A stretch of 64,000 nucleotides of DNA from Arcticibacter eurypsychrophilus (GTDB lineage Bacteria > Bacteroidota > Bacteroidia > Sphingobacteriales > Sphingobacteriaceae): assembly GCF_001730525.1 (NCBI RefSeq), contig NZ_MDFN01000012.1, positions 1-64,000 of the forward strand, written 5' to 3'. Below are positions 1 through 64,000 of this stretch, in pieces; position 1 is the stretch's first letter; each line of letters opens with the position of its first letter. The translations under genes and the position numbers were made by a program. Under the pieces are notes generated by a model. It did no database searches. It worked only from the letters and a program-made list of their open reading frames with translations, and was not told where the DNA came from.

Positions 1-71
1 GTTTCAGTACTACCGGGCTTTTTTGCGTTTAATGGTTTTTGAAACTGGTTTAGCTTAGCAGGATCAGTCAT
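1..71 (-). CDS. Start of an unidentified gene running off the left edge
   Basis: Reading leftwards from an ATG at 71-69, the frame stays open to the window edge and begins MTDPAKLNQFQKPLNAKK. A purine-rich stretch (AAGAGGTAGG on the minus strand) lies just before the ATG, a plausible ribosome-binding region. Only 23 codons are visible, so no family can be named. The start and direction are an inference from the open frame and its upstream context. Confidence 0.4.
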   Translation of the reverse strand, partial: MTDPAKLNQFQKPLNAKKPGSTE

Positions 72-639
72 TATCCTACCTCTTTTAAGAAGATATAGGA
101 AGATTACATGCTATAATCGTACGTTCCGGATCCGCTTTTTATATTTAGGCAACAGAAAGATTAAACCCATTATCCTGGAATGGAAACGAATGGATTTAAT
201 CGGAAGCAGCTTAGAAATAAGGGCCTCGATCAGGAGCGGATAGAAACGTCTATAGCGCAGGTACCGGGTTGGGCAGGAAGGAAGAAGTAACCCATTTCTG
301 GTTTGGCACATAACTGGATTATTGTACCGGGATTGTAGAAATGGACAGGAATGTTCGGCCTGGTACAAATTTTATTCATGTACTGATGCCTTTTATTCAT
401 CACAAGACAGTTTAAACTTAGTAATTTAAGTTTATATCATTCTAAATACGATGTAGGTAGGGTGAATATTTTAAATCAATCTTCAATGCGCATCTTTGCC
501 GTTAAACCAAAAGATTTATTAAACTTGTAGAGATCGCTAATGTTTGTTTGTTATTAATCTCTAATATTAAGTAGCGGTGACTGAAATTTAAATGGTCAAA
601 TTGCGTTAAAATACATTAATTAAAAAGTAAATACTCTGA
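72..639. other. Gene-poor stretch before the first protease
   Basis: No convincing gene is visible here. A minus-strand open frame at 111-368 starts only at a TTG two codons after a stop and encodes a Cys/Arg/Pro-rich peptide unlike its neighbours, so it is not called. A CATCTTTG at 491-498 resembles the Bacteroidota -7 element with one mismatch and could be part of the promoter of the protease at 640, but it has no clear TTG 19 bp upstream and would imply a leader of about 140 bases. Confidence 0.45.
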
Positions 640-2367
640 ATGAACTTCTTCAATAAATTACTTCTAATAGCGGCATTTTTGCCATTTGCTGTTATCGCTC
701 AAAAAAAGGACTCTCCTAAACCTAATTGGTTCAACCTGGATCTTCAAAATGATGGAGTATTTGGGGTGAGTACAGAAAAAGCATATTCAGAATTACTGAA
801 AGGTAAAAAAAGTGTTCCTGTAATTGTCGCAGTTATTGACGGAGGGGTACAGCGTGATCATGAAGATTTAAAACGCGTGATGTATGTGAATCCGAAAGAG
901 ATTGCGTCTAATAATAAAGATGATGATAAGAATGGTTTTACAGATGATGTACATGGATGGAACTTTCTGGGATCTTCAAAAGCAACTGTTCGTTACGATA
1001 ATCTGGAGGTATTAAGAATGATTCGGAAGTATGAAGATCGGTATGCTGCTGTAGTTAATTCTACTCCGCTGACTAAAGAGGAGCGTGCTGAGTTTAATCT
1101 GTATAAAAGAATGGTGACTGATTATATGGGCAAACTTGAAATGGCTCGTTTTGGGTATGAAAATTATTTAAAGCTGGATAAATATTTGACTACGATCTTG
1201 GTCCGCATAGGAAAGAAAAAACCTGATCTTAAGGATTTCGAGAATTACAAAGCTCAAAATGAACAGGAATCTAAAGCACTTAAAATTATTAAGTCTGAAT
1301 TGAGGAAGGAATCAGATTTTGATAAGGTTAAAGAAGATATTGAAGAAGCTTTACATTATTACTCCAGTGAGATTAATTATCATCTAAATGCGAATTACGA
1401 TCCGCGTGATTCTATCGGTGATAAGTATACTAACGGGAAAGAGCATCAATATGGTAATGATGATATAACAGGTCCGGATGCAGAGCATGGTACACATGTT
1501 GCTGGTATTATCGGGGCGGACCGGACGAATAATATCGGGATAAAAGGAGTAGCGGACAATGTAAGGATTATGTCTGTGAGAGCGGTGCCTGATGGGGATG
1601 AGCGTGATAAAGATGTTGCTAATGCTATAATTTATGCCGTTGATAATGGTGCTAAAGTGATCAACATGAGTTTTGGAAAGGCATATTCGTGGGATAAAAA
1701 ACTGGTGGATAGTGCCGTTCGTTATGCAGCGTCTAAAGATGTGCTTTTGGTGCATGCTGCAGGAAATGAGGGAGCGAATACAGATGTTACCAATAATTTT
1801 CCTAATCGCTTTTATGCTGATGATGAGGATCCAAATTTTTGGAATGCTCCAAAGCCTCTTCGTATTCCTCTTCCTCAGCAAAGCGGTAACCAGAGGCCCA
1901 TGGGGCAGAGATCACTGCCTCCTATGAAGATTGAAAAAGATACTATTCAATACACATTTCCAAAGGCTGCAAACTGGATTGAAGTTGGTGCTTCAGGGTG
2001 GAAAAACGATGGGTCTTTAGTGGCCAGCTTTTCTAACTATGGAAAACGTACTGTAGATATCTTTGCTCCAGGTGTAAAAATTAATTCTACGATTCCTAAA
2101 TCTAAATATAAAGAGAATGATGGTACGAGCATGGCATCTCCGGTAGTTGCAGGTGTAGCAGCTTTAATACGATCTTATTTTCCTTCTTTAACTGCTATAC
2201 AAGTAAAAGATATCATCATGAAGTCGGCAGTGAAAGTGGAACAAAAGGTTAAAGTGGAAGATGAAAGATCTAGTAAAAGGGTTGATTTTACTGAAGTATG
2301 TGTTTCAGGGGGCATTGTAAATGCTTATAATGCAGTTGTATTAGCAGAAAAGCTTGAGCATAAATAA
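640..2367 (+). CDS. Secreted S8 (subtilisin-like) serine protease with a large insert
   Basis: A 575-residue subtilase. A signal peptide covers about residues 1-20 (hydrophobic core, then VIAQ), so the enzyme is exported. The catalytic triad is visible: Asp67 in AVIDGGVQ, His283 in HGTHVAG and Ser497 in GTSMASP, with the oxyanion Asn376 in HAAGNEG. Ordinary subtilases have 30-40 residues between Asp and His; here there are about 215. The extra stretch (about residues 80-275) is charged, Lys/Glu-rich and probably helical, and it sits where a regulatory or substrate-docking insertion would be. There is no obvious propeptide between signal and catalytic domain and no T9SS tail. This kind of large S8 protein is common in Bacteroidota; the substrate is unknown. 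The ATG follows an A-rich stretch and directly precedes the signal peptide. Confidence 0.9.
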   Translation: MNFFNKLLLIAAFLPFAVIAQKKDSPKPNWFNLDLQNDGVFGVSTEKAYSELLKGKKSVPVIVAVIDGGVQRDHEDLKRVMYVNPKEIASNNKDDDKNGFTDDVHGWNFLGSSKATVRYDNLEVLRMIRKYEDRYAAVVNSTPLTKEERAEFNLYKRMVTDYMGKLEMARFGYENYLKLDKYLTTILVRIGKKKPDLKDFENYKAQNEQESKALKIIKSELRKESDFDKVKEDIEEALHYYSSEINYHLNANYDPRDSIGDKYTNGKEHQYGNDDITGPDAEHGTHVAGIIGADRTNNIGIKGVADNVRIMSVRAVPDGDERDKDVANAIIYAVDNGAKVINMSFGKAYSWDKKLVDSAVRYAASKDVLLVHAAGNEGANTDVTNNFPNRFYADDEDPNFWNAPKPLRIPLPQQSGNQRPMGQRSLPPMKIEKDTIQYTFPKAANWIEVGASGWKNDGSLVASFSNYGKRTVDIFAPGVKINSTIPKSKYKENDGTSMASPVVAGVAALIRSYFPSLTAIQVKDIIMKSAVKVEQKVKVEDERSSKRVDFTEVCVSGGIVNAYNAVVLAEKLEHK

Positions 2368-2383
2368 TAATTTTTTAACTTTG
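2354..2383 (+). promoter_or_regulatory. Promoter of trhO (Bacteroidota sigma-A type)
   Basis: TTG at 2354-2356 is followed after exactly 19 bases by TAACTTTG at 2376-2383, matching the TTG/TAnnTTTG consensus of Bacteroidota housekeeping promoters. The upstream element overlaps the last codons of the protease gene. The start codon of trhO is 41 bases downstream. Confidence 0.65.
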
Positions 2384-2423
2384 CATCGCATTTAACGCTG
2401 TTTGCAACAGTATCGATGAACAT

Positions 2424-3404
2424 ATGACACAATATCAAACCATACTATACTATTGTTATACGACAATAGAGAACGCCGGGCAATTTGCGACCGATCATCT
2501 TGAATTTTGTAAATCATTAAAACTTGTTGGGCGAATTATCGTAGCCGATGAAGGTTTGAATGGCACTGTATCAGGAACAAAGGAATCCTGTGACGCCTAT
2601 ATGAACCATTTGAAGGCTAACCCTGTTTTTGATTCTGCGGAATTTAAAATTGACGACGTAGAGGAGCCTTCTTTTATTAAGATGCATTGTCGATATAAGT
2701 CAGAAATAGTGCATTCCGGACTGCGTGATCCGGGTATTATCAATCCTCAGGAGAAAAGCGGAATACATTTAGAGCCTAAAGAGTTCATGGAAATGAAGGA
2801 TAGGGACGATGTGGTTATTTTAGATGTGCGATCCAATTATGAACATGCTCTGGGTAAATTTAAAAATGCAGTTACGCTGAACATAGCTAATTTTCGTGAT
2901 TTTCCTGCCATGATTAATGAGCTTGCGCAGTATAAGGATAAGAAGATTATTACTTACTGTACGGGTGGTATTAAATGTGAAAAAGCCTCTGCCTTGCTTC
3001 TTCATGAAGGATTTCCTGAAGTATACCAATTGCATGGTGGTATAATTAAGTATGGAAAGGAAGCAGGGGGTGAAGATTTCGAAGGTAAATGTTATGTTTT
3101 TGATAATCGTGTAGCTGTTGATGTCAACAAGGTTAATCCTGTTGTGATTTCTACTTGTTATAATTGTGGAAAGACAACGGCTAAGATGATTAATTGCGCT
3201 AATCCGGAATGCAATGAGCACTTTACTCAATGTGATGCCTGTGGCGTTGAATTGGATGGTTGTTGTTCTGAAATTTGTCAGGCTCATCCCAGAAAGCGCC
3301 TTTATGATGGTACTGGATATTATGTGAAGATTCCTATGCAGGTGAATCTAAATAAAAGAGTAAAAGGGAATTATTCTAATGTATTACCTCCGGCTGAGAG
3401 TTGA
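2424..3404 (+). CDS. trhO: tRNA uridine(34) hydroxylase TrhO (rhodanese family, UPF0176)
   Basis: The 326-residue protein matches the YceA/TrhO family, which installs 5-hydroxyuridine at the wobble position of tRNAs using molecular oxygen. The N-terminal acylphosphatase-like domain carries IIVADEGLNGTVSG, and the central rhodanese domain carries the active-site loop TYCTGGIKCEKA with the catalytic Cys179 and a second conserved Cys185. The C-terminal part holds a cysteine cluster (CYNC, then NCANPEC, CDAC and CCSEIC) typical of the longer family members and probably metal-binding. Its own promoter lies upstream. Length and motif order agree with the family. Confidence 0.93.
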   Translation: MTQYQTILYYCYTTIENAGQFATDHLEFCKSLKLVGRIIVADEGLNGTVSGTKESCDAYMNHLKANPVFDSAEFKIDDVEEPSFIKMHCRYKSEIVHSGLRDPGIINPQEKSGIHLEPKEFMEMKDRDDVVILDVRSNYEHALGKFKNAVTLNIANFRDFPAMINELAQYKDKKIITYCTGGIKCEKASALLLHEGFPEVYQLHGGIIKYGKEAGGEDFEGKCYVFDNRVAVDVNKVNPVVISTCYNCGKTTAKMINCANPECNEHFTQCDACGVELDGCCSEICQAHPRKRLYDGTGYYVKIPMQVNLNKRVKGNYSNVLPPAES

Positions 3405-3481
3405 TTCAGCTGCAAGCCTTGCTTTTAAATGCGGTATGGTCTAATCACTCTGGTAATATTTTAAAAATCTTATAAATAGAT

Positions 3482-3853
3482 ATGAAAGGAATCTTTACAA
3501 TTGCAATGTTAAGCATCTCCAATATATTTATGACTATTGCCTGGTATGGACATCTTAAATTTAAAGAGATGGACTGGAGTAAAAACCTTGGTTTAACAGC
3601 TATAATTTTTATTAGTTGGGGAATAGCATTTGCAGAATATACATTTCAGGTTCCCGCAAATAAATTTGGATTTAAAGATAACGGAGGACCGTTTACTCTA
3701 TTGCAGTTAAAGGTTATTCAGGAAGCCCTATCCATAACTATATTTTTGATCCTTTCATTGCTCTTCTTTAAGACAGAAAAGATTGCCTGGAATCATCTTG
3801 TTGGTTTCTTTTTTATTATTCTTGCAGTTTTCTTTATTTTTAAAAAATGGTAA
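3482..3853 (+). CDS. Small DMT-family membrane protein (DUF486 type)
   Basis: 123 residues with four predicted membrane helices (about 5-22, 37-54, 73-95 and 101-121) and short polar loops. Motifs such as WYGHLKFK, WGIAFAEYTFQVPANK and FTLLQLKVIQE are characteristic of the DUF486 group of the drug/metabolite transporter superfamily. The transported substrate is not known. It stands alone between trhO and the glycan-locus regulator, on the same strand, and ends 37 bases before the latter; nothing ties it functionally to either. Confidence 0.85.
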   Translation: MKGIFTIAMLSISNIFMTIAWYGHLKFKEMDWSKNLGLTAIIFISWGIAFAEYTFQVPANKFGFKDNGGPFTLLQLKVIQEALSITIFLILSLLFFKTEKIAWNHLVGFFFIILAVFFIFKKW

Positions 3854-3890
3854 GCCATATATAATAACCGTTTAAACCTCAATTATTAAT

Positions 3891-6791
3891 ATGTTCAGAA
3901 GAGCTGGAATTTTACTTTTGTGGATTACCTGCTTTTTGCTGATCAACAAATTGGCCTTAGGAACGGATATAAAAGGTATGGGTGTTCCATATGTTCAGAA
4001 TTATACAAAAGCACAATACTTGTATGGCAACCAAAACTGGTCTGTTACTAAAGATCAGAACGGAATTATGTATTATGGTAATTCAGAGGGTTTATTATCA
4101 TTTGATGGGCGATACTGGCAGCAGTACAGGATGCCTAATCATTTGATTGTTCGCTCCGTTGCTGCAGATGGGAAAGATAGAATATATGCTGGAGCTTTTG
4201 GTGAATTTGGCTACTGGTCATACAATAAGAGTGGTAAACTGGTATATAATAGCCTTACTCCGCTTGTTCCTTCCAAATCTATCCCTAAAGATGAGATATG
4301 GAAAATTTATGTGGATGGGCAAAGAGTAATATTTCAATCATTTGCAAGTATATTTATATATGAAAAGGGTAAGATTAGCGTAGTAAAAGCAAGCAAACCT
4401 TTCCTCTTTTTATTTAAAGTAAAAAATCGTTTTTTTGTGGAAGTGATTGGTACTGGCCTTTTCGAATTAAAGGGAAAGATACTTCAACTTATTCCGAATA
4501 GTCATATTTTGGGGGGTACCGGGATTTTAACTATTCTGCCTTATCAGAAAAGTAAATTCATAATTGGTACTGCTAAAAATGGTTTATATATTTATGATGG
4601 AAAATCCATTATTCCATGGTCCAATCAAGCTAACCAGTTTTTAAAAACCTTTCAGCTAAATAATGGCCTGATTTTAATGGACCGCTATTTTGCTTTTGGT
4701 ACCATACTTAATGGAATTGTTATTCTGAATGAATCAGGACAGATTGTGCAGCAGATAAACAAATCAAGTGGACTGCAGAATAATACAGTACTAAGTTTAT
4801 ACTCAGATAATGAGCAAAATCTATGGGCAGGACTTGATAATGGGATTGATCGAATAGAACTGAATTCGCCTTTATATTTTTACTTCGATAAAAAGGGAGA
4901 CTTAGGTACTGTATATTCAAGTATAATCTATAAGAACAAAATATATTTAGGTACTAATCAAGGTCTTTTTTATAGTGATCTGAATGCCGATCAGAATGAT
5001 AAATTTCAATCGTTCAACTTCAAGTTCATTCCTAATTCACAAGGTCAAGTTTGGGATCTTTCCTTACTGGATGATCAACTGGTATGCGGTCATAATGAAG
5101 GAACTTTTGCTGTTGTTGGGGAGAGTTTAAAGCGACTTTCTTCAGTTAATGGGGGCTGGACAATAAAAAGGTTGAATTTATATCCTGATATGTTAATACA
5201 GGGAACATATACAGGACTAGTTATATATCGAAAGACTAGTGAAGGAAAATGGGTGTTTTCTCATCGTGTAAGTGGTTTCGGTGAACCATCTCGCTATGTT
5301 GAACAAGATGCTAAAGGGCAAATTTGGGTGGCACATGCTTATAAAGGGCTGTATCGGCTTCAATTAAGTAGTGACCTTAAAAGTGTAGTCTCGAGTCATT
5401 ATTATGGAGTTAAAAATGGCCTTCCTGGAAGTTACCATATTAATGTCTATAACCTGGATAATCGTATCGTATTTTCTTCCGATGCTGGATTTTACGTCTA
5501 TGACGATATCAGTAATAAGTTTTATAAGTATAGTCAACTCAATACTATTTTGGGATCATTTGCATCTTCGAATAAAATTATACCGGCTGCTGATAAGTCA
5601 TATTGGTTTATAAACCATGGCAGCGTCGCATTGACAAGTTTTAAAGAGCCAGGTAAGATTTCAGTTGATTCAAGCCGTTTTACTGTTTTGGATGGACGAA
5701 TGGTGCAGTACTATGAAAATATTAGTAAAATAAATAATTCCATTTACTTAATTAGTATGGATGATGGCTTTGCAATATATAATGGTAATACCATTCCGAT
5801 AGCTGATCCTTTAAAAATTCCCAAGGTGCTAATTAGAAAAGTTGAGAACATAACCTATGGCAACTTTTCAATAACAGAGAATGGAAGGGATGGTGAGGTG
5901 GAAATACCTAGTAATAGAAATAACATCAGGATTACTTATGCTCTGCCTTATTATCGGCAGGCCAAAGTAAGCTATCAATTCATGCTGGAGGGTTATACCA
6001 AGCGCTGGTCTGAATGGAGTCCTCAAGCATCAAAAGAATTTACCAATCTAAGTCAGGGAACTTATGTTTTTAAGGTAAGAGCACGCATTAACGAGAAGAT
6101 TATATCAGACACAGCTATTTTTGAATTTATAATTCTACCTCCATGGTATTTGAGCACTTGGGCGATCATATTTTATATATTACTACATATAGCAGCCTTT
6201 TTGTTTTTGAGGAGGTTATACTACATGAAACTTAGAAATCATCAGGAAGAGATTCATCGTAAGCTAAAGCTGGAAAAGGAAGCACTTTTAAAACAAGAGT
6301 TGATATCTAATGATCAAAAAATAGCTAAGCTAAAAAATGAGCAATTACAGGTCGATTTGGAGAGTAAAAGTCGGGAGCTTGCTAATTCGGCGATGAATAT
6401 CGTGTATAAAAATGAATTGCTTCAAAAGATAAGTGATGAGCTTATTCATTTGAAAGATAGTCATGGAAAAGTGTTAAAGGAGGACCAGTTAAAACGCATA
6501 CAAAAGGTAATTGATGAGGGCATAAATGACGAGCGGGACTGGAATGTTTTCGAGCATAGTTTTAATGAAGCGCATGAGAATTTTTTTAAGAAGCTTAAAA
6601 TTAATTCGCCTGATCTCGTTCCTAATGACCTGAAGCTTTGTGCTTACTTGCGAATGAACATGAGCAGTAAAGAGATTGCCTCTTTATTAAATATTTCATT
6701 AAGAGGCGTTGAAATAAGAAGATATAGATTGAGGAAAAAACTTAATCTTGATCATGATAAGAATCTGTCGGAATTTTTCATAGAGCTTTAA
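3891..6791 (+). CDS. Membrane-spanning propeller/Y_Y_Y/HTH regulator of the glycan locus (SusR-like)
   Basis: 966 residues. An N-terminal signal or anchor (about 1-24) is followed by two-component-regulator propeller repeats (about 30-660), a Y_Y_Y immunoglobulin-like domain (about 668-745, with ITYALPYYRQ and GYTKRWSEWS), one membrane helix (about 752-773), a charged coiled coil (about 778-860) and a C-terminal LuxR/GerE-type helix-turn-helix (about 900-960, LKLCAYLRMNMSSKEIAS then LNISLRGVEIRRYRLRKKL). There is no histidine kinase, ATPase or receiver domain, so the signal must pass from the periplasmic sensor straight to a membrane-tethered DNA-binding domain, as proposed for SusR-type regulators. 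Its place immediately upstream of susC, with 251 bp between, makes it the probable specific activator. The ligand is expected to be an oligosaccharide released from the target glycan; this is inferred. Confidence 0.9.
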   Translation: MFRRAGILLLWITCFLLINKLALGTDIKGMGVPYVQNYTKAQYLYGNQNWSVTKDQNGIMYYGNSEGLLSFDGRYWQQYRMPNHLIVRSVAADGKDRIYAGAFGEFGYWSYNKSGKLVYNSLTPLVPSKSIPKDEIWKIYVDGQRVIFQSFASIFIYEKGKISVVKASKPFLFLFKVKNRFFVEVIGTGLFELKGKILQLIPNSHILGGTGILTILPYQKSKFIIGTAKNGLYIYDGKSIIPWSNQANQFLKTFQLNNGLILMDRYFAFGTILNGIVILNESGQIVQQINKSSGLQNNTVLSLYSDNEQNLWAGLDNGIDRIELNSPLYFYFDKKGDLGTVYSSIIYKNKIYLGTNQGLFYSDLNADQNDKFQSFNFKFIPNSQGQVWDLSLLDDQLVCGHNEGTFAVVGESLKRLSSVNGGWTIKRLNLYPDMLIQGTYTGLVIYRKTSEGKWVFSHRVSGFGEPSRYVEQDAKGQIWVAHAYKGLYRLQLSSDLKSVVSSHYYGVKNGLPGSYHINVYNLDNRIVFSSDAGFYVYDDISNKFYKYSQLNTILGSFASSNKIIPAADKSYWFINHGSVALTSFKEPGKISVDSSRFTVLDGRMVQYYENISKINNSIYLISMDDGFAIYNGNTIPIADPLKIPKVLIRKVENITYGNFSITENGRDGEVEIPSNRNNIRITYALPYYRQAKVSYQFMLEGYTKRWSEWSPQASKEFTNLSQGTYVFKVRARINEKIISDTAIFEFIILPPWYLSTWAIIFYILLHIAAFLFLRRLYYMKLRNHQEEIHRKLKLEKEALLKQELISNDQKIAKLKNEQLQVDLESKSRELANSAMNIVYKNELLQKISDELIHLKDSHGKVLKEDQLKRIQKVIDEGINDERDWNVFEHSFNEAHENFFKKLKINSPDLVPNDLKLCAYLRMNMSSKEIASLLNISLRGVEIRRYRLRKKLNLDHDKNLSEFFIEL

Positions 6792-6792
6792 T

Positions 6793-7002
6793 ACTACATC
6801 AACACCTCTCATAGGGTATGTATTTCAAGTATATAATTGATGTATTTTATTTGTACACTATGTGTATAGAAAATTGATTAATTATGCTCTGATTTCATTT
6901 AAACGTATGATTTTAATTAAATTAAAACGAGATTTCCTCGCTTTGATGTAGTAAAGTGAAGGTTAATTAATTTTTTTGTTGCACACAATCATTTGATCTT
7001 TG
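6793..7002. promoter_or_regulatory. Candidate operator and promoter region of the glycan operon
   Basis: The octamer TTGATGTA occurs three times in the regulator-susC gap: at 6837-6844 and 6943-6950 on the plus strand, and at 6795-6802 on the minus strand. The outer two copies extend to a 10-bp inverted pair (ACTACATCAA at 6793-6802, TTGATGTAGT at 6943-6952). A short palindrome TACAC-TAT-GTGTA lies at 6854-6866. GATCTTTG at 6995-7002 resembles a -7 element with one mismatch, but its nearest upstream TTG (6976-6978) is 16 rather than 19 bp away, as expected for a promoter needing an activator. Binding by the upstream regulator is inferred. Confidence 0.4.
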
Positions 7003-7042
7003 TGTAGTTAACCAAATATCAATTAATCTAATTATAAACTTT

Positions 7043-10000
7043 ATGAGGAAATTATATACTAACCTGTTAGGTTGTATTCTCGTATTCTTTTTTATTTTAG
7101 GAAATGCTTTCGCTCAAGGAAGTATTACAGTAAAAGGAAAAGTAACTGATGCTATTAATGGAGAGGCATTAATCGGTGTAAGCATTAAATTAAAAGGGAG
7201 TACACAAGGTACATCAACAGATGTAAGCGGGGCCTTTACAATTAATATGCCCTCAAATGGAATTTTAATATTTACTTATATTGGCTTTGTATCCACAGAG
7301 ATTCCAATAAACAATCAAACAACTCTTAATGTAAAATTGAAAACTTCTTCAGCTGCACTTGATGAGGTGATTGTTGTAGGTTATGGTACACAAAGAAAAA
7401 GTGATATTACTGGTTCTGTTGCAAGGATTAAAGGTGCTGATATCGCCAGTCAGCCTGTACTTGCTGCAACACAGGCTATCCAGGGTAAGATAGCTGGAGT
7501 TCAGATTATTAGCTCAGGAGATCCTAATTCTTTGCCTACTGTCCGTATCAGGGGAACAGGAACAATGAAGGCAGGAGCAAACCCATTATATGTAGTTGAC
7601 GGAATTCTTACAGAAGATATCAGGAACATAAACAACGCGGATATCGTGTCAATGGATATTTTAAAGGATGCTTCAGCAACTGCAATATATGGAATGAGAG
7701 CTGCAAATGGAGTCCTTTTGATCACCACAAAAAAAGGAAAGACCGGTAAAATGGTAATTGCCTATGATGGACAAGCAGGTATAAAGGAAGCGGCTCATTT
7801 AGTCAACATGGCTGGTCCATCTCAATATGCTGGTTATCTAAACGAAGCTAGTATATATTACGGTACAGGAGATGAGCTTATTACTGCCGCTCAACTACAA
7901 TCGGGTGCGAATACGGATTGGTACGACGCTATATTGAAGAAGGGGATACAGCAGAATCATAATATATCTTTGTCCGGAGGAACAGATGATGTGACTTATT
8001 TCATAAGTGCTGGTTATTTATCTGATAAGGGAATTATTGAGACCAATGATTTTAACCGTTTTACATTACGTTCAAATAACGAATATAATGCTGCAAAGTG
8101 GCTCAAATTATCTTCTTTGATTTCTTTTAGCAGACTTAATAATAGGACTGTTGATCTAAATGCGTTTAATATAGCGTATAGAGCAGCACCTTACATTGCT
8201 TCTAAAATAGGTGAAAAGTATGGTAATACCTCTCTTTCTAATAATGTAGGTAATCCATTATTAAACCTGGAAAAGGCTGACAATTCCGTTTTAGGCAATA
8301 GGTTACAAGGGTCGTTTGCTGCAGATGTTAAACCGGTGTCGTGGTTAACTCTTCGTTCAAGCTTTGGTGTCGATCTAGATTTTCTTAAAAGTACAAACTA
8401 TGGATATCAATTTAACAATGTAGGCGCAAACAGCATATTTCTTACAGAAGGTGGAAATCAACTTCGTGATAAAAGTGATTTGACCGTTTCCCAAAATAAT
8501 GCAACAAAATGGGTTTGGGATAACACAGCGACATTTGCAAAGGTACTTGATAAGCACAGCTTCAATATCTTAGCTGGTATAACTTCAGAGCAATATAAGT
8601 TTAATGGATTAACTGGTAAACGTGTGAATGTTCCTGAAAATAAAGATCAATGGTATTTAGGTATTGGATCTACCAAAGGAGCTACTAACGATAATACAGG
8701 TGATAAATGGACCCGGAATTCATATATAAGCAGATTGAACTATGCTTATGATAACAAATATTTACTGACTGCTACATTCAGGGCAGATGGTACTTCAAGG
8801 TTTCCTACACAGAATCGTTGGGGCTACTTTCCATCTGTAGGGCTTGGTTGGAATATTGCGGAAGAAGATTTCATGAAGGGTCAAAAGACATTTACCACCC
8901 TTAAGATCCGAGGAAGTTGGGGTAGGGTTGGGAATGATCAGATTGCTACAAATGTGTATTTCCCAATTGCTGCGATCAACATCCCTTACTTCTACAACAA
9001 TGTCGAATATTCTGGAATTGCTTTTAATCAGTTACCAGATAAGAATGTAAAATGGGAAACTACCGAGGAGTATGATCTCGGACTTGATTTTGGTTTTTTT
9101 AATAATCGATTAAATGGTGAATTGGATTATTATTCCAAAACAACAAGAGACGCGCTTATTGATATTCGAATTCCAGCGATTCTGGGTGATATTGATGGAT
9201 TATATACCACTAATGCATCGAATTTCACGAATAAAGGTGCTGAGTTTGCTTTGAACTGGACAGATAAAGTTAATGACGATTGGAGTTACAATATCGGTGG
9301 AAACGTGGCTTATAATAAAAATGCAGTTACACGATTAAATGGAGGTCAGGCTTTAGTAGATGGAAACACCGGTGGAAATCAAGGAAATGTGACCAAATCT
9401 GATAACGGTCAGCCTATAGGAAGTTTTTTCATTTATGAGGCCGATGGAATTTTTCAAAACGTGGATGAAATTGCAGCTTCAGCCCAAAAGGATGCATTGC
9501 CTGGAGATTTAAGATATAAAGATTTGAGTGGTCCGGATGGAACACCTGATGGAATTATAAATGAATCAGATAGAACTTTTATGGGCTCCTACCAACCAAA
9601 ATATACTTTTGGTATAAATGGAAATGTAACCTTTAAAGAGTTTGATTTAGGAATCAGCACCTACGGTACTACAGGTGGAAAAATCTACAATGGAAAGAAG
9701 GCATCCCGAAATGATCAAAGAGATAATTTGGAAACAGATGTAGTTAATAACCGATGGACACCAGACAGACCAAGCAAAAGTGAGCCACGTGCTACTCTGA
9801 GTCAGCTTCCAGCATCTAGCTATTTTTTGGAAAAAGGAGATTTCTTCCGGATAAATAATTTAACACTGGGATTTACTATTCCTAAAGCGACCTTATCCAA
9901 GTTTAGTATAGAGCGTCTTCGAATTTATGTGGCTGCTCAAAATTTGGCTACCATAACAGGTTATAGTGGGTTTACTCCAGAAATAACTAGTGATAGAGCT

Positions 10001-10075
10001 ACTACTGCAGGAATTGAATCAAGTATTTATCCTACTACCAGGACCTTCACTTTTGGGGTCAATATAGGTTTATAA
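7043..10075 (+). CDS. SusC-family TonB-dependent outer-membrane transporter
   Basis: 1010 residues with a signal peptide ending in NAFAQ at about residue 25. A CarboxypepD_reg-like domain (about 28-108, GKVTDAINGEALIGVSI) is followed by the segment DEVIVVGYGTQRKSDITGSV that marks the SusC/RagA family, a plug domain (about 115-225, with GVQI, IRIRGTGT and YVVDG) and a 22-stranded beta-barrel to the C-terminus (ending TFTFGVNIGL). It imports oligosaccharides across the outer membrane with TonB/ExbBD energy and pairs with the SusD protein encoded 17 bp downstream. It is the first gene of a seven-gene operon; the substrate is inferred from the glycosidases that follow. Confidence 0.96.
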   Translation: MRKLYTNLLGCILVFFFILGNAFAQGSITVKGKVTDAINGEALIGVSIKLKGSTQGTSTDVSGAFTINMPSNGILIFTYIGFVSTEIPINNQTTLNVKLKTSSAALDEVIVVGYGTQRKSDITGSVARIKGADIASQPVLAATQAIQGKIAGVQIISSGDPNSLPTVRIRGTGTMKAGANPLYVVDGILTEDIRNINNADIVSMDILKDASATAIYGMRAANGVLLITTKKGKTGKMVIAYDGQAGIKEAAHLVNMAGPSQYAGYLNEASIYYGTGDELITAAQLQSGANTDWYDAILKKGIQQNHNISLSGGTDDVTYFISAGYLSDKGIIETNDFNRFTLRSNNEYNAAKWLKLSSLISFSRLNNRTVDLNAFNIAYRAAPYIASKIGEKYGNTSLSNNVGNPLLNLEKADNSVLGNRLQGSFAADVKPVSWLTLRSSFGVDLDFLKSTNYGYQFNNVGANSIFLTEGGNQLRDKSDLTVSQNNATKWVWDNTATFAKVLDKHSFNILAGITSEQYKFNGLTGKRVNVPENKDQWYLGIGSTKGATNDNTGDKWTRNSYISRLNYAYDNKYLLTATFRADGTSRFPTQNRWGYFPSVGLGWNIAEEDFMKGQKTFTTLKIRGSWGRVGNDQIATNVYFPIAAINIPYFYNNVEYSGIAFNQLPDKNVKWETTEEYDLGLDFGFFNNRLNGELDYYSKTTRDALIDIRIPAILGDIDGLYTTNASNFTNKGAEFALNWTDKVNDDWSYNIGGNVAYNKNAVTRLNGGQALVDGNTGGNQGNVTKSDNGQPIGSFFIYEADGIFQNVDEIAASAQKDALPGDLRYKDLSGPDGTPDGIINESDRTFMGSYQPKYTFGINGNVTFKEFDLGISTYGTTGGKIYNGKKASRNDQRDNLETDVVNNRWTPDRPSKSEPRATLSQLPASSYFLEKGDFFRINNLTLGFTIPKATLSKFSIERLRIYVAAQNLATITGYSGFTPEITSDRATTAGIESSIYPTTRTFTFGVNIGL

Positions 10076-10092
10076 TTTTAAGCGGAACAAAA

Positions 10093-11637
10093 ATGAAAAC
10101 GAATAAATATATCATAACTTGTATAACTGCAGGATTAATTGTTTTATCTGGATGCAGTAAGGACTTCCTTGAGGTTAGTCCCCAGGGACAATTAACGGAA
10201 GATCAGGTATTGAAAGATCCAAATGCCGCTAATCAATTAGTTGGAGGAGTCTACAGCACTTTATATTTCGGCGGATTTGATAATACAACGGTCGGATTTC
10301 TCTTTGAATGTTTAAATGACATGGCTTCTGATGATACAGATAAAGGAAGTTCTCCATCTGATTTTAGTGCAGGTGGTGAGATTGATAATTTTACAGTAAC
10401 GGCCAACAATTTTGTATTGAATAACATCTGGCAAGGGCATTATAGTGCAATTAACAGGGCAAATAAGGCTATTGATGTTTTAACTCAAAGTACATTTGAC
10501 GAGGGTGTAAAAAATACTTTGATAGGCGAAGTGCGTTTTTTAAGAGGCATCTATTATTTTAACATGGTAAGATGTTTCGGTGGTGTACCAAAGGTAATTC
10601 GTACTCCTGATCCTTCGGAAGGAAACAGTGATGAATTTCAAACCAGGTCCACAAAAGAGGAAATTTACCAAGTAATCTTAGATGACTTGCAGTTTGCAGC
10701 AGATAATCTTCCTGAAAAGGGAAGCACAGAAGTAGGTCGCGCTACTAAAGGAGCTGCACAAAGTTATTTGGCTAAAGTTTATATGTACCAGAAAAATTGG
10801 GCAAAAGTATTGGAAAATACTACAGCTGTTATTAATTCAGGTAGATATAATCTGGTAAATGATTATAGTTTGATCTTTAGGGAAAATGCAGTTGGAAATG
10901 ATGGAGGAAATAATAATGTGGAATCTATCTTTGAAGTTCAAACAGGTATAAATTTAGGTGAAAATGCAGTTAGTCTTTTATATAGCAATGGTCAGGGTCC
11001 TCGTTCAAAAGGAGGATGGAATGACTTAGGTTTTGGTATCAATACCCCAAGTTCCGACTTGGCTAATGCATACGAAGCTAATGATAAGAGAAGAGCGGCA
11101 AGTATTATTTTTATAAACCCTACGGTTATACATAAAGACGGCGGTAACCCTTTAAACGTCGGAACTGTGCTATGGGATGGATTCCGCATACCAACGCAGG
11201 ATTCTGTTGAAAATGAACGCTATAACTATAAAGCTTTTCATAGCTCCTTAAAAGAATCGCCTCAGGTTAGTAATAATAAAGACAGTAAACCTAAAAACAT
11301 TAGGCTGATGCGCTACGCGGATGTTCTGTTGATGTATGCTGAAGCACAAGCTAATTTAGGAAATAGTGGGGAAGCAGAAGCCAAGTTGAAATTAGTAAGG
11401 AATAGAGCAGGACTAGTGACAGTTGCGGGCACTGTAGCGAATATCTGGAATGAAAGACGAGTTGAATTAGCAATGGAACAGGATCGCTTTTTTGATTTGG
11501 TTAGACAAGGACGTGCAGGAACAGTTCTTAGAGCAAAAGGTAAAGCCTTTGTTGATGGAAAAAACGAGTTGTTTCCTATTCCACAGGCTCAACGTGATCT
11601 AAGCGCTGGACGACTTACTCAAAATCCAGGATATTAA
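10093..11637 (+). CDS. SusD/RagB-family glycan-binding lipoprotein
   Basis: 514 residues. A lipoprotein signal ends at the lipobox LSGC (Cys21), followed by SKDFLEVSPQGQLTEDQ, a typical SusD start. The N-terminal helical TPR-like scaffold includes NIWQGHYSAINRANKAID and RFLRGIYYFNMVRCFGGVP, and the C-terminal RagB/SusD domain includes MRYADVLLMYAEAQANLG, WNERRVELAMEQDRFFDLVR and the closing FPIPQAQRDL...NPGY. It forms the lid of the SusC barrel and captures oligosaccharides at the cell surface. It directly follows susC and directly precedes a LamG lipoprotein, the usual order of such operons. Confidence 0.96.
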   Translation: MKTNKYIITCITAGLIVLSGCSKDFLEVSPQGQLTEDQVLKDPNAANQLVGGVYSTLYFGGFDNTTVGFLFECLNDMASDDTDKGSSPSDFSAGGEIDNFTVTANNFVLNNIWQGHYSAINRANKAIDVLTQSTFDEGVKNTLIGEVRFLRGIYYFNMVRCFGGVPKVIRTPDPSEGNSDEFQTRSTKEEIYQVILDDLQFAADNLPEKGSTEVGRATKGAAQSYLAKVYMYQKNWAKVLENTTAVINSGRYNLVNDYSLIFRENAVGNDGGNNNVESIFEVQTGINLGENAVSLLYSNGQGPRSKGGWNDLGFGINTPSSDLANAYEANDKRRAASIIFINPTVIHKDGGNPLNVGTVLWDGFRIPTQDSVENERYNYKAFHSSLKESPQVSNNKDSKPKNIRLMRYADVLLMYAEAQANLGNSGEAEAKLKLVRNRAGLVTVAGTVANIWNERRVELAMEQDRFFDLVRQGRAGTVLRAKGKAFVDGKNELFPIPQAQRDLSAGRLTQNPGY

Positions 11638-11662
11638 TTACTAACCATTATATCGATATTAT

Positions 11663-12568
11663 ATGAAACCTAATTATAAATCAATATCAGTCATCGTAAT
11701 GGCGATATTAACAAGTATACTATTTACACAATGCACTCAACCTGAGAAAGATGATGTTTTTACTCCAGGTGAGGGTCCTTCAATAGGAGAGTGGAGTACT
11801 TCTGATGAAGTATCGCCGGACAATTTAGTAGCCTATTGGAATTTTGATGGTAATATAGCCGATTCAAAAGGTAATGTTACCGGCGGTAAATTAAACGGCG
11901 TAGGAACATTTGTTGATGGTAGAAAAGGCCAGGCTTACAAGGGAAGTGCAAATGCTTTCATTTCATACGACAATCCTGGTACAATTGCAGGATTGACAAG
12001 TTTTACTGTATCCTTTTGGATGTATACTGCGAAACATGATGGTGGAGCCCAAGGGATTTTTGCTCTTGCTAAAGCAGATGGTTCGTTTTGGGCCAATTTC
12101 TTTGTTATTGTTGAAGGGAACACCTCCACCACTAATAAGATGCAAATAAAGCTTCATTTTGAAAAAAATGCTACACCGGCAATCCCTAATACTGAAAATT
12201 GGGTTGACCCTGCTGAGACTCTAAGGCCTGACAATATGTATGGAGCATGGCGACAAGTAACGTATACCTATGATGCACAAACTTCAAAAGTAGCTATGTA
12301 TGCCAATGGTCAGGCTATAGCTTTACCAGCAGCTGATGCAAATCGGAAAAGTGGTGTTGGAGATGCTGGTCTAGGCCCACTGGCCTTTAAAGATGCTACA
12401 AAATTTGTTATTGGTGCATTTCAGAATAGTCTTGGCGCTCCCTTTAATGGATTAGAGCCATGGATGCTCAATTACACCGGAATGCTTGATGAAATGCGAA
12501 TCTATAAAACAGCTTTGAGCTCTCAGGAAGTATCTGCTTTGTACCAATTAGAACGACAGGGTAGGTGA
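11663..12568 (+). CDS. LamG-domain surface lipoprotein, probable glycan-binding protein
   Basis: 301 residues. The lipoprotein signal ends in FTQC (Cys24). After a Ser/Pro/Glu-rich linker a single concanavalin-like LamG domain covers about residues 55-298 (LVAYWNFDGNIADSKG, FTVSFWMYT, WRQVTYTYDAQTSKVAMYANG, and the closing MLDEMRIYKTALSSQEVSAL). It holds the position that SusE/SusF-like surface glycan-binding proteins take in other loci, between SusD and the hydrolases. No catalytic residues are evident, so binding is the likelier role. Four base pairs separate the stop and the upstream-most possible start of the next gene, and translational coupling is likely. Confidence 0.85.
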   Translation: MKPNYKSISVIVMAILTSILFTQCTQPEKDDVFTPGEGPSIGEWSTSDEVSPDNLVAYWNFDGNIADSKGNVTGGKLNGVGTFVDGRKGQAYKGSANAFISYDNPGTIAGLTSFTVSFWMYTAKHDGGAQGIFALAKADGSFWANFFVIVEGNTSTTNKMQIKLHFEKNATPAIPNTENWVDPAETLRPDNMYGAWRQVTYTYDAQTSKVAMYANGQAIALPAADANRKSGVGDAGLGPLAFKDATKFVIGAFQNSLGAPFNGLEPWMLNYTGMLDEMRIYKTALSSQEVSALYQLERQGR

Positions 12569-12576
12569 TCATATAT

Positions 12577-14256
12577 ATGTCTAAAATAGCTATGCGATAT
12601 TCCATCATCTCTGCTTGCTGTATGTTGTTATTCTTGTTTGGTTGCAGTAAAAACAGTAGCGAAGATGCTTTACCTGTAGTTGATCCTTTTACTTTTGTTT
12701 CTGCTACCGTTAACGGAATATCGGATAGCTCTTTATTTTTCAATGAGGTAGGTACTAGCCCTTCGATTAAACTTTTTTTTTCTGATCCAATAGATATCGC
12801 TTCAGTTCAAGAGAACCTGTTATTTAATCAAAGTTCAGGTGAGGCGATTAATTATAGCGCGACTTATGAAAATGATAACACTGCTATAGTTCTTAAGCCT
12901 GCTTCGAGTCTGGGTTCATTTAGTAACTATAAAGTTGTGATATCCGGAAGTTTAAAGTCGGCAACGAAGATTAGCTTAAATAAAAGTATTACCGTTAGTT
13001 TAACTACAGGACTAGACTCAGCCGATAAATTCCAAAGAATACCGGAAGAGGACTTGTTTAACCTGGTACAACGTCAAACGTTTAAGTATTTCTGGGACTT
13101 TGCACATCCTGTTAGTGGGTTGGCAAGGGAAAGGATTACATCAGGAGAGACAGTGACTTTGGGTGGTTCTGGTTTTGGTGTTATGGCAATTGTGACAGGT
13201 ATTCACCGGGGCTTCATTACAAGAGAGGAAGGTTTAGCCAGGATGCAAAAAATCGTCGCTTTTCTTAAAAATAAGGCGCAAAGGTTTCATGGAGCATATC
13301 CGCATTGGTTAAATGGTACAACTGGCCAGGTTCAGCCTTTTAGTGCAAAAGATAATGGTGCTGATTTGGTAGAAACCTCATTTTTAATGCAGGGATTATT
13401 AACCGCTCGTCAGTATTTTTCTAATGCAAATTCCAATGAAACTGTCCTTCGTGATGATATTAACGCCATATGGAATACAGTGGAATGGAGCTGGTTCAGG
13501 AAGAATAATGAGAATGTGTTATACTGGCATTGGAGTCCTGATTTTCAGTGGGAAATGAATATGCCTATTAAAGGATGGAATGAGGGTTTAATTACTTATG
13601 TCCTTGCTGCATCTTCAACTACTTATCCTATACCTAAAAGTGTTTACGATAATGGCTGGGCAAACAATGGATCTATTCGAAATGGTAATCTTTATTATGG
13701 AGTGCAGTTGCCTTTAGGTCCGGCTAATGGAGGTCCATTGTTCTTTTCGCATTATTCTTTTCTTGGAATAAATCCTAATGGTTTAAAGGATGCTTACGCT
13801 GATTATGAGATTCAAACTAAGGCGCATAGTTTAATAAATTATAAATATTGTGTTGCTAATCCTAAAAAGTTTTATGGTTATAGTGGCGATTGTTGGGGTT
13901 TAACCGCTAGTGATGATATTAATGGGTATCTGGCTCATGAACCCAATAATGATAATGGCGTTATTTCTCCAACAGCGGCTTTATCTTCATTTCCTTATAC
14001 TCCTGTTGAATCCATGAAAGCATTGAATTTTTTCTATTATAAACTGGGAGATAAGCTTTGGAAAGATTATGGTTTTATAGATGCATTCTCGTTATATGAG
14101 CCATGGTTCGCGAGTTCATATCTGGCAATTGATCAGGGACCCATTATTATCATGATTGAAAATCATAGGAGTAAACTCTTATGGAACTTATTTATGAGTT
14201 GTCCTGAAGTGAAAACCGGAATGAAAACACTGGGCTTTAGTAGTCCTAATTTATAA
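12577..14256 (+). CDS. GH144-type beta-1,2-glucanase lipoprotein with N-terminal Ig-like domain
   Basis: 560 residues from ATG 12577; a GTG at 12565 would overlap the previous stop, and an ATG at 12592 is also possible. The lipobox is LFGC in the sequence LLFLFGCSKN. Residues about 45-145 form an immunoglobulin-like module (SPSIKLFFSDPIDIAS). The rest is a Glycoamylase-family (PF10091) alpha/alpha-barrel: LVQRQTFKYFWDFAHPVSG, LARERITSGE, GSGFGVMAIVTGIHRGFI, RFHGAYPHWLNGTTG, GADLVETSFLMQGLL and the closing YLAIDQGPIIIMIENHRS. GH144 includes endo-beta-1,2-glucanases from Chitinophaga and Parabacteroides. As a lipoprotein after SusCD it would cut polymer at the surface. The exact linkage is inferred from family and context; PF10091 also contains other activities. 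Confidence 0.85.
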   Translation: MSKIAMRYSIISACCMLLFLFGCSKNSSEDALPVVDPFTFVSATVNGISDSSLFFNEVGTSPSIKLFFSDPIDIASVQENLLFNQSSGEAINYSATYENDNTAIVLKPASSLGSFSNYKVVISGSLKSATKISLNKSITVSLTTGLDSADKFQRIPEEDLFNLVQRQTFKYFWDFAHPVSGLARERITSGETVTLGGSGFGVMAIVTGIHRGFITREEGLARMQKIVAFLKNKAQRFHGAYPHWLNGTTGQVQPFSAKDNGADLVETSFLMQGLLTARQYFSNANSNETVLRDDINAIWNTVEWSWFRKNNENVLYWHWSPDFQWEMNMPIKGWNEGLITYVLAASSTTYPIPKSVYDNGWANNGSIRNGNLYYGVQLPLGPANGGPLFFSHYSFLGINPNGLKDAYADYEIQTKAHSLINYKYCVANPKKFYGYSGDCWGLTASDDINGYLAHEPNNDNGVISPTAALSSFPYTPVESMKALNFFYYKLGDKLWKDYGFIDAFSLYEPWFASSYLAIDQGPIIIMIENHRSKLLWNLFMSCPEVKTGMKTLGFSSPNL

Positions 14257-14262
14257 TATAAC

Positions 14263-15627
14263 ATGAATAAATTACTGTCTCTATGTATGCTTTTTATCTT
14301 AATCCTCTTTTTAAATAGTTGTGTAGGACATAGAGAAAATTCTACTTCTGCTCCATCTTTAAAAGATACGCTAAGTGATGATTCCTTACTTACCCTAGTT
14401 CAAAAAAGGACCTTTAATTATTTCTGGGAAGGTGCTGAGCCAGTATCAGGTTTAGCCAGAGAGCGCATTCACATGGATGGCGACTATCCTGAACATGACC
14501 AGGATGTAGTCACTATTGGTGGGGGAGGGTTCGGTATAATGGCAATTTTAGTGGGCATAGAACGTAGATTCATTACCAGACAGCAAGGGGCTGAAAGGCT
14601 CAGGAAAATTGTAAACTTTCTTTCCAAAGCAGATCGTTTTCATGGAGCCTGGCCGCATTGGCTATATGGTCCTACTGGTAAAGTAAAACCCTTTGGTATT
14701 AAAGATGATGGTGGCGATTTGGTAGAAACTGCTTTTATGGCTCAGGGTCTTATTTGTGTGAGTCAGTATTTTAAAGATGGGAATGTCCAAGAGCAGCAAC
14801 TTTCAAAAGATACAGAAAACCTTTGGAAAGAAATAGATTGGAGCTGGTACCGTAATGGAAACCAGAACGTACTCTACTGGCATTGGAGTCCTAAATATCA
14901 GTGGGCAATGAATTTTCCTGTATCAGGCTATAATGAATGCCTGATTATGTATGTCTTGGCAGCCTCATCTCCTACATATGGGGTACCTGCGGCAGTATAT
15001 CACGAGGGTTGGGCTAAAAAGGGTGCAATCAAATCAGATGGGGAACAATTAGGATACAAAGTGTTTTTGAATTATAATGGAGTCGAGGGACATGTGGGGC
15101 CACTTTTTTGGGCGCATTACTCATATCTGGGCTTAAATCCAAAAGGCTTAAAGGATCGTTATGCCGATTATTGGCAGCTTAATAAAAACCAGACACTTAT
15201 TCACAGAAAGCATGCGCTTGAAAATCCAAAAGGCTTTAAAGGATATGGGGAGAATACCTGGGGACTGTCGGCCAGTTACTCTGTAAAAGGCTATAGCGCA
15301 CATACGCCTGATAATGATTTGGGAGTGATCTCTCCAACAGCGGCTTTATCCTCTTATCCCTACACACCAACTTATTCTATGCAAGTCATTCGTCACTTAT
15401 ATCAGGACCTGGGTGATCAGGTGTGGGGTAAATATGGATTTTATGATGCTTTTAGTGAAACGGATAACTGGTATCCAAAACGTTATCTGGCAATTGATCA
15501 GGGTCCCGAAATTGTGATGATTGAAAACGGAAGGTCTGGATTGTTATGGAAGTTGTTTATGAGTAATACAGCGGTACAAAGTGGCTTGAAGAAATTAGGC
15601 TTTGAAAGCCCCTATTTAAAACTATAA
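14263..15627 (+). CDS. Second GH144-type beta-1,2-glucanase lipoprotein
   Basis: 454 residues, lipobox LNSC (Cys20). It is a paralogue of the preceding gene, with the same landmarks: LVQKRTFNYFWEGAEPVSG, GGGGFGIMAILVGIERRFI, RFHGAWPHWLYGPTG, GGDLVETAFMAQGL, YWHWSPKYQW and YLAIDQGPEIVMIENGRSG. It lacks the N-terminal Ig-like module and has about ten extra residues (roughly residues 70-80, HMDGDYPEHDQD) between LARER and the glycine-rich loop, next to the expected substrate cleft. The pair may divide the work between long polymer and shorter oligosaccharides, as described for the two GH144 enzymes of Parabacteroides distasonis. The gene starts 6 bp after its neighbour's stop. Confidence 0.85.
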   Translation: MNKLLSLCMLFILILFLNSCVGHRENSTSAPSLKDTLSDDSLLTLVQKRTFNYFWEGAEPVSGLARERIHMDGDYPEHDQDVVTIGGGGFGIMAILVGIERRFITRQQGAERLRKIVNFLSKADRFHGAWPHWLYGPTGKVKPFGIKDDGGDLVETAFMAQGLICVSQYFKDGNVQEQQLSKDTENLWKEIDWSWYRNGNQNVLYWHWSPKYQWAMNFPVSGYNECLIMYVLAASSPTYGVPAAVYHEGWAKKGAIKSDGEQLGYKVFLNYNGVEGHVGPLFWAHYSYLGLNPKGLKDRYADYWQLNKNQTLIHRKHALENPKGFKGYGENTWGLSASYSVKGYSAHTPDNDLGVISPTAALSSYPYTPTYSMQVIRHLYQDLGDQVWGKYGFYDAFSETDNWYPKRYLAIDQGPEIVMIENGRSGLLWKLFMSNTAVQSGLKKLGFESPYLKL

Positions 15628-15628
15628 A

Positions 15629-17425
15629 ATGATCAGGAACGAATTACAAAAATATTACTCAACAAGAGAAAAATCTAAGAAAATTGTACTGATATGCTTT
15701 ATCCTGGGTATTGCTTTATCATTAAATACCGCTGCGCAAACTACTCAAATGACCACCTATTGTAATCCCCTCAATCTAGATTACACCTATATGGTTTACG
15801 ATTCCAACCGTGATATTTCTTATCGCTCAGGGGCCGATCCTGCTGTTGTTACCTTCAAGGGTGAATATTATATGTTCGTTACCCGGTCTATGGGCTATTG
15901 GCACTCTACAGATCTAACTAATTGGACGTTTATTACTCCTGAAAAATGGTATTTCCAGGGATCAAATGCTCCGGCAGCTCATAATTATAAGGACTCTGTT
16001 TTGTACGTAGCTGGCGATCCTTCCGGTTCTATGAGTATCCTGTACACTGATAATCCTAAAAAAGGAGATTGGAAGGCTACACCCGCAATTCTCAATGATC
16101 TGCAAGATCCTGATTTATTTATTGATGATGACGGACAGGCGTATATGTTTTGGGGATCTTCCAATACGTTTCCGCTCAGAGGGAAAAAACTAGACAAATC
16201 GAATCGTTTTCGTGCATCTGATGAAACGGTTGAACTGTTTAAACTCGATGGTGATAAGCATGGATGGGAAAGATTTGGTGAAAATCATTCCGATACCGTA
16301 CTTAAAGGCTATATGGAAGGCGCTTGGCTAACTAAATATAATAATAAATATTATATGCAGTACGCTGCACCAGGCACCGAATTTAATGTATATGGCGATG
16401 GAGTCTATATGAGCGATTCCCCACTGGGGCCATATAAGTATGCACCTAATAATCCGGTCTTTTATAAACCAGGTGGTTTTGCTAATGGATCCGGACATGG
16501 AAGTACGGTAATTGGTCCTGACAATAAGTTCTGGCACTTTGCTTCGATGGCCGTTTCAATAAATGTAAACTGGGAAAGGCGTCTTTGTTTATTTCCAGCC
16601 TATTTTGATCAGGATGGCCTCATGTATTCAAACACTTCCTTTGGCGATTATCCTCACTACACACCATCGATAGCTGGAAAAATGGGACAGTTTAAAGGCT
16701 GGATGCTGCTTTCCTATAACAAGCCCATAAAAGCTTCTTCCTCTTTGGATAAATTTAAACCAGAGAATATGGTGGATGAAAGTATTAAAACTTTTTGGGT
16801 CGCAACGAAAAATGATGATCAGCAATGGATTGAGATTGATCTCTTAAAACCAGCAAAAGTATGTGCAATCCAGGTAAATTACAATGATTATAAATCAAAT
16901 CTTTATGGAAGAATTCCTGGTCTTTACCAGCGTTACTTAATTGAAGGATCAAACGATAAAAAGAACTGGACCGTACTGGTTGACCGTCAGGAGAACTATA
17001 GAGATGTACCAAACGATTATGTAGAATTGGGAGTGCCACAAAAGGTCAGATACATTCGGTATAAAAATATTCACGTTCCTACACCTAATCTTTCCATCTC
17101 AGGATTACGTGTTTTTGGAATAGGTGAAGGTAAAAAGCCTGCTCCTGTAAAAGGGTTTAAAGTAAAGCAATATAAAGACCTTCGGGACGCTGATATCTCC
17201 TGGAACAAGCAATCTGGCGTTCAGGGATATAATGTTTTATGGGGAATTGCTCCCGATAAGCTGTATAACTCCTGGATGGTGTATGAAGCTAATCTATTGA
17301 ACTTGAAAAGTTTGTCCGTTGATCAAACTTATTATTTCTCCATAGAGGCTTTTAATGAAAATGGAATTTCAGCAAGAACTAAGCCCCAGAAGTTAATTAA
17401 ATCTAACTATTCTGGTACTAAATAA
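15629..17425 (+). CDS. GH43-type glycosidase with discoidin-like and FN3-like modules
   Basis: 598 residues. A signal peptide ends near TAAQ (about residue 36), with no lipobox, so the protein is periplasmic or secreted. The N-terminal half is a five-bladed propeller of GH43 type with the three expected acids: Asp70 (SGADPAVV), Asp160/Asp162 (LQDPDLFIDDDG) and Glu230 (MEGAWLTKY). Residues about 365-500 resemble an F5/8 type C (discoidin) module (PENMVDESIKTFWVATK, WIEIDLLKPAKV, IRYKNIHVPTPNLSISG), and about 505-590 a fibronectin III fold. GH43 enzymes usually act on arabinose, xylose or galactose linkages, none of which belong in plain beta-1,2-glucan. It may remove a substituent or have another specificity; this is open. 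The start overlaps no other gene, 1 bp after the previous stop. Confidence 0.82.
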   Translation: MIRNELQKYYSTREKSKKIVLICFILGIALSLNTAAQTTQMTTYCNPLNLDYTYMVYDSNRDISYRSGADPAVVTFKGEYYMFVTRSMGYWHSTDLTNWTFITPEKWYFQGSNAPAAHNYKDSVLYVAGDPSGSMSILYTDNPKKGDWKATPAILNDLQDPDLFIDDDGQAYMFWGSSNTFPLRGKKLDKSNRFRASDETVELFKLDGDKHGWERFGENHSDTVLKGYMEGAWLTKYNNKYYMQYAAPGTEFNVYGDGVYMSDSPLGPYKYAPNNPVFYKPGGFANGSGHGSTVIGPDNKFWHFASMAVSINVNWERRLCLFPAYFDQDGLMYSNTSFGDYPHYTPSIAGKMGQFKGWMLLSYNKPIKASSSLDKFKPENMVDESIKTFWVATKNDDQQWIEIDLLKPAKVCAIQVNYNDYKSNLYGRIPGLYQRYLIEGSNDKKNWTVLVDRQENYRDVPNDYVELGVPQKVRYIRYKNIHVPTPNLSISGLRVFGIGEGKKPAPVKGFKVKQYKDLRDADISWNKQSGVQGYNVLWGIAPDKLYNSWMVYEANLLNLKSLSVDQTYYFSIEAFNENGISARTKPQKLIKSNYSGTK

Positions 17426-17451
17426 ATCTAATTAACAGTAAATTATAGCGT

Positions 17452-19734
17452 ATGAAAGTTTTCAAAAAGTGTTTGTTTTTATTCATTACAGTTGTTACAG
17501 GGGCATCTGCACAAACAAAACAGGATGTTAAGATGGATAAGTTTATATCTACGCTAATGCAAAAAATGACTTTGGATGAAAAGCTAGGTCAGTTGAACCT
17601 TCCAGGTGCGGGGGACATTACTACCGGGCAAGCATCCAGTTCCGATATTGCACAGAAGATAGAAGCGGGCAAAATTGGAGGTTTATTTAATATTAAAACA
17701 GTAGAAAAGATTAAGGATGTTCAAAAGATAGCGGTTGAAAAATCCCGGCTAAAAATTCCTTTAATCTTTGGGATGGATGTTATTCATGGGTATCAAACTG
17801 TTTTTCCTATACCATTAGGCTTGTCCTGCACCTGGGATATGGCTCTAATTGAAAGGAGCGCAAGGATCGCAGCTATCGAAGCAAGCGCTGATGGAATTAA
17901 CTGGACATTTTCTCCTATGGTAGATATTTCACGTGATGCCCGTTGGGGCAGAGCATCAGAAGGATCGGGTGAAGACCCATACCTCGGATCTCAGATCGCA
18001 AAAGCGATGGTAAAAGGGTATCAGGGTGATGATCTGAGTCGGAACAATACCATATTAGCTTGTGTGAAGCACTTTGCGCTATACGGAGCAATAGAAGCAG
18101 GTCGGGATTATAATACTACTGACATGAGCCGGCTTAGAATGTATAACGAATATTTTGCACCCTATAAAGCAGCAGTAGACGCTGGGGCAGGAAGCGTAAT
18201 GACTTCCTTTAATGAGGTTGATGGTATTCCTGCAAGTGCAAATAAGTGGTTGATGACCGACGTATTGCGTAAGCAATGGGGATTTAATGGAATGGTGGTG
18301 ACTGATTATACAGCCATTAATGAAATGATTGAGCATGGGTTAGGTGATTTAAAAACAGTATCAGCACTGGCACTTAAAGCAGGTGTAGACATGGATATGG
18401 TAGGGGAAGGGTTTTTAACTACTTTAAAACAGTTATTAAGCGAAGGAAAGATTTCGCAACAGGAAATCGACATGGCTTGTCAACGCATATTGGAGGCGAA
18501 ATACAAATTAGGATTGTTTGCTGATCCCTATCGGTATTGTAATGTTAAACGGAGTAAAACTGAAATTTTTACACCTGCAAATAGAAAAGAAGCCAGGTCA
18601 ACTGCTGCTCAAAGCTTTGTTTTGCTAAAAAATGATAGCCAGATATTGCCACTAAAAAAAGGTGGTAAAATTGCTCTTATCGGTCCACTTGCTGATGCAG
18701 CCGAAAATATGACTGGTACCTGGAGTGTTGCAGCTGATTTCAAAAAGTCAGTGTCCTTGCTGAGTGGTCTAAAAAGCATTGGAGGAAAAAATACAAAAAT
18801 TAGCTACGCAAAAGGAGCAAACTTAACGGCTGACAGTGCCCTGGAAACAAGATCCACTATGTTTGGTAAATCATTAGGAAGAGATCCTCGCTCCGCAGAT
18901 GTACTTCTAAAAGAAGCGTTAGCGATTGCTCAACAAGCCGATGTTATTGTAGCTGCTCTTGGCGAATCAGCTGAAATGAGTGGTGAGAGCTCAAGTCGTT
19001 CAGACATTACGATCCCACAAGTTCAAAAAGATCTTTTAGCTGCTTTATTGAAGACAGGCAAGCCCGTTGTACTGGTATTATTTACTGGGCGGCCTTTAGC
19101 ATTAAAATGGGAAAGTGAAAATGCCCCATCGATATTAAATGTTTGGTTTGGCGGATCCGAAGCTGGAGATGCAATTGCTGATGTTCTTTTTGGAGATGTA
19201 AACCCTTCAGGAAAGCTTACGATGACATTCCCTCAAAATGTAGGTCAGGTGCCTATCTATTATAACCACAAAAACACAGGGAGACCGCTCGCTGAAGGAA
19301 AATGGTTTCAGAAATTCAGATCCAATTATCTGGATGTTTCCAACGATCCCTTATACCCTTTTGGTTATGGTTTGAGTTATACTACATTTGATTATAGCGC
19401 TATAAAACTAAGTGATACCCTATTGCGAAAAGGACAGTCTATAAGAGCCGAAGTTACTGTAAGAAATACAGGGTCAAGGGATGGGCAGGAAGTTGTACAG
19501 CTATATACTAGAGATCTGGTAGGTTCAATTACGCGACCCGTTAAAGAATTGAAAGGATTTCAGAAAATAAGCTTAAAAGCAGGTGAATCTAAAGTAGTTA
19601 CTTTTACTGTTACTGATGAAGATCTCAAGTTTTATAACAGTGATTTAAATTACGTAGCTGAGCCTGGAGCCTTCAAATTGTTTATTGGTACCAATAGTAA
19701 GGATGTCAAAGAAGTAGGATTTACTTTACAATAA
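17452..19734 (+). CDS. bglX: Periplasmic GH3 beta-glucosidase (BglX-like)
   Basis: 760 residues with a signal peptide ending ASAQ at about residue 21 and no lipobox. The layout is that of BglX: TIM-barrel (DEKLGQLNLPG, FGMDVIHGYQTVFPIPLG, SRDARWGRASEGSGEDPYL), an alpha/beta sandwich (FVLLKNDSQILPLKKGGK) and a C-terminal FnIII-like domain (EVTVRNTGSRDGQEVVQLY). The nucleophile is Asp285 in MVVTDYTAI; Glu512 in AEMSGESSSRSD is the likely acid/base. Such enzymes remove glucose from non-reducing ends and often accept sophorose (beta-1,2) as well as other beta-links. As the last gene of the operon it would complete digestion after SusCD import. Confidence 0.92.
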   Translation: MKVFKKCLFLFITVVTGASAQTKQDVKMDKFISTLMQKMTLDEKLGQLNLPGAGDITTGQASSSDIAQKIEAGKIGGLFNIKTVEKIKDVQKIAVEKSRLKIPLIFGMDVIHGYQTVFPIPLGLSCTWDMALIERSARIAAIEASADGINWTFSPMVDISRDARWGRASEGSGEDPYLGSQIAKAMVKGYQGDDLSRNNTILACVKHFALYGAIEAGRDYNTTDMSRLRMYNEYFAPYKAAVDAGAGSVMTSFNEVDGIPASANKWLMTDVLRKQWGFNGMVVTDYTAINEMIEHGLGDLKTVSALALKAGVDMDMVGEGFLTTLKQLLSEGKISQQEIDMACQRILEAKYKLGLFADPYRYCNVKRSKTEIFTPANRKEARSTAAQSFVLLKNDSQILPLKKGGKIALIGPLADAAENMTGTWSVAADFKKSVSLLSGLKSIGGKNTKISYAKGANLTADSALETRSTMFGKSLGRDPRSADVLLKEALAIAQQADVIVAALGESAEMSGESSSRSDITIPQVQKDLLAALLKTGKPVVLVLFTGRPLALKWESENAPSILNVWFGGSEAGDAIADVLFGDVNPSGKLTMTFPQNVGQVPIYYNHKNTGRPLAEGKWFQKFRSNYLDVSNDPLYPFGYGLSYTTFDYSAIKLSDTLLRKGQSIRAEVTVRNTGSRDGQEVVQLYTRDLVGSITRPVKELKGFQKISLKAGESKVVTFTVTDEDLKFYNSDLNYVAEPGAFKLFIGTNSKDVKEVGFTLQ

Positions 19735-19758
19735 GTAATTTATTGTTGCCAATAGAGA

Positions 19759-20544
19759 CTAATCTTCTTTTTTAGGTTTCATATTGCTGGCACTAAAACG
19801 CGGCTTATAAGCAGGTTTAGGAGCTTCATCTTGTTCCTTCTCAGCTGGTTTTTTCTCTATTGGAAGATCAGCTGAAGGCACAATCTCTTCTGCTACCGGT
19901 TTTGCGATAACTTTAGCACTGAATCTTGGTTTATAAGTCGGTTTAGGAGTGTCTTTCTTTTCTTCCCCAGCAAGCTTTTCCGCTTCAGGTAGATCAATCT
20001 CAGGTAATACTGTCTCCGGTATATCTTTTTCTATAAGATCAGCTGAAGGAACCACCACTTCTAAAGCAGGTTTTACAATAACTTTGCTAGTAAAACGCGG
20101 CTTAAAAGCAGGCTTTTTTACCTCAGTAGCACCTTCGGTTTCATCAACTTTAGGAATTGAGGGAACATCAAGATCAGTAACAGCATTCGTTCCTGGCCTG
20201 GCATCAGGATCTTTTACTTCATCAGAAATTAAAGAAGGCACTTTTACATGCCGGGGTTTAAATCCAGGCTTAGCAACAGGTTGGGAAATCTCAATTGTTG
20301 GTGACTGAAGAGGCTCAGCCTGAGCAGCCAGATTGGGCTCAATAACCACCGGTTTATCTTTAGGCACTATTGCCAGGTGATACAAGTGTCTTAATTTATT
20401 AAACCAGAATTTTTTTGAATGATCAAAACTCTTTTCCCCCATTAAATTAAAATGACTTTTGAATTCAGTGTAAAGCTTAGGGTCAGCTTTCGCCATCAAC
20501 TCCAGGTTGATCCTCTTTTTAGTAAAAAATTCTTCAAAAGTCAT
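19759..20544 (-). CDS. Lineage-specific protein with KPxFKPR repeats
   Basis: 261 residues, no signal peptide or membrane segment. Residues 1-60 form a compact, probably helical domain (MTFEEFFTKK, GEKSFDHSKKFWFNKLRHLY) that looks conserved in Sphingobacteriaceae. The rest is Pro/Lys/Glu-rich and probably disordered, carrying four copies of KP[AGT][FY]KPR at about residues 92-98, 144-150, 201-207 and 243-249. Two copies sit in a longer 27-residue repeat (144-170 and 201-227) that also shares PSADL. The gene follows yebC by 12 bp on the same strand and is probably co-transcribed. The function is unknown; short basic repeats of this kind could bind nucleic acid or ribosomes, or be a repeated docking motif. 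It converges with the end of the GH3 gene. Confidence 0.7.
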   Translation of the reverse strand: MTFEEFFTKKRINLELMAKADPKLYTEFKSHFNLMGEKSFDHSKKFWFNKLRHLYHLAIVPKDKPVVIEPNLAAQAEPLQSPTIEISQPVAKPGFKPRHVKVPSLISDEVKDPDARPGTNAVTDLDVPSIPKVDETEGATEVKKPAFKPRFTSKVIVKPALEVVVPSADLIEKDIPETVLPEIDLPEAEKLAGEEKKDTPKPTYKPRFSAKVIAKPVAEEIVPSADLPIEKKPAEKEQDEAPKPAYKPRFSASNMKPKKED

Positions 20545-20556
20545 TTTAATTTTTAA

Positions 20557-21282
20557 TTATTCAGCCATATTGTGATAAACAGCCTGAACGTCGTCATCTT
20601 CTTCTAATTTGTCAATTAGCTTTAATACATCAACAGCCTGTTCTTCCGAAACTTCAATAAAAGATTGAGCGACCCGTTCTAACTTTGCGCTTTTCACTTC
20701 AATCCCCTTTTCTTCCAATGCCCTTTGCATTTTTCCGAAATCTTCAAAAGAAGTATGGAGTACAGCTACATCATTACCTTCCGCATCTTCCTCTACAAAA
20801 ATATCTTCTAATCCTGAGTCGATCAGTTCAAACTCAAGCTCTTCCAGGTCACGTTCCTGCGGATCAAACTGAAAAACAGACTTCCGATGAAAGATAAAAT
20901 CAAGCGCACCGGTCTTTCCAAGTGCACCATTATTTTTGTTGAAATAACTTCGAACATTAGCCACCGTACGGTTTGTATTATCCGTAGCTGTTTCTATTAA
21001 TAAAGCAACTCCATGAGGGGCATATCCTTCATATACAATTTCCTCGTAATTCGTTTCGTCCTTGCTGATTGCTCTTTTAATGGCCGCATCAATACGATCC
21101 TTAGGCATATTTACAGCCTTTCCATTTTGGACAGCTGTACGAAGACGGGAGTTTGTTTCAACATGTGGTCCGCCCGATTTTACAGCCATTACAATTTCCT
21201 TACCCAAACGAGTAAACTGGATGGACATTTTTGCCCAACGTTTAAATTTTCTTTCTTTACGGAATTCGTACGCTCTTCCCAT
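20557..21282 (-). CDS. yebC: YebC/PmpR-family translation or regulatory factor
   Basis: 241 residues with the invariant YebC opening (MGRAYEFRKERKFKRWAKMS, then RLGKEIVMAVKSGGP) and the central MPKDRIDAAIKRAISKD and YEGYAPHGVALLIETATDN. Family members were first described as transcription regulators; more recent work on bacterial YebC and mitochondrial TACO1 supports a ribosome-associated role in translating proline-rich stretches. The C-terminal acidic tail (LIDKLEEDDDVQAVYHNM) is normal. It is followed 12 bp later by the repeat protein above. A TAAATTTG on the minus strand at 21350-21343 is a candidate -7 element. Confidence 0.92.
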   Translation of the reverse strand: MGRAYEFRKERKFKRWAKMSIQFTRLGKEIVMAVKSGGPHVETNSRLRTAVQNGKAVNMPKDRIDAAIKRAISKDETNYEEIVYEGYAPHGVALLIETATDNTNRTVANVRSYFNKNNGALGKTGALDFIFHRKSVFQFDPQERDLEELEFELIDSGLEDIFVEEDAEGNDVAVLHTSFEDFGKMQRALEEKGIEVKSAKLERVAQSFIEVSEEQAVDVLKLIDKLEEDDDVQAVYHNMAE

Positions 21283-21342
21283 ATATGTGAAGTTGTTTAA
21301 TAGTTATTTTAAATTGATTCAAGCAAAAAGTGCTTATCGGTT

Positions 21343-21350
21343 CAAATTTA
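21343..21350 (-). promoter_or_regulatory. Candidate -7 promoter element for yebC
   Basis: TAAATTTG on the minus strand fits TAnnTTTG and lies about 60 bases before the yebC start. There is no TTG at the ideal 19-bp distance, so the promoter is only tentative. Confidence 0.35.
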
Positions 21351-21408
21351 CAAAATATGAAAGATATCCCCCTGATCAGGATTATATTATCATGAATTTA
21401 AGTATAAA

Positions 21409-22992
21409 TTAAAATTTATGGGCTAGAACACAGGCCTTTCGGTATTTCTGTGTGTGCCCATTCATGTCAGTTAAGGTAATGTATAGGATATAAATTCCCG
21501 GAGGCATCAACGAAGCATTTTCATCGGCCCCATCCCATAAGAGCTCACCCTCGGTACCTAACGTAACATTTTTACTAATTTGTTTAACCTCCATTCCTCC
21601 ACTTGAATATACAGCAATATTCGCCAATGTTCCAGGTTTATTTAATACATATCGAATAATTAGCTGATCTTCAATTCCATCATTGTCAGGAGAAAATGTT
21701 TTAGAAACCAACGTAACAGCATCGCTTACCTCTTCCTCACTCTTATATTGCGAATTTTTATAACCCGGCGTAGCATATCCTACTGCAGCGGCTGCTGAAA
21801 TAAAATTCCCTGGTTCATTGGTTGCCGTGTTAAAACTCAATCGTTCAAGGGATACCCCATCAGGATTATTGATTAAAGGGGAGTGCAATTTTTCTGAATA
21901 ATTGAATTGATCAATGATACTGCTGTCAGACAATAACACCACAACCCCCACGTCATTACTAAAAGCCGGCAAAGCGGATACTTTAAGAAAGGCATTTGCA
22001 TCTTTTGTGAAATATTCTGCCTTAATATTATCTGGATCACTACTTAATACCAGGTAACAATGAGATAAGAGTGTAATCCCAATGTTAGAAATACGCTTTA
22101 TTGAAGAAAGTGTGTCTTTTTTAATAGTGGCAACTGATAGATTCTCTAAGTTTATGGGGCGGTCAGAATTATTATAAATCTCCAGGAAGTCAACCCCATC
22201 TCCTCTAGGATTGAAAAGGAGCTCATTAATCAGGATTTCATTTTTACCAATAATGGCGGCTATAGGAACAGTTCCTCCGCCAGTATCCGGAATGTTTGTG
22301 CTATCAACCGGGGCAACAACTGATGGATTAGAATCTTCAGCCGTTAACTTCCTGATCATGAAATCATCAAAATAAAATAGGTCTGAACGTGTTTTCGTAA
22401 ATACACATTGAACCCCAAACCATGATGTGCTTAAGATAGGGGAGGTATTCGTTTTCTCTCCCTCTCTACAAAAAGCAGATTCCTCCTTATTGCGACTCCA
22501 TAGCTCCCATTTGCCAGTGCTTGACCGGTTTACCTTAACTCGTGTATTTAATGAAGAAGCAGATGCTCTTCCTTCCAAACCTTTAATCAGTAACTGTAAA
22601 TTAGTTCCATTAAGGCGGTACAGATCATAAGAATCCGTGAAGCCATCTATCCCTATCTGAATAAAATACGCATTTGAAGCCACATTTAAATCAGCCTTGT
22701 CGGCGATCAGATAGATCCGCGTCCGATTATATGAAGTCGCCGCAAACCCCATTTCAACCGTAAACTCCCAGGTGCAATCTCTTCCCATCGAATTGGGAGT
22801 TGACAAATATATAGAACCTGAAGAGTCACTCTTCATTGATTGAAGCCTACCACTTGAATTGATCTTAAATGCTGAAACATCCCCTCCCCAGGCAGGCGAA
22901 GAAGTAAAATTACCGTCATTAAACGTTTCATTAACCTGACATACAGCAAAATTCCAATAAAAAATAGCGTAAAGCAGTAAACATTTTTTCAT
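21409..22992 (-). CDS. Secreted lamin-tail-domain protein with C-terminal FlgD/gliding-type Ig domain
   Basis: 527 residues from an ATG at 22992 (ten codons after the first possible start), which places the signal peptide MKKCLLLYAIFYWNFAVCQ at the very N-terminus. Residues about 20-215 form a beta-rich, laminin-G-like sandwich (FYFDDFMIRKL at its end). A lamin-tail domain covers about 250-390 (ILINELLFNPRGDGVDFLEI, then NLENLSVA). The C-terminal 90 residues match the FlgD-like module found in many gliding-motility-associated proteins (KTFSPDNDGIEDQLIIRY, GELLWDGADEN, LMPPGIYILYI). Together these describe a secreted or surface-anchored protein of Bacteroidota. Its function is unknown. It is divergent from asd with 47 bp between the starts. 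Confidence 0.8.
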   Translation of the reverse strand: MKKCLLLYAIFYWNFAVCQVNETFNDGNFTSSPAWGGDVSAFKINSSGRLQSMKSDSSGSIYLSTPNSMGRDCTWEFTVEMGFAATSYNRTRIYLIADKADLNVASNAYFIQIGIDGFTDSYDLYRLNGTNLQLLIKGLEGRASASSLNTRVKVNRSSTGKWELWSRNKEESAFCREGEKTNTSPILSTSWFGVQCVFTKTRSDLFYFDDFMIRKLTAEDSNPSVVAPVDSTNIPDTGGGTVPIAAIIGKNEILINELLFNPRGDGVDFLEIYNNSDRPINLENLSVATIKKDTLSSIKRISNIGITLLSHCYLVLSSDPDNIKAEYFTKDANAFLKVSALPAFSNDVGVVVLLSDSSIIDQFNYSEKLHSPLINNPDGVSLERLSFNTATNEPGNFISAAAAVGYATPGYKNSQYKSEEEVSDAVTLVSKTFSPDNDGIEDQLIIRYVLNKPGTLANIAVYSSGGMEVKQISKNVTLGTEGELLWDGADENASLMPPGIYILYITLTDMNGHTQKYRKACVLAHKF

Positions 22993-23039
22993 ATTTGCTG
23001 GATTAATAATTATATAGTACACATTTATACCAAACCAAG

Positions 23040-24035
23040 ATGAAAGTTGCAGTTGTAGGCGCTACTGGTCTAGTAGGATCAGTGATGTTAAAAGTATTAG
23101 CAGAGCGTAATTTCCCGGTTACCGAATTAATTCCCGTAGCATCTGCCAAAAGCGCAGGTAAAGAAGTTGAATTCAAGGGTAAGAAGTATAAGGTAGTAAC
23201 GGTGGATGACGCAATTGCAATGAAACCAGATGTTGCCCTATTCTCCGCAGGAGGAGATACTTCTCTTGCAGAAGCGCCGCGTTTTGCAGATGCAGGAGTA
23301 GTGGTCATTGATAATTCGTCAGCTTGGCGCATGGATCCTACAAAAAAGTTAGTTGTTCCTGAAGTAAATGCAAATGTTCTTACCTCAAACGATAAGATCA
23401 TTGCTAATCCTAATTGTTCGACAATTCAAATGGTGGTCGTGTTAAAACCACTTCATCAGAAATATAAGATTAAAAGGGTTGTCGTTTCTACCTATCAATC
23501 GGTTACTGGCACTGGTGTTAAGGCTGTTGATCAGTTAATGAACGAACGGAACGGTATTGAAGGTCCAATGGCTTATCCTTATCCTATTGACTTAAACGTT
23601 ATTCCTCAGATAGATGTTTTCCAGGATAACGGATATACTAAAGAAGAGATGAAAATGATCCTGGAAACTCAGAAAATTTTGGGTGATAACTCCATTAAGG
23701 TTACGGCCACTACGGTACGTATCCCTGTAATGGGAGGCCATTCCGAAGCCGTGAACATTGAGTTTGAGAATGACTTTGATCTCGCTGAAGTGCGTAGCTT
23801 ATTAGAGGCTCAACAAGGTGTAATCGTGCAGGACGATCCTGCAAACCTGATTTATCCAATGCCTAAGGATGCGCATAATAAGGATGAAGTGTTTGTCGGA
23901 CGTATTCGCCGTGATGAATCTCAGGATAATACATTAAACTTGTGGGTTGTGGCTGATAACTTACGTAAAGGAGCTGCCACCAATGCCGTACAAATTGCAG
24001 AGTACTTACTAAAAGAAGGATTGTTACCAGCCTAG
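23040..24035 (+). CDS. asd: Aspartate-semialdehyde dehydrogenase
   Basis: 331 residues; reduces aspartyl phosphate to the semialdehyde with NADPH, the branch step to lysine/diaminopimelate, threonine and methionine. The Rossmann motif VVGATGLVGS opens the protein, the catalytic cysteine is Cys126 in NPNCSTIQM, and the substrate-binding histidine lies in IPVMGGHSEAVN. The C-terminal NLWVVADNLRKGAATNAVQI is typical. Length is normal. The gene is monocistronic: the next gene begins after a strong terminator. Confidence 0.97.
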   Translation: MKVAVVGATGLVGSVMLKVLAERNFPVTELIPVASAKSAGKEVEFKGKKYKVVTVDDAIAMKPDVALFSAGGDTSLAEAPRFADAGVVVIDNSSAWRMDPTKKLVVPEVNANVLTSNDKIIANPNCSTIQMVVVLKPLHQKYKIKRVVVSTYQSVTGTGVKAVDQLMNERNGIEGPMAYPYPIDLNVIPQIDVFQDNGYTKEEMKMILETQKILGDNSIKVTATTVRIPVMGGHSEAVNIEFENDFDLAEVRSLLEAQQGVIVQDDPANLIYPMPKDAHNKDEVFVGRIRRDESQDNTLNLWVVADNLRKGAATNAVQIAEYLLKEGLLPA

Positions 24036-24088
24036 GTTTGTATATCCAAAACAAGCGGCTGTCAATAAATACATAAATTAAAATACGA

Positions 24089-24132
24089 AAAAAAAAGAGG
24101 CTGAAATCATACTTGATGTAGCCTCTTTTTTT
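24089..24132 (+). terminator. Intrinsic terminator after asd
   Basis: The stem AAAAAAGAGGCT (24091-24102) pairs with AGCCTCTTTTTT (24120-24131), with a 17-base loop and a run of seven T. The A-run on the left arm and the T-run on the right would let it work in both directions. Confidence 0.85.
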
Positions 24133-24164
24133 ATGCTTTTAAATTTCCTTTAAACAATAGCTTA

Positions 24165-25574
24165 ATGAAAATAGTAGGTACAGTCGCCCTTTTAGCAATC
24201 AGCCAAATGCTCTTTGCGCAGTCATTACCCGACAAAATCGCGAAGGCCTTTGCCCAATTTGAGCTTGATGGTCAGCTTCAGTACGGCTTAACTTCGCTAA
24301 CGGTTTTGAATTCAGCATCTGGCGAAGTGGTGTTTTCTAAAAATGGGAACACCGGTCTTGCTCCTGCATCCACCTTAAAAACCATTACCAGCATCACCGG
24401 ATATAATATATTAAAACCCAATTATAAGTGGGAAACGACTCTAGCCTATACCGGGTCTATCAAAGAAGGTGTGCTTTATGGTGACCTTATCGTAAAAGGC
24501 ACAGGAGACCCTACATTGGGTAGTGATCGCTATCCGAATACGAAGGGCGCTCTTTTACTTAACAGATGGTTAGAGGCCACCAAAAAGGCTGGTATTACGA
24601 AAATTGAAGGGCGGGTGATGGCTGACGATTTGCTTTTTGGAACACAACCCATTCCTGATGGATGGATTTGGGGCGACATTGGAAACTATTACGGTGCAGG
24701 AGCCACCTCTCTAACCTGGCGTGAAAACGAAATAGAACTAACGATCATTCCCGGTTCTAAAACAGGCATGCCTGTACAAATAAAAAGTATGGATCCTAAG
24801 GTTGAAGGATTGAAATTAATCAATGAGCTGAAAACAGGAACATCAGGCAGTGGTGATCAGGTTTATGGCTTTTCTGCTCCCTTTACTGATCTGACTTACC
24901 TCAGAGGTACTTATGCGATTGATTTAAAAAAAAGAATTGTAATCTCCATGGCCGACCCAGCCTATCTACTGGCCTCTCAATTGCAGGCATATCTAAGCAA
25001 AGCAGGCATCACTATCAATGGGAATGCCAGTACCACAAGAAGACTAAGCATGGAAAATAGCTATCGCCCTCTACCATCAATTACTATTGATCGTTATCTT
25101 TCCCCTGGCTTTTCTCAGATCGTGTATTGGTTGAATCAAAAAAGTTTGAACCTCTATGCTGAAAATATCTTAAAATCAATGGCCGTAAAAGCCGATAAAC
25201 CCGCTACCTTCCAAAATGGCATTTCTACCTTAACATCCTATTGGAATAAGCGGCTTGGAATTGATTCTAACGCGATTTCAATTCTTGATGGGAGTGGACT
25301 AGCACCCGAAAACAGAATTACAACAGCTGTTATGGCAAAGATCCTGAATTCCGCAAAAACAGAGGATTGGTTTCCAGATTTTTATGCAAGTCTGCCCGTG
25401 TACAATAATATGAAAATGAAAAGTGGCAGTATCCGCAATGTTCTCGCTTATGCCGGTTATGAAAAGAGCGTTTCCGGTACACCTCTGGTATTTTCATTCA
25501 TTACCAATAATTATACAGGCAGTACTTCTTCCATCAAACAAAAAATGTTCAGAGTTCTCGATACGCTTAAATGA
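24165..25574 (+). CDS. dacB: D-alanyl-D-alanine carboxypeptidase/endopeptidase (PBP4, DacB family)
   Basis: 469 residues with a signal peptide (about 1-18, ending LFAQS). A class C penicillin-binding protein that trims or opens peptidoglycan cross-links in the periplasm. The active-site tetrad is Ser69-Thr-Leu-Lys72 in PASTLKT. The third motif is Lys419-Ser-Gly in MKMKSGSIRN, and the conserved LDGSGLAPEN lies between them. The insert between the first and second motifs (about residues 100-300, GDLIVKGTGDPTLGS, GWIWGDIGNYYGAG) is typical of PBP4. It starts 32 bp after the asd terminator. Confidence 0.92.
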   Translation: MKIVGTVALLAISQMLFAQSLPDKIAKAFAQFELDGQLQYGLTSLTVLNSASGEVVFSKNGNTGLAPASTLKTITSITGYNILKPNYKWETTLAYTGSIKEGVLYGDLIVKGTGDPTLGSDRYPNTKGALLLNRWLEATKKAGITKIEGRVMADDLLFGTQPIPDGWIWGDIGNYYGAGATSLTWRENEIELTIIPGSKTGMPVQIKSMDPKVEGLKLINELKTGTSGSGDQVYGFSAPFTDLTYLRGTYAIDLKKRIVISMADPAYLLASQLQAYLSKAGITINGNASTTRRLSMENSYRPLPSITIDRYLSPGFSQIVYWLNQKSLNLYAENILKSMAVKADKPATFQNGISTLTSYWNKRLGIDSNAISILDGSGLAPENRITTAVMAKILNSAKTEDWFPDFYASLPVYNNMKMKSGSIRNVLAYAGYEKSVSGTPLVFSFITNNYTGSTSSIKQKMFRVLDTLK

Positions 25575-25602
25575 TTTTATTATTTTTGGTTAAATAAATC
25601 AG

Positions 25603-28377
25603 ATGAATAAACTTATACTTATTGTTTTATTACTTAGTATTTCCTATTCGTCTTTTTCTCAAACTAATTACTATGGGAAGATCAAATCTTTTCGAGTATC
25701 TTCCACACTAAGTGATAAAGACTATATCCCCAATACCGTTATCATCAAGTTTAAAGCAGTAGCGTCCTCTAATGCAAGATCCAAATCTGTAAGCCCTACG
25801 CTTGACCTCAAATCTACCACTGTTAAAAGTCTGCATGTTAAATTTTCGGAAGTTAGCTCAACTGCCAGGATAACTACATCTGCAGAATCTGACCGGATTG
25901 GACTAAATAGAATTTATGAGCTTAAATATTTGGGGAATGCAGCCATTGAGACTGTCATAGATGAGCTATCAGCAAAAAAGAACATTGAATATGCCGAGCC
26001 GGCGTATGTCTATCATACCACGTATATTCCAAGCGATCCCCTATTTTCAACAAGGCAAAGCTATCTTACCCAAGTTAAAGCACAACAAGCCTGGGATATT
26101 ATACGTGATGCCTCAGGCATAATTATAGGAATTGTAGACACTGGTTCTGAACTGACTCATGAGGACTTAGCCTCGAACATAATAAGTGGAATAGATCTTA
26201 TCGGTAGCTCATCCACAAATTTTATAGAGGACAATGATGCAAATGTTAAAAATGCGGCTAGTGATCATGGCGTTCATGTAAGTGGTCTCGCTTCAGCCGT
26301 TTCAAATAATGCCAAAGGAATTGCCAGTATAGCGAATGCAAAACTCCTTATTGTGAAGGTAGCAGCTGATGATTCACCCGGTGACATTTATAATGGATAT
26401 GAGGGTATCATTTATGCAGCTGACCATGGTGCAAAAGTAATTAACTGTTCCTGGGGAGGAGATGTCAGAAGTCGCTATGGGGAAGATGTTGTGAATTACG
26501 CCATCAGTAGGGATTGCCTGATCATTGCTGCAGGTGGTAACCAGGGTAATAACGTTCCTGATTATCCTGCGGGATATAAAGGGGTATTAGCGGTTGCCAA
26601 TATAATGTCGAATGATGTAAAGGCTTCGTCTTCAAATTACGGTGGTTACATTGGGATCTCTGCTCCGGGTATTAATATTTATAGTACAACTTATTCGAGT
26701 ACCTATGGTGTTAAATCAGGAACGTCTATGTCTGCGCCGATTGTATCTAGTGCTGCAGCATTGATAAAGGCATACTATCCTGCTCTTTCTATGGCTCAGG
26801 TAGGCGAACTGCTACGTGTAACAGCCGATAATGTCGATCGGGTGAACACAACTTATGCCGGCATGTTAGGCAAAGGCAGGCTGAATGTTTATAGGGCATT
26901 AACAGAAAGTGCACCTGCAATCCGAACCATCAACCTAACTTTTGATGATCAGCATGCAGGAACATACCGCGCTGGTAATACAATAGATGTCTATATGGAT
27001 CTGCGCAATTATCTGCTGCCTGCAACTGGAGTTCAAGTGACACTGGAAAGTACGAATACGAATGTGACGATTTCCAATGCAACTCAACTCATTACGGAGA
27101 TGGGTACCCTGGATGAAAAAGCAGGTATCGGGGCCTTTAAAGTAACGGTAAATTCGGGTACTCCTGACAATACGCCTGTCGAATTCAGAATCGTTTACAA
27201 AGCTAATGGAGGAACCTATGAGGATTATGAAACGTTTACCCTCGTTGTTGCCCGCGATTATATGAATATCATCACCGGTAATCTGTCTACCTCGGCTACC
27301 AGCATAGGTAAAATTGGATTTGGTTCAGCTAATGAAACGGATGGACTGGGTTTTATATATAAAGAAAATAAACTTCTTTATGAGTCTTCACTGCTGATCG
27401 GCCGGTCCGCAAATGCTATTTCGGATAATGCCAGGGCCACTGAAGGAAGCACTAACGTTCATTTTGTAAAGCAAAGTTCGATTAATGAATCTCTATCAGA
27501 TAATAAAATTGTTGGTTATGCTCAATTTAATGATACTGGTAATTTAAACGGTCTTTCTGTAGATGTCAACCATACGGTTACTGCTGATAAACAAACGGGT
27601 AAGGATAATTACATTGTTGCAGAATACGAAGTTGTAAACCGGAATGCAACAGATCTTACAGGAGTATACATTGGCATGTTTACAGACTGGGATATAAACG
27701 GAGGGGCCTCGAATGCTACCGCTTATGATGCCACAACTAAGTTGGGATATGTGTATAGTACAAATGCCGAACTTCCTTATGCCGGAGTAAAGCTATTAAG
27801 TACTTCCGCTCCTCCGAATTATTACCCCTTATCCTTGTCTGCTGGATTCATAGCGGATGATAATTTCACCGCAGCCGAAAAATTTACGACATTATCTTCC
27901 GGTATCAGTTCACCTGGCATTGGCTCCAGTGCCGACGGTCATGATGTTTCTTTTGTTTCCGGATATGGTCCTTATTCCATTCCAGCTAATGGTTCTGTGA
28001 AAGTGGCTTTTGCCTATATTGGTGCTGATAATCTGGAAGGTTTAAAAAATAGTGCTGTTGAAGCACAAGCGGCATACGATGTGAGTATTGGAGGTCAGCA
28101 AATAACAACTATTCTATCAAGCTACCCAAATCCTATTACACCAAATAATAATAACAATGTCGCTGTGGTTATTAATCTGCCGGAAGACGCGCCCATTACC
28201 CTAGAAGTCTTTAATATGCTTGGAGCGAAAGTAAATACACTCATTAGTGGTACCTCCTTTTCTAAAGGAGCACATACCCTTTATTATAGCATGGCAAATT
28301 TAAATCCTGGAATTTACATTCTCAGGCTCGGGTACAATGGAAAGGCCTCTTCCCATAAAATAAGTGTGTTGAAATAA
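25603..28377 (+). CDS. Secreted S8 serine protease with a type IX secretion (T9SS type A) tail
   Basis: 924 residues. The signal peptide covers about 1-20 (SYSSFSQ). An inhibitor_I9-like propeptide lies at about 40-135 (PNTVIIKFKAV, NIEYAEPAYVY). The catalytic triad is Asp179 (GIVDTGSELTHEDL), His222 (DHGVHVSG, Val replacing the usual Thr) and Ser375 (SGTSMSAP). Beta-rich domains follow, and the last 85 residues (YPNPITPNNNNN, ITLEVFNMLGAKVNTL, LNPGIYILRLGYNGKASSHK) are a type A sorting domain, which directs passage through the T9SS and attachment or release at the surface. That implies this organism has a T9SS. The stop codon abuts the convergent tdk stop with no spacer. Confidence 0.92.
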   Translation: MNKLILIVLLLSISYSSFSQTNYYGKIKSFRVSSTLSDKDYIPNTVIIKFKAVASSNARSKSVSPTLDLKSTTVKSLHVKFSEVSSTARITTSAESDRIGLNRIYELKYLGNAAIETVIDELSAKKNIEYAEPAYVYHTTYIPSDPLFSTRQSYLTQVKAQQAWDIIRDASGIIIGIVDTGSELTHEDLASNIISGIDLIGSSSTNFIEDNDANVKNAASDHGVHVSGLASAVSNNAKGIASIANAKLLIVKVAADDSPGDIYNGYEGIIYAADHGAKVINCSWGGDVRSRYGEDVVNYAISRDCLIIAAGGNQGNNVPDYPAGYKGVLAVANIMSNDVKASSSNYGGYIGISAPGINIYSTTYSSTYGVKSGTSMSAPIVSSAAALIKAYYPALSMAQVGELLRVTADNVDRVNTTYAGMLGKGRLNVYRALTESAPAIRTINLTFDDQHAGTYRAGNTIDVYMDLRNYLLPATGVQVTLESTNTNVTISNATQLITEMGTLDEKAGIGAFKVTVNSGTPDNTPVEFRIVYKANGGTYEDYETFTLVVARDYMNIITGNLSTSATSIGKIGFGSANETDGLGFIYKENKLLYESSLLIGRSANAISDNARATEGSTNVHFVKQSSINESLSDNKIVGYAQFNDTGNLNGLSVDVNHTVTADKQTGKDNYIVAEYEVVNRNATDLTGVYIGMFTDWDINGGASNATAYDATTKLGYVYSTNAELPYAGVKLLSTSAPPNYYPLSLSAGFIADDNFTAAEKFTTLSSGISSPGIGSSADGHDVSFVSGYGPYSIPANGSVKVAFAYIGADNLEGLKNSAVEAQAAYDVSIGGQQITTILSSYPNPITPNNNNNVAVVINLPEDAPITLEVFNMLGAKVNTLISGTSFSKGAHTLYYSMANLNPGIYILRLGYNGKASSHKISVLK

Positions 28378-28956
28378 CTAATCCTTACGTATAAAACAGG
28401 CTCTGCAACGGGGTTCATAACTTTCCTTTTCTCCCAGAAAAAAAGTTTCATCATTTGCTACTGTACGATATGAATAGGTTGCAGGGGCACCACACTGCGC
28501 ACATATAGCGTGTACTTTGGTTACATCCTCGGCTATGGCCATTAAAGCGGGCATAGGGCCAAAGGGCTTACCCTGAAAATCCATATCAAGGCCGGCAACA
28601 ATCACTCTTATTCCTTTGTTGGCTAAAATAACGCAAACCTCGGGTAACCCATCATCAAAAAATTGGGCCTCATCTATTCCAACAACTTCTGTATTAGAGC
28701 CAAATAATAAAATAGACGAGGAGTTATCTATAGGAGTAGAGGGTATTGAAGTAAAGTCATGCGATACTACGTCACTTTCATGATAACGGATCTCCGTTTT
28801 AGGTTTAAAGATCTCAACATTAAGCTTTGCTATTTTTGCCCTGCGCAAACGGCGGATAAGTTCCTCTGTCTTTCCGGAGAACATCGATCCGCAGATCACT
28901 TCAATACTACCACAACGATCATTTCTAGACCTAAAATGAAATTCACTAAACAACAT
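28378..28956 (-). CDS. tdk: Thymidine kinase
   Basis: 192 residues from the ATG at 28956; a longer frame to 29022 exists but [20 protein letters not shown] is the usual start in relatives. The Walker A loop is [11 protein letters not shown], the DEAQF motif is [11 protein letters not shown], and the zinc site uses CAQCGAPA and CRACFIRKD near the C-terminus. It phosphorylates thymidine and deoxyuridine for salvage. It is divergent from the gene at 29050 and converges without spacing on the S8 protease. Confidence 0.95.
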
Positions 28957-29049
28957 ATCTCGCTTATCCGAGCGGCTAATATCAGAATTTAATGCTACTT
29001 TTGAGAACCGAGTTACCAACAAATCAATATCTAAATTTGGCTATTTATT

Positions 29050-29943
29050 ATGATTAACAAAGGAGAAATTTTTAAGAAGGCAGGATATATTCTCATTGAA
29101 TTAAACGAGCAGTATCAATATATTGAAGAAAATCCAAGAGCCCTGAATGATTTAGAATTAGAACTTTTCTCAGCAAACGCCGATTTCCTTGCAGAGAATT
29201 TAAGAGTGCTCAGAAAGTTCAACGCAAAGAAAGCAGAGCGATCTGCTACCGGTTCAGAAAACGATAGTTTTACACATGAAGAACCGTCTGACAAAGAGGT
29301 CTCTCTTTCTGCTTTATTGGAGCATCCGGAGGAAATAAGTTCTGTTCAGGAAAAAGCTCCTGTTGCTGAGAAAAAAGAACTGGTATCAGAATCCTGGTTT
29401 AACGATAAAAAAGTAGAACATGAGGAAGCTGAAAAAGCTCGAGTGACACTCCCTTTATCTGTTCCTGTTCCAGAGCACCTTCCTGTTGCTAAAATTCCTG
29501 AAGTAAAATCTACAGTACCCACTTCTTCTGATGTAATTGATTCCAGGTATCCATCTGTGCCTGTCCCAACTCCGGTTTTCGATCCTATTCCTGTTTCTGC
29601 TGCTCCTAACAACGCACAGCCAGCCCGTGTACAAAGTATCAATGATCTGATCTCTTCACAGAAATCTAAACAAGTTGTATCCGGTCAGTTAAATAAACAA
29701 CCTGCAATAGGCGATCTGAAGTCCAGCATCAGTTTAAATGACAAGCTACTATTTATAAAAGACTTATTTAATGGATACAGTCTGGCCTATAGTGAAGCGA
29801 TTGAAATATTAAATCGTTTTGAGACATTTGATTCCGCTGAACACTTTCTTCAATCGAATTATGCGGTTAAAAATAATTGGATTGGCAAGCAGAGTTCCGT
29901 AGATAAGTTCTATGAAATTCTTCACAGAAGGTTTTCCCGATAG
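29050..29943 (+). CDS. Lineage-specific protein: conserved ends, disordered middle
   Basis: 297 residues, cytoplasmic by appearance. The N-terminal 70 residues are helical ([40 protein letters not shown]). The middle (about 75-220) is Pro/Val/Glu/Ser-rich and low in complexity. The C-terminal 75 residues form a compact helical domain ([48 protein letters not shown]) that I recognise as recurring in Bacteroidota proteins of unknown function. It is divergent from tdk and convergent with rodA, whose stop begins one base after its own. A TAAATTTG at 29032-29039 could be its -7 element. No role can be assigned. Confidence 0.7.
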
Positions 29944-29944
29944 T

Positions 29945-31204
29945 TTATATCACTCCCATCCTGTTGGAATCTAATTTCAACAGGATAAATAACAGAATGG
30001 TGAAACTCCAGAGCGAGGAACCTCCATAACTTAGAAAAGGTAGGGGTATCCCAATAACCGGTACAAGCCCTATAGTCATCCCTATGTTGATGAAGAAGTG
30101 AAAGAATAGGATGGATGCCACCCCATAACCATAGATTCTGGAAAAAGAAGCGCGTTGCCTCTCTGCAATGTTGACTATGCGTAATAGCATAATTAGATAA
30201 AGGCTGACGACAACTAAACTACCCACAAAACCCCATTCTTCTCCCACAGTACAAAATATAAAATCGGTACTTTGTTCTGGTACAAAGTCATATTTAGTCT
30301 GAGTACCCTGAAGATATCCCTTGCCCCACAGTCCCCCCGAACCAATTGCTATCTTGGATTGGTTTAAGTTATAACCCTGGCCCCTCGGATCATCCAGCTT
30401 TCCCAGGATAACATCAATTCTATTTCGCTGATGTGTTTGAAGGATATTCTGATACGCGAAATTTACGCAGAAAATGAAGGCGATTCCCACGGCTATAGAA
30501 ACTAAAATAGGCTGAACGTGTCTCCTGCTTTCCCGGAAAACAAAAAGTACCAGGAGTGTTAAACCTATAATAATGCCAACCAGCAAAAATTTATTAATCA
30601 CCAGTGTTAAAACAAATAAGGTAATAAGTATGGCTCCGATCACTAAAATGTATCCGGAAAGTCCTTCCCTGTATAAGGCAAATACCAATGAAGTAAAAGT
30701 TAATGCCGATCCCGTATCCGGCTGAAGCATAATCAGACTTGTAGGAATAAGCAAAAGAATGACACAAATGCCAATCATTTTAAACTCATTCATTTTTAAG
30801 GTAGTCGAACTGATATAATGTGCGAGAATCAAGCAGGTAGAAAACTTGGCAAACTCGGATGGCTGAAGCCGGAAACTTCCAATGGGGATCCATGCCTGGT
30901 TACCACCTACATTTCGCCCTACAATCAGTACAAGAACAAGAAGCAACAATGTGATTCCGTAGAAAACCGGCGAAAAGGTACTAAAGAACTTTGAATCAAG
31001 CAATAGGATCACCACACCCAGAATGATTGCTGAAATGATAAACATAAACTGCTTTCCGTAATTGGTGTTCATGTCCATTATTCCGGGGAATAAGGGATCG
31101 TATACCGCAGCATGAATGTTAAACCATCCGATCGTACAAAGACTCAGATAGATCAGGATCAGAATCCAGTCTACGTTGAAAAAAGGACTACGTTGATTGA
31201 TCAT
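29945..31204 (-). CDS. rodA: RodA, SEDS-family peptidoglycan glycosyltransferase
   Basis: 419 residues with about ten membrane helices; polymerises glycan strands from lipid II during elongation, with PBP2. Landmarks are GRNVGGNQAWIPIGSFRLQP, SEFAKFSTCLI, MLQPDTGSALTF and, near the end, PVIGIPLPFLSYGGSSLWS. It is the last gene of the cell-shape cluster and overlaps mrdA by 17 bases, which suggests translational coupling. Confidence 0.95.
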   Translation of the reverse strand: MINQRSPFFNVDWILILIYLSLCTIGWFNIHAAVYDPLFPGIMDMNTNYGKQFMFIISAIILGVVILLLDSKFFSTFSPVFYGITLLLLVLVLIVGRNVGGNQAWIPIGSFRLQPSEFAKFSTCLILAHYISSTTLKMNEFKMIGICVILLLIPTSLIMLQPDTGSALTFTSLVFALYREGLSGYILVIGAILITLFVLTLVINKFLLVGIIIGLTLLVLFVFRESRRHVQPILVSIAVGIAFIFCVNFAYQNILQTHQRNRIDVILGKLDDPRGQGYNLNQSKIAIGSGGLWGKGYLQGTQTKYDFVPEQSTDFIFCTVGEEWGFVGSLVVVSLYLIMLLRIVNIAERQRASFSRIYGYGVASILFFHFFINIGMTIGLVPVIGIPLPFLSYGGSSLWSFTILLFILLKLDSNRMGVI

Positions 31205-33131
31205 GCGGTGCTATTGATTTTGTCGTAACGGGCACTATTGGTTTAATCTCGATCTTAGGAATACTATCCGTCTGCTTGCGCGGTGCAGCCTTTTGTTTGG
31301 CTTTATGGCCGGGAAGCAGGTTTGCATTATAAAGCCGGTCTGTATAATACTTCGGACGTGTTATTTTACCTCTGAGGTATTGTTCAATCATTAAACTGGC
31401 AATAGGAGCAGACCATACAGCTCCATACCCTGCATTCTCAACCACTACCGCAATAGCAATCTTTGGATTGATCCTGGGAGCAAAGGCAAAAAATACAGAG
31501 TGATTTTCACCATGTGGATTTTGCACCGTACCTGTTTTACCACATACCTCTATTCCCTGGATCTGTGCAATCGGATAGGCAGTTCCTCCTGGTTTATTCA
31601 CTGCCCCGAACATGCCTTCAATTACCGGACCATAGTATCGGGCATCAACACCTGAGTAGTTTTTCTTAGTATAGGCTGCTTTAACAATATGATCTTCACC
31701 AATACCCCGAATTAAATGGGGAGTATAATAATAGCCTCTATTGGCAACTGTAGCAACTACATTAGCCATTTGTAATGGGGTGATTCCTAATTCGCCCTGA
31801 CCAATAGAAAGTGATATATTATATGTAGATGTCCAGCGGTCACTTTTGAAATGCCTGGTATAAAATTCCGCAGTAGGAAGAAGTCCTTTCTTTTCGTTCG
31901 GCATATCTACACCAAGCTTAGAACCTATTCCAAAATGATTAACCGCATCATACCATTTCCGGTAAGCATTTACTGAACGCATCCCCGAACGGTCAATCAT
32001 CTGTTTGTATACATTTCCGTAATAGGTGTTACATGAAAACTGTATAGATTGGGCAAGCGTTAACGATCCATGGGCATGTGTACAACCCATTTTGCCGCGT
32101 CTGCCATAGTAATAAGCACCCGGACAAAAAAAACGCGTCTCTGCATTTATTCGGCCCATTTGCTGGGCTACCAACGCATTTATGACCTTAAAGATAGATC
32201 CCGGGGGATACTCAGCCATAATTGGACGAATAAAAAGTGGATTTGAAGGGTTTCTCAACAATTTCATATAGTTGTTTCCCTTCTCCCTTCCTACCATTAA
32301 GTTCGGATCGTAAGATGGGCTGCTCACAAAAGCCAGGATCTCTCCTGTAGAAGGTTCAATGGCAACGATGCTCCCGATCTTATTGACCATCAATTTCTCC
32401 CCTAAAATCTGTATATCTCTATCCAGCGAAGAGATTAGTTTTTTGCCTGTAACAGATAGCGTATCATAGGCTCCTTCGGCAAAGTGCCCTTTGGGCCGGT
32501 TAAATGCATCAACCATTTGGTTTTCTACCCCTCTCTGTCCTCTTAAAAGGTCTTCATACGATTTTTCTACCCCTGTACGGCCAATATAGTCACCTGGTTT
32601 ATAATAGCCTTTAGACTTGATAATATCCGAAGGCACTACTTCATTAATATAGCCGAAAAATTGTGATGCAATGCTATCGGGATAGCGCCGAACGGAACGT
32701 TTTTGAACATAAAAACCCTGGAACTGAGTAAGCTTTTCTTGAAATGCCGCAAAGGTCTGCGCAGATAGTTGTTTTTCAAAAATCGAAGCGCGATAAGGTG
32801 AAAAGTTTCGTGCCTTGGTGAGCCGTTTATCAAAACCTTTCTTGTCCAGCTTAACCAGCCGAAGAAATTCAAGCGTGTCAAATTGGACTACTTCACGTGG
32901 AATGACCATCAGGTCATATACAGGTTCATTTTGAACCAGTATCCGGCCTTTCCGATCCAGTATGATACCTCTGGCGGGGTAGATAACTACTTTTCGGAGT
33001 ACATTATTGTTTGCTGATAAAAAATAGCTTTTATCAATAACCTGTATGTAGAAAAGGCGGGCCAATAGAACAAGTGCTACTGCTATAAAAATACCCTGTA
33101 CAATGTATTTTCGTTGAAAAAAACTATTCAT
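31188..33131 (-). CDS. mrdA: PBP2, elongation-specific peptidoglycan transpeptidase
   Basis: 647 residues with one N-terminal membrane helix (about 10-30). The non-catalytic dimerisation domain (YPARGIILDRKGRILVQNEP) is followed by the transpeptidase domain with Ser312-Ile-Phe-Lys315 (PPGSIFKV), Ser366-Cys-Asn (QFSCNTYYG) and Lys532-Thr-Gly (EVCGKTGTVQNPHG). It cross-links new side-wall peptidoglycan and is the partner of RodA. It shares one base with mreD upstream and overlaps rodA downstream. Confidence 0.95.
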   Translation of the reverse strand: MNSFFQRKYIVQGIFIAVALVLLARLFYIQVIDKSYFLSANNNVLRKVVIYPARGIILDRKGRILVQNEPVYDLMVIPREVVQFDTLEFLRLVKLDKKGFDKRLTKARNFSPYRASIFEKQLSAQTFAAFQEKLTQFQGFYVQKRSVRRYPDSIASQFFGYINEVVPSDIIKSKGYYKPGDYIGRTGVEKSYEDLLRGQRGVENQMVDAFNRPKGHFAEGAYDTLSVTGKKLISSLDRDIQILGEKLMVNKIGSIVAIEPSTGEILAFVSSPSYDPNLMVGREKGNNYMKLLRNPSNPLFIRPIMAEYPPGSIFKVINALVAQQMGRINAETRFFCPGAYYYGRRGKMGCTHAHGSLTLAQSIQFSCNTYYGNVYKQMIDRSGMRSVNAYRKWYDAVNHFGIGSKLGVDMPNEKKGLLPTAEFYTRHFKSDRWTSTYNISLSIGQGELGITPLQMANVVATVANRGYYYTPHLIRGIGEDHIVKAAYTKKNYSGVDARYYGPVIEGMFGAVNKPGGTAYPIAQIQGIEVCGKTGTVQNPHGENHSVFFAFAPRINPKIAIAVVVENAGYGAVWSAPIASLMIEQYLRGKITRPKYYTDRLYNANLLPGHKAKQKAAPRKQTDSIPKIEIKPIVPVTTKSIAPHDQST

Positions 33132-33646
33132 TAACGCTCTTTCTTACGGAAGAATATAAACTCTGATATCACGATGAGGAATATGGTAAAAATAGAACTA
33201 AAGAATACGCGGGTTAGTATATCCTTTACATCAAAAAAACCAAATGCTTCAAGAAAAATCAGGGTAACATGATGGAATAAAGTCAATACTACCGTATATA
33301 TAAAAAACCAACGGAAGCCCATAATCCCAAGTTTGGGTTCCGGTTCATTTTCAAAACCCTGTCGTTCTACTGTTACATTGATAAATACGATCCTTACAAA
33401 TGCCAGAACCGCACAGGCAGCCGCATTTAAACCTGCCGTATCATAAAATGCATCTACTGTTAATCCGGTACCCATGGCCAACAGAAATAACAACCAGTTT
33501 GGCACCTCAAAAGGTAACAGCATGATAAATAAAATGTAGGGGAAGGGTATAGATAAGTTGTAAAAGCCAATGTTCTTCAGCAAAAATGCCTGAATGAAAA
33601 TAAGCAGCACAAAACGGACTATATTTATTAATATTGTTCTACCCAT
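33131..33646 (-). CDS. mreD: MreD, rod-shape membrane protein
   Basis: 171 residues with five to six hydrophobic helices (for example NIVRFVLLIFIQAFLL and VISEFIFF near the end) and few polar loops. The sequence is poorly conserved in general, and the call rests on this topology and on the invariable place between mreC and mrdA. It links MreC to the elongation machinery. It overlaps mreC by eight bases. Confidence 0.88.
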   Translation of the reverse strand: MGRTILINIVRFVLLIFIQAFLLKNIGFYNLSIPFPYILFIMLLPFEVPNWLLFLLAMGTGLTVDAFYDTAGLNAAACAVLAFVRIVFINVTVERQGFENEPEPKLGIMGFRWFFIYTVVLTLFHHVTLIFLEAFGFFDVKDILTRVFFSSIFTIFLIVISEFIFFRKKER

Positions 33647-34478
33647 CTTTTTTGCTTTGCTTTTCTAACTTTTCTTTTTCAGCACTGAAAAGATTTTTAA
33701 TTACATATACATACTGTAGGGTGGAGAAATCAGTATCCAGGCGCACTACAATTTCGGGGAAACTTTCGCCTCCTTTTTCTTTGGTACGCAGAATTCGCCC
33801 AATGGGTAAGCCTTCGGGAAATAAAGTTGAATAACCGGAAGTAACCACATGCTGCCCAATCTTAACCTGGATATGATTAGGAATATCCTGCAGTACAGCA
33901 GTTCTGGGATCAGAATTTCCCTCCCCCCATACCAATGAACCAAATGCCTGATTCTCGGTAATGCTTGCGCTGATCTTTGTGTCGCTATGCAGTAGAGAGT
34001 AAACAGTAGCGAAATCTGCAGATACATCTTTTACAATACCCACAATTCCGGATGGGCAAATAACGCCCATGCCTGGAAGAATTCCATGGCGGGTTCCCCT
34101 GTTGATGGTGATATAATTATTCTTTTGATGGATGGAATTGTTGACTACGCGGGCAACAATGTAGGTATACTGCTGCCGGGAGACGGTATCTAAAACCGAC
34201 TGCTGAACCAGACTATCATCAAAATGAGACATTTTGAGGTCCTTTCTTAAGAATGCATTTTCTTTGGCCAGACTGTCATTCACTTCGGCAAGCCGAAGAT
34301 AACGCTGTACCTTATTAATGCGGCTATAAGCTTCGCCTACAAATTCGTTGGATGAATTAAACACTCCTGATCTTTGAAATGAATTATTCCGAATAATCAA
34401 AGTAATGGAAATGATAAAACAGATGATAAAAAAGAAGAATGCGTTGTACTTACTGATAAAACCCCAGAGGTTACGCAT
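33639..34478 (-). CDS. mreC: MreC, rod-shape-determining periplasmic scaffold
   Basis: 279 residues: a short cytoplasmic start, one membrane helix (about 11-29, FFFIICFIISITLIIR), a coiled coil (about 50-85, YLRLAEVNDSLAKENAFLRK) and the beta-domain pair typical of MreC (INRGTRHGILPGMGVICPSG, SGYSTLFPEGLPIGRIL). It couples cytoplasmic MreB to PBP2 and RodA. It is 77 bp downstream of mreB. Confidence 0.93.
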   Translation of the reverse strand: MRNLWGFISKYNAFFFFIICFIISITLIIRNNSFQRSGVFNSSNEFVGEAYSRINKVQRYLRLAEVNDSLAKENAFLRKDLKMSHFDDSLVQQSVLDTVSRQQYTYIVARVVNNSIHQKNNYITINRGTRHGILPGMGVICPSGIVGIVKDVSADFATVYSLLHSDTKISASITENQAFGSLVWGEGNSDPRTAVLQDIPNHIQVKIGQHVVTSGYSTLFPEGLPIGRILRTKEKGGESFPEIVVRLDTDFSTLQYVYVIKNLFSAEKEKLEKQSKKDG

Positions 34479-34555
34479 ACATATTTAAGTTAAGCGTTGC
34501 AGGCAGTAAACTTACGATCACAGCATTAGTCATAAGCTTACCGCCTTTAATAATA

Positions 34556-35578
34556 TTACTGCATTAAAAATTTATAACTGCCAATATTCTTAAGTGCAAT
34601 CCCGGTACCGCGTACCACTGCTCTCAAAGGATCTTCGGCAATGTGAACCGGCAATTTAGTTTTTGCAGCAACCCGTTTATCCAATCCTCTCAACAAAGCT
34701 CCACCTCCGGTTAAATAAATCCCTGTTTGATAGATGTCTGCCGACAACTCAGGAGGGGTAATTTCCAGTGCCTTTAGAATGGCTTCTTCAATTTTAGATA
34801 TTGATTTATCCAGACAATGTGCAATTTCGGTATAGGATACAGTGATTTGCTTCGGAATACCTGTCATTAGATCTCTGCCTTGTACGGCAAAGTCAGCAGG
34901 TGGATCAGCTAATTCAGGTAGGGCAGCACCAACTTCGATTTTAATCTTTTCAGCGGTACGTTCCCCAATCATGATATTATGTTGACGGCGAATATATTGA
35001 ACGATATCACTATCGAAATTATCACCTGCAGTACGGATAGACTGGTCGCAAACAATGCCTGATAAAGCAATAACCGCAATCTCAGTTGTCCCTCCGCCTA
35101 TATCGATGATCATGTTTCCCATGGGTTCTTCCACGTCAATGCCAATGCCAACCGCAGCAGCCATAGGCTCATGAATCAGATACACCTCTTTTGCTCCTGC
35201 TATCTCAGCGGAATCACGAACGGCTCTCTTTTCTACTTCAGTAATGCCCGAAGGGATGCAGATCACCATTCTTAAGGATGGGAAAAACCAGCCTTTGCCA
35301 TTGTTGATCATTTTGATCATTCCTCTGATCATGTGCTCCGCCGCATTGAAGTCGGCAATTACACCATCTTTCAGTGGACGAACTGTACGTATATTATCAT
35401 GGGTTTTACCCTCCATTTGCATGGCCTGACGGCCTATTGCAATGATTTTATTTGTAGTGCGGTCAAAAGCTACAATTGATGGTTCGTCAACAACCACTTT
35501 ATCATTATGTATGATCAGCGTATTTGCCGTACCCAGATCGATAGCGATTTCTTGTGTAAACCAATTAAATAAACCCAT
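34556..35578 (-). CDS. mreB: MreB, bacterial actin
   Basis: 340 residues with the actin-fold ATP motifs: AIDLGTANTLI (phosphate 1), MIIDIGGGTTEIAVIALSG (phosphate 2) and YLTGGGALLRGLDK (adenosine). It forms membrane-associated filaments that guide elongation synthesis. It is the first gene of the mreBCD-mrdA-rodA cluster and lies 57 bp after purH, with its own candidate promoter in the gap. Confidence 0.97.
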   Translation of the reverse strand: MGLFNWFTQEIAIDLGTANTLIIHNDKVVVDEPSIVAFDRTTNKIIAIGRQAMQMEGKTHDNIRTVRPLKDGVIADFNAAEHMIRGMIKMINNGKGWFFPSLRMVICIPSGITEVEKRAVRDSAEIAGAKEVYLIHEPMAAAVGIGIDVEEPMGNMIIDIGGGTTEIAVIALSGIVCDQSIRTAGDNFDSDIVQYIRRQHNIMIGERTAEKIKIEVGAALPELADPPADFAVQGRDLMTGIPKQITVSYTEIAHCLDKSISKIEEAILKALEITPPELSADIYQTGIYLTGGGALLRGLDKRVAAKTKLPVHIAEDPLRAVVRGTGIALKNIGSYKFLMQ

Positions 35579-35607
35579 TAAGGACGTTTTAAATTGTTAA
35601 AAGTATG

Positions 35608-35615
35608 CAAATGTA
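35608..35615 (-). promoter_or_regulatory. Candidate -7 promoter element for mreB
   Basis: TACATTTG on the minus strand fits TAnnTTTG and lies about 30 bases before the mreB start. No TTG occurs at the ideal distance upstream, so independent transcription from purH is possible but unproved. Confidence 0.38.
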
Positions 35616-35635
35616 GTAAAATGTTTAGTACTATA

Positions 35636-37162
35636 TTAATGTTTGAAATGTCTAACCCCTGTGATTACCATTGCAACACCTTTATCGTTGGCCATGTCGA
35701 CTGAAAGTTTGTCTTTTATCGATCCTCCAGGTTGTAAAATAGCCTTTATGCCTGCGTTTGCAGCAATCTCCACGCAGTCTGGAAAGGGGAAAAAAGCATC
35801 GGAAGCCAAAACGGCGCCATCCACATTAAATCCAAATGATTTAGCTTTTTCTAAAGCCTGTAACAGGGCATCCACTCTGGAAGTCTGACCTACTCCGCTA
35901 GCGATTAGCTGTTGGTTTTTTGCAATCACAATCGTATTCGATTTTGTATGTTTTACCAGTTTATTGGCAAAATGAAGGTCTTTCAATTGTTCGGTAGTAG
36001 GCAACATATCAGTAACCGGAGTCATTTGTTCCGGACCTTCCATGGTACCATCTTTTTCCTGCTCAATCACGCCATTCAGCAGTGTCTTGAATATTTTAGT
36101 AGGAAGGGCTGTCTCTTTTCTTAACAACAGAATTCTGTTTTTCTTTTGTGTAAGAATTGTAATTGCTTCGGCACTAAAAGCAGGCGCAATCAGTACTTCG
36201 AAGAAAAGGTTGTTGATATCCAGTGCTGTTTGTGCGTCTACTTCACCATTACAAATGATTACCGCGCCAAAGGCAGAAATAGGGTCACAAGCAAGAGCAA
36301 TTTTCCAGGCTTCAAATAAGCTAGGATTAGAAGCAACTCCACATGCATTGGTATGTTTAAGAACCGCGAATGTTGGTTCATCAAATTCGTCTATCAAAGC
36401 AACTGCGGCATCAACATCTACCAGGTTATTATAGGAGAGTTCCTTTCCATTCAGCTTTTCGAACATCGCTTCCAGATCGCCATAGAAATAACCTTTCTGA
36501 TGTGGATTTTCTCCATAACGAAGGGTGGACGATTTCTGTTCGCTCTGTTTAAATACAGGTAAAGGGTTTTCGCGGTTGAAATAATTAAATATAGCGGTGT
36601 CGTAGTGAGAAGAAATATTGAATGCTTTTTTAGCAAACTCTTTACGATGCGACAATAAAGTCACACCATCGTTTTCTTCCAGAATGGTATTTAGTTCCTC
36701 GTAATTATCTTTAGAAGACAGGATTACTACGTCATTGAAATTCTTTGCAGCTGCCCGTATTAATGATATGCCACCAATGTCAATTTTTTCAATTACTTCA
36801 TCTTCGCCAAGACCGGCACGCACTGTTTCTTCAAATGGATAAAGATCAACAATGACCAAATCAATCTCAGGAATATCATATTCTGCAGATTGTATTTTGT
36901 CTTCTTCCAGATTTCTTCTGGATAAAATGCCACCGAATACTTTAGGATGCAATGTTTTTACGCGTCCACCTAATATTGAAGGATACCCGGTAAGGTCCTC
37001 CACACGGATGACGTCGAATCCAAGCTCCCTGATAAAGCTTTCTGTTCCACCTGTAGAATAAAAGGTAACACCTAAAGAATGAAGTTTTTTAATCAACGGT
37101 TCTAGCCCGTCTTTGTAATATACTGATATTAAAGCGTTTTTTATTTTGACAGGATGGCTCAT
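35636..37162 (-). CDS. purH: Bifunctional AICAR transformylase/IMP cyclohydrolase
   Basis: 508 residues; catalyses the last two steps of IMP synthesis. The N-terminal MGS-like cyclohydrolase domain (about 1-175) includes YSTGGTESFIRELG and GGRVKTLHPKVFGGIL; the C-terminal transformylase domain includes AVLKHTNACGVASNP and ends LQPGGSIKDKLSVDMANDKG. It is slightly shorter than the E. coli protein (529). A TATCTTTG element lies 20 bases before the start. Confidence 0.96.
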   Translation of the reverse strand: MSHPVKIKNALISVYYKDGLEPLIKKLHSLGVTFYSTGGTESFIRELGFDVIRVEDLTGYPSILGGRVKTLHPKVFGGILSRRNLEEDKIQSAEYDIPEIDLVIVDLYPFEETVRAGLGEDEVIEKIDIGGISLIRAAAKNFNDVVILSSKDNYEELNTILEENDGVTLLSHRKEFAKKAFNISSHYDTAIFNYFNRENPLPVFKQSEQKSSTLRYGENPHQKGYFYGDLEAMFEKLNGKELSYNNLVDVDAAVALIDEFDEPTFAVLKHTNACGVASNPSLFEAWKIALACDPISAFGAVIICNGEVDAQTALDINNLFFEVLIAPAFSAEAITILTQKKNRILLLRKETALPTKIFKTLLNGVIEQEKDGTMEGPEQMTPVTDMLPTTEQLKDLHFANKLVKHTKSNTIVIAKNQQLIASGVGQTSRVDALLQALEKAKSFGFNVDGAVLASDAFFPFPDCVEIAANAGIKAILQPGGSIKDKLSVDMANDKGVAMVITGVRHFKH

Positions 37163-37181
37163 TTATGGGAAAATTAAGCGG

Positions 37182-37189
37182 CAAAGATA
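37182..37189 (-). promoter_or_regulatory. Candidate -7 promoter element for purH
   Basis: TATCTTTG followed by CCG on the minus strand, identical to the element before rplC in this window. The transcription start would lie about 15 bases before the purH ATG. No TTG is present at the 19-bp distance upstream. Confidence 0.5.
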
Positions 37190-37347
37190 GGCTTTTTGTG
37201 ACGTAAGTTCCTAGCAGATTTAATAGTAAAACTAAGGAATAGTAATATTTCTTATTAAGGAATGATGTTTTTAGGTTGCTAATATGTTAGCGCTGGATTT
37301 TTAATCCATCAAAAATCAAGACATCATACCAAGGGATAAAAATCCAA

Positions 37348-38331
37348 TCATTTCTTAAAGGAAATCTTGCCTTTGAGAACATTATTCCGGTCCACTTTTT
37401 CTATTAAGCACGTTTTGCTGGCTATAAGGGTTTGTTTACTAGTTGAAATGTCACGTTTCTTAATCCTGGCATCCATTCCTAACATAAGAAGATTGCCTAC
37501 ATAACTCATTTGTTTGATCTTTTCTTCCCGGCCTGGATAGTCAGATGGTTGAGTATTTACCCCTTCTATGGGGTATTCTGATGGATTTTCAGATTGAAAG
37601 GTGCCGATGATTGCGCAGGGACTAAACGCTACACTGTTTAACAAGATGCTTTCATTGGTTTGATTTATAGAGGAATAGAGCATCAATGACATGCTTACGA
37701 GGATTAGGCAATCCTCAGGAACCGGTTCTGTAAAGGAGATGACCCGTCCTTCTACACTTTGATATCCTTCCAGATCGATATCCTGTACGCCCAGATTTTC
37801 ATAATACTCTTCCCTGAAGTTGAAAGCGACTAGCATTAGTCGGATGCGGTGTTTCATATAGGCTCCGCTTGCATTCTTTGGCCTTTTGATCTCTGTCTTG
37901 GTATTTAAGGAACCAAGGGTAACACTTACTAAACCATCTACGCTTTTATTAACTTCATGGGTTATTTGTAGCACTTCATGCAGTTTGCTATTTGCATTGA
38001 AGTCTAATCCTTGTAAAAAAGAAAGGTCGCCATCATGCAGATCCCTTTTCCCTTTCTCTCCGCTTACATTGTTCAATATTGACCGATACACAAGTTGGGT
38101 GCTTCTATACGCTGCTGTTCCGTCTTTAAAAAAATAAGCCGGTTCAAATGCTGTCCGGATAACCGCTGCTGCAGAACTCGAAAGTCCAAACTCATTAGCG
38201 CTCCTGATTGTTTTTTCAGTTTGCTTAAATGCCTTTGGTTTACCCTGGATGATGTTCTTCCCCCGATACCCGCGGTATATTACTGAACCTGCGGTTCCGT
38301 GAACCATTCCTTTTTGATCTATAGTTGCCAT
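37348..38331 (-). CDS. Bacteroidota-specific protein of unknown function
   Basis: 327 residues without signal peptide or membrane helices. The start (ATIDQKGMVHGTAGSVIYR, then YRGKNIIQGKPKAFKQTEKT) with its short Gly-rich turns and basic KPKxxKQT segment recurs in Bacteroidota hypothetical proteins, where it opens a predominantly beta fold. Later parts (SFTEPVPEDCLILVSMSLM) look like a repeated beta-sandwich. I cannot assign a role. It stands alone between purH and the accessory region, 185 bp from purH, and the MATIDQKG start has an A-rich upstream region as expected. Confidence 0.65.
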   Translation of the reverse strand: MATIDQKGMVHGTAGSVIYRGYRGKNIIQGKPKAFKQTEKTIRSANEFGLSSSAAAVIRTAFEPAYFFKDGTAAYRSTQLVYRSILNNVSGEKGKRDLHDGDLSFLQGLDFNANSKLHEVLQITHEVNKSVDGLVSVTLGSLNTKTEIKRPKNASGAYMKHRIRLMLVAFNFREEYYENLGVQDIDLEGYQSVEGRVISFTEPVPEDCLILVSMSLMLYSSINQTNESILLNSVAFSPCAIIGTFQSENPSEYPIEGVNTQPSDYPGREEKIKQMSYVGNLLMLGMDARIKKRDISTSKQTLIASKTCLIEKVDRNNVLKGKISFKK

Positions 38332-38763
38332 GTGATATAATTTATACAGGCAAAGTACTCCATTAGGAAATCCAATAACAAAAGAAAGAGGAAATTTTCC
38401 AATATCTTCTCCTATACGTATAAATTTTCTATAAGAGTGCAGGTAAATGAATTAATGTTAAAGGTAAAAATAATGTAATAATTATCTGTGTTAAGTCCGA
38501 CTTTAACTAGCCAGGATCGGAGTGATACCAGAGGCTTATGCGATTCTTTCCAGAAGGAAATACACGGGATAGTATAGATGATAACCTTTCTCCTACTCAA
38601 CTTATCAGTCCTGGAGGTTAGGTTAGGGAAGTCACTAATTCCGAATAGGTAAAATTGTTTATTCATGGGAGTGGTTTAAAATAAGGTTTTGGATTCTAAA
38701 AGTATTAAGGCCAATTTAAAATAGTGGCTTTTGTACCTGAGGCTCGGGCGATTGTCATCGAGG
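38332..38763. other. 432-bp gap without a supported gene
   Basis: The only open frame of any size is a minus-strand 84-codon frame at 38412-38666 that begins with ATG (MNKQFYLFGISDFPNLTS). It has no recognisable motif, no clear upstream signal and a composition unlike the neighbouring genes, so it may be chance or the remnant of a decayed gene. No terminator, repeat or RNA gene was seen. Confidence 0.4.
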
Positions 38764-40764
38764 TCAATATCTCACATTCAAATTAAATGCAACGCCCAAG
38801 CTATTACGTTTTACTATCCTGGCCTGACTAGATCGCTTCACGAAGGTTCCATTTGAAAGCAGGCTTGCGGATAAGTATAATGCTTCCCCTCTTTTCGGCT
38901 CCGTTTCATTTTTAATCCACTCTAATGTAACTATCACATCATCAGCCAGGCTTATGTCATAAGGCTTTAGGTCGACAGAAATTAATCCTGTTTGCTTTGC
39001 AGCAACAGGTATTAAAATATTTTGCGACAATATATTTTGAAAAGGCCTTCCGTTTTTCATGTCATAAATATTTAACCGAAACCATACCCTGGTACTCAGT
39101 CTGTTATAAGATATGTGAAAATTAAATGCATCGACAAAAACAGGCTGCGTTCTGACAGGAATCTTGATGCCCATTTCAGTGCCGAGCAGGTTATTAAATG
39201 GAGTGCTCAGAAACTTAGAGGTCGTTTTATTGCCAAGAACCTTTTTTCTTAATTTCTTAGAAGTAACCAGCACTTCTTTAAGCTGATTAATATCCTTGGC
39301 AAGCTTAATGGTAACACCATCTTTTAGGGCTAAAAGTTCATTTATTTTATAAACCTGCGATTTATATCCTATCATAGAAATCCGAAGGCTATCGTTAACT
39401 GAGGCATCTGTAATCCTTATTTCGAATTGACCACTCTCGTTAGTTACAGTTCCGATTTCTGCTTCTAGGGTTCCAATATTTACATAGGGCAAAGGTTTCC
39501 CTGTATAGCTGTCAAATACAGTGCCTTTAAGCGGCATGGCATTAGTGCCGGTTTTTTCGGGTTTTATCAGGCTAGTAGTTATTTTATCCGATCTTTTTAA
39601 TTCATTATAATAATCATCAAATCCTTCTATGTTTTTTAGCTCTTTATGTAAAAAAAGTCGTGTACTTTGTAACACATTATTATAGATATCCAGCTTATGG
39701 CTTGAAGAATTGAGTAGAAACGGAATGCAGGACAGATCTTCATGCCCGCTATTTGTAAAGCATAAATAATACTTTTTTATTTGCACCTTGTCGTAGTAAG
39801 AATATTGATCTACAGGCCGGGGACTGTTACTATTTCCGCTTTTCAGGTATAAATAAGAAATGTCTTTTATTCTTTCGTTGAGCAGTGCTGAACCAACTAT
39901 TTCCTTCAAATTCTTATCATCGTCTTCGCTTTCTCCAAAAACATGGTTCTCGCTACCGTCAAGTGAAACAAGGGCTTTTATTTCCGCGTTTCTGCTGATT
40001 AAAACCCCTGCACTCATACCTCCCCAACTGTACCCTATAACTGCCATCTTTTCAAAATCAATCTGAATCTCGTTTTGATTTTTGAGTGCATTTATTGCGT
40101 ATTCAGCATCGTATACCTGTTCCATCATATCTGCCTTTTTATCGGTCATATTTCCCGGATAGCGGCCAACAGAAGAAATTGAAAGAACAACATATCCACT
40201 TTCGGCCAGGTGTTCAAGGAGTTTGTAGTTTTCGAAGCTCATCCCGTTTAACCCTGCCATATAGAGAATTAAAGGCATTTTCTCTCTCGTCGGAATAGAG
40301 TTTCTATAGCTGTTGGTTTTGATTACTAAGAGATCTCTGGCATTTTCAGGCTTCAGTCCAGATTCCAATGCAAATTGTAGCGCAAGTTCTGCTGTGATTC
40401 CGGTGTAATCATCTTTGTCCTGGTACTTGTTAGCCCGCAGTTCAAAAAGTTTAAGTAAATCCCCGAAAACCATGCTGTAATTTTTTTTCTCTAAAGAGGG
40501 ATACCAAACATCTAAATCAAGAGGCCTGAAGTGTAACCGGTCTGCTATGGGGGTGTCAGCCTTGTAAAGTCTGGAAGAATCAACTAGTGTTAAGGTTTTA
40601 AAGCCCGCTAGAAACGCCTCTGTATTAACCTGGCTAGATGCTTTGATGAAGCATGCGGTTAGTAGAAAACTAAATAAAATTGGTCTCACTGATATGCTAT
40701 TTTGACGAACAACCAAAATACGGTGAACTCCTCTCTTTTTGGTAACCTTAACAATCTTTAACAA
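38764..40764 (-). CDS. Exported alpha/beta hydrolase fused to a carboxypeptidase-regulatory-like domain
   Basis: 666 codons to the first in-frame start (TTG at 40764). No ATG precedes the hydrophobic signal segment (about residues 29-45, FSFLLTACFIKASSQ); the true start could be this TTG or an internal GTG, or a frameshift has removed the original ATG. Residues about 60-380 form an alpha/beta hydrolase of the dienelactone-hydrolase type with the nucleophile Ser246 in GYSWGG and a candidate His in NSGHEDLSC. Residues about 415-500 form a CarboxypepD_reg-like beta-sandwich (GTVFDSYTGKPLPYVNIGT, GTVTNESGQFEI), the module otherwise found at the front of SusC proteins. The last 160 residues are beta-rich and unidentified. 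The hydrolase/regulatory-domain fusion suggests a periplasmic esterase or peptidase; its substrate is unknown. Confidence 0.7.
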   Translation of the reverse strand: MLKIVKVTKKRGVHRILVVRQNSISVRPILFSFLLTACFIKASSQVNTEAFLAGFKTLTLVDSSRLYKADTPIADRLHFRPLDLDVWYPSLEKKNYSMVFGDLLKLFELRANKYQDKDDYTGITAELALQFALESGLKPENARDLLVIKTNSYRNSIPTREKMPLILYMAGLNGMSFENYKLLEHLAESGYVVLSISSVGRYPGNMTDKKADMMEQVYDAEYAINALKNQNEIQIDFEKMAVIGYSWGGMSAGVLISRNAEIKALVSLDGSENHVFGESEDDDKNLKEIVGSALLNERIKDISYLYLKSGNSNSPRPVDQYSYYDKVQIKKYYLCFTNSGHEDLSCIPFLLNSSSHKLDIYNNVLQSTRLFLHKELKNIEGFDDYYNELKRSDKITTSLIKPEKTGTNAMPLKGTVFDSYTGKPLPYVNIGTLEAEIGTVTNESGQFEIRITDASVNDSLRISMIGYKSQVYKINELLALKDGVTIKLAKDINQLKEVLVTSKKLRKKVLGNKTTSKFLSTPFNNLLGTEMGIKIPVRTQPVFVDAFNFHISYNRLSTRVWFRLNIYDMKNGRPFQNILSQNILIPVAAKQTGLISVDLKPYDISLADDVIVTLEWIKNETEPKRGEALYLSASLLSNGTFVKRSSQARIVKRNSLGVAFNLNVRY

Positions 40765-40904
40765 GAATCAGAACCCTGTTAGACCTCCACTAAGTTGACA
40801 CTTTTCCATTTTTCAGAATAAAGGTCGTTTTCTTATACAATGTAAGATAGACTTTTCATGAATTCGTTTTGGCCGTTACAGACTAGAGAATAGAAATAAT
40901 GCTA

Positions 40905-41041
40905 CTACTTCTCTACCTTGAAAGTAAAATGTCTTTGAGAGAAATAACTGAAAATAGCCAAAATAATGGAAGTCAGAACCTTTGCAATCGTTGGGTAAAA
41001 AGCAAATGCTTCAACCATTAATTTCATGAAAGCATAGTTAA
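40905..41041 (-). pseudogene. Detached original 3' end of gtrA
   Basis: On the minus strand this stretch reads the last part of a GtrA protein (YAFMKLMVEAFAFYPT, AIFSYFSQRHFTFKVEK) to a TAG at 40907-40905. It is the distal copy of the duplication described at 40925-41180. The active gtrA frame now stops before it, so this tail is no longer translated from the gtrA start. HFTFKVEK is the probable ancestral C-terminus. Confidence 0.65.
40925..41041. repeat. 117-bp direct repeat, distal copy
   Basis: Identical base for base to 41064-41180 (offset 139). The two copies are separated by 22 bases (41042-41063) that are themselves a third copy of AATAACTGAAAATAGCCAAA plus AT, also present inside each repeat at 40943-40964 and 41082-41103. 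The pattern is a tandem duplication joined through a short repeated segment. Confidence 0.95.
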
Positions 41042-41517
41042 AATAACTGAAAATAGCCAAAATTAAAATGTCTTTGAGAGAAATAACTGAAAATAGCCAA
41101 AATAATGGAAGTCAGAACCTTTGCAATCGTTGGGTAAAAAGCAAATGCTTCAACCATTAATTTCATGAAAGCATAGTTAAGCATGAGGTTGGTAACTACT
41201 ATGGAGCCATAGCGGAAAAGCTGAATTCTACCTTTCAATTTTGAATCCGTAAAGATCAAGTATTTATTTAAAAGGAAACCGATTATGAAGGTAATAGTGC
41301 ATTCAATGGCCAGAGCGGCGATCGGGGCGGTCACTAACAATTTGGAAAGCCGGATGTCTTTTTGTTCTAATATATAATTGTAGGCCAGGTAATAGACAAC
41401 AATTCCGGTTGCAAAGGTAGAACCACCCGTTGCAAGGTATCTAAAAGTGTCACGAGAAATCCAGCGGGAAAATGGTGGGAAGAAAAAATCTATACAGGTT
41501 AATATTGCTTTTCGCAT
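41038..41517 (-). CDS. GtrA-family membrane protein with a rearranged C-terminus
   Basis: 159 residues from the ATG at 41517 (MRKAILTCIDFFFPP); the longer frame to 41547 is less likely. Four membrane helices of the GtrA type are visible: FRYLATGGSTFATGIVVYYL, the two hydrophobic segments around CTITFIIGFLLNKYLIF, and LTSIILAIFSYFSQRHF. GtrA proteins are thought to help flip or transfer polyprenyl-linked sugars in cell-surface glycosylation. The C-terminus reads RHFNFGYFQLF because a 139-bp tandem duplication fused the coding sequence to a copied segment; the presumed original ending RHFTFKVEK lies in the detached copy downstream. All four helices are intact, so the protein may still work. Confidence 0.8.
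   Translation of the reverse strand: MRKAILTCIDFFFPPFSRWISRDTFRYLATGGSTFATGIVVYYLAYNYILEQKDIRLSKLLVTAPIAALAIECTITFIIGFLLNKYLIFTDSKLKGRIQLFRYGSIVVTNLMLNYAFMKLMVEAFAFYPTIAKVLTSIILAIFSYFSQRHFNFGYFQLF
41064..41180. repeat. 117-bp direct repeat, proximal copy
   Basis: Identical to 40925-41041. This copy lies inside the active gtrA frame and encodes its fourth helix. The proximal copy continues without interruption into the rest of gtrA, which indicates that it holds the original upstream junction while the distal copy holds the original downstream one. Confidence 0.95.
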
Positions 41518-41954
41518 AATTAGAATGTGCACGAAAGTAAGAATCAAAGCGAATTTTCCGGCAAACTGCGGCTATTATCATGTAACATAAAGTTCATAAG
41601 GCGAAAAATACCCTACTGATGTACTTTGCCACGTGCCCGCAGCCAGGGTAATTGTAATTTCGATAAGACAACATTCAATTCGAGTATTTTTAGGTGATCA
41701 GGCATATATAGATTTTAGAGAGCAATTTTTATAAAGGCAAGTTAAAATATTTGCTGGAATTAAAATTATCTATCATTATTTCCTTGTTATTTGATAATTT
41801 AATGTGATAACAAATCCATGCTTTCAACCAAAGCAGATCTTTGCCTATAAGCCTTACAGATGTTTTTATTTTTCCGCTGATTATCATAAACTCATTCTAT
41901 TAATCAAAAGAATTTTTTATTTTTGATAATGAGTTTTTCATGATGAAAACATGA
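41518..41954. other. Non-coding stretch with a long nested hairpin
   Basis: No gene is visible. At 41883-41946 a nested inverted repeat is present: ATCAT and AAACTCATT (41883-41896) pair with AATGAGTTT and ATGAT (41928-41946, three bases inserted between the right-hand parts). An inner stem ATCAAAA/TTTTGAT (41903-41909 and 41921-41927) lies within it. A further TTTTCAT-G-ATGAAAA palindrome sits at 41935-41949. It could be a terminator for either strand or the residue of a small repeat element next to the truncated gene that follows. Confidence 0.45.
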
Positions 41955-42281
41955 AAATGTTGGTCTGAGAATAACGCTTATATAGATCCGCAGACTCCTT
42001 TGGCTATAGGGGTTGATCAGTTGGTGGAGGTGATTTACAACTCTTACAAAACGTTTCCTGGTAGAAAGTTTAGTTTAATTGCTCAGGCAGACTGTCATCA
42101 CGGTAGCGGTCGTTTTATGTGGGAACTTGTTGTGGCTAACCAGGATGTCGTAGAGGGAATGGATTACTTCGAATACAATGAAAAAAATCAAATTATCCGT
42201 ATCATCGGTTTCTTTGGCCTTTTATTATCGACTAGCAAAAAGAGTGAAGTAACCCGAACACGAATAAACCAAACCACATGA
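41955..42281 (+). pseudogene. Truncated SnoaL-like (NTF2-fold) protein
   Basis: The frame starts right after a TGA at 41952 and reads WSENNAYIDPQTPLAIG, FPGRKFSLIAQADCHHGSGR, then FMWELVVANQDVVEGMDYF. This matches the C-terminal two thirds of SnoaL-like proteins, in which WSE...YIDPQTP marks the mid-domain. The first 35-40 residues of the fold are missing, the only ATGs just upstream (41941-41961) are out of frame, and the first start-type codon in frame is a TTG at 42000, inside the fold. A decayed gene is the simplest reading; a hairpin-rich stretch abuts its broken end. Confidence 0.65.
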
Positions 42282-42296
42282 TTTCGAATTTAAATA

Positions 42297-43184
42297 ATGG
42301 CAAATAAAAGGGTCCAAAGCTATGTAGGGAGTAAACAGATTACAATTGAAGATGAGCTAAAAGGCATATCATTTCCTGCTATAATACATTATCCAACTTT
42401 GGAATCCCCCACGCTTGTGGCTTTCGGGCCTTACGTGATGGAAGTAAGTGTGGATTCCATAATAATGGAAGGGCAGTTTCCCTTAATAGTCATATCTCAT
42501 GGCAACGGCGGATCACATTTACTATACCGTACGATCAGCATGCATTTAGCCCGGCATGGTTACATTGTGGTTATGCCCGAGCACTATGGAAACAATCGCA
42601 ATAACAATACTCTCGAAAACACGGAGGAAAACCTCGTGCTTCGACCCCGCCATATCAGCATAACCATTAATGTAGTGACACAAATGGCGTTTTTTCAGGA
42701 AAGTCTTTTACTTGAAAGCATAGCGGTGATCGGGCATTCTATGGGAGGATATACCGCTTTAGCTTTAGCAGGCGGTGTACCTTATACGCGGGAAGGGAAA
42801 AAAGTAGATGTTGCTGCTGACCCCAGAGTAAAAGCCTTAGTACTGCTTGCTCCCGGAGCCGGGTGGTTTGCTGATAACTTACAAAAGGTAACCGTCCCGA
42901 TTTTGCTGCTGACGGCTGAACATGATCCAATTACGCCTGACTGGAATGCTGCAGTTGTTATTAACGGTGTTCCTGATTCATCTATGGTTACTTTTCGAAA
43001 AGTTGATAACGCGGGACATTTTTCCTTTTTAAGTCCATTCCCTGAAACTATGAGAAACCCGAACTTCCAACCAGCTACTGATCCACAAGGCTTTGACCGG
43101 GAGATATTTCATCAACAGCTTCAGGTAGAAATTTCTATCTTTTTAAATGCTATCCTGATTAAAACTTCCGGCTTAAAATGGTAG
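42297..43184 (+). CDS. Alpha/beta hydrolase (dienelactone-hydrolase type)
   Basis: 295 residues without a signal peptide, thus probably cytoplasmic. The nucleophile elbow is GHSMGG with Ser148, preceded by PLIVISHGNGGSH (oxyanion strand) and followed by LLLTAEHDPITPDW (acid) and VDNAGHFSFL (His). The organisation resembles predicted dienelactone hydrolases and related small esterases. The substrate is unknown. It begins 15 bp after the SnoaL-like remnant and may once have shared its operon. Confidence 0.85.
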   Translation: MANKRVQSYVGSKQITIEDELKGISFPAIIHYPTLESPTLVAFGPYVMEVSVDSIIMEGQFPLIVISHGNGGSHLLYRTISMHLARHGYIVVMPEHYGNNRNNNTLENTEENLVLRPRHISITINVVTQMAFFQESLLLESIAVIGHSMGGYTALALAGGVPYTREGKKVDVAADPRVKALVLLAPGAGWFADNLQKVTVPILLLTAEHDPITPDWNAAVVINGVPDSSMVTFRKVDNAGHFSFLSPFPETMRNPNFQPATDPQGFDREIFHQQLQVEISIFLNAILIKTSGLKW

Positions 43185-43278
43185 TTCCTCAAACTTCATC
43201 CAAGTCATCTATTACGGAAAAATTCTTTTAGTTTAGTGCCCTGAGTTATGATAACTTAAAAATCCTTAACCAACTAGT

Positions 43279-44049
43279 ATGAATGACATTGAAAAGTATT
43301 TTCGGGAGAACGATCAGCGCCTGATACATAAATGGAACCATTATTTTGACGTCTATGAAAAACATTTCAGTAGATTTAGAAATAAGGAAGTCGTAATCCT
43401 GGAAATTGGAGTGTCTCAGGGAGGAAGCCTGCAGATGTGGAAGGATTACTTCGGTGTAAATGCAAAAATATATGGCATTGATGTCAATCCTAAGTGTAAG
43501 GATTTAGAAGAAGAGAATATAAAAATATTTATAGGTTCTCAATCTGACCGAAAATTTCTAAAGACAGTGAAGCAGCAAATGCCTCCTATAGATATCCTGA
43601 TAGATGATGGAGGACATACCATGAATCAACAGATTGTGAGCTATGAGGAGCTTTTTTCGTCTATCAAAGACAATGGGGTTTATTTTTGTGAGGATGTTCA
43701 CACCTCTTACTGGTTAGGCCATGGGGGCGGTTATAAAAGGCGCGGAACCTTTATTGAATACAGTAAAAAGTTCATAGATCTTTTAAATGCCTATCATTCT
43801 GAACAACGAGCGTTAAATGTTAATGATTTTACACGTTCAGTTGATTCAATTCATTTTTATGACAGCATTGTTGTCGTTGAGAAAAAAAAGAGATCTGCTC
43901 CTTTCGATGAAAAGACAGGTATAACTTCCTTTCAGAATAACAAGAAAACGAAGCTGCAGAAGATTCAGGATAGATTGATTAAAGAATCACTTACTACGAT
44001 AAACAAAACACTGCGTTTTTTCAGATTAGGGGGATTTATCTGGAAATAA
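43279..44049 (+). CDS. Class I SAM-dependent methyltransferase, CmcI-like
   Basis: 256 residues. The Rossmann core is visible as ILEIGVSQGGSLQMWKDYFG (motif I), IYGIDVNPKCKDLEEENIKI (motif II), DILIDDGGHTMNQQIVSYEE (motif IV) and NGVYFCEDVHTSYWLG. This pattern is that of the cephalosporin-hydroxylase-like/O-methyltransferase group commonly found in polysaccharide or secondary-metabolite gene sets. The C-terminal 50 residues are basic and probably helical. It is a single gene, divergent from nothing and convergent with purN. The acceptor is unknown. Confidence 0.82.
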   Translation: MNDIEKYFRENDQRLIHKWNHYFDVYEKHFSRFRNKEVVILEIGVSQGGSLQMWKDYFGVNAKIYGIDVNPKCKDLEEENIKIFIGSQSDRKFLKTVKQQMPPIDILIDDGGHTMNQQIVSYEELFSSIKDNGVYFCEDVHTSYWLGHGGGYKRRGTFIEYSKKFIDLLNAYHSEQRALNVNDFTRSVDSIHFYDSIVVVEKKKRSAPFDEKTGITSFQNNKKTKLQKIQDRLIKESLTTINKTLRFFRLGGFIWK

Positions 44050-44085
44050 CCGGATTCGTGTATAATAAAGCAAAGCTTCACCTTC

Positions 44086-44673
44086 TTATAAAGACTTCAT
44101 TTTTTTAACCAGGTTCTCTACCACTTTAGGATAATGAAGGTGTTCGAGTTGCTGACCTTTAAATTTGATCATTTCAATATCGTCATTTTTGTCGATCCTG
44201 TAACGGGATTGATGAATGATCTCTCCGTCATCAAAGTTTTCATTCACAAAATGAATGGTGATGCCTGATTCTGTTTCCTTATTATCCAGAACAGCTTGAT
44301 GTACCCGATCGCCATACATTCCCTTGCCTCCGTATTTAGGGAGAAGGGCAGGGTGGATATTGATAATTTGGTTGGGGAACGCTTTTAACAAATTTTCAGG
44401 AATGAGCCATAGGAAGCCAGCCAGAACAATCAGGTCAATTTCCATCGATTTGAGGAGCTTAAGAATGGTATCCGTTTTGGTGAATTCATACTTATCAAAA
44501 ACATGAGAAGGGATCTCAAAATTGTCGGCACGTTGAATGACATAGGCACTGGGGTTGTTGCAAAGTATAAGGGCTACTTCAGCGTCGGGATGCTTGTTGA
44601 AATGTTCCATTATCTTTTGAGCATTTGACCCTGAACCTGAAGCAAAAATAGCAATCCGTTTTTTGAGTGGCAT
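44086..44673 (-). CDS. purN: Phosphoribosylglycinamide formyltransferase
   Basis: 195 residues; transfers the formyl group of 10-formyl-THF to GAR in purine synthesis. The start KRIAIFASGSGSNAQKIMEH gives the phosphate-binding loop; the catalytic residues are Asn105 and His107 (INIHPALLPKYGGKG) and Asp149 (NENFDDGEII). Length is standard for the family. It is transcribed away from the ribosomal cluster. Confidence 0.96.
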   Translation of the reverse strand: MPLKKRIAIFASGSGSNAQKIMEHFNKHPDAEVALILCNNPSAYVIQRADNFEIPSHVFDKYEFTKTDTILKLLKSMEIDLIVLAGFLWLIPENLLKAFPNQIINIHPALLPKYGGKGMYGDRVHQAVLDNKETESGITIHFVNENFDDGEIIHQSRYRIDKNDDIEMIKFKGQQLEHLHYPKVVENLVKKMKSL

Positions 44674-45037
44674 ATTGAATGAAGTATGTTCAAAGATATA
44701 TTTTATTAAGGAAGAAGCGAATTAACGTCTGCTTTCCTTTTGATAAGGATCAAAATGATTTTTGAAATCAGCAGATTTGACGGTCATTGTTGGATTGTCA
44801 GGTAACAGGTTTTCAATTGTAGTTCATATATGCATCAGATGGCAGCGCGGTGTGAATTTAAAAAATTAGAAAATGTAACTCCTATTTCAAAAAAAAGGGG
44901 TATTGAAAGTAGTTGAGGATAAGGTGATTCTGTAATAAATGCACTTGTTTGTTTTTGTGTAATCGGCTTTTAAACGCAATCTGATTTAATTAAAGGTGCA
45001 TATACGTAAATTTCTTTAAAAATAAACGGCTAAGTGT
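44674..45037. other. Intergenic region between purN and the ribosomal cluster
   Basis: No gene, tRNA or terminator was recognised. It lies between the starts of the divergent purN and rplC units and therefore holds regulatory sequence; the rplC promoter begins at its right edge. In many relatives rpsJ sits just before rplC, but no rpsJ coding sequence is present here on either strand. Confidence 0.6.
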
Positions 45038-45067
45038 TTGATAATTAATTAAACATTCCTATCTTTG
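45038..45067 (+). promoter_or_regulatory. Promoter of the ribosomal-protein operon
   Basis: TTG at 45038-45040, exactly 19 bases, then TATCTTTG at 45060-45067: a full match to the Bacteroidota housekeeping consensus. Transcription should begin near 45073, giving a leader of about 70 bases before rplC. Confidence 0.8.
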
Positions 45068-45070
45068 CCG

Positions 45071-45126
45071 TCCCTTTCGAGGGATTTACATTGCCTTGAA
45101 CGAAGCCCTACTGCTTCGATGGGCTT
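45071..45126 (+). promoter_or_regulatory. Structured mRNA leader before rplC
   Basis: A 5-bp stem closed by a TTCG tetraloop (TCCCT-TTCG-AGGGA, 45071-45084) begins at the expected transcript start. Farther down, two mutually exclusive stems share bases: CGAAGC (45101-45106) with GCTTCG (45113-45118), and AAGCCC (45103-45108) with GGGCTT (45121-45126). The second ends 18 bases before the rplC ATG. Such alternatives could serve autogenous control, as the L4-binding S10 leader does in E. coli; that role is an inference. Confidence 0.5.
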
Positions 45127-45144
45127 AAAAAGAATTAAATAAAA

Positions 45145-45762
45145 ATGTCAGGTATTATTGGAAAAAAAGTAGGAATGACCAGCATTTTCGATGCCGATGG
45201 AAGAAACATTCCATGCACGGTAATTGAAGCTGGCCCTTGCGTTGTTACGCAGCTTCGTACCTCTGAAATTGACGGTTACGAAGCAATTCAGTTGGCTTAC
45301 GATGAGAAGAAGGAAAAGAACACTACTCAGCAGCTGAAAGGTCATTTCGCAAAAGCAAACACAACTCCAAAGCGTAAACTTGTGGAGTTTAAGTCGTTTG
45401 ATGATGTGAAAAGTCTGGGAGACACAGTAACTGTTGAGATCTTTGCTGAAGGAGACTTCGTTGATGTCGTTGGTACATCTAAAGGTAAAGGTTTTCAGGG
45501 TGTAGTGAAACGTCACGGTTTCGCCGGTGTTGGTATGGCCACTCACGGTCAGCACAACAGACTGAGAGCTCCAGGTTCATTAGGTGCTTCTTCATGGCCT
45601 TCCCGTGTATTCAAGGGTATGCGCATGGCTGGTCGTACAGGTGGTTCACGTATTAAGGTTCAAAATCTTCAGGTTTTGAAAATATACGCAGAACAAAATT
45701 TATTGGTAGTTAGCGGTTCAATTCCGGGAGCTAAGGGTTCTTACGTAATCGTTGATAAATAA
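45145..45762 (+). CDS. rplC: 50S ribosomal protein uL3
   Basis: 205 residues, first gene of the cluster. uL3 initiates 50S assembly, and its long central loop reaches the peptidyl-transferase centre (here [19 protein letters not shown] to [15 protein letters not shown]). In E. coli a glutamine in the loop is methylated by PrmB; here the corresponding segment reads [12 protein letters not shown] without Gln, a form I associate with Bacteroidota. rplD starts one base after its stop. Confidence 0.97.
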
Positions 45763-45763
45763 G

Positions 45764-46393
45764 ATGGAAATTAACGTAGTAGACATATCAGGTAAAGAAA
45801 CAGGAGCCAAGGTGCAACTGTCTGATGCGATTTTTGGCGTTGAGCCTAATGATCACGCGATTTATCTTGACGTTAAGCAATATCTTGCTAATCAACGTCA
45901 GGGAACACATAAATCAAAACAGCGTAATGAGATTGCAGGTTCAACCCGCAAGTTATATAAGCAAAAGGGTACAGGTGGTGCACGTGCTGGTAGTATAAAA
46001 TCTCCATTATTCAATGGCGGTGGTCGTGTATTTGGTCCTCAACCCCGTGATTACAGTTTTAAACTGAATAAGAAGTTAAAGCAACTTGCGCGCAGGTCAG
46101 CTTTATCTTACAAGGCGAAAGATAACAGTATCGTGATACTGGAAGATTTTGTTTTTGATTCAGTGAAGACTAAGAATTACCTTCAACTGGTAACAGATTT
46201 GAAGGTGGCATCTGAGAAAACGCTATTGGTTTTAGCAGTTGCTAATAATAATGTGTATTTATCAAGCAGAAACATTAAATCAGCGAAAGTAATTACTGCC
46301 GATCAGTTAAACACATATGATGTGTTAAACGCAGGAAAGCTAATTCTGACTACCGGTTCTGTTAAAACATTAGAGGAGGCATTTGCCAAGTAG
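45764..46393 (+). CDS. rplD: 50S ribosomal protein uL4
   Basis: 209 residues from ATG 45764; a TTG at 45752 would lie inside rplC and is rejected. The extended loop ([20 protein letters not shown], then [20 protein letters not shown]) reaches the exit-tunnel constriction. In E. coli L4 also represses its own operon through the S10 leader; whether this applies here, where the operon starts at rplC, is unknown. rplW follows after one base. Confidence 0.97.
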
Positions 46394-46394
46394 T

Positions 46395-46685
46395 ATGGAA
46401 ATTTTAAAGAAGCCTATATTAACGGAGAAAGCAGCTGCATTAACTGAAAAGTTTAACAGATATGCTTTTAAAGTAGATCACAGAGCCAACAAATTGCAGA
46501 TTAAAGGTGCAATTGAAAAAATGTTTGGTGTTAGCATTAGTGCTGTAAACACCATGGTGGTATCTGGTAAAGCAAAGAATCGTTATACTAAAGCTGGATT
46601 TGTATCAGGCCGTATGCCTAAGTACAAGAAAGCAATTGTAACGCTTAAGGATGGAGAAACTATTGACTTTTACAGCAATATTTAA
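46395..46685 (+). CDS. rplW: 50S ribosomal protein uL23
   Basis: 96 residues from ATG 46395; an earlier TTG at 46383 overlaps rplD and is not used. MEILKKPILTEKAAALTEKF is the typical start. uL23 sits at the tunnel exit and docks trigger factor and SRP. Seven bases separate it from rplB. Confidence 0.97.
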   Translation: MEILKKPILTEKAAALTEKFNRYAFKVDHRANKLQIKGAIEKMFGVSISAVNTMVVSGKAKNRYTKAGFVSGRMPKYKKAIVTLKDGETIDFYSNI

Positions 46686-46692
46686 ATAGAAC

Positions 46693-47517
46693 ATGGCAGT
46701 TAAAAGATTTAAACCGGTTACCCCTGGTACTCGTCACCGCGTAGGAGGCGATTACTCTGATGTTACTACAAACGTTCCTGAAAAATCGTTAATAGTTTCC
46801 ATCAAAAATTCGGGTGGTAGAAATAATACCGGTAAAATGACTATGCGTTATCTCGGTGGGGGACATAAACAGTCGTACCGATTGATTGATTTTAAACGCG
46901 ATAAAAAAGATATCCCCGCAAAAGTTGCCACAATTGAGTACGATCCAAATCGTACAGCTCGTATAGCATTACTTCATTATGTTGATGGAGAGAAACGCTA
47001 TATTATAGCGCCAACAGGACTTAAGGTTGGACAAACCGTGGTATCTGGTGAAGCATCAGCTCCGGAAGTTGGAAATGCAATTCCTTTGAAGAGCATTCCA
47101 TTGGGTTCAATTATTCACAACATTGAAATGAACCCAGGACAGGGAGCAATCATTGCACGTAGTGCAGGAACATATGCTCAGCTATCTGCTCGTGACGGAA
47201 AGTACGCTATTATCAAATTGCCTTCAGGCGAAACTCGTATGATCTTGTCAACTTGTATGGCAACAATCGGATCGGTTTCTAACGCAGAAAGATCTAACGA
47301 AGTGTTAGGTAAGGCTGGTAGAAAACGCTGGTTGGGACGTCGTCCTCGTGTTCGTGGTGTTGCCATGAATCCAGTCGATCACCCGATGGGTGGTGGTGAA
47401 GGAAGATCATCAGGTGGACATCCTCGTTCTAGAAATGGATTGTTAGCTAAGGGCTACAAAACTAGAAACAAGAAGAAAATTTCGAGTCGTTACATCATTG
47501 AAGGGAGAAAGAAATAA
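46693..47517 (+). CDS. rplB: 50S ribosomal protein uL2
   Basis: 274 residues. The C-terminal part carries the conserved [20 protein letters not shown] with the histidine that is functionally important near the peptidyl-transferase centre, after [17 protein letters not shown]. Its TAA stop shares one base with the rpsS ATG, so the two are translationally coupled. Confidence 0.98.
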
Positions 47518-47783
47518 TGGCACGTTCAATTAAAAAAGGTCCTTATATCGATCATAATTTAGAAAGCAAAGTGCTTACTATGAACGAGATTAGCAAGAAG
47601 TCTGTAATCAAAACCTGGTCTCGCCGGTCAATGATTTCTCCGGATTTCGTAGGACATACATTTGCAGTTCACAACGGTAACAAGTTTATTCCGGTGTATG
47701 TAACTGAAAACATGGTTGGTCACAAGTTGGGAGAATTTGCTCCAACAAGAACATTTAGAGGTCACTCTGAAAAGAAGAAATAA
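47517..47783 (+). CDS. rpsS: 30S ribosomal protein uS19
   Basis: 88 residues, start [20 protein letters not shown]-terminal [15 protein letters not shown]. Binds the 30S head with uS13. Overlaps rplB by one base; three bases separate it from rplV. Confidence 0.97.
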
Positions 47784-47786
47784 GGA

Positions 47787-48170
47787 ATGGAAGCAGTAGC
47801 AAAATTAAATGATTGCCCTACCTCTCCTCGTAAGATGAGATTGGTTGTTGACCTGATCCGTGGTGAACGTGTTGAAAAGGCACTATATATATTAAAGTTT
47901 ACCAATAAGGAAGCTGCACAACGAGTTGAAAAACTTTTGTTGTCAGCGATCAAAAACTGGGAAGCTAAGAATGAGGGTCAACGTCCGGAAGATAGCGGTT
48001 TGTTTGTGAAAACAATAACTGTTGATTGCGGACGTCAGTTGAAGAGACTTAGACCTGCGCCTCAGGGCCGTGGTCATAGAATCCGTAAACGTTCAAATCA
48101 CGTTACCCTTGTAGTGGACAGTAAGACTGTGGCAGAGAATATTGAGAACCTTGAATCAGTAACTAATTAA
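47787..48170 (+). CDS. rplV: 50S ribosomal protein uL22
   Basis: 127 residues. The beta-hairpin that lines the exit tunnel is at the C-terminal part ([11 protein letters not shown]-like segment [20 protein letters not shown]). Standard length; the macrolide-related hairpin is unaltered as far as can be judged by eye. Confidence 0.96.
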
Positions 48171-48175
48171 GGAAA

Positions 48176-49135
48176 ATGGGACAAAAAGCACATCCAATAG
48201 GTAACAGACTAGGAATCATCAAAGGTTGGGATTCTAACTGGTTCGGTGGCAACAACTATTCCGATAAACTAGTTGAAGATGAAAAGATCAGAAAATATCT
48301 TTCTGTACGTATAGCTAAAGGTGGCGTTGCCAAATTAGTTATCGAGCGTACATTAAAGCGAATCACTGTAACAGTACACACAGCTCGCCCAGGTATAGTA
48401 ATTGGTAAAGGTGGAGCGGAAGTTGATAAAATCAAGGAAGAGTTAAAGAAACTGACTAAAAAGGAAGTTCAGATTAACATCTTTGAAATTAAACGTCCGG
48501 AACTTGATGCTCAATTAGTAGCTGAAGGTATAGCGAAACAACTTGAAGCGCGTATTTCTTTCCGTCGTGCAATGAAAACCTCTATCGCATCAACAATGCG
48601 TGTGGGTGCAGAAGGAATTAAGATCATGTGTTCTGGTCGTTTAGGTGGTGCTGAAATGGCTCGTACTGAACAATATAAAGATGGAAGAATTCCATTGCAT
48701 ACGTTCCGTGCTGATATTGACTATGCATTAGCAGAAGCGCTTACTACTTATGGTAAGATTGGTGTTAAGGTATGGATCTGTAAAGGTGAGGTTTATGGCA
48801 AACGCGATTTATCTCCAAACATCGGTCAAACAACCGGAGTAAGAGGCAGAGCAGGAGAAGGTAATTCTTCTTATGGTGCTGGCGAAAGAGGAGAGCGAAG
48901 AGGCGGAAACGATAGACGTACTAACGACAGACGTGGTGGACCGGGTAACGGACCAGGTGCTGGTGGCGATAGCAGAGGTGGAAATCGTGGTGGTAATAGC
49001 CGTGGTGGAAGCGCTGGTGGACCTGGTGGCCAAGGTGGTAACCGTCCAGGCGGTCAAGGTGGAAGTCGTCCTGGAGCTCCAGGTGCTAACCGCGGCGGTG
49101 GCGCTGGTGGTGCAGGATTTCGCCCTAAGAAATAA
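48176..49135 (+). CDS. rpsC: 30S ribosomal protein uS3 with a 104-residue Gly/Arg/Asn-rich tail
   Basis: 319 residues. The first 215 are a normal uS3: [22 protein letters not shown]-type RNA-binding domain with [17 protein letters not shown], and the C-terminal half ending [14 protein letters not shown]. uS3 forms the mRNA entry channel and carries helicase activity there. Residues 216-319 are low-complexity: Gly about half, plus Arg, Asn, Pro, Ser and Gln, with many RGG and GGN steps ([34 protein letters not shown], ending GGAGFRPKK). The tail is encoded in frame with no break and its DNA is clearly richer in G than the neighbours. Typical uS3 proteins are 210-240 residues. The tail would lie near the mRNA entry site; its role is unknown. 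Confidence 0.95.
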
Positions 49136-49172
49136 TTGTCAAACATCAAAAAATAGATAAATACAGAAAAAG

Positions 49173-49595
49173 ATGTTACAGCCAAAAAGAACGAAGTTCA
49201 GAAAGATGCAAAAAGGAAAAATGAAAGGGTTAGCTTCTCGTGGAGCAGAGCTTTCATTCGGATCTTTCGGAATAAAATCGCTGGAACCGGCATGGATAAC
49301 CAGCCGTCAGATAGAAGCTGCACGTATTGCGGTTACACGTTTTATGAAACGTGAAGGCCAAGTGTGGATTCGCATATTCCCGGACAAACCGGTTACCAAA
49401 AAGCCAGCGGAAGTACGTATGGGTAAAGGTAAAGGTGCTCCAGAATACTGGGTTGCAGTTGTTCGCCCGGGTAGAATGATTTTTGAAGCAGAAGGCGTTC
49501 CTATGGAAGTTGCCAAAGAAGCATTGCGTTTAGCAGCTCAAAAATTACCGGTACAAACAAAATTTGTAGTACGTAGGGATTACGTAGAAGCATAA
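49173..49595 (+). CDS. rplP: 50S ribosomal protein uL16
   Basis: 140 residues, start [20 protein letters not shown], with [20 protein letters not shown] in the conserved loop near the A-site tRNA. Standard length. It is followed by an 82-bp gap with an imperfect inverted repeat before rpmC. Confidence 0.97.
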
Positions 49596-49600
49596 TTAAG

Positions 49601-49660
49601 TTGTAGGTTGCAAGTTGTATGTTATGTGAATAACTGCAACAGACAACTTGCAGTCCACAA
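49601..49660 (+). repeat. Imperfect inverted repeat between rplP and rpmC
   Basis: TGCAAGTTGT (49609-49618) pairs perfectly with ACAACTTGCA (49643-49652); with three mismatches the arms extend to 18 bases (49601-49618 and 49643-49660). A short GTTAT-GTGA-ATAAC hairpin (49621-49634) lies in the loop. Repetitive TTGTAGGTTGCAAGTTGT-like sequence is a known kind of Bacteroidota intergenic repeat, so this may be one. It is not followed by a T-run. Confidence 0.6.
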
Positions 49661-49677
49661 TCAAGAAAGAAGAAAAG

Positions 49678-49905
49678 ATGAAACCCTCAGGAATAATAGA
49701 GCTATCAACTGAAGAGATTGTTTCCCGCATGAGCGAGGAAAGAACCAATCTCACTAAATTAAAATTTGCGCATACAGTTTCTGCCATAGAGAATCCATCT
49801 CGTATTAGTAAGGTAAGAAAAGAAATCGCACGTTTGAACACAGAATTGACTAAGCGCAAAGCGGCCGCTGCTGCTGAGAAACAGTCCGCTTCTGAAACTG
49901 AATAA
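49678..49905 (+). CDS. rpmC: 50S ribosomal protein uL29
   Basis: 75 residues from ATG 49678, preceded by a purine-rich AAGAAAGAAGAAAAG; the earlier TTG at 49648 lies in the hairpin and is not used. Two-helix fold with [20 protein letters not shown] and [12 protein letters not shown]. The C-terminus is Ala/Glu-rich. It sits at the tunnel exit with uL23. Confidence 0.95.
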
Positions 49906-49918
49906 TTTTAGAATCGAA

Positions 49919-50176
49919 ATGGAAGAAAGAAAATTAAGAAAGACCCGTACAGGGTTGGTAGTGAGCAATAAGATGGAAAAATCTATCGTTGTTGCTGTAG
50001 AAAGGAAAGTGAAACATCCGATCTACGGAAAGTTTGTTCATAAAACTACCAAATTTATGGCTCATGACGAAAGCAACACTTGCGGTATCGGTGATACAGT
50101 GTTGATCATGGAGACTCGTCCTCTGAGTAAGACTAAGAACTGGAGATTAGTTGAAATTTTAGAAAGAGCGAAATAA
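49919..50176 (+). CDS. rpsQ: 30S ribosomal protein uS17
   Basis: 85 residues, [20 protein letters not shown], with the OB-fold motif [20 protein letters not shown]. The stop shares one base with the rplN start. Confidence 0.97.
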
Positions 50177-50544
50177 TGGTACAACAGGAATCAAGACTAA
50201 ATGTCGCAGACAATAGCGGAGCTAAAGAAGTTTTAGTGATCCGTGTTCTGGGAGGTACTGGTAAAAGGTATGCTTCTCTTGGTGACAAAATTGTTGTTAC
50301 CGTAAAAAGTGCTATTCCTTCTGGAAATGTGAAAAAAGGAACTGTTACAAAAGCAGTTGTTGTTAGAACAAGAAAAGAAGTAAGACGCAAAGATGGCTCA
50401 TATATCCGTTTCGACGATAACGCAGCAGTTTTGTTAAATAACCAAGACGAGCCGAGAGGTACCCGTATCTTCGGTCCGGTTGCAAGAGAGCTACGTGAAA
50501 AACAATTTATGAAAATCGTATCATTAGCACCGGAGGTATTATAA
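50176..50544 (+). CDS. rplN: 50S ribosomal protein uL14
   Basis: 122 residues, [20 protein letters not shown] start and EIRGTR-like [17 protein letters not shown] end. It contacts the 30S at bridge B8 and is the docking site for the silencing factor RsfS. One base separates it from rplX. Confidence 0.98.
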
Positions 50545-50545
50545 C

Positions 50546-50890
50546 ATGCAAAAGAAGAATTTAATTATACCTAAACTGACGATCCGTAAAGGAGATTTAG
50601 TACAGGTGATAGCTGGCGACTCAAAGGGAAAACAAGGTAAAATCGTTGAGGTTTTAACTAAAGTGAACCGGGTTATAGTTGAAGGCGCGAACATGGTTTC
50701 ACGTCATACCAAGCCGAATGCTGCTAATCCAAATGGTGGAATTGTCAAGAAAGAAGCTGCTATCCACGTGTCAAACGTAATGGTAGTAGATGCTAAAACA
50801 GGCAAACCAACCCGTATAGGAAAGCAAAAGAATGCAGAAGGGAAATTCGTAAGGATTTCTAAAAAGTCAGGGGAGGAAATTAAGCTATGA
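50546..50890 (+). CDS. rplX: 50S ribosomal protein uL24
   Basis: 114 residues with the KOW motif ([20 protein letters not shown], then [16 protein letters not shown]). An early assembly protein. The stop overlaps the rplE start by four bases (ATGA). Confidence 0.97.
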
Positions 50891-51456
50891 GTTACGTACC
50901 AAGATTAAAGTCGAAGTATAAGGAAGATATCCGCACTGCATTGAAAGAGAAGTTTCAGTATAAGAGCGTGATGCAGGTTCCTAAGCTTCAGAAAATTGCG
51001 ATCAACCAGGGTGTTGGTGCTGCAACTACTGATAAGAAGCTTATTGATAGTGCTATTGTTGATATGACCACTATTACTGGTCAGCAAGCTGTAGCAGCAA
51101 AGTCAAAAAAGGATATTTCAAATTTCAAATTACGTAAGGGAATGCCAGTTGGTGTTCGTGTAACTTTGCGTGACAATCAGATGTATGAGTTTCTTGACCG
51201 CTTAATAGCTGTAGCGTTACCTCGTATCCGTGATTTCAAGGGTATTAATGATAAAGGCTTTGATGGTCATGGGAATTATACTTTAGGTATCACTGAGCAG
51301 ATCATTTTTCCAGAGATTAACATTGATAAAATCAATAAAATCATGGGTATGGATATTACTTTCGTAACTTCCGCAAAAAATGACGTTGAAGCATTAGAGT
51401 TACTAAAACAATTTGGTTTACCGTTCAAAAATCAAGCACCCGTAAATAATGGCTAA
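50887..51456 (+). CDS. rplE: 50S ribosomal protein uL5
   Basis: 189 residues; binds 5S rRNA and the P-site tRNA. Landmarks are [29 protein letters not shown] and [20 protein letters not shown]. It overlaps rpsN by eight bases. Confidence 0.97.
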
Positions 51457-51718
51457 AGAAGGAATAAAAGCACGCGAAGTTAAGCGTGAGAAGATGGTAG
51501 CTAAGTTTGCCGAAAAGAGAGCTGCTTTAAAAGCTGCTGGTGATTTTGCAGGATTAGATAAATTACCTAAGAATTCTTCACCGGTTCGTTTACACAACCG
51601 TTGTAAATTAACTGGTCGTCCTCGTGGATATATGAGACAGTTTGGTATTTCACGTGTAACATTCCGTGAAATGGCTTTAGCTGGAAAGATTCCAGGAGTG
51701 AAAAAAGCAAGTTGGTAG
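51449..51718 (+). CDS. rpsN: 30S ribosomal protein uS14, long zinc-free form
   Basis: 89 residues with [20 protein letters not shown] and the closing VKKASW. The CxxC...CxxC zinc ribbon of the short 61-residue form is absent (one Cys only), so this is the zinc-independent form. Followed by the longest gap of the cluster before rpsH. Confidence 0.97.
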
Positions 51719-51723
51719 TTTAG

Positions 51724-51803
51724 GTTGGGAGCTGGTCTCCCAACAAACCAATAAAATATAAACAATTAACCGATAGCAGGTCCCTTAAGTGGATACCACT
51801 ATC
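51724..51803 (+). promoter_or_regulatory. Two stem-loops before rpsH (uS8)
   Basis: A perfect 8-bp stem GTTGGGAG (51724-51731) and CTCCCAAC (51737-51744) with a 5-base loop, and a second AGTGG-ATA-CCACT (51788-51800) 18 bases before the rpsH ATG. The region also holds GATAG/CTATC (51772-51776 and 51799-51803). Neither has a T-run, so these are not ordinary terminators. uS8 is a known repressor of its own operon in E. coli, but at a site in rplE, so a similar role here would be a new arrangement. Confidence 0.5.
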
Positions 51804-51817
51804 ACAATAAACAAGTA

Positions 51818-52216
51818 ATGAATACAGATCCAATAGCAGATTATCTTACAAGAGTAAGGAATGCCATTAAGGCCAACCACCGGGTTGTGGAAATTCCTGC
51901 ATCAAACCTTAAAAAAGAAATTACAAAAGTTCTTTTTGATAAGGGTTACATCGCGAACTATAAGTTTGAGGACAATACGGTACAAGGCACAATTAAAATT
52001 GCGTTGAAATATCATCCGGTAACTAAAGTTCCTGCTATTCGCACTCTAACACGTGTGAGTAAGCCTGGTTTGAGAAAATATTCAGGTGTAGACAGCATGC
52101 CACGTGTATTAAATGGTTTGGGAATTGCAGTAGTATCAACCTCTAAGGGAGTTATGACTGATAAAGAAGCCCGCAACCTTAACATCGGTGGTGAAGTATT
52201 ATGTTACGTTCATTAA
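51818..52216 (+). CDS. rpsH: 30S ribosomal protein uS8
   Basis: 132 residues, MNTDPIADYLTRVRNAIKAN start and AVVSTSKGVMTDKEAR motif near the end. Primary 16S binder. It is preceded by the 99-bp hairpin-bearing gap. Confidence 0.97.
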   Translation: MNTDPIADYLTRVRNAIKANHRVVEIPASNLKKEITKVLFDKGYIANYKFEDNTVQGTIKIALKYHPVTKVPAIRTLTRVSKPGLRKYSGVDSMPRVLNGLGIAVVSTSKGVMTDKEARNLNIGGEVLCYVH

Positions 52217-52233
52217 TCAAAGAGGATTAAACG

Positions 52234-52791
52234 ATGTCAAGAATAGGAAAAACCCCGATTACAATACCTTCTGGTGTAACGATAACGGTTTCTGCAGAGA
52301 ATGTAGTAACGGTTAAAGGACCCAAAGGCGAATTATTTCAGCATCTGGATGGTGATATCACAGTATCTCAGGTAGACGGAATATTAACAGTTGAACGCCC
52401 TACAGAACAGAAGCGTCATAAAGCACTTCACGGTTTATACCGTTCACTTATTAACAACATGGTTAAGGGTGTTACAGAAGGCTACAAATTACAACAAGAA
52501 CTTGTTGGTGTTGGTTACCGTGCTACAAACACTGGTAATACACTTGACCTTGTTTTAGGTTATTCTCACCATTATGTGTTTGAATTGCCTAAAGAGATCT
52601 CTATAGTGACTACTGCAGAGAAAGGAAAGAACCCAACAATCATTTTAGAAAGTATCGACAAACAGTTGTTAGGACAAGTTGCAGCTAAGATTCGTTCGCT
52701 ACGTGCACCGGAACCATATAAGGGTAAGGGTATCAAGTTTGTAGGTGAAATATTAAGAAGAAAAGCAGGTAAATCAGCAGCTAAGAAATAG
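52234..52791 (+). CDS. rplF: 50S ribosomal protein uL6
   Basis: 185 residues, [20 protein letters not shown] start, ending [21 protein letters not shown]. Two beta-rich domains near the factor-binding site. Confidence 0.97.
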
Positions 52792-52795
52792 TATC

Positions 52796-53149
52796 ATGTC
52801 AGGAATAAAATTATCTCGCAGAGAACGTATAAAAAAAGGCATAAGAAAGAGACTGTCTGGTTCTACTGATCGTCCTCGTTTGTCAGTATATAGAAGTAAT
52901 AAGGGCATTTATGCTCAGGTTATAGATGATGTTACTGGAAAAACATTAGCTTCAGCATCTTCGGCTTCTAAAGAGTTTTCAGGAACTGGAAACAAAGTAG
53001 AGCAGTCTAAAGCTGTTGGAAAACTAGTAGCTGAAAAAGCTATTGCTGCCGGTGTAAACGTGGTAGTATTTGATAGAAATGGTTATTTATACCACGGTCG
53101 TGTTAAGTCTCTTGCAGACGGTGCACGTGAAGCTGGTTTAAACTTTTAA
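52796..53149 (+). CDS. rplR: 50S ribosomal protein uL18
   Basis: 117 residues: basic N-terminus ([20 protein letters not shown]), then [18 protein letters not shown] and [20 protein letters not shown]. Binds 5S rRNA with uL5. Confidence 0.97.
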
Positions 53150-53160
53150 TCTGAGAATAG

Positions 53161-53679
53161 ATGTCAACAATCAATATAAAAAGAGTTAAATCAAGCGAAA
53201 TTGAATTAAAAGATCGTTTAGTAAGTATACAGCGTGTTGCTAAGGTTACTAAAGGTGGTCGTACATTCAGTTTCTCAGCCATAGTTGTTGTAGGTGACGA
53301 AAATGGTGTAGTTGGTTACGGATTAGGTAAAGCAAAAGAGGTAACTGAGGCAATTGCTAAAGGAATCGATGATGCGAAAAAGAATTTAGTAAAGGTTCCA
53401 ATTATTAATGGAACAGTACCTCATGAGCAATATGGTAAATTTTCAGGTGGGTTTGTTTTAATCAAACCAGCTGCAAATGGTACTGGAGTTATTGCTGGTG
53501 GAGCAATGCGTGCGGTTCTTGAAAGTGCCGGTGTACATAACGTATTAGCAAAATCCAGAGGATCATCTAACCCGCATAACGTGGTAAAAGCAACTGTTTC
53601 AGCTTTGTCTCAAATGAGAGATGCGTATACAGTAGCTCAGCACCGTGGTGTGGATCTTAATAAAGTTTTTAACGGATAA
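53161..53679 (+). CDS. rpsE: 30S ribosomal protein uS5
   Basis: 172 residues; [20 protein letters not shown] is the double-stranded RNA-binding part, with [18 protein letters not shown] after it. It lines the mRNA entry together with uS3 and uS4. Confidence 0.97.
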
Positions 53680-53683
53680 GAAC

Positions 53684-53863
53684 ATGGCGAAGATAAAGGT
53701 CACTCAGATTAAAAGCGTTATCGATAGAAGCGAGCGCCAGAAAAGAACTATGCAGGCTTTAGGTTTAAGAAGGATTAACCACTCTGTAGAAGTTGAAGCT
53801 ACCCCGTCAATCATCGGGATGGTAAGAAAAATTAATCATCTAGTAGCAGTAGAAAGTATTTAA
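53684..53863 (+). CDS. rpmD: 50S ribosomal protein uL30
   Basis: 59 residues from ATG 53684, four bases after the rpsE stop; the longer frame from 53645 lies inside rpsE. Sequence [20 protein letters not shown] and [20 protein letters not shown] is characteristic. Confidence 0.96.
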
Positions 53864-53865
53864 TC

Positions 53866-54312
53866 ATGAACTTAAGTAATTTAAAACCTGCAGAAGGTTC
53901 AACAAAAAATAAAAAGAGGATAGGCCGTGGTACCGGTTCTGGTCGCGGTGGAACATCAACCCGTGGTCATAAGGGAGCTGGTTCACGTTCAGGACATAAA
54001 AACAAAATTGGTTTTGAAGGTGGTCAGATGCCATTACAGCGCCGTGTTCCTAAGGTTGGTTTCAAGAATATCAACCGTATTGAATACATAGGTGTAAACC
54101 TTGACGTTATTCAAGCCCTTGCTGAGAAATTTAGCTTAACAACAATTGATTTTGTAGCTTTAAAGCAGCATGGACTAGTTTCTAAAAACGATCTTGTTAA
54201 AATCCTTGGAAGAGGAGAACTGACAACTAAATTAGAAATTGCTGCTCATGCTTTTACAGCTACGGCTCAAAAAGCAATTGAAGCAGCTGGTGGTGCAATT
54301 GTTAAATTATAA
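53866..54312 (+). CDS. rplO: 50S ribosomal protein uL15
   Basis: 148 residues. Glycine/arginine-rich N-terminal extension ([20 protein letters not shown]) and [19 protein letters not shown] are family signatures. Two bases after rpmD. Confidence 0.97.
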
Positions 54313-54319
54313 TTGATTA

Positions 54320-55660
54320 ATGAAGAAGTTATTCACTACCCTTTCCAATATTTGGAAAATTGAAGACTTAAGAGTGCGTATTTTAAACACACTCTTATTT
54401 CTTTTAATTTACCGAGTAGGATCATTTATCGTGCTTCCCGGTGTTAGTGCCGCAGCATTGGATAATCAACAAGCCAGGGAAGGAATCCTGGGATTATTAA
54501 ATATGTTTGCAGGCGGTTCATTCGCCAGGGCATCTATATTTGCCCTGGGGGTTATGCCTTACATCTCTGCATCTATTGTGGTACAGCTTTTAGGTATTGC
54601 TGTCCCTTATTTTCAAAAGATGCAAAAGGAAGGGGACAGTGGTAGGAAAAAACTTACTCAGCTTACCCGCTACCTGACTGTAGGAATTACTCTTTTACAA
54701 GCTATTGGGTATGTTCGTACTCAAATTACACCTGAAGCCAGATTGCTTTCAGAGCCGTTATTCACCATTTCTTCTATGGTTATTCTAACCGCAGGTACAT
54801 TATTTGTCATGTGGCTTGGAGAAAAAATAACTGATAAAGGAATAGGTAATGGAATCTCATTGATTATCATGATCGGTATAATTGCACAGTTACCTGGAGC
54901 ATTTATAACGGAATTTGATTCAAGGCTGAATGGTTTGGGTGGAATTATTCCATTTTTAGTAGAATTAGCCGCGTTGTTCTTTGTTATTATCTTTACGATT
55001 CTTGTTGTTCAGGGTGTTCGACGAATACCGGTGCAGTATGCCAAAAAGATAGTAGGCAACAAACAATATGGTGGTGTTCGCCAGTATATACCTCTTAAGG
55101 TAAATGCAGCAGGTGTAATGCCAATTATCTTTGCTCAGGCATTGATGTTTATTCCTTCTACACTAGGGCAATTTTTCCCAGCAGCACAAGGTCCGGTTTT
55201 AGCTTCATTAAGTAATTATACTTCGGTTGCTTATAATTTGACTTTTGCTATTCTAATCATTGCTTTTACTTTCTTTTATACTGCTATAACAGTTAACCCT
55301 GTTCAGATGTCAGATGATATGAAGAAGAATGGTGGTTTTATTCCGGGTATTAAACCTGGTAAAGCAACAGGGGAGTATATTGATGGTGTAATTTCAAAGA
55401 TTACGTTGCCTGGATCAATCTTTTTAGCAGCGATTGCGGTATTACCTTCATTAGCCATAATACTTGGCGTGAATAGTAATTTTGCACATTTCTATGGTGG
55501 TACATCTTTACTTATTCTGGTTGGTGTTGTTCTAGACACTCTTCAGCAAATAGAGAGCCATCTGCTTATGCGCCATTACGACGGATTGATGAAGACTGGT
55601 CGATTGAAGGGCCGTACTCCTATAGCTGCCGATAGCGGCGCTTCTGGGTCTGTGATTTAA
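54320..55660 (+). CDS. secY: SecY, protein-conducting channel subunit
   Basis: 446 residues with ten membrane helices. Landmarks: RVGSFIVLPGV, the plug-region LLNMFAGGSFARASIFALGV, PYISASIVVQLLG, RRIPVQYAKK and, in the last cytoplasmic loop, MRHYDGLMKTGRLKGR. Conserved place between rplO and map. Confidence 0.97.
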   Translation: MKKLFTTLSNIWKIEDLRVRILNTLLFLLIYRVGSFIVLPGVSAAALDNQQAREGILGLLNMFAGGSFARASIFALGVMPYISASIVVQLLGIAVPYFQKMQKEGDSGRKKLTQLTRYLTVGITLLQAIGYVRTQITPEARLLSEPLFTISSMVILTAGTLFVMWLGEKITDKGIGNGISLIIMIGIIAQLPGAFITEFDSRLNGLGGIIPFLVELAALFFVIIFTILVVQGVRRIPVQYAKKIVGNKQYGGVRQYIPLKVNAAGVMPIIFAQALMFIPSTLGQFFPAAQGPVLASLSNYTSVAYNLTFAILIIAFTFFYTAITVNPVQMSDDMKKNGGFIPGIKPGKATGEYIDGVISKITLPGSIFLAAIAVLPSLAIILGVNSNFAHFYGGTSLLILVGVVLDTLQQIESHLLMRHYDGLMKTGRLKGRTPIAADSGASGSVI

Positions 55661-55667
55661 TCGGAAT

Positions 55668-56453
55668 ATGTCTAAGTTGATTTTAAAAACAGCTGAAGAG
55701 GTTGAATTGATTCGGGAAAGTTCATTGCTCGTTTCGAGGACACTGGCAGAAGTTGGACGATTGGTTAAACCAGGTGTTAAAACAATTGACCTAAATAAAC
55801 ATGCGGAAACCTTTATTAGAGATAATAAAGGTATTCCTGCATTTTTAAATTATAGTGGCTTTCCATATTCATTGTGTATATCAACGAACGATAAAGTGGT
55901 ACATGGCTTTCCTGGCGATGACGAACTTAAAGAAGGGGATATTATATCAATTGATTGTGGGGCTATTCTGAATAAGTTCTATGGTGACTCAGCCTTTACT
56001 TTTGCAGTAGGGGAAATATCTTCAGAAATTCAGCAGCTTCTGGATGTAACGCGTGAATCTTTATTACGTGGGATTGAAAAAGCTGTTGTAGGATCGAGGA
56101 TAGGGGATATAGGCTTTGCGATTCAGGATTATACAGAGAACCATGGTTACGGTGTAGTGAAGGAGCTTGTGGGGCATGGGGTAGGTTTTAAGCTGCATGA
56201 GAAGCCAGATGTGCCTAACTATGGTAAACGTGGTACTGGAATGAAACTGGAGGAAGGGATGGTGATTGCTATCGAACCCATGATTAACCTCGGTAGAGCC
56301 GGAGTGAAGTTTTGGAAAGATGGATGGACGATAAGTACAGCAGATGGAAAACCTTCTGCACATTTCGAACATACAGTCGCTATACGTAAAGGGAAGGCCG
56401 ATATTTTGTCCACATTTGACTATGTGGATGAGGTATTAAAAACTAGTATATAA
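55668..56453 (+). CDS. map: Type I methionine aminopeptidase
   Basis: 261 residues; removes N-terminal Met. Metal ligands are in SIDCGAILNKFYGDSAFTF (two Asp), VGHGVGFKLHEKP (His), MVIAIEPMINLG (Glu) and HFEHTVAI (Glu). Seven bases after secY. The infA transcription unit begins after it. Confidence 0.97.
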   Translation: MSKLILKTAEEVELIRESSLLVSRTLAEVGRLVKPGVKTIDLNKHAETFIRDNKGIPAFLNYSGFPYSLCISTNDKVVHGFPGDDELKEGDIISIDCGAILNKFYGDSAFTFAVGEISSEIQQLLDVTRESLLRGIEKAVVGSRIGDIGFAIQDYTENHGYGVVKELVGHGVGFKLHEKPDVPNYGKRGTGMKLEEGMVIAIEPMINLGRAGVKFWKDGWTISTADGKPSAHFEHTVAIRKGKADILSTFDYVDEVLKTSI

Positions 56454-56492
56454 TAATTATTACAATAACTTCAAATAACTAAAAATTTTATT

Positions 56493-56500
56493 TAATTTTG
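56493..56500 (+). promoter_or_regulatory. Candidate -7 promoter element for infA
   Basis: TAATTTTG followed by CA fits TAnnTTTG and lies 44 bases before the infA ATG in the 91-bp map-infA gap. The base triplet at the ideal -33 position is TCA rather than TTG. A second promoter for the alpha-operon part is therefore likely. Confidence 0.5.
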
Positions 56501-56544
56501 CAACCCCAAATGGTGGGAGTTAATTAAATAGAAATCAATAAAAT

Positions 56545-56763
56545 ATGGCTAAACAGGCCTCTATTGAACAAGACGGGATCATAAAGGAAGCATTATCAAA
56601 TGCTATGTTTCGTGTGGAATTAGAAAATGGTCATGAGATCATTGCTCATATCTCCGGAAAGATGCGGATGCATTACATCAAGATTTTACCTGGAGATAAG
56701 GTGAAGCTCGAAATGTCTCCATATGATTTGTCAAAGGGAAGAATTACTTACAGATACAAATAA
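56545..56763 (+). CDS. infA: Translation initiation factor IF-1
   Basis: 72 residues, OB fold: [40 protein letters not shown] and [20 protein letters not shown]. Standard length. rpmJ begins one base after the stop. Confidence 0.97.
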
Positions 56764-56764
56764 G

Positions 56765-56881
56765 ATGAAAGTTAGAGCATCCATAAAGAAGCGCAGTGCG
56801 GACTGCAAAATAATTCGCCGTAAGGGAAAACTTTATGTAATTAACAAGAAGAACCCTAAGTATAAACAACGCCAGGGATAA
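56765..56881 (+). CDS. rpmJ: 50S ribosomal protein bL36, zinc-free form
   Basis: 38 residues, read directly from the sequence: [20 protein letters not shown], then [18 protein letters not shown]. Only one cysteine (Cys14) remains of the four zinc ligands, so this is the zinc-independent type. The place between infA and rpsM is the usual one. Confidence 0.95.
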
Positions 56882-56903
56882 AATAATTTGTTGTGTGTTG
56901 GAG

Positions 56904-56970
56904 GATTGAATGATCGGTTTTAAAGCTGTAAACTTCAATCTGTTTATCATTCAATCAATCAATCATTCAA
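56904..56970 (+). repeat. Inverted repeat between rpmJ and rpsM
   Basis: GATTGAATGAT (56904-56914) pairs perfectly with ATCATTCAATC (56946-56956) over 31 bases. A second partial copy of the right arm, ATCATTCAA, is at 56962-56970, just before the rpsM ATG. In E. coli the S4-responsive structure of the alpha operon lies at this place (before rpsM); homology cannot be claimed from the sequence. Confidence 0.55.
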
Positions 56971-56976
56971 AGAAAT

Positions 56977-57354
56977 ATGGCAAGAATAGCAGGTATTGAT
57001 TTACCAAATAAAAAAAGAGGAGAGATCGGACTTACTTACATTTTCGGTATCGGCAAGGCTACAGCACAGAGCATATTAGATCAAGCTGGTATTAGTCATG
57101 ATGTGAAAGTAGAAGAATGGGACGATGATCAATTAACAGCGATCCGTACGATCATTAATGATTCAGTTAAGGTTGAAGGATCTTTACGTTCAGAAGTTCA
57201 ATTAAATATCAAACGTTTAATGGATATTGGTTGTTACAGAGGATTGCGTCACCGTAAGGGACTTCCTGTTCGTGGACAACGTACCAAGAACAACACTCGT
57301 ACCCGTAAAGGAAAACGTAAAACAGTCGCTAACAAGAAAAAGGCTACTAAATAA
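56977..57354 (+). CDS. rpsM: 30S ribosomal protein uS13
   Basis: 125 residues, [20 protein letters not shown] start, [20 protein letters not shown] and a basic C-terminal tail ([18 protein letters not shown]) reaching the P site. Confidence 0.97.
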
Positions 57355-57366
57355 TACCAATAAGTA

Positions 57367-57756
57367 ATGGCTAAAACAAAAAAAGTAACCAAGAAGCGTA
57401 TCGTTGTAATCGAGCCAATTGGCGAAGCACACATTAACGCTACTTTTAATAACATCATTATTACCTTAACTAATTTACAAGGACAGGCTATATCATGGTC
57501 TTCTGCAGGTAAGATGGGTTTTAAAGGTTCTAAGAAAAACACTCCATATGCTGCAGGTCAAGCTGCTGCTGATTGTGGTAAAGTGGCGTTCGATTTAGGT
57601 CTTCGTAAAGTAGAAGTACTTGTAAAAGGTCCGGGATCCGGTCGTGAATCTGCTATCCGTACTCTTCAGAATACAGGTATAGAGGTTACTACAATAAGAG
57701 ATATCACTCCACTTCCACATAACGGATGTCGTCCTCCGAAAAGAAGAAGAGTTTAA
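57367..57756 (+). CDS. rpsK: 30S ribosomal protein uS11
   Basis: 129 residues. [20 protein letters not shown], the platform-binding [19 protein letters not shown] and the closing [15 protein letters not shown] are family signatures. Confidence 0.97.
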
Positions 57757-57765
57757 TTAATCGAT

Positions 57766-57810
57766 TTTAAAGATAAGATTCGGCAACTAAAGGTTGCTTG
57801 ATACTTTAAA
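57766..57810 (+). promoter_or_regulatory. Nested stem-loop before rpsD
   Basis: TTTAAAG (57766-57772) pairs with CTTTAAA (57804-57810); inside it GCAAC (57783-57787) pairs with GTTGC (57793-57797). The structure ends 10 bases before the rpsD ATG. uS4 is the regulator of the alpha operon in E. coli, so a structured site beside its own gene is worth noting; binding is untested. Confidence 0.45.
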
Positions 57811-57820
57811 CAGAACAAAA

Positions 57821-58429
57821 ATGGCAAGATATACTGGTCCAAAATCCAAAATTGCGCGTAGATTCAGAGAGCCCATCTTCGGCCCTGATAAAGCATTAGA
57901 AAGAAAAAATTATCCTCCTGGAATGCACGGTGCTTCTAAGCGTCGTGGAAAGCAATCAGAATATGCTGTCCAGTTGATGGAAAAACAAAAAGTAAAATAT
58001 ACTTACGGAGTCTTAGAGCGTCAGTTCGAAAATCTGTTTCACAAAGCTTCTGCTAAAGAAGGAATTACAGGTGAACTGCTTTTGAAATTGCTTGAAGCAC
58101 GTTTGGATAATACCGTTTACCGTTTAGGCATTTCTCCGACACGTTCTGGTGCTCGTCAGTTAGTAGGTCATAAACACATTACTGTAAATGGTGAAGTTGT
58201 AAATATTCCTTCATACTCTTTACGTGCTGGTGACGTTGTTGCAGTTCGTGAGCGCTCTCAATCACTTGAAGCGATTACGATGTCAGTTGCTGGTCGTAAG
58301 ATCAATAGATATGCATGGTTAGAGTGGGATGCAAATTCTTTCACTGGAAAGTTCCTAACCTACCCTAGTCGCGATGAGATTCCTGAAAACATAAAGGAAA
58401 ATCTAATCGTCGAATTATACTCTAAGTAA
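57821..58429 (+). CDS. rpsD: 30S ribosomal protein uS4
   Basis: 202 residues from ATG 57821; the frame's earlier TTG at 57794 lies in the hairpin and is not used. [20 protein letters not shown], the S4 RNA-binding segment [20 protein letters not shown] and the long C-terminal [14 protein letters not shown] are typical. Confidence 0.97.
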
Positions 58430-58439
58430 TAAGTTTTTG

Positions 58440-58465
58440 AGCAGTTCTGATTTTTCGGGACTGCT
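58440..58465 (+). promoter_or_regulatory. Stem-loop between rpsD and rpoA
   Basis: AGCAGTTC (58440-58447) pairs with GGACTGCT (58458-58465) over eight positions with one T-G wobble; 10-base loop. It is followed only by TTATA, so it is a weak terminator at best and may be an attenuator or processing site that sets rpoA expression apart from the ribosomal genes. Confidence 0.5.
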
Positions 58466-58496
58466 TTATACCGTTTTAAACATTAACTGAATATAA

Positions 58497-59489
58497 ATGG
58501 CAATTTTAGCATTCCAGAAACCAGATAAAGTTATCATGCAGAAATCAACGGATTTCGATGGTACTTTTGAATTTCGTCCGTTAGAACCGGGTTTCGGTGT
58601 TACCATCGGTAATGCTTTACGTCGTATTCTATTGTCTTCTCTAGAGGGATATGCAATTACGTCTATACGTGTTTCAGGGGTTTCTCATGAGTTTTCAACT
58701 ATCAAAGGTGTTGTTGAAGATGTAACTGAAATAATCCTGAATTTAAAGCAGGTACGTTTTCAGAAAACTGGCGACGCTGGTGATAGTGAAAAAGTATATG
58801 TAGTCATTAATGGCCAGGAGCAGTTTATGGCAGGAGATATCACAAGATTCTCTACCAACTTCACTGTACTGAACCCAGAAATGGTGTTGTGTAATATGGA
58901 ATCATCTGTAACTCTAGAAATAGAGCTTACGATTAATAAAGGTCGCGGTTATATTCCAGCTGAGGAGAATAAAAATCCAGATGCTAATGTAGGCGTTATC
59001 GCTATTGATTCTATTTTTACGCCCATTAAGAATGTTAAATATACTATTGAGAACTACCGTGTTGAACAAAAGACGGATTACGAAAAGTTAGTTCTTGATA
59101 TTACAACTGATGGTTCAGTTCATCCTGAGGATGCATTGAAAGAAGCAGCAAAGATCTTGATTCACCACTTCCTGTTATTCTCTGATGAGAACATTATGCT
59201 GGAAGCGCAGGCTAAGGAAGAAACTAAGGAAGTAGATGAAGAAATTCTTCATATGCGTAAAATTCTTAAAACTGAATTAGTTGATCTAGATCTTTCAGTA
59301 CGTGCATTAAACTGCCTGAAGGCAGCTGACATACGTACACTTGCAGATCTTGTTTCTTACGATGTAGCGGATATGCTTAAATTCAGAAACTTTGGTAAGA
59401 AATCTCTTACTGAAATTCAGGATTTAGTAAAATCAAAAGGACTTTCTTTTGGTATGAACCTATCAAAATACAAGTTAGAAGAAGAGTAA
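58497..59489 (+). CDS. rpoA: RNA polymerase alpha subunit
   Basis: 330 residues. N-terminal dimerisation domain with [20 protein letters not shown] and [20 protein letters not shown]-terminal DNA- and activator-binding domain with [20 protein letters not shown] and [20 protein letters not shown]. Standard position between rpsD and rplQ. Confidence 0.98.
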
Positions 59490-59511
59490 TCTTCTTAATT
59501 TTAATAAGCGA

Positions 59512-59553
59512 CGTGTTTATAATTCCTCCTTTTACAGGAACGGTATAAGCACG
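59512..59553 (+). promoter_or_regulatory. Strong nested stem-loop before rplQ
   Basis: A 10-bp outer stem (59512-59521, CGTGTTTATA, with 59544-59553, TATAAGCACG, including one T-G wobble) encloses an inner stem TTCCT/AGGAA (59523-59527 and 59536-59540). It ends 15 bases before the rplQ ATG and has no T-run. It could act in processing or in control by bL17; both are inferences. Confidence 0.55.
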
Positions 59554-59568
59554 GAAAAATAACAAACA

Positions 59569-60105
59569 ATGAGACACGGAAAGAAATTTAACCATTTAGG
59601 CCGGACAAATAGTCATCGTAAAGCGATGATGTCAAACATGGCTTCTTCGCTTATCGAGCACAAGCGTATTACAACTACTTTAGCTAAAGCTAAAGCATTG
59701 CGTATGTATGTTGAGCCTTTAATTACAAAAGCTAAAAATGATACTACTCATTCACGCAGAACAGTATTTAGTTACCTTCAAAATAAGGAAACAGTAACTG
59801 AGTTGTTTCGTGATATAGTTGCAAAAGTTGGCGATCGTCCAGGTGGATACACTCGTATTATCAAGTTATCTAACCGTATGGGTGATAATGCTGAGATGGC
59901 AATGATTGAATTAGTTGATTACAACACAGTTTACAAATCAGAAGCATCTGCTCCTGCTGAAAAGAAATCAACACGTAGACGTGGTGGATCTTCGAAAGCA
60001 AAGAAAGATGAAACTGTTGCTGGTACTGAAGAAGTTGTTGCAGAAACAGAAACACCTGTTGCTGATACAACTACTGAAGAAACTAAAGAAGCAAAAGGAG
60101 AGTAA
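59569..60105 (+). CDS. rplQ: 50S ribosomal protein bL17 with an acidic C-terminal extension
   Basis: 178 residues. The core (1-120) is standard: [20 protein letters not shown] and [20 protein letters not shown]. Residues 121-178 are an extension with a basic start ([18 protein letters not shown]) and a Glu/Thr-rich end ([20 protein letters not shown]). Typical bL17 is 115-130 residues; extended versions occur in other Bacteroidota. Last gene of the cluster. Confidence 0.96.
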
Positions 60106-60124
60106 TTCTCTTTTACAGATAAGG

Positions 60125-60154
60125 CCGTTTGGATTCAATCCAAGCGGTTTTTTT
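60125..60154 (+). terminator. Intrinsic terminator after rplQ
   Basis: CCGTTTGGATT (60125-60135) pairs with AATCCAAGCGG (60137-60147) with one T-G wobble; in practice the loop is TTCAA. It is followed by seven T (60148-60154). Confidence 0.85.
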
Positions 60155-60205
60155 GGTTTTAAGTGAAGAAAAGGACTATCAACCTTCATGTGAAGAAAGG
60201 AAATT

Positions 60206-60233
60206 AAAAAGGTGGTTAAAAATCCACTTTTTT
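60206..60233 (+). terminator. Second terminator-like hairpin after rplQ
   Basis: AAAAAG and TGG on the left pair with CCA and CTTTTTT on the right, with one bulged G (60212), ending in a six-T run. It is a back-up to the stronger terminator upstream. Confidence 0.6.
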
Positions 60234-60307
60234 AAAAGAAAAAGTGAGACTCTGAAAATCGGTTATAATAAAACTTCCATCAACACTTACCCAAATAAAT
60301 AACAGAA

Positions 60308-60349
60308 AAGGGGTTGTTCTCATACTTTTGAGACAACCCCTTCTTTTTT
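60308..60349. terminator. Bidirectional terminator between the ribosomal cluster and the nucleotidyltransferase
   Basis: AAGGGGTTGT (60308-60317) pairs with ACAACCCCTT (60333-60342), extended inwards by CTCA/TGAG with one bulged T; a run of T (60344-60349) follows. The arms are symmetrical and on the minus strand the stem is followed by TTTTCTGTT, so it probably also ends the convergent gene at 60368. Confidence 0.85.
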
Positions 60350-60367
60350 AACTAGCCTAACAATATT

Positions 60368-61267
60368 TTACCAAAGTTTGGCAGGGTAAGTTCCGTTTGC
60401 TATTAAAGCAGCGATACTTTTTTGTACGATAGGTTTATCTTCTTTATAAGTGACACCAAACCATTTTGCAGAAGTAGGAATAACTTTAAAGTTAGCTTTA
60501 CCAGTTTTAACAAGTTCTTCAGCAATAAGAGGTATGAAGAATTCCGACTTTGGATTAGCCTCATTTGCTTCTACGAACCGTTTAAACATGGGGTTAGCCT
60601 GTTCGAAAACAGCAGGCGTAAATCCCCAGAAGTTCATTGAAGCACGTGCATCTTCGTGTAGCGGTGTAATTTCCCCAGATTCTTCTTCATAAACGATTTG
60701 ACCATCTTTAGCATACACTTTGGTTCTTTCATTTATTTCCTGAAGGTTACCTGCTCCATTTACAAGACAGATTCCTCTGGACACCGCACCGTGTTCTGAT
60801 AAAGTTTTATCTACTTCGTAGCCTATTAAGCAATAATTATCTTCTCTTACATCAGTAGTAAGGAAATCTGCCATCTTTTTGAAAGCATCATAACCATAGA
60901 AATCATCTGCGTTGATCACGCAAAAAGGTTCTTTCACATTGTTAGAGGCTTCCAAAACTGCATTACCAGTTCCCCAAGGCTTTTGTCTTTCAATGATTTT
61001 GTCAATTCCGTATTTTTCAAGATCGAACGTTTGGAATATATAGTCTGTTTCAACAACACCTTTGAGTTTTGGTTCAAAGATGGATTTAAAACTATCAAGA
61101 AATTCTTCACGGATTATAAAACTAACCTTGCCGAATCCAGCACGAACCGCATCGTATATAGAGTAATCGATAATAGTTTCGTTATTGGGTCCAAATCCGT
61201 CAACTTGTTTCATGCTTCCGTAGCGGCTGGCCATGCCAGCGGCTAAAATAAGGAGTGTTGGTTTCAT
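60368..61267 (-). CDS. Sugar nucleotidyltransferase
   Basis: 299 residues. The N-terminal nucleotide-binding loop LLILAAGMASRYGSMKQVDG and PWGTGNAVLEA (about residue 97), together with FCVINADDFYGYDAF (catalytic aspartates), place it in the NTP_transferase family that forms NDP-sugars from NTP and sugar-1-phosphate. The C-terminal FKVIPTSAKWFGVTYKEDKP resembles the substrate-side of glucose-1-phosphate thymidylyl/uridylyltransferase-like proteins, but the sugar cannot be told from sequence. A single gene closed by the bidirectional terminator. Confidence 0.85.
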   Translation of the reverse strand: MKPTLLILAAGMASRYGSMKQVDGFGPNNETIIDYSIYDAVRAGFGKVSFIIREEFLDSFKSIFEPKLKGVVETDYIFQTFDLEKYGIDKIIERQKPWGTGNAVLEASNNVKEPFCVINADDFYGYDAFKKMADFLTTDVREDNYCLIGYEVDKTLSEHGAVSRGICLVNGAGNLQEINERTKVYAKDGQIVYEEESGEITPLHEDARASMNFWGFTPAVFEQANPMFKRFVEANEANPKSEFFIPLIAEELVKTGKANFKVIPTSAKWFGVTYKEDKPIVQKSIAALIANGTYPAKLW

Positions 61268-61343
61268 TCGTCTAAAATAAATATTATGAAGTCAAGTAAC
61301 AAGAAGTATTGTTTAGTTATTCGTAAAGTGATGAAAGTTATTA

Positions 61344-62660
61344 TTATGAAGCGGAGAGTGCGCGTTTAAATTCTTTTAAAATTCGTTCTCTGGCAAATTT
61401 ATGATCCACTATAGGTTTTGTGTATTTAAAGGGATCCATGAATTCGGGTACCCATTGTTTTACATATTTTAACTGCGGATCAAACTTTTTAGTTTGTAAA
61501 TCAGGACTAAATATCCTGAAGTAGGGAGCAGCATCATTCCCACTGCCTACTGCCCATTGCCAACCTCCAATATTGCTTGCCATATCATAATCGATTAATT
61601 TTCTGGCAAAATAAGCTTCCCCCCATCTCCAGTCTATTAATAAATGCTTACTGAGGAAACTGGCAGTGATCATCCGCACCCGGTTATGCATCCAACCTAT
61701 TTCATTAAGTTGTCTCATTCCTGCATCCACTATTGGGTATCCTGTTTGCCCATCACACCACGCTTTAAATTCATCTTCGTTATTGTGCCAAGTAATATTA
61801 TCGTAGGGTTTTTTAAATGAATTATGTGCAGTTTGCGGGAAATACCATAGAATCATAGCATAAAAATCTCTCCAGATTAATTCTGATAGCCACCTGTCAT
61901 CTTTTAAAGAATGACCATATTTGGCGAGATCACGAATACTGACTGTACCAAATCTTAGGTGGACGCTCATCCTTGAGGTTCCATCAACTGAAGGAATATC
62001 CCGAGTATTGGCATAATCCTGAATCCGTTGGTGGTAATCAATACTAGGGAATTTGTTTTTACTATAGATAAATCCGATACTTTCGAGAGTAGGGATGGGG
62101 AAATTAGACCGGTGAAAGGTGTTAAAATATTTTTCTGTAGGGTATGATTTAAGATGAATTGCAGGCTTTAGTTGATCTAACCATTTATTTTTGTAAGGAG
62201 TGAAAACGGTATAGGGCTCCTTGCTGTCCTTAAATATTTCATCTTTTTCAAAAATGACCTGGTCTTTAAATTCTTTAAATTCAATTGAATTGTCCTTTAA
62301 TAGTTTTTGGACAGCTGTATCGCGATCTTTCGCATAAGGCTCATAATCAGAGTTTGTATAAACAGTATCAAGTTTATAATCCCTTATAAGATTTAAAAAG
62401 GCATCTATGGGTTTCTTGTGAAAAATAAGAAGTGACGAACCTTGTTTTTTTAATTTATTATTTAGAGTAGTTAATGAATTATGGATGAAAGTTAATCTGG
62501 AATCGTCCTGATCAACTAATTTAGTCAGAATCTCAGGGTCGAATATAAAAATAGGTAAAGTGGGAACACCTGATTTTAAAGCATGGTATAATCCTGCATT
62601 ATCCTCCAGGCGTAAGTCTCTCCTAAACCAGAATATATTAATTGGATCAGTCTTTGGCAT
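61344..62660 (-). CDS. phr: Deoxyribodipyrimidine photolyase (class I)
   Basis: 438 residues. N-terminal antenna domain (INIFWFRRDLRLEDNAGLYH) and C-terminal FAD domain: DGTSRMSVHLRFGTVSIRDL, ELIWRDFYAMILWYFP, YPIVDAGMRQLNEIGWMHNR and GGWQWAVGSGNDAAPYFRIF. Repairs cyclobutane pyrimidine dimers with blue light. Shorter than E. coli PhrB (472) but with all main landmarks. The start lies 14 bases inside the preceding epimerase gene. Confidence 0.94.
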   Translation of the reverse strand: MPKTDPINIFWFRRDLRLEDNAGLYHALKSGVPTLPIFIFDPEILTKLVDQDDSRLTFIHNSLTTLNNKLKKQGSSLLIFHKKPIDAFLNLIRDYKLDTVYTNSDYEPYAKDRDTAVQKLLKDNSIEFKEFKDQVIFEKDEIFKDSKEPYTVFTPYKNKWLDQLKPAIHLKSYPTEKYFNTFHRSNFPIPTLESIGFIYSKNKFPSIDYHQRIQDYANTRDIPSVDGTSRMSVHLRFGTVSIRDLAKYGHSLKDDRWLSELIWRDFYAMILWYFPQTAHNSFKKPYDNITWHNNEDEFKAWCDGQTGYPIVDAGMRQLNEIGWMHNRVRMITASFLSKHLLIDWRWGEAYFARKLIDYDMASNIGGWQWAVGSGNDAAPYFRIFSPDLQTKKFDPQLKYVKQWVPEFMDPFKYTKPIVDHKFARERILKEFKRALSAS

Positions 62661-63564
62661 ATAAGTCTTTTAAGGCTTCCTTGATGCGTTCAAACTTAAA
62701 TTTGAAGCCCGCTTCTCTGATTTTATCTGAACGCGTTCGGGTACTACTCAATACTACGGCTTTCATTTCACCTAAAAAAATCCGAAGAGCTATTGCCGGA
62801 AGATTTGGAAGCCAAAGAGTCCTATTAAGAACAGTGGAAATAGATTTAGTTAATTCCTTATTCGTAACAGGATTAGGAGCGGATAGATTATAAGTACCTG
62901 ACATTGAACTGTTTTGTAATGCGAATAGATAAGCATTAACCACATCGTCCATGTGGATCCAGGGAATCCACTGTTTTCCTGATCCTAAAACAGTTCCTAA
63001 ATTATATTTCACGGGACCTGCTATTTGAGGGAGCGCGCCACCCTGCAAGCTTAGTACAACACCTGTTCTAAATTTAACTATCCGCATATTTAAATCGAGA
63101 CTCATGTCTGCTGCTTTTTCCCATAAGACGCAAGCCTCTGATAGAAATCCTTCTCCTGGATCACTGTTTTCATCAAGTAATTCATCATTGCGATCGCCGT
63201 AGTAACCAACAGCCGAAGCGGATATAAGTGATTTTACCTGAAACTGCGGATTATCTTTCAGTGCTTTAAAAATAAGGCCTAGAGAATCAACTCTACTGCT
63301 GATAATTGCTTGTTTGCGTTCTTCTCGCCAGGGCTTTTCGGCAATCCCTTCTCCGGCAAGATGTATAATCGTATCAACATTTGCCAGGCAGTTTTTATCG
63401 ATATATCCATTTTTTACATCCCACTTAAATCCTTTAAAAGATGGATTATATTGAGGTTCTTTTCTGCTTAATACATGGATTTGATATCCATGGCTAAGTA
63501 GTAGTTTAACCAGTGGCTTCCCGATCAATCCACTCGCACCTGTAATTAAAACTGTTGCAGACAT
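62647..63564 (-). CDS. TIGR01777-family NAD(P)-dependent epimerase
   Basis: 305 residues. The Rossmann motif LITGASGLIGKPLVKLLL, IIHLAGEGIAEKPWREERKQ, SASAVGYYGD and the C-terminal DUF1731-type segment (LRIFLGEMKAVVLSSTRTRS) define the YfcH/SDR39U1 group. The reaction is unknown. It overlaps phr by 14 bases, a pairing I have seen in other Bacteroidota, and the two are probably co-translated. Confidence 0.9.
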   Translation of the reverse strand: MSATVLITGASGLIGKPLVKLLLSHGYQIHVLSRKEPQYNPSFKGFKWDVKNGYIDKNCLANVDTIIHLAGEGIAEKPWREERKQAIISSRVDSLGLIFKALKDNPQFQVKSLISASAVGYYGDRNDELLDENSDPGEGFLSEACVLWEKAADMSLDLNMRIVKFRTGVVLSLQGGALPQIAGPVKYNLGTVLGSGKQWIPWIHMDDVVNAYLFALQNSSMSGTYNLSAPNPVTNKELTKSISTVLNRTLWLPNLPAIALRIFLGEMKAVVLSSTRTRSDKIREAGFKFKFERIKEALKDLYAKD

Positions 63565-63602
63565 ATTTAAATCTTAACTGAAGAGTTGTACATTTGTTTG
63601 AT

Positions 63603-63935
63603 ATGTTATACGCAAAACACATTTTTATATGTACCAATCAACGTCCTGAGGGTTCCAGGGTATGTTGTGGGGAAAGTCATGGTTTGGCTTTAGTCGCCGC
63701 TTTCAAGAAGGCAATTAAAGATAAAGGACTTCAAACTGAAATAAGGGCACAAAGAACAGGTTGCCTGGAAGCCTGTGAAATGGGCCCTTCATTGGTAGTT
63801 TATCCAGAAGGTATTTTTTATGCTCATGTACAGTTAGAGGATGTTGATGAAATCGTTACTGAACATTTAGAGCATAATCGAATCGTTTCCCGGCTTGTAA
63901 TGGACTTCGATAAACTGCGCGAATTAAAATCGTGA
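63603..63935 (+). CDS. Thioredoxin-like [2Fe-2S] ferredoxin
   Basis: 110 residues from ATG 63603 (a TTG nine bases earlier is less likely). Cysteines at 10 (IFICTNQRP), 21 and 22 (VCCGE), 54 and 58 (TGCLEACEMGP) give the Cx10-11C...Cx3C pattern of this family, which binds a 2Fe-2S cluster in a thioredoxin fold. Partner and pathway are unknown. A TACATTTG at 63589-63596 fits the -7 element and would place transcription almost at the ATG. Confidence 0.85.
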   Translation: MLYAKHIFICTNQRPEGSRVCCGESHGLALVAAFKKAIKDKGLQTEIRAQRTGCLEACEMGPSLVVYPEGIFYAHVQLEDVDEIVTEHLEHNRIVSRLVMDFDKLRELKS

Positions 63936-63936
63936 T

Positions 63937-64000
63937 TTAGCTATTAATATATCCTTCCAGTTGTTTAATTGTGTCTTTTTGCGAATCAATGATTGCTTTT
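63937..64000 (-). CDS. C-terminal end of an unidentified gene at the right edge
   Basis: On the minus strand the frame reads KAIIDSQKDTIKQLEGYINS to a TAA at 63939-63937, one base beyond the end of the convergent ferredoxin gene. The Lys/Gln/Glu pattern is coiled-coil-like. The frame is open to the edge, but only 20 residues are seen and no family can be named. Confidence 0.4.
   Translation of the reverse strand, partial: KAIIDSQKDTIKQLEGYINS

Follow-up and report, generated by a model that had tools for sequence, protein, structure and literature searches.

A probable beta-1,2-glucan utilization locus with a GH43 companion enzyme in Arcticibacter eurypsychrophilus

Gene content and conservation of the locus

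We analyzed a 64,000-nucleotide stretch of Arcticibacter eurypsychrophilus DNA (the window). Eight open reading frames, all on the + strand, span positions 3891-19734 of the window, and we assigned them to families with Pfam and NCBIfam (E<=0.001). The sequence-only reading had listed the same eight genes in the same order, and each was found where that reading had put it.

The first gene (3891..6791, +) encodes a sensor/regulator with a Reg_prop propeller, a Y_Y_Y domain and an HTH domain of the LuxR/sigma-70 type; both HTH matches score under the curated cut-offs. No histidine kinase domain was listed for this protein by Pfam or NCBIfam at E<=0.001, in agreement with its earlier description as a kinase-less regulator. 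The gap measured behind it (6792..7042, +; 251 bp) is predicted to be the probable promoter region of the SusC operon. The next two genes encode a SusC-type TonB-dependent transporter (7043..10075, +; TIGR04056, 888.7 bits) and a SusD-type surface lipoprotein (10093..11637, +; PF07980 and PF14322) with the lipobox LSGC; all lipoboxes and signal peptides were judged by eye in the translations. They are followed by a LamG-domain protein (11663..12568, +), a probable surface glycan-binding protein. Its Laminin_G_3 domain (PF13385, 45.1 bits, E<=0.001) bears out one half of the earlier label "LamG lipoprotein"; the other half is only probable, as its lipobox, FTQC, is poor.

The last four genes encode enzymes. 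GH144b (12565..14256, +) is a lipoprotein (LFGC) with Big_5 and GH144 domains, and GH144a (14263..15627, +) is a lipoprotein (LNSC) of the CpSGL endo-beta-1,2-glucanase type. The GH43 protein (15629..17425, +) combines a five-bladed propeller with an F5/8 type C domain and a C-terminal beta domain, as indicated by Pfam, a profile search and an AlphaFold2 model. The GH3 protein (17452..19734, +) is a beta-glucosidase of the JMB19063/BT_3567/Lin1840 clade by family, solved matches and residues. Both GH43 and GH3 have signal peptides of the ordinary type and are probably periplasmic.

The last seven genes are tightly packed, as had been noted. Beyond the 251 bp between the regulator and SusC, the gaps are 17, 25, -4, 6, 1 and 26 bp. 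The value of -4 bp applies to a GTG start of GH144b at 12565; an in-frame ATG at 12577, likely the true start, gives 8 bp. SusC adjoins SusD in the company of glycan-active enzymes and a regulator, which is the makeup of a polysaccharide utilization locus (PUL). The earlier description of the locus as self-contained is fair: no glycan-utilisation family was found among three genes upstream (a subtilase, a UPF0176 rhodanese and a DUF486 gene) and six downstream (an open reading frame without a Pfam match, YebC, a CHU_C protein with a lamin-tail match under the cut-off, a semialdehyde dehydrogenase, an S13 peptidase and a second subtilase).

We found that relatives repeat the same gene set, so the grouping goes beyond chance. 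In a set of 150 genomes, 70 (own genome included) had a match to GH144a, those of G042 and G075 being weak. We collected 68 GH144-bearing regions of up to 20 kb from 67 relatives, and 12 further regions around GH43 copies, and labelled their open reading frames by best BLAST match to the proteins of the locus. SusC and SusD were each present in 62 of the 68 regions, GH3 in 52, GH43 in 40 and LamG in 33; both GH144 labels occurred in 18.

The GH144, GH3 and GH43 enzymes

Each comparison available to us places both PF10091 proteins in GH144, the family proposed for them by the sequence-only reading. For GH144a, the similarity to CpSGL covers the full sequence (691.9 bits). GH144b matches solved structures over its catalytic part only: 4gl3, which is uncharacterised, at 561.1 bits, CpSGL at 513.3 bits (residues 158-562) and BDI_3064 at 424.3 bits (residues 158-555). 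In the library of solved sequences searched, each protein has seven matches (E<=0.001); CpSGL ranks first or close to first among them, and none bears a name that suggests another family such as GH162, GH189 or GH192-194.

The key residues of CpSGL are conserved. D135, D139, E142 and E211 are identical in GH144a (D148, D152, E155 and E225) and GH144b (D263, D267, E270 and E340), and in 198/198 aligned GH144 rows. Mutating these four residues drastically reduces CpSGL activity; E211 is assigned the role of general acid, and E142 is considered the likeliest base (accessible text of PMC12102758). In a FastTree tree of the 198 rows with four references, a quick method that leaves 55 of 184 inner branches open, the nearest reference is CpSGL for GH144a (path 0.86) and 4gl3 for GH144b (1.44, against 1.81 to BDI_3064). 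In these comparisons neither protein clusters outside GH144, the placement that the sequence-only reading had named as speaking against it.

We also considered GH144b as an exo enzyme of the BDI_3064 type (5z06; presumably the exo-acting GH144 that reviews describe). We rejected this because GH144b is nearer to 4gl3 and its match to BDI_3064 lacks the N-terminal domain. A full-length relative of BDI_3064 (924.6 bits over both domains) is present in a Pontibacter locus (L125), and none was found in the A. eurypsychrophilus locus.

The GH3 protein is supported as a sophorose-type beta-glucosidase. Its best solved matches include JMB19063 (1246.5 bits), 5tf0 (1148.7 bits), 5xxl (presumably BT_3567; 1143.4 bits) and Lin1840 (616.9 bits). 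It also passes the NCBIfam BglX equivalog cut-off (970.8 bits versus 666), a broader label. Arg611 and Phe622 occupy the positions of Arg587 and Phe598 of JMB19063 at subsite +1, consistent with the earlier remark that GH3 enzymes can hydrolyse sophorose. Lin1840 prefers sophorose and also cleaves laminaribiose, and its Arg572, the counterpart of JMB19063 Arg587, matters for selectivity towards sophorose and laminaribiose; for JMB19063 itself, sophorose is not among the substrates tested in the accessible text of the same source (PMC4757417). A GH3 enzyme of B. thetaiotaomicron is described as having a similar preference (PMC11842490, PMC12369401, in the accessible parts).

The GH43 protein is part of a distinct subfamily, and no solved structure comes close to it: the best one scores 42.5 bits when a single sequence is used as query and 66.8 bits with a 33-row profile. 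Among the matches listed, copies of the subfamily are 39-94% identical over nearly the full length (E<=1e-126), and other GH43s match partially, mostly at 25-37% and at most at 40% over short stretches (E>=5e-21). Membership in GH43 is indicated by Pfam, by the propeller fold and by an Asp/Asp/Glu triad. D70, D160 and E230, which by motif position we take to be this triad, are invariant in 33/33 rows and, in a later alignment, in 37/37. An AlphaFold2 model from the 37 rows (pLDDT 85.6) has the GH43 propeller and superimposes on 4qqs with Z 28.9 (rmsd 2.5 A, 279 aligned). The top Foldseek match is BT_3662 (5msx, TM 0.39/0.49). The named structural matches listed are mostly beta-xylosidases, alpha-L-arabinofuranosidases and arabinanases, and Foldseek also lists exo-beta-1,3-galactanase, levanase and sialidases. 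Because its signal peptide is of the ordinary type, the enzyme should act on imported oligosaccharides in the periplasm.

Distribution of the GH43 and divergence of SusC and SusD

We found that the GH43 subfamily and GH144 tend to occur together. In a phylum sample of 296 genomes, with GH144 counted at E<=1e-60, the subfamily was present in 59 genomes and GH144 in 88: both in 53, GH43 only in 6, GH144 only in 35 and neither in 202 (Fisher OR 51, relatedness ignored). The two lay within 20 kb of each other in 30 of the 53 genomes with both, and within 5 kb in 24. In the remaining 23 they were more than 20 kb apart or on other contigs, and draft contigs can hide links. One of these 23 misses the 20-kb limit by 521 bp. 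The idea that the GH43 is always tied to GH144 is thus false (6/59 without GH144, 23/53 unlinked).

None of the eight genomes (own included) with a copy at least 55% like the locus GH43 over the best segment was unlinked. In the relatives, 24 had a GH43 copy of at least 64% among the matches listed, and 23 of these copies lie inside a collected GH144 region; the exception (G060, L107) follows a GH2 (by eye) and a sulfatase. We covered 22 of the 23 unlinked GH43 regions, leaving out G233. No SusC or SusD was found beside the GH43 in 19 of the 23 or in the GH144-less G329 (1e-8; some regions are cut by contig ends), nor in G040 (L104), G054 (L101) and G111 (L109).

A second, named collection comprised the 78 loci remaining from the best 80 of 579. 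In this set the GH43 ranges over Sphingobacteriaceae, Pontibacter, Bacteroides fragilis, Parabacteroides and marine Flavobacteriaceae, and its BLAST-labelled neighbours include GH3 in 63 loci, GH144 in 60, a sulfatase-like protein in 31, an alpha/beta-hydrolase in 24, GH2 in 15 and an SGNH hydrolase in 8 (identities by Pfam on ten example proteins). The GH144 linkage of 60/78 (48/58 where each flank reaches at least 9 kb) is overstated because GH144 loci had supplied most of the query alignment and only the best 80 of 579 were taken; the phylum sample gives the fairer count. The sulfatase of L125 has 9s8y as its best solved match (304.5 bits), and the GH2 of L179 has 8dhl (618.5 bits), ahead of beta-galactosidases and beta-glucuronidases. 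By eye, the sulfatase companion in relatives has a CxPSR motif. An apparent link between sulfatase and GH43 (28/92 loci with GH43, 0/28 without) was discounted as biased, since some regions of that set had been retrieved through GH144 and others through GH43. We found no description of a GH43 and GH144 pair in one locus in the accessible text of the literature searched, including PMC6499787, PMC6550366, PMC7922503, PMC8072126, PMC9122927, PMC10405439 and PMC12834350.

The enzymes and the transporter pair differ in their divergence within the genus. Across six genomes (own included), GH3 is 80-96%, GH43 75-94% and GH144a 71-89% identical. In the same genomes SusC forms four lineages that are 36-42% identical (the window with G002 and G003; G005; G001; G004), and SusD shows the same pattern at 34-45%. 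G005 (L041), which we tied to Arcticibacter svalbardensis through identical GH3 and GH43, has a SusC 42% identical to that of the locus, versus ~91% for the flanking DNA. In pieces of at least 80 bp, DNA identity to A. svalbardensis is 90.9% at 2048-3405 and 68.5% at 3966-7398. The rest of SusC-SusD-LamG-GH144b yields only 146 bp at 67.8% and a cross-match between GH144b and GH144a at 64%. Identity resumes at 90.9% from 14378 and is 92.1% to 24500. These breaks indicate different origins in the two genomes for a block of ~10.5 kb that runs from the regulator to a point ~115 bp into GH144a; the G005 locus has no LamG or GH144b. The sensor/SusC/SusD half thus appears to have been replaced between the locus and that of A. 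svalbardensis.

We compared SusC across 79 GH144 loci that each carry a single SusC and a single GH3, after removing duplicates (genomes fetched twice; identical GH3 or GH43) ahead of the pair and group-change counts. SusC falls into 15 groups at 50% identity. In 36 of the 75 locus pairs whose GH3s are at least 80% identical, SusC is below 50%. On a FastTree GH3 tree the SusC groups change at least 32 times; perfect following would give 14 changes, and 100 shuffles of the labels gave 46-58. On these counts the exchange of SusC appears frequent and not unrestrained, the groups following the GH3 tree better than shuffled labels. Some phages or toxins use SusC, and the divergence might also reflect their pressure on it, or chance.

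Substrate of the locus and known systems

Our results make it highly probable that the locus is a PUL for a beta-1,2-glucan. The GH144 assignment together with the sophorose-type GH3 makes a beta-1,2-glucan backbone very likely, as the sequence-only reading had proposed. We infer localisation from the signal types. At the cell surface the GH144 lipoproteins would cleave the chain, GH144a as an endo enzyme and GH144b probably as one too, while LamG and SusD would hold the chain and SusC would bring oligosaccharides in. In the periplasm, GH3 would free glucose from sophoro-oligosaccharides. We presume that the propeller/HTH regulator, a single protein, responds to an oligosaccharide by turning the operon on. 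The GH43 would remove a side group, or cut a linkage beyond the reach of GH3.

Some points weigh against this model. GH3 enzymes of the clade also cleave laminaribiose, and 35 of the 88 GH144 genomes in the phylum sample lack the GH43 subfamily. The GH43 itself speaks against a plain-glucan fit. Plain beta-1,2-glucan, whether linear or cyclic, gives it nothing evident to do and would require only an endo-GH144 and a GH3. Therefore either the glucan bears a side group or the GH43 has an unrecorded glucan activity, and we prefer the side group. In its full form, this reading has a decorated or mixed substrate with a beta-1,2-glucan backbone, from which the GH43 strips a sugar side group and the esterases and sulfatase of relatives strip more; plain cyclic and periplasmic glucans would not be the main food. 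We give that form nearly an even chance. It is consistent with the triad kept in every row, with the presence of GH144 in 53/59 GH43 genomes (30/53 within 20 kb), with the linkage of the closest copies, and with the alpha/beta-hydrolase, SGNH hydrolase, sulfatase and GH2 companions in relatives. Pentose or galactofuranose side groups are not known to us on any beta-1,2-glucan, and the 23/53 unlinked genomes and the 22 regions without SusC/SusD beside the GH43 also weigh against it. The locus itself has no esterase or sulfatase; its genome has only two partial sulfatase relatives (35-36%) and no match to one relative's esterase, the latter a weak point as the search had no positive control. A sulfated marine version of the glucan has been proposed (PMC6499787, in the accessible text).

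Less likely, the pathway is otherwise one for plain beta-1,2-glucan and the GH43 is itself active on glucan, cutting beta-1,2-gluco-oligosaccharides or the beta-1,6 branches or alpha-1,6 link of some bacterial glucans. Its linkage to GH144 and GH3, a signal peptide resembling that of GH3 (by eye) and the distance of any solved relative (42.5 and 66.8 bits) would agree with this. However, its named structural matches are mostly beta-xylosidases, alpha-L-arabinofuranosidases and arabinanases, a shared fold being no proof of activity, and beta-1,2 bonds are already handled by GH3.

It is very unlikely that the GH144 proteins target a beta-1,2-linked glycan other than glucan. This is suspected for a GH144-containing Bacteroides locus that holds a beta-1,2-galactosidase ignoring beta-1,2-glucooligosaccharides, a case because of which the GH144 label does not fix every sugar (accessible text of PMC11739564). 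However, where tests of GH144 enzymes are described, the substrate is beta-1,2-glucan or oligosaccharides of it (PMC12102758, PMC11842490, PMC12369401, in the accessible parts). In addition, GH35 is absent among the eight genes, and the GH3 is of a glucosidase clade with a sophorose-type +1 site.

Turnover of the cell's own glucan is argued against. Cyclic-glucan synthases carry a PF10091 domain, and because the only PF10091 matches in the whole 4.69 Mb genome (E<=0.001) are GH144a and GH144b, no such synthase is present; nor did OpgG/OpgD (MdoG) have a match in this genome, in a search that detected the E. coli control. These results bear on a glucan of the cell's own and not on where the substrate comes from; other bacteria, the source put forward by the sequence-only reading, would be one candidate.

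Returning to the preferred side-group reading, we tentatively suggest that an undescribed side-group beta-1,2-glucan is widespread on land and in the sea, that the GH43 is its side-group enzyme, and that swaps of sensor, SusC and SusD retune the locus to different forms of this glucan while GH144, GH43 and GH3 are kept. Beta-1,2-glucans are described as bacterial symbiosis, virulence and osmoregulation factors (PMC12102758, in the accessible text). Their consumers are little known, and this locus offers a testable one. Two features are worth following. The GH43 companion, recurrent in relatives, points to a glycan structure or activity absent from the literature searched, as far as accessible, and the swapping of the sensor-transporter half provides relatives with similar enzymes and unrelated SusC/SusD pairs, a natural set for asking what the transporter pair selects.

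GH144a resembles the endo-beta-1,2-glucanase CpSGL of Chitinophaga pinensis (5gzh/5gzk) over its full length, with D135, D139, E142 and E211 kept, whereas GH144b represents a second GH144 group, nearer to 4gl3, with an N-terminal Big_5. GH144b shares its family with BDI_3064, yet only its catalytic part matches, and like 4gl3 it is without an insertion of ~17 residues. The GH3, a predicted beta-glucosidase, is of one clade with BT_3567, JMB19063 and Lin1840 and keeps the Arg and aromatic residue of the +1 site.

Loci of this kind are known. Bacteroidota are described as rich in GH144 loci directed at beta-1,2-glucan; these loci, like ours, have SusC/SusD and GH144, and marine species add a sulfatase that is absent here (PMC6499787). 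Fosmid PULs (PMC6550366) and a Maribacter cluster (PMC8072126) also combine SusC/SusD, GH144 and GH3, with assignments to beta-1,2-glucan or to glucanase activity. The GH43 is present here, whereas it goes unmentioned in the accessible text on these published PULs. Divergent SusC/SusD between close relatives are also described for the fructan PUL of Bacteroides thetaiotaomicron, where moving a divergent pair alone conferred inulin use (accessible text of PMC5967196). That case involves two strains and tested function; ours involves several species and a beta-1,2-glucan locus, analyzed through its sequence. The A. eurypsychrophilus locus is of a familiar kind, and its assignment to beta-1,2-glucan is well supported.

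Mosaic divergence from Arcticibacter svalbardensis

We found that positions 3405-14378 of the window were mosaic at the DNA level relative to L041, the region fetched from Arcticibacter svalbardensis. The flanks on both sides were approximately 91% identical in DNA. The regulator gene was 68.5% identical in DNA, and SusC and SusD were 42% identical in protein sequence. Unlike the window, the L041 locus had neither LamG nor GH144b.

By eye, a candidate promoter was visible ahead of SusC (window positions 6950-7042). It resembles, with at least one mismatch, the Bacteroidota promoter motif TTTG-N-TAnnTTTG.

Genomic contexts of the GH43 enzyme

The GH43 subfamily of the window also occurs in a different context. 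In L107, from genome G060, GH2, sulfatase and window-type GH43 genes are consecutive (L107:4849-10814), and there was no GH144 within the 20-kb region holding them. At L127:7008-8156, a gene with a sulfatase-modifying-factor domain is directly flanked by a sulfatase gene on one side and a pair of GH43 genes on the other.

Five genomes from a single related genus, G054, G073, G088, G040 and G064 (regions L101-L105), each had a lone GH43 gene amid genes that, by eye, resemble housekeeping genes. The GH144 locus of these genomes lacks GH43; in G019 and G082, from the same genus, GH43 is inside the GH144 locus.

The subfamily was also present, with 61-72% identity, in L131, L138 and L161, which come from metagenome bins that carry the labels Williamsia, Margulisbacteria and Sedimentisphaerales. 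These copies might have been acquired by horizontal transfer, or might lie on Bacteroidota contigs placed in the wrong bins.

Marine Flavobacteriaceae (L172, L174, L178-L180, L193 and L195) contained all or parts of a long cassette, in the order GH144-esterase-GH3-GH2-(295-aa gene)-sulfatase-GH43. GH144 was not found within the fetched 10 kb in L178, L193 or L195. The L179 copy of the 295-aa gene encodes a BD-FAE-type esterase.

Further GH144 and GH144-like proteins

Some relatives (G024, G022, G032, G086, G020 and others) have an additional, distant GH144-like protein of approximately 680-780 aa, encoded apart from the GH144 locus. These proteins were approximately 22-38% identical, with mostly piecewise matches. 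Pontibacter loci contain a third GH144. The copy at L125:12254-14464 has GH43 and an SGNH hydrolase as neighbours, and similar labels were found in L130 and L158. Over its full length, the L125 protein is a relative of BDI_3064, a solved member of GH144.
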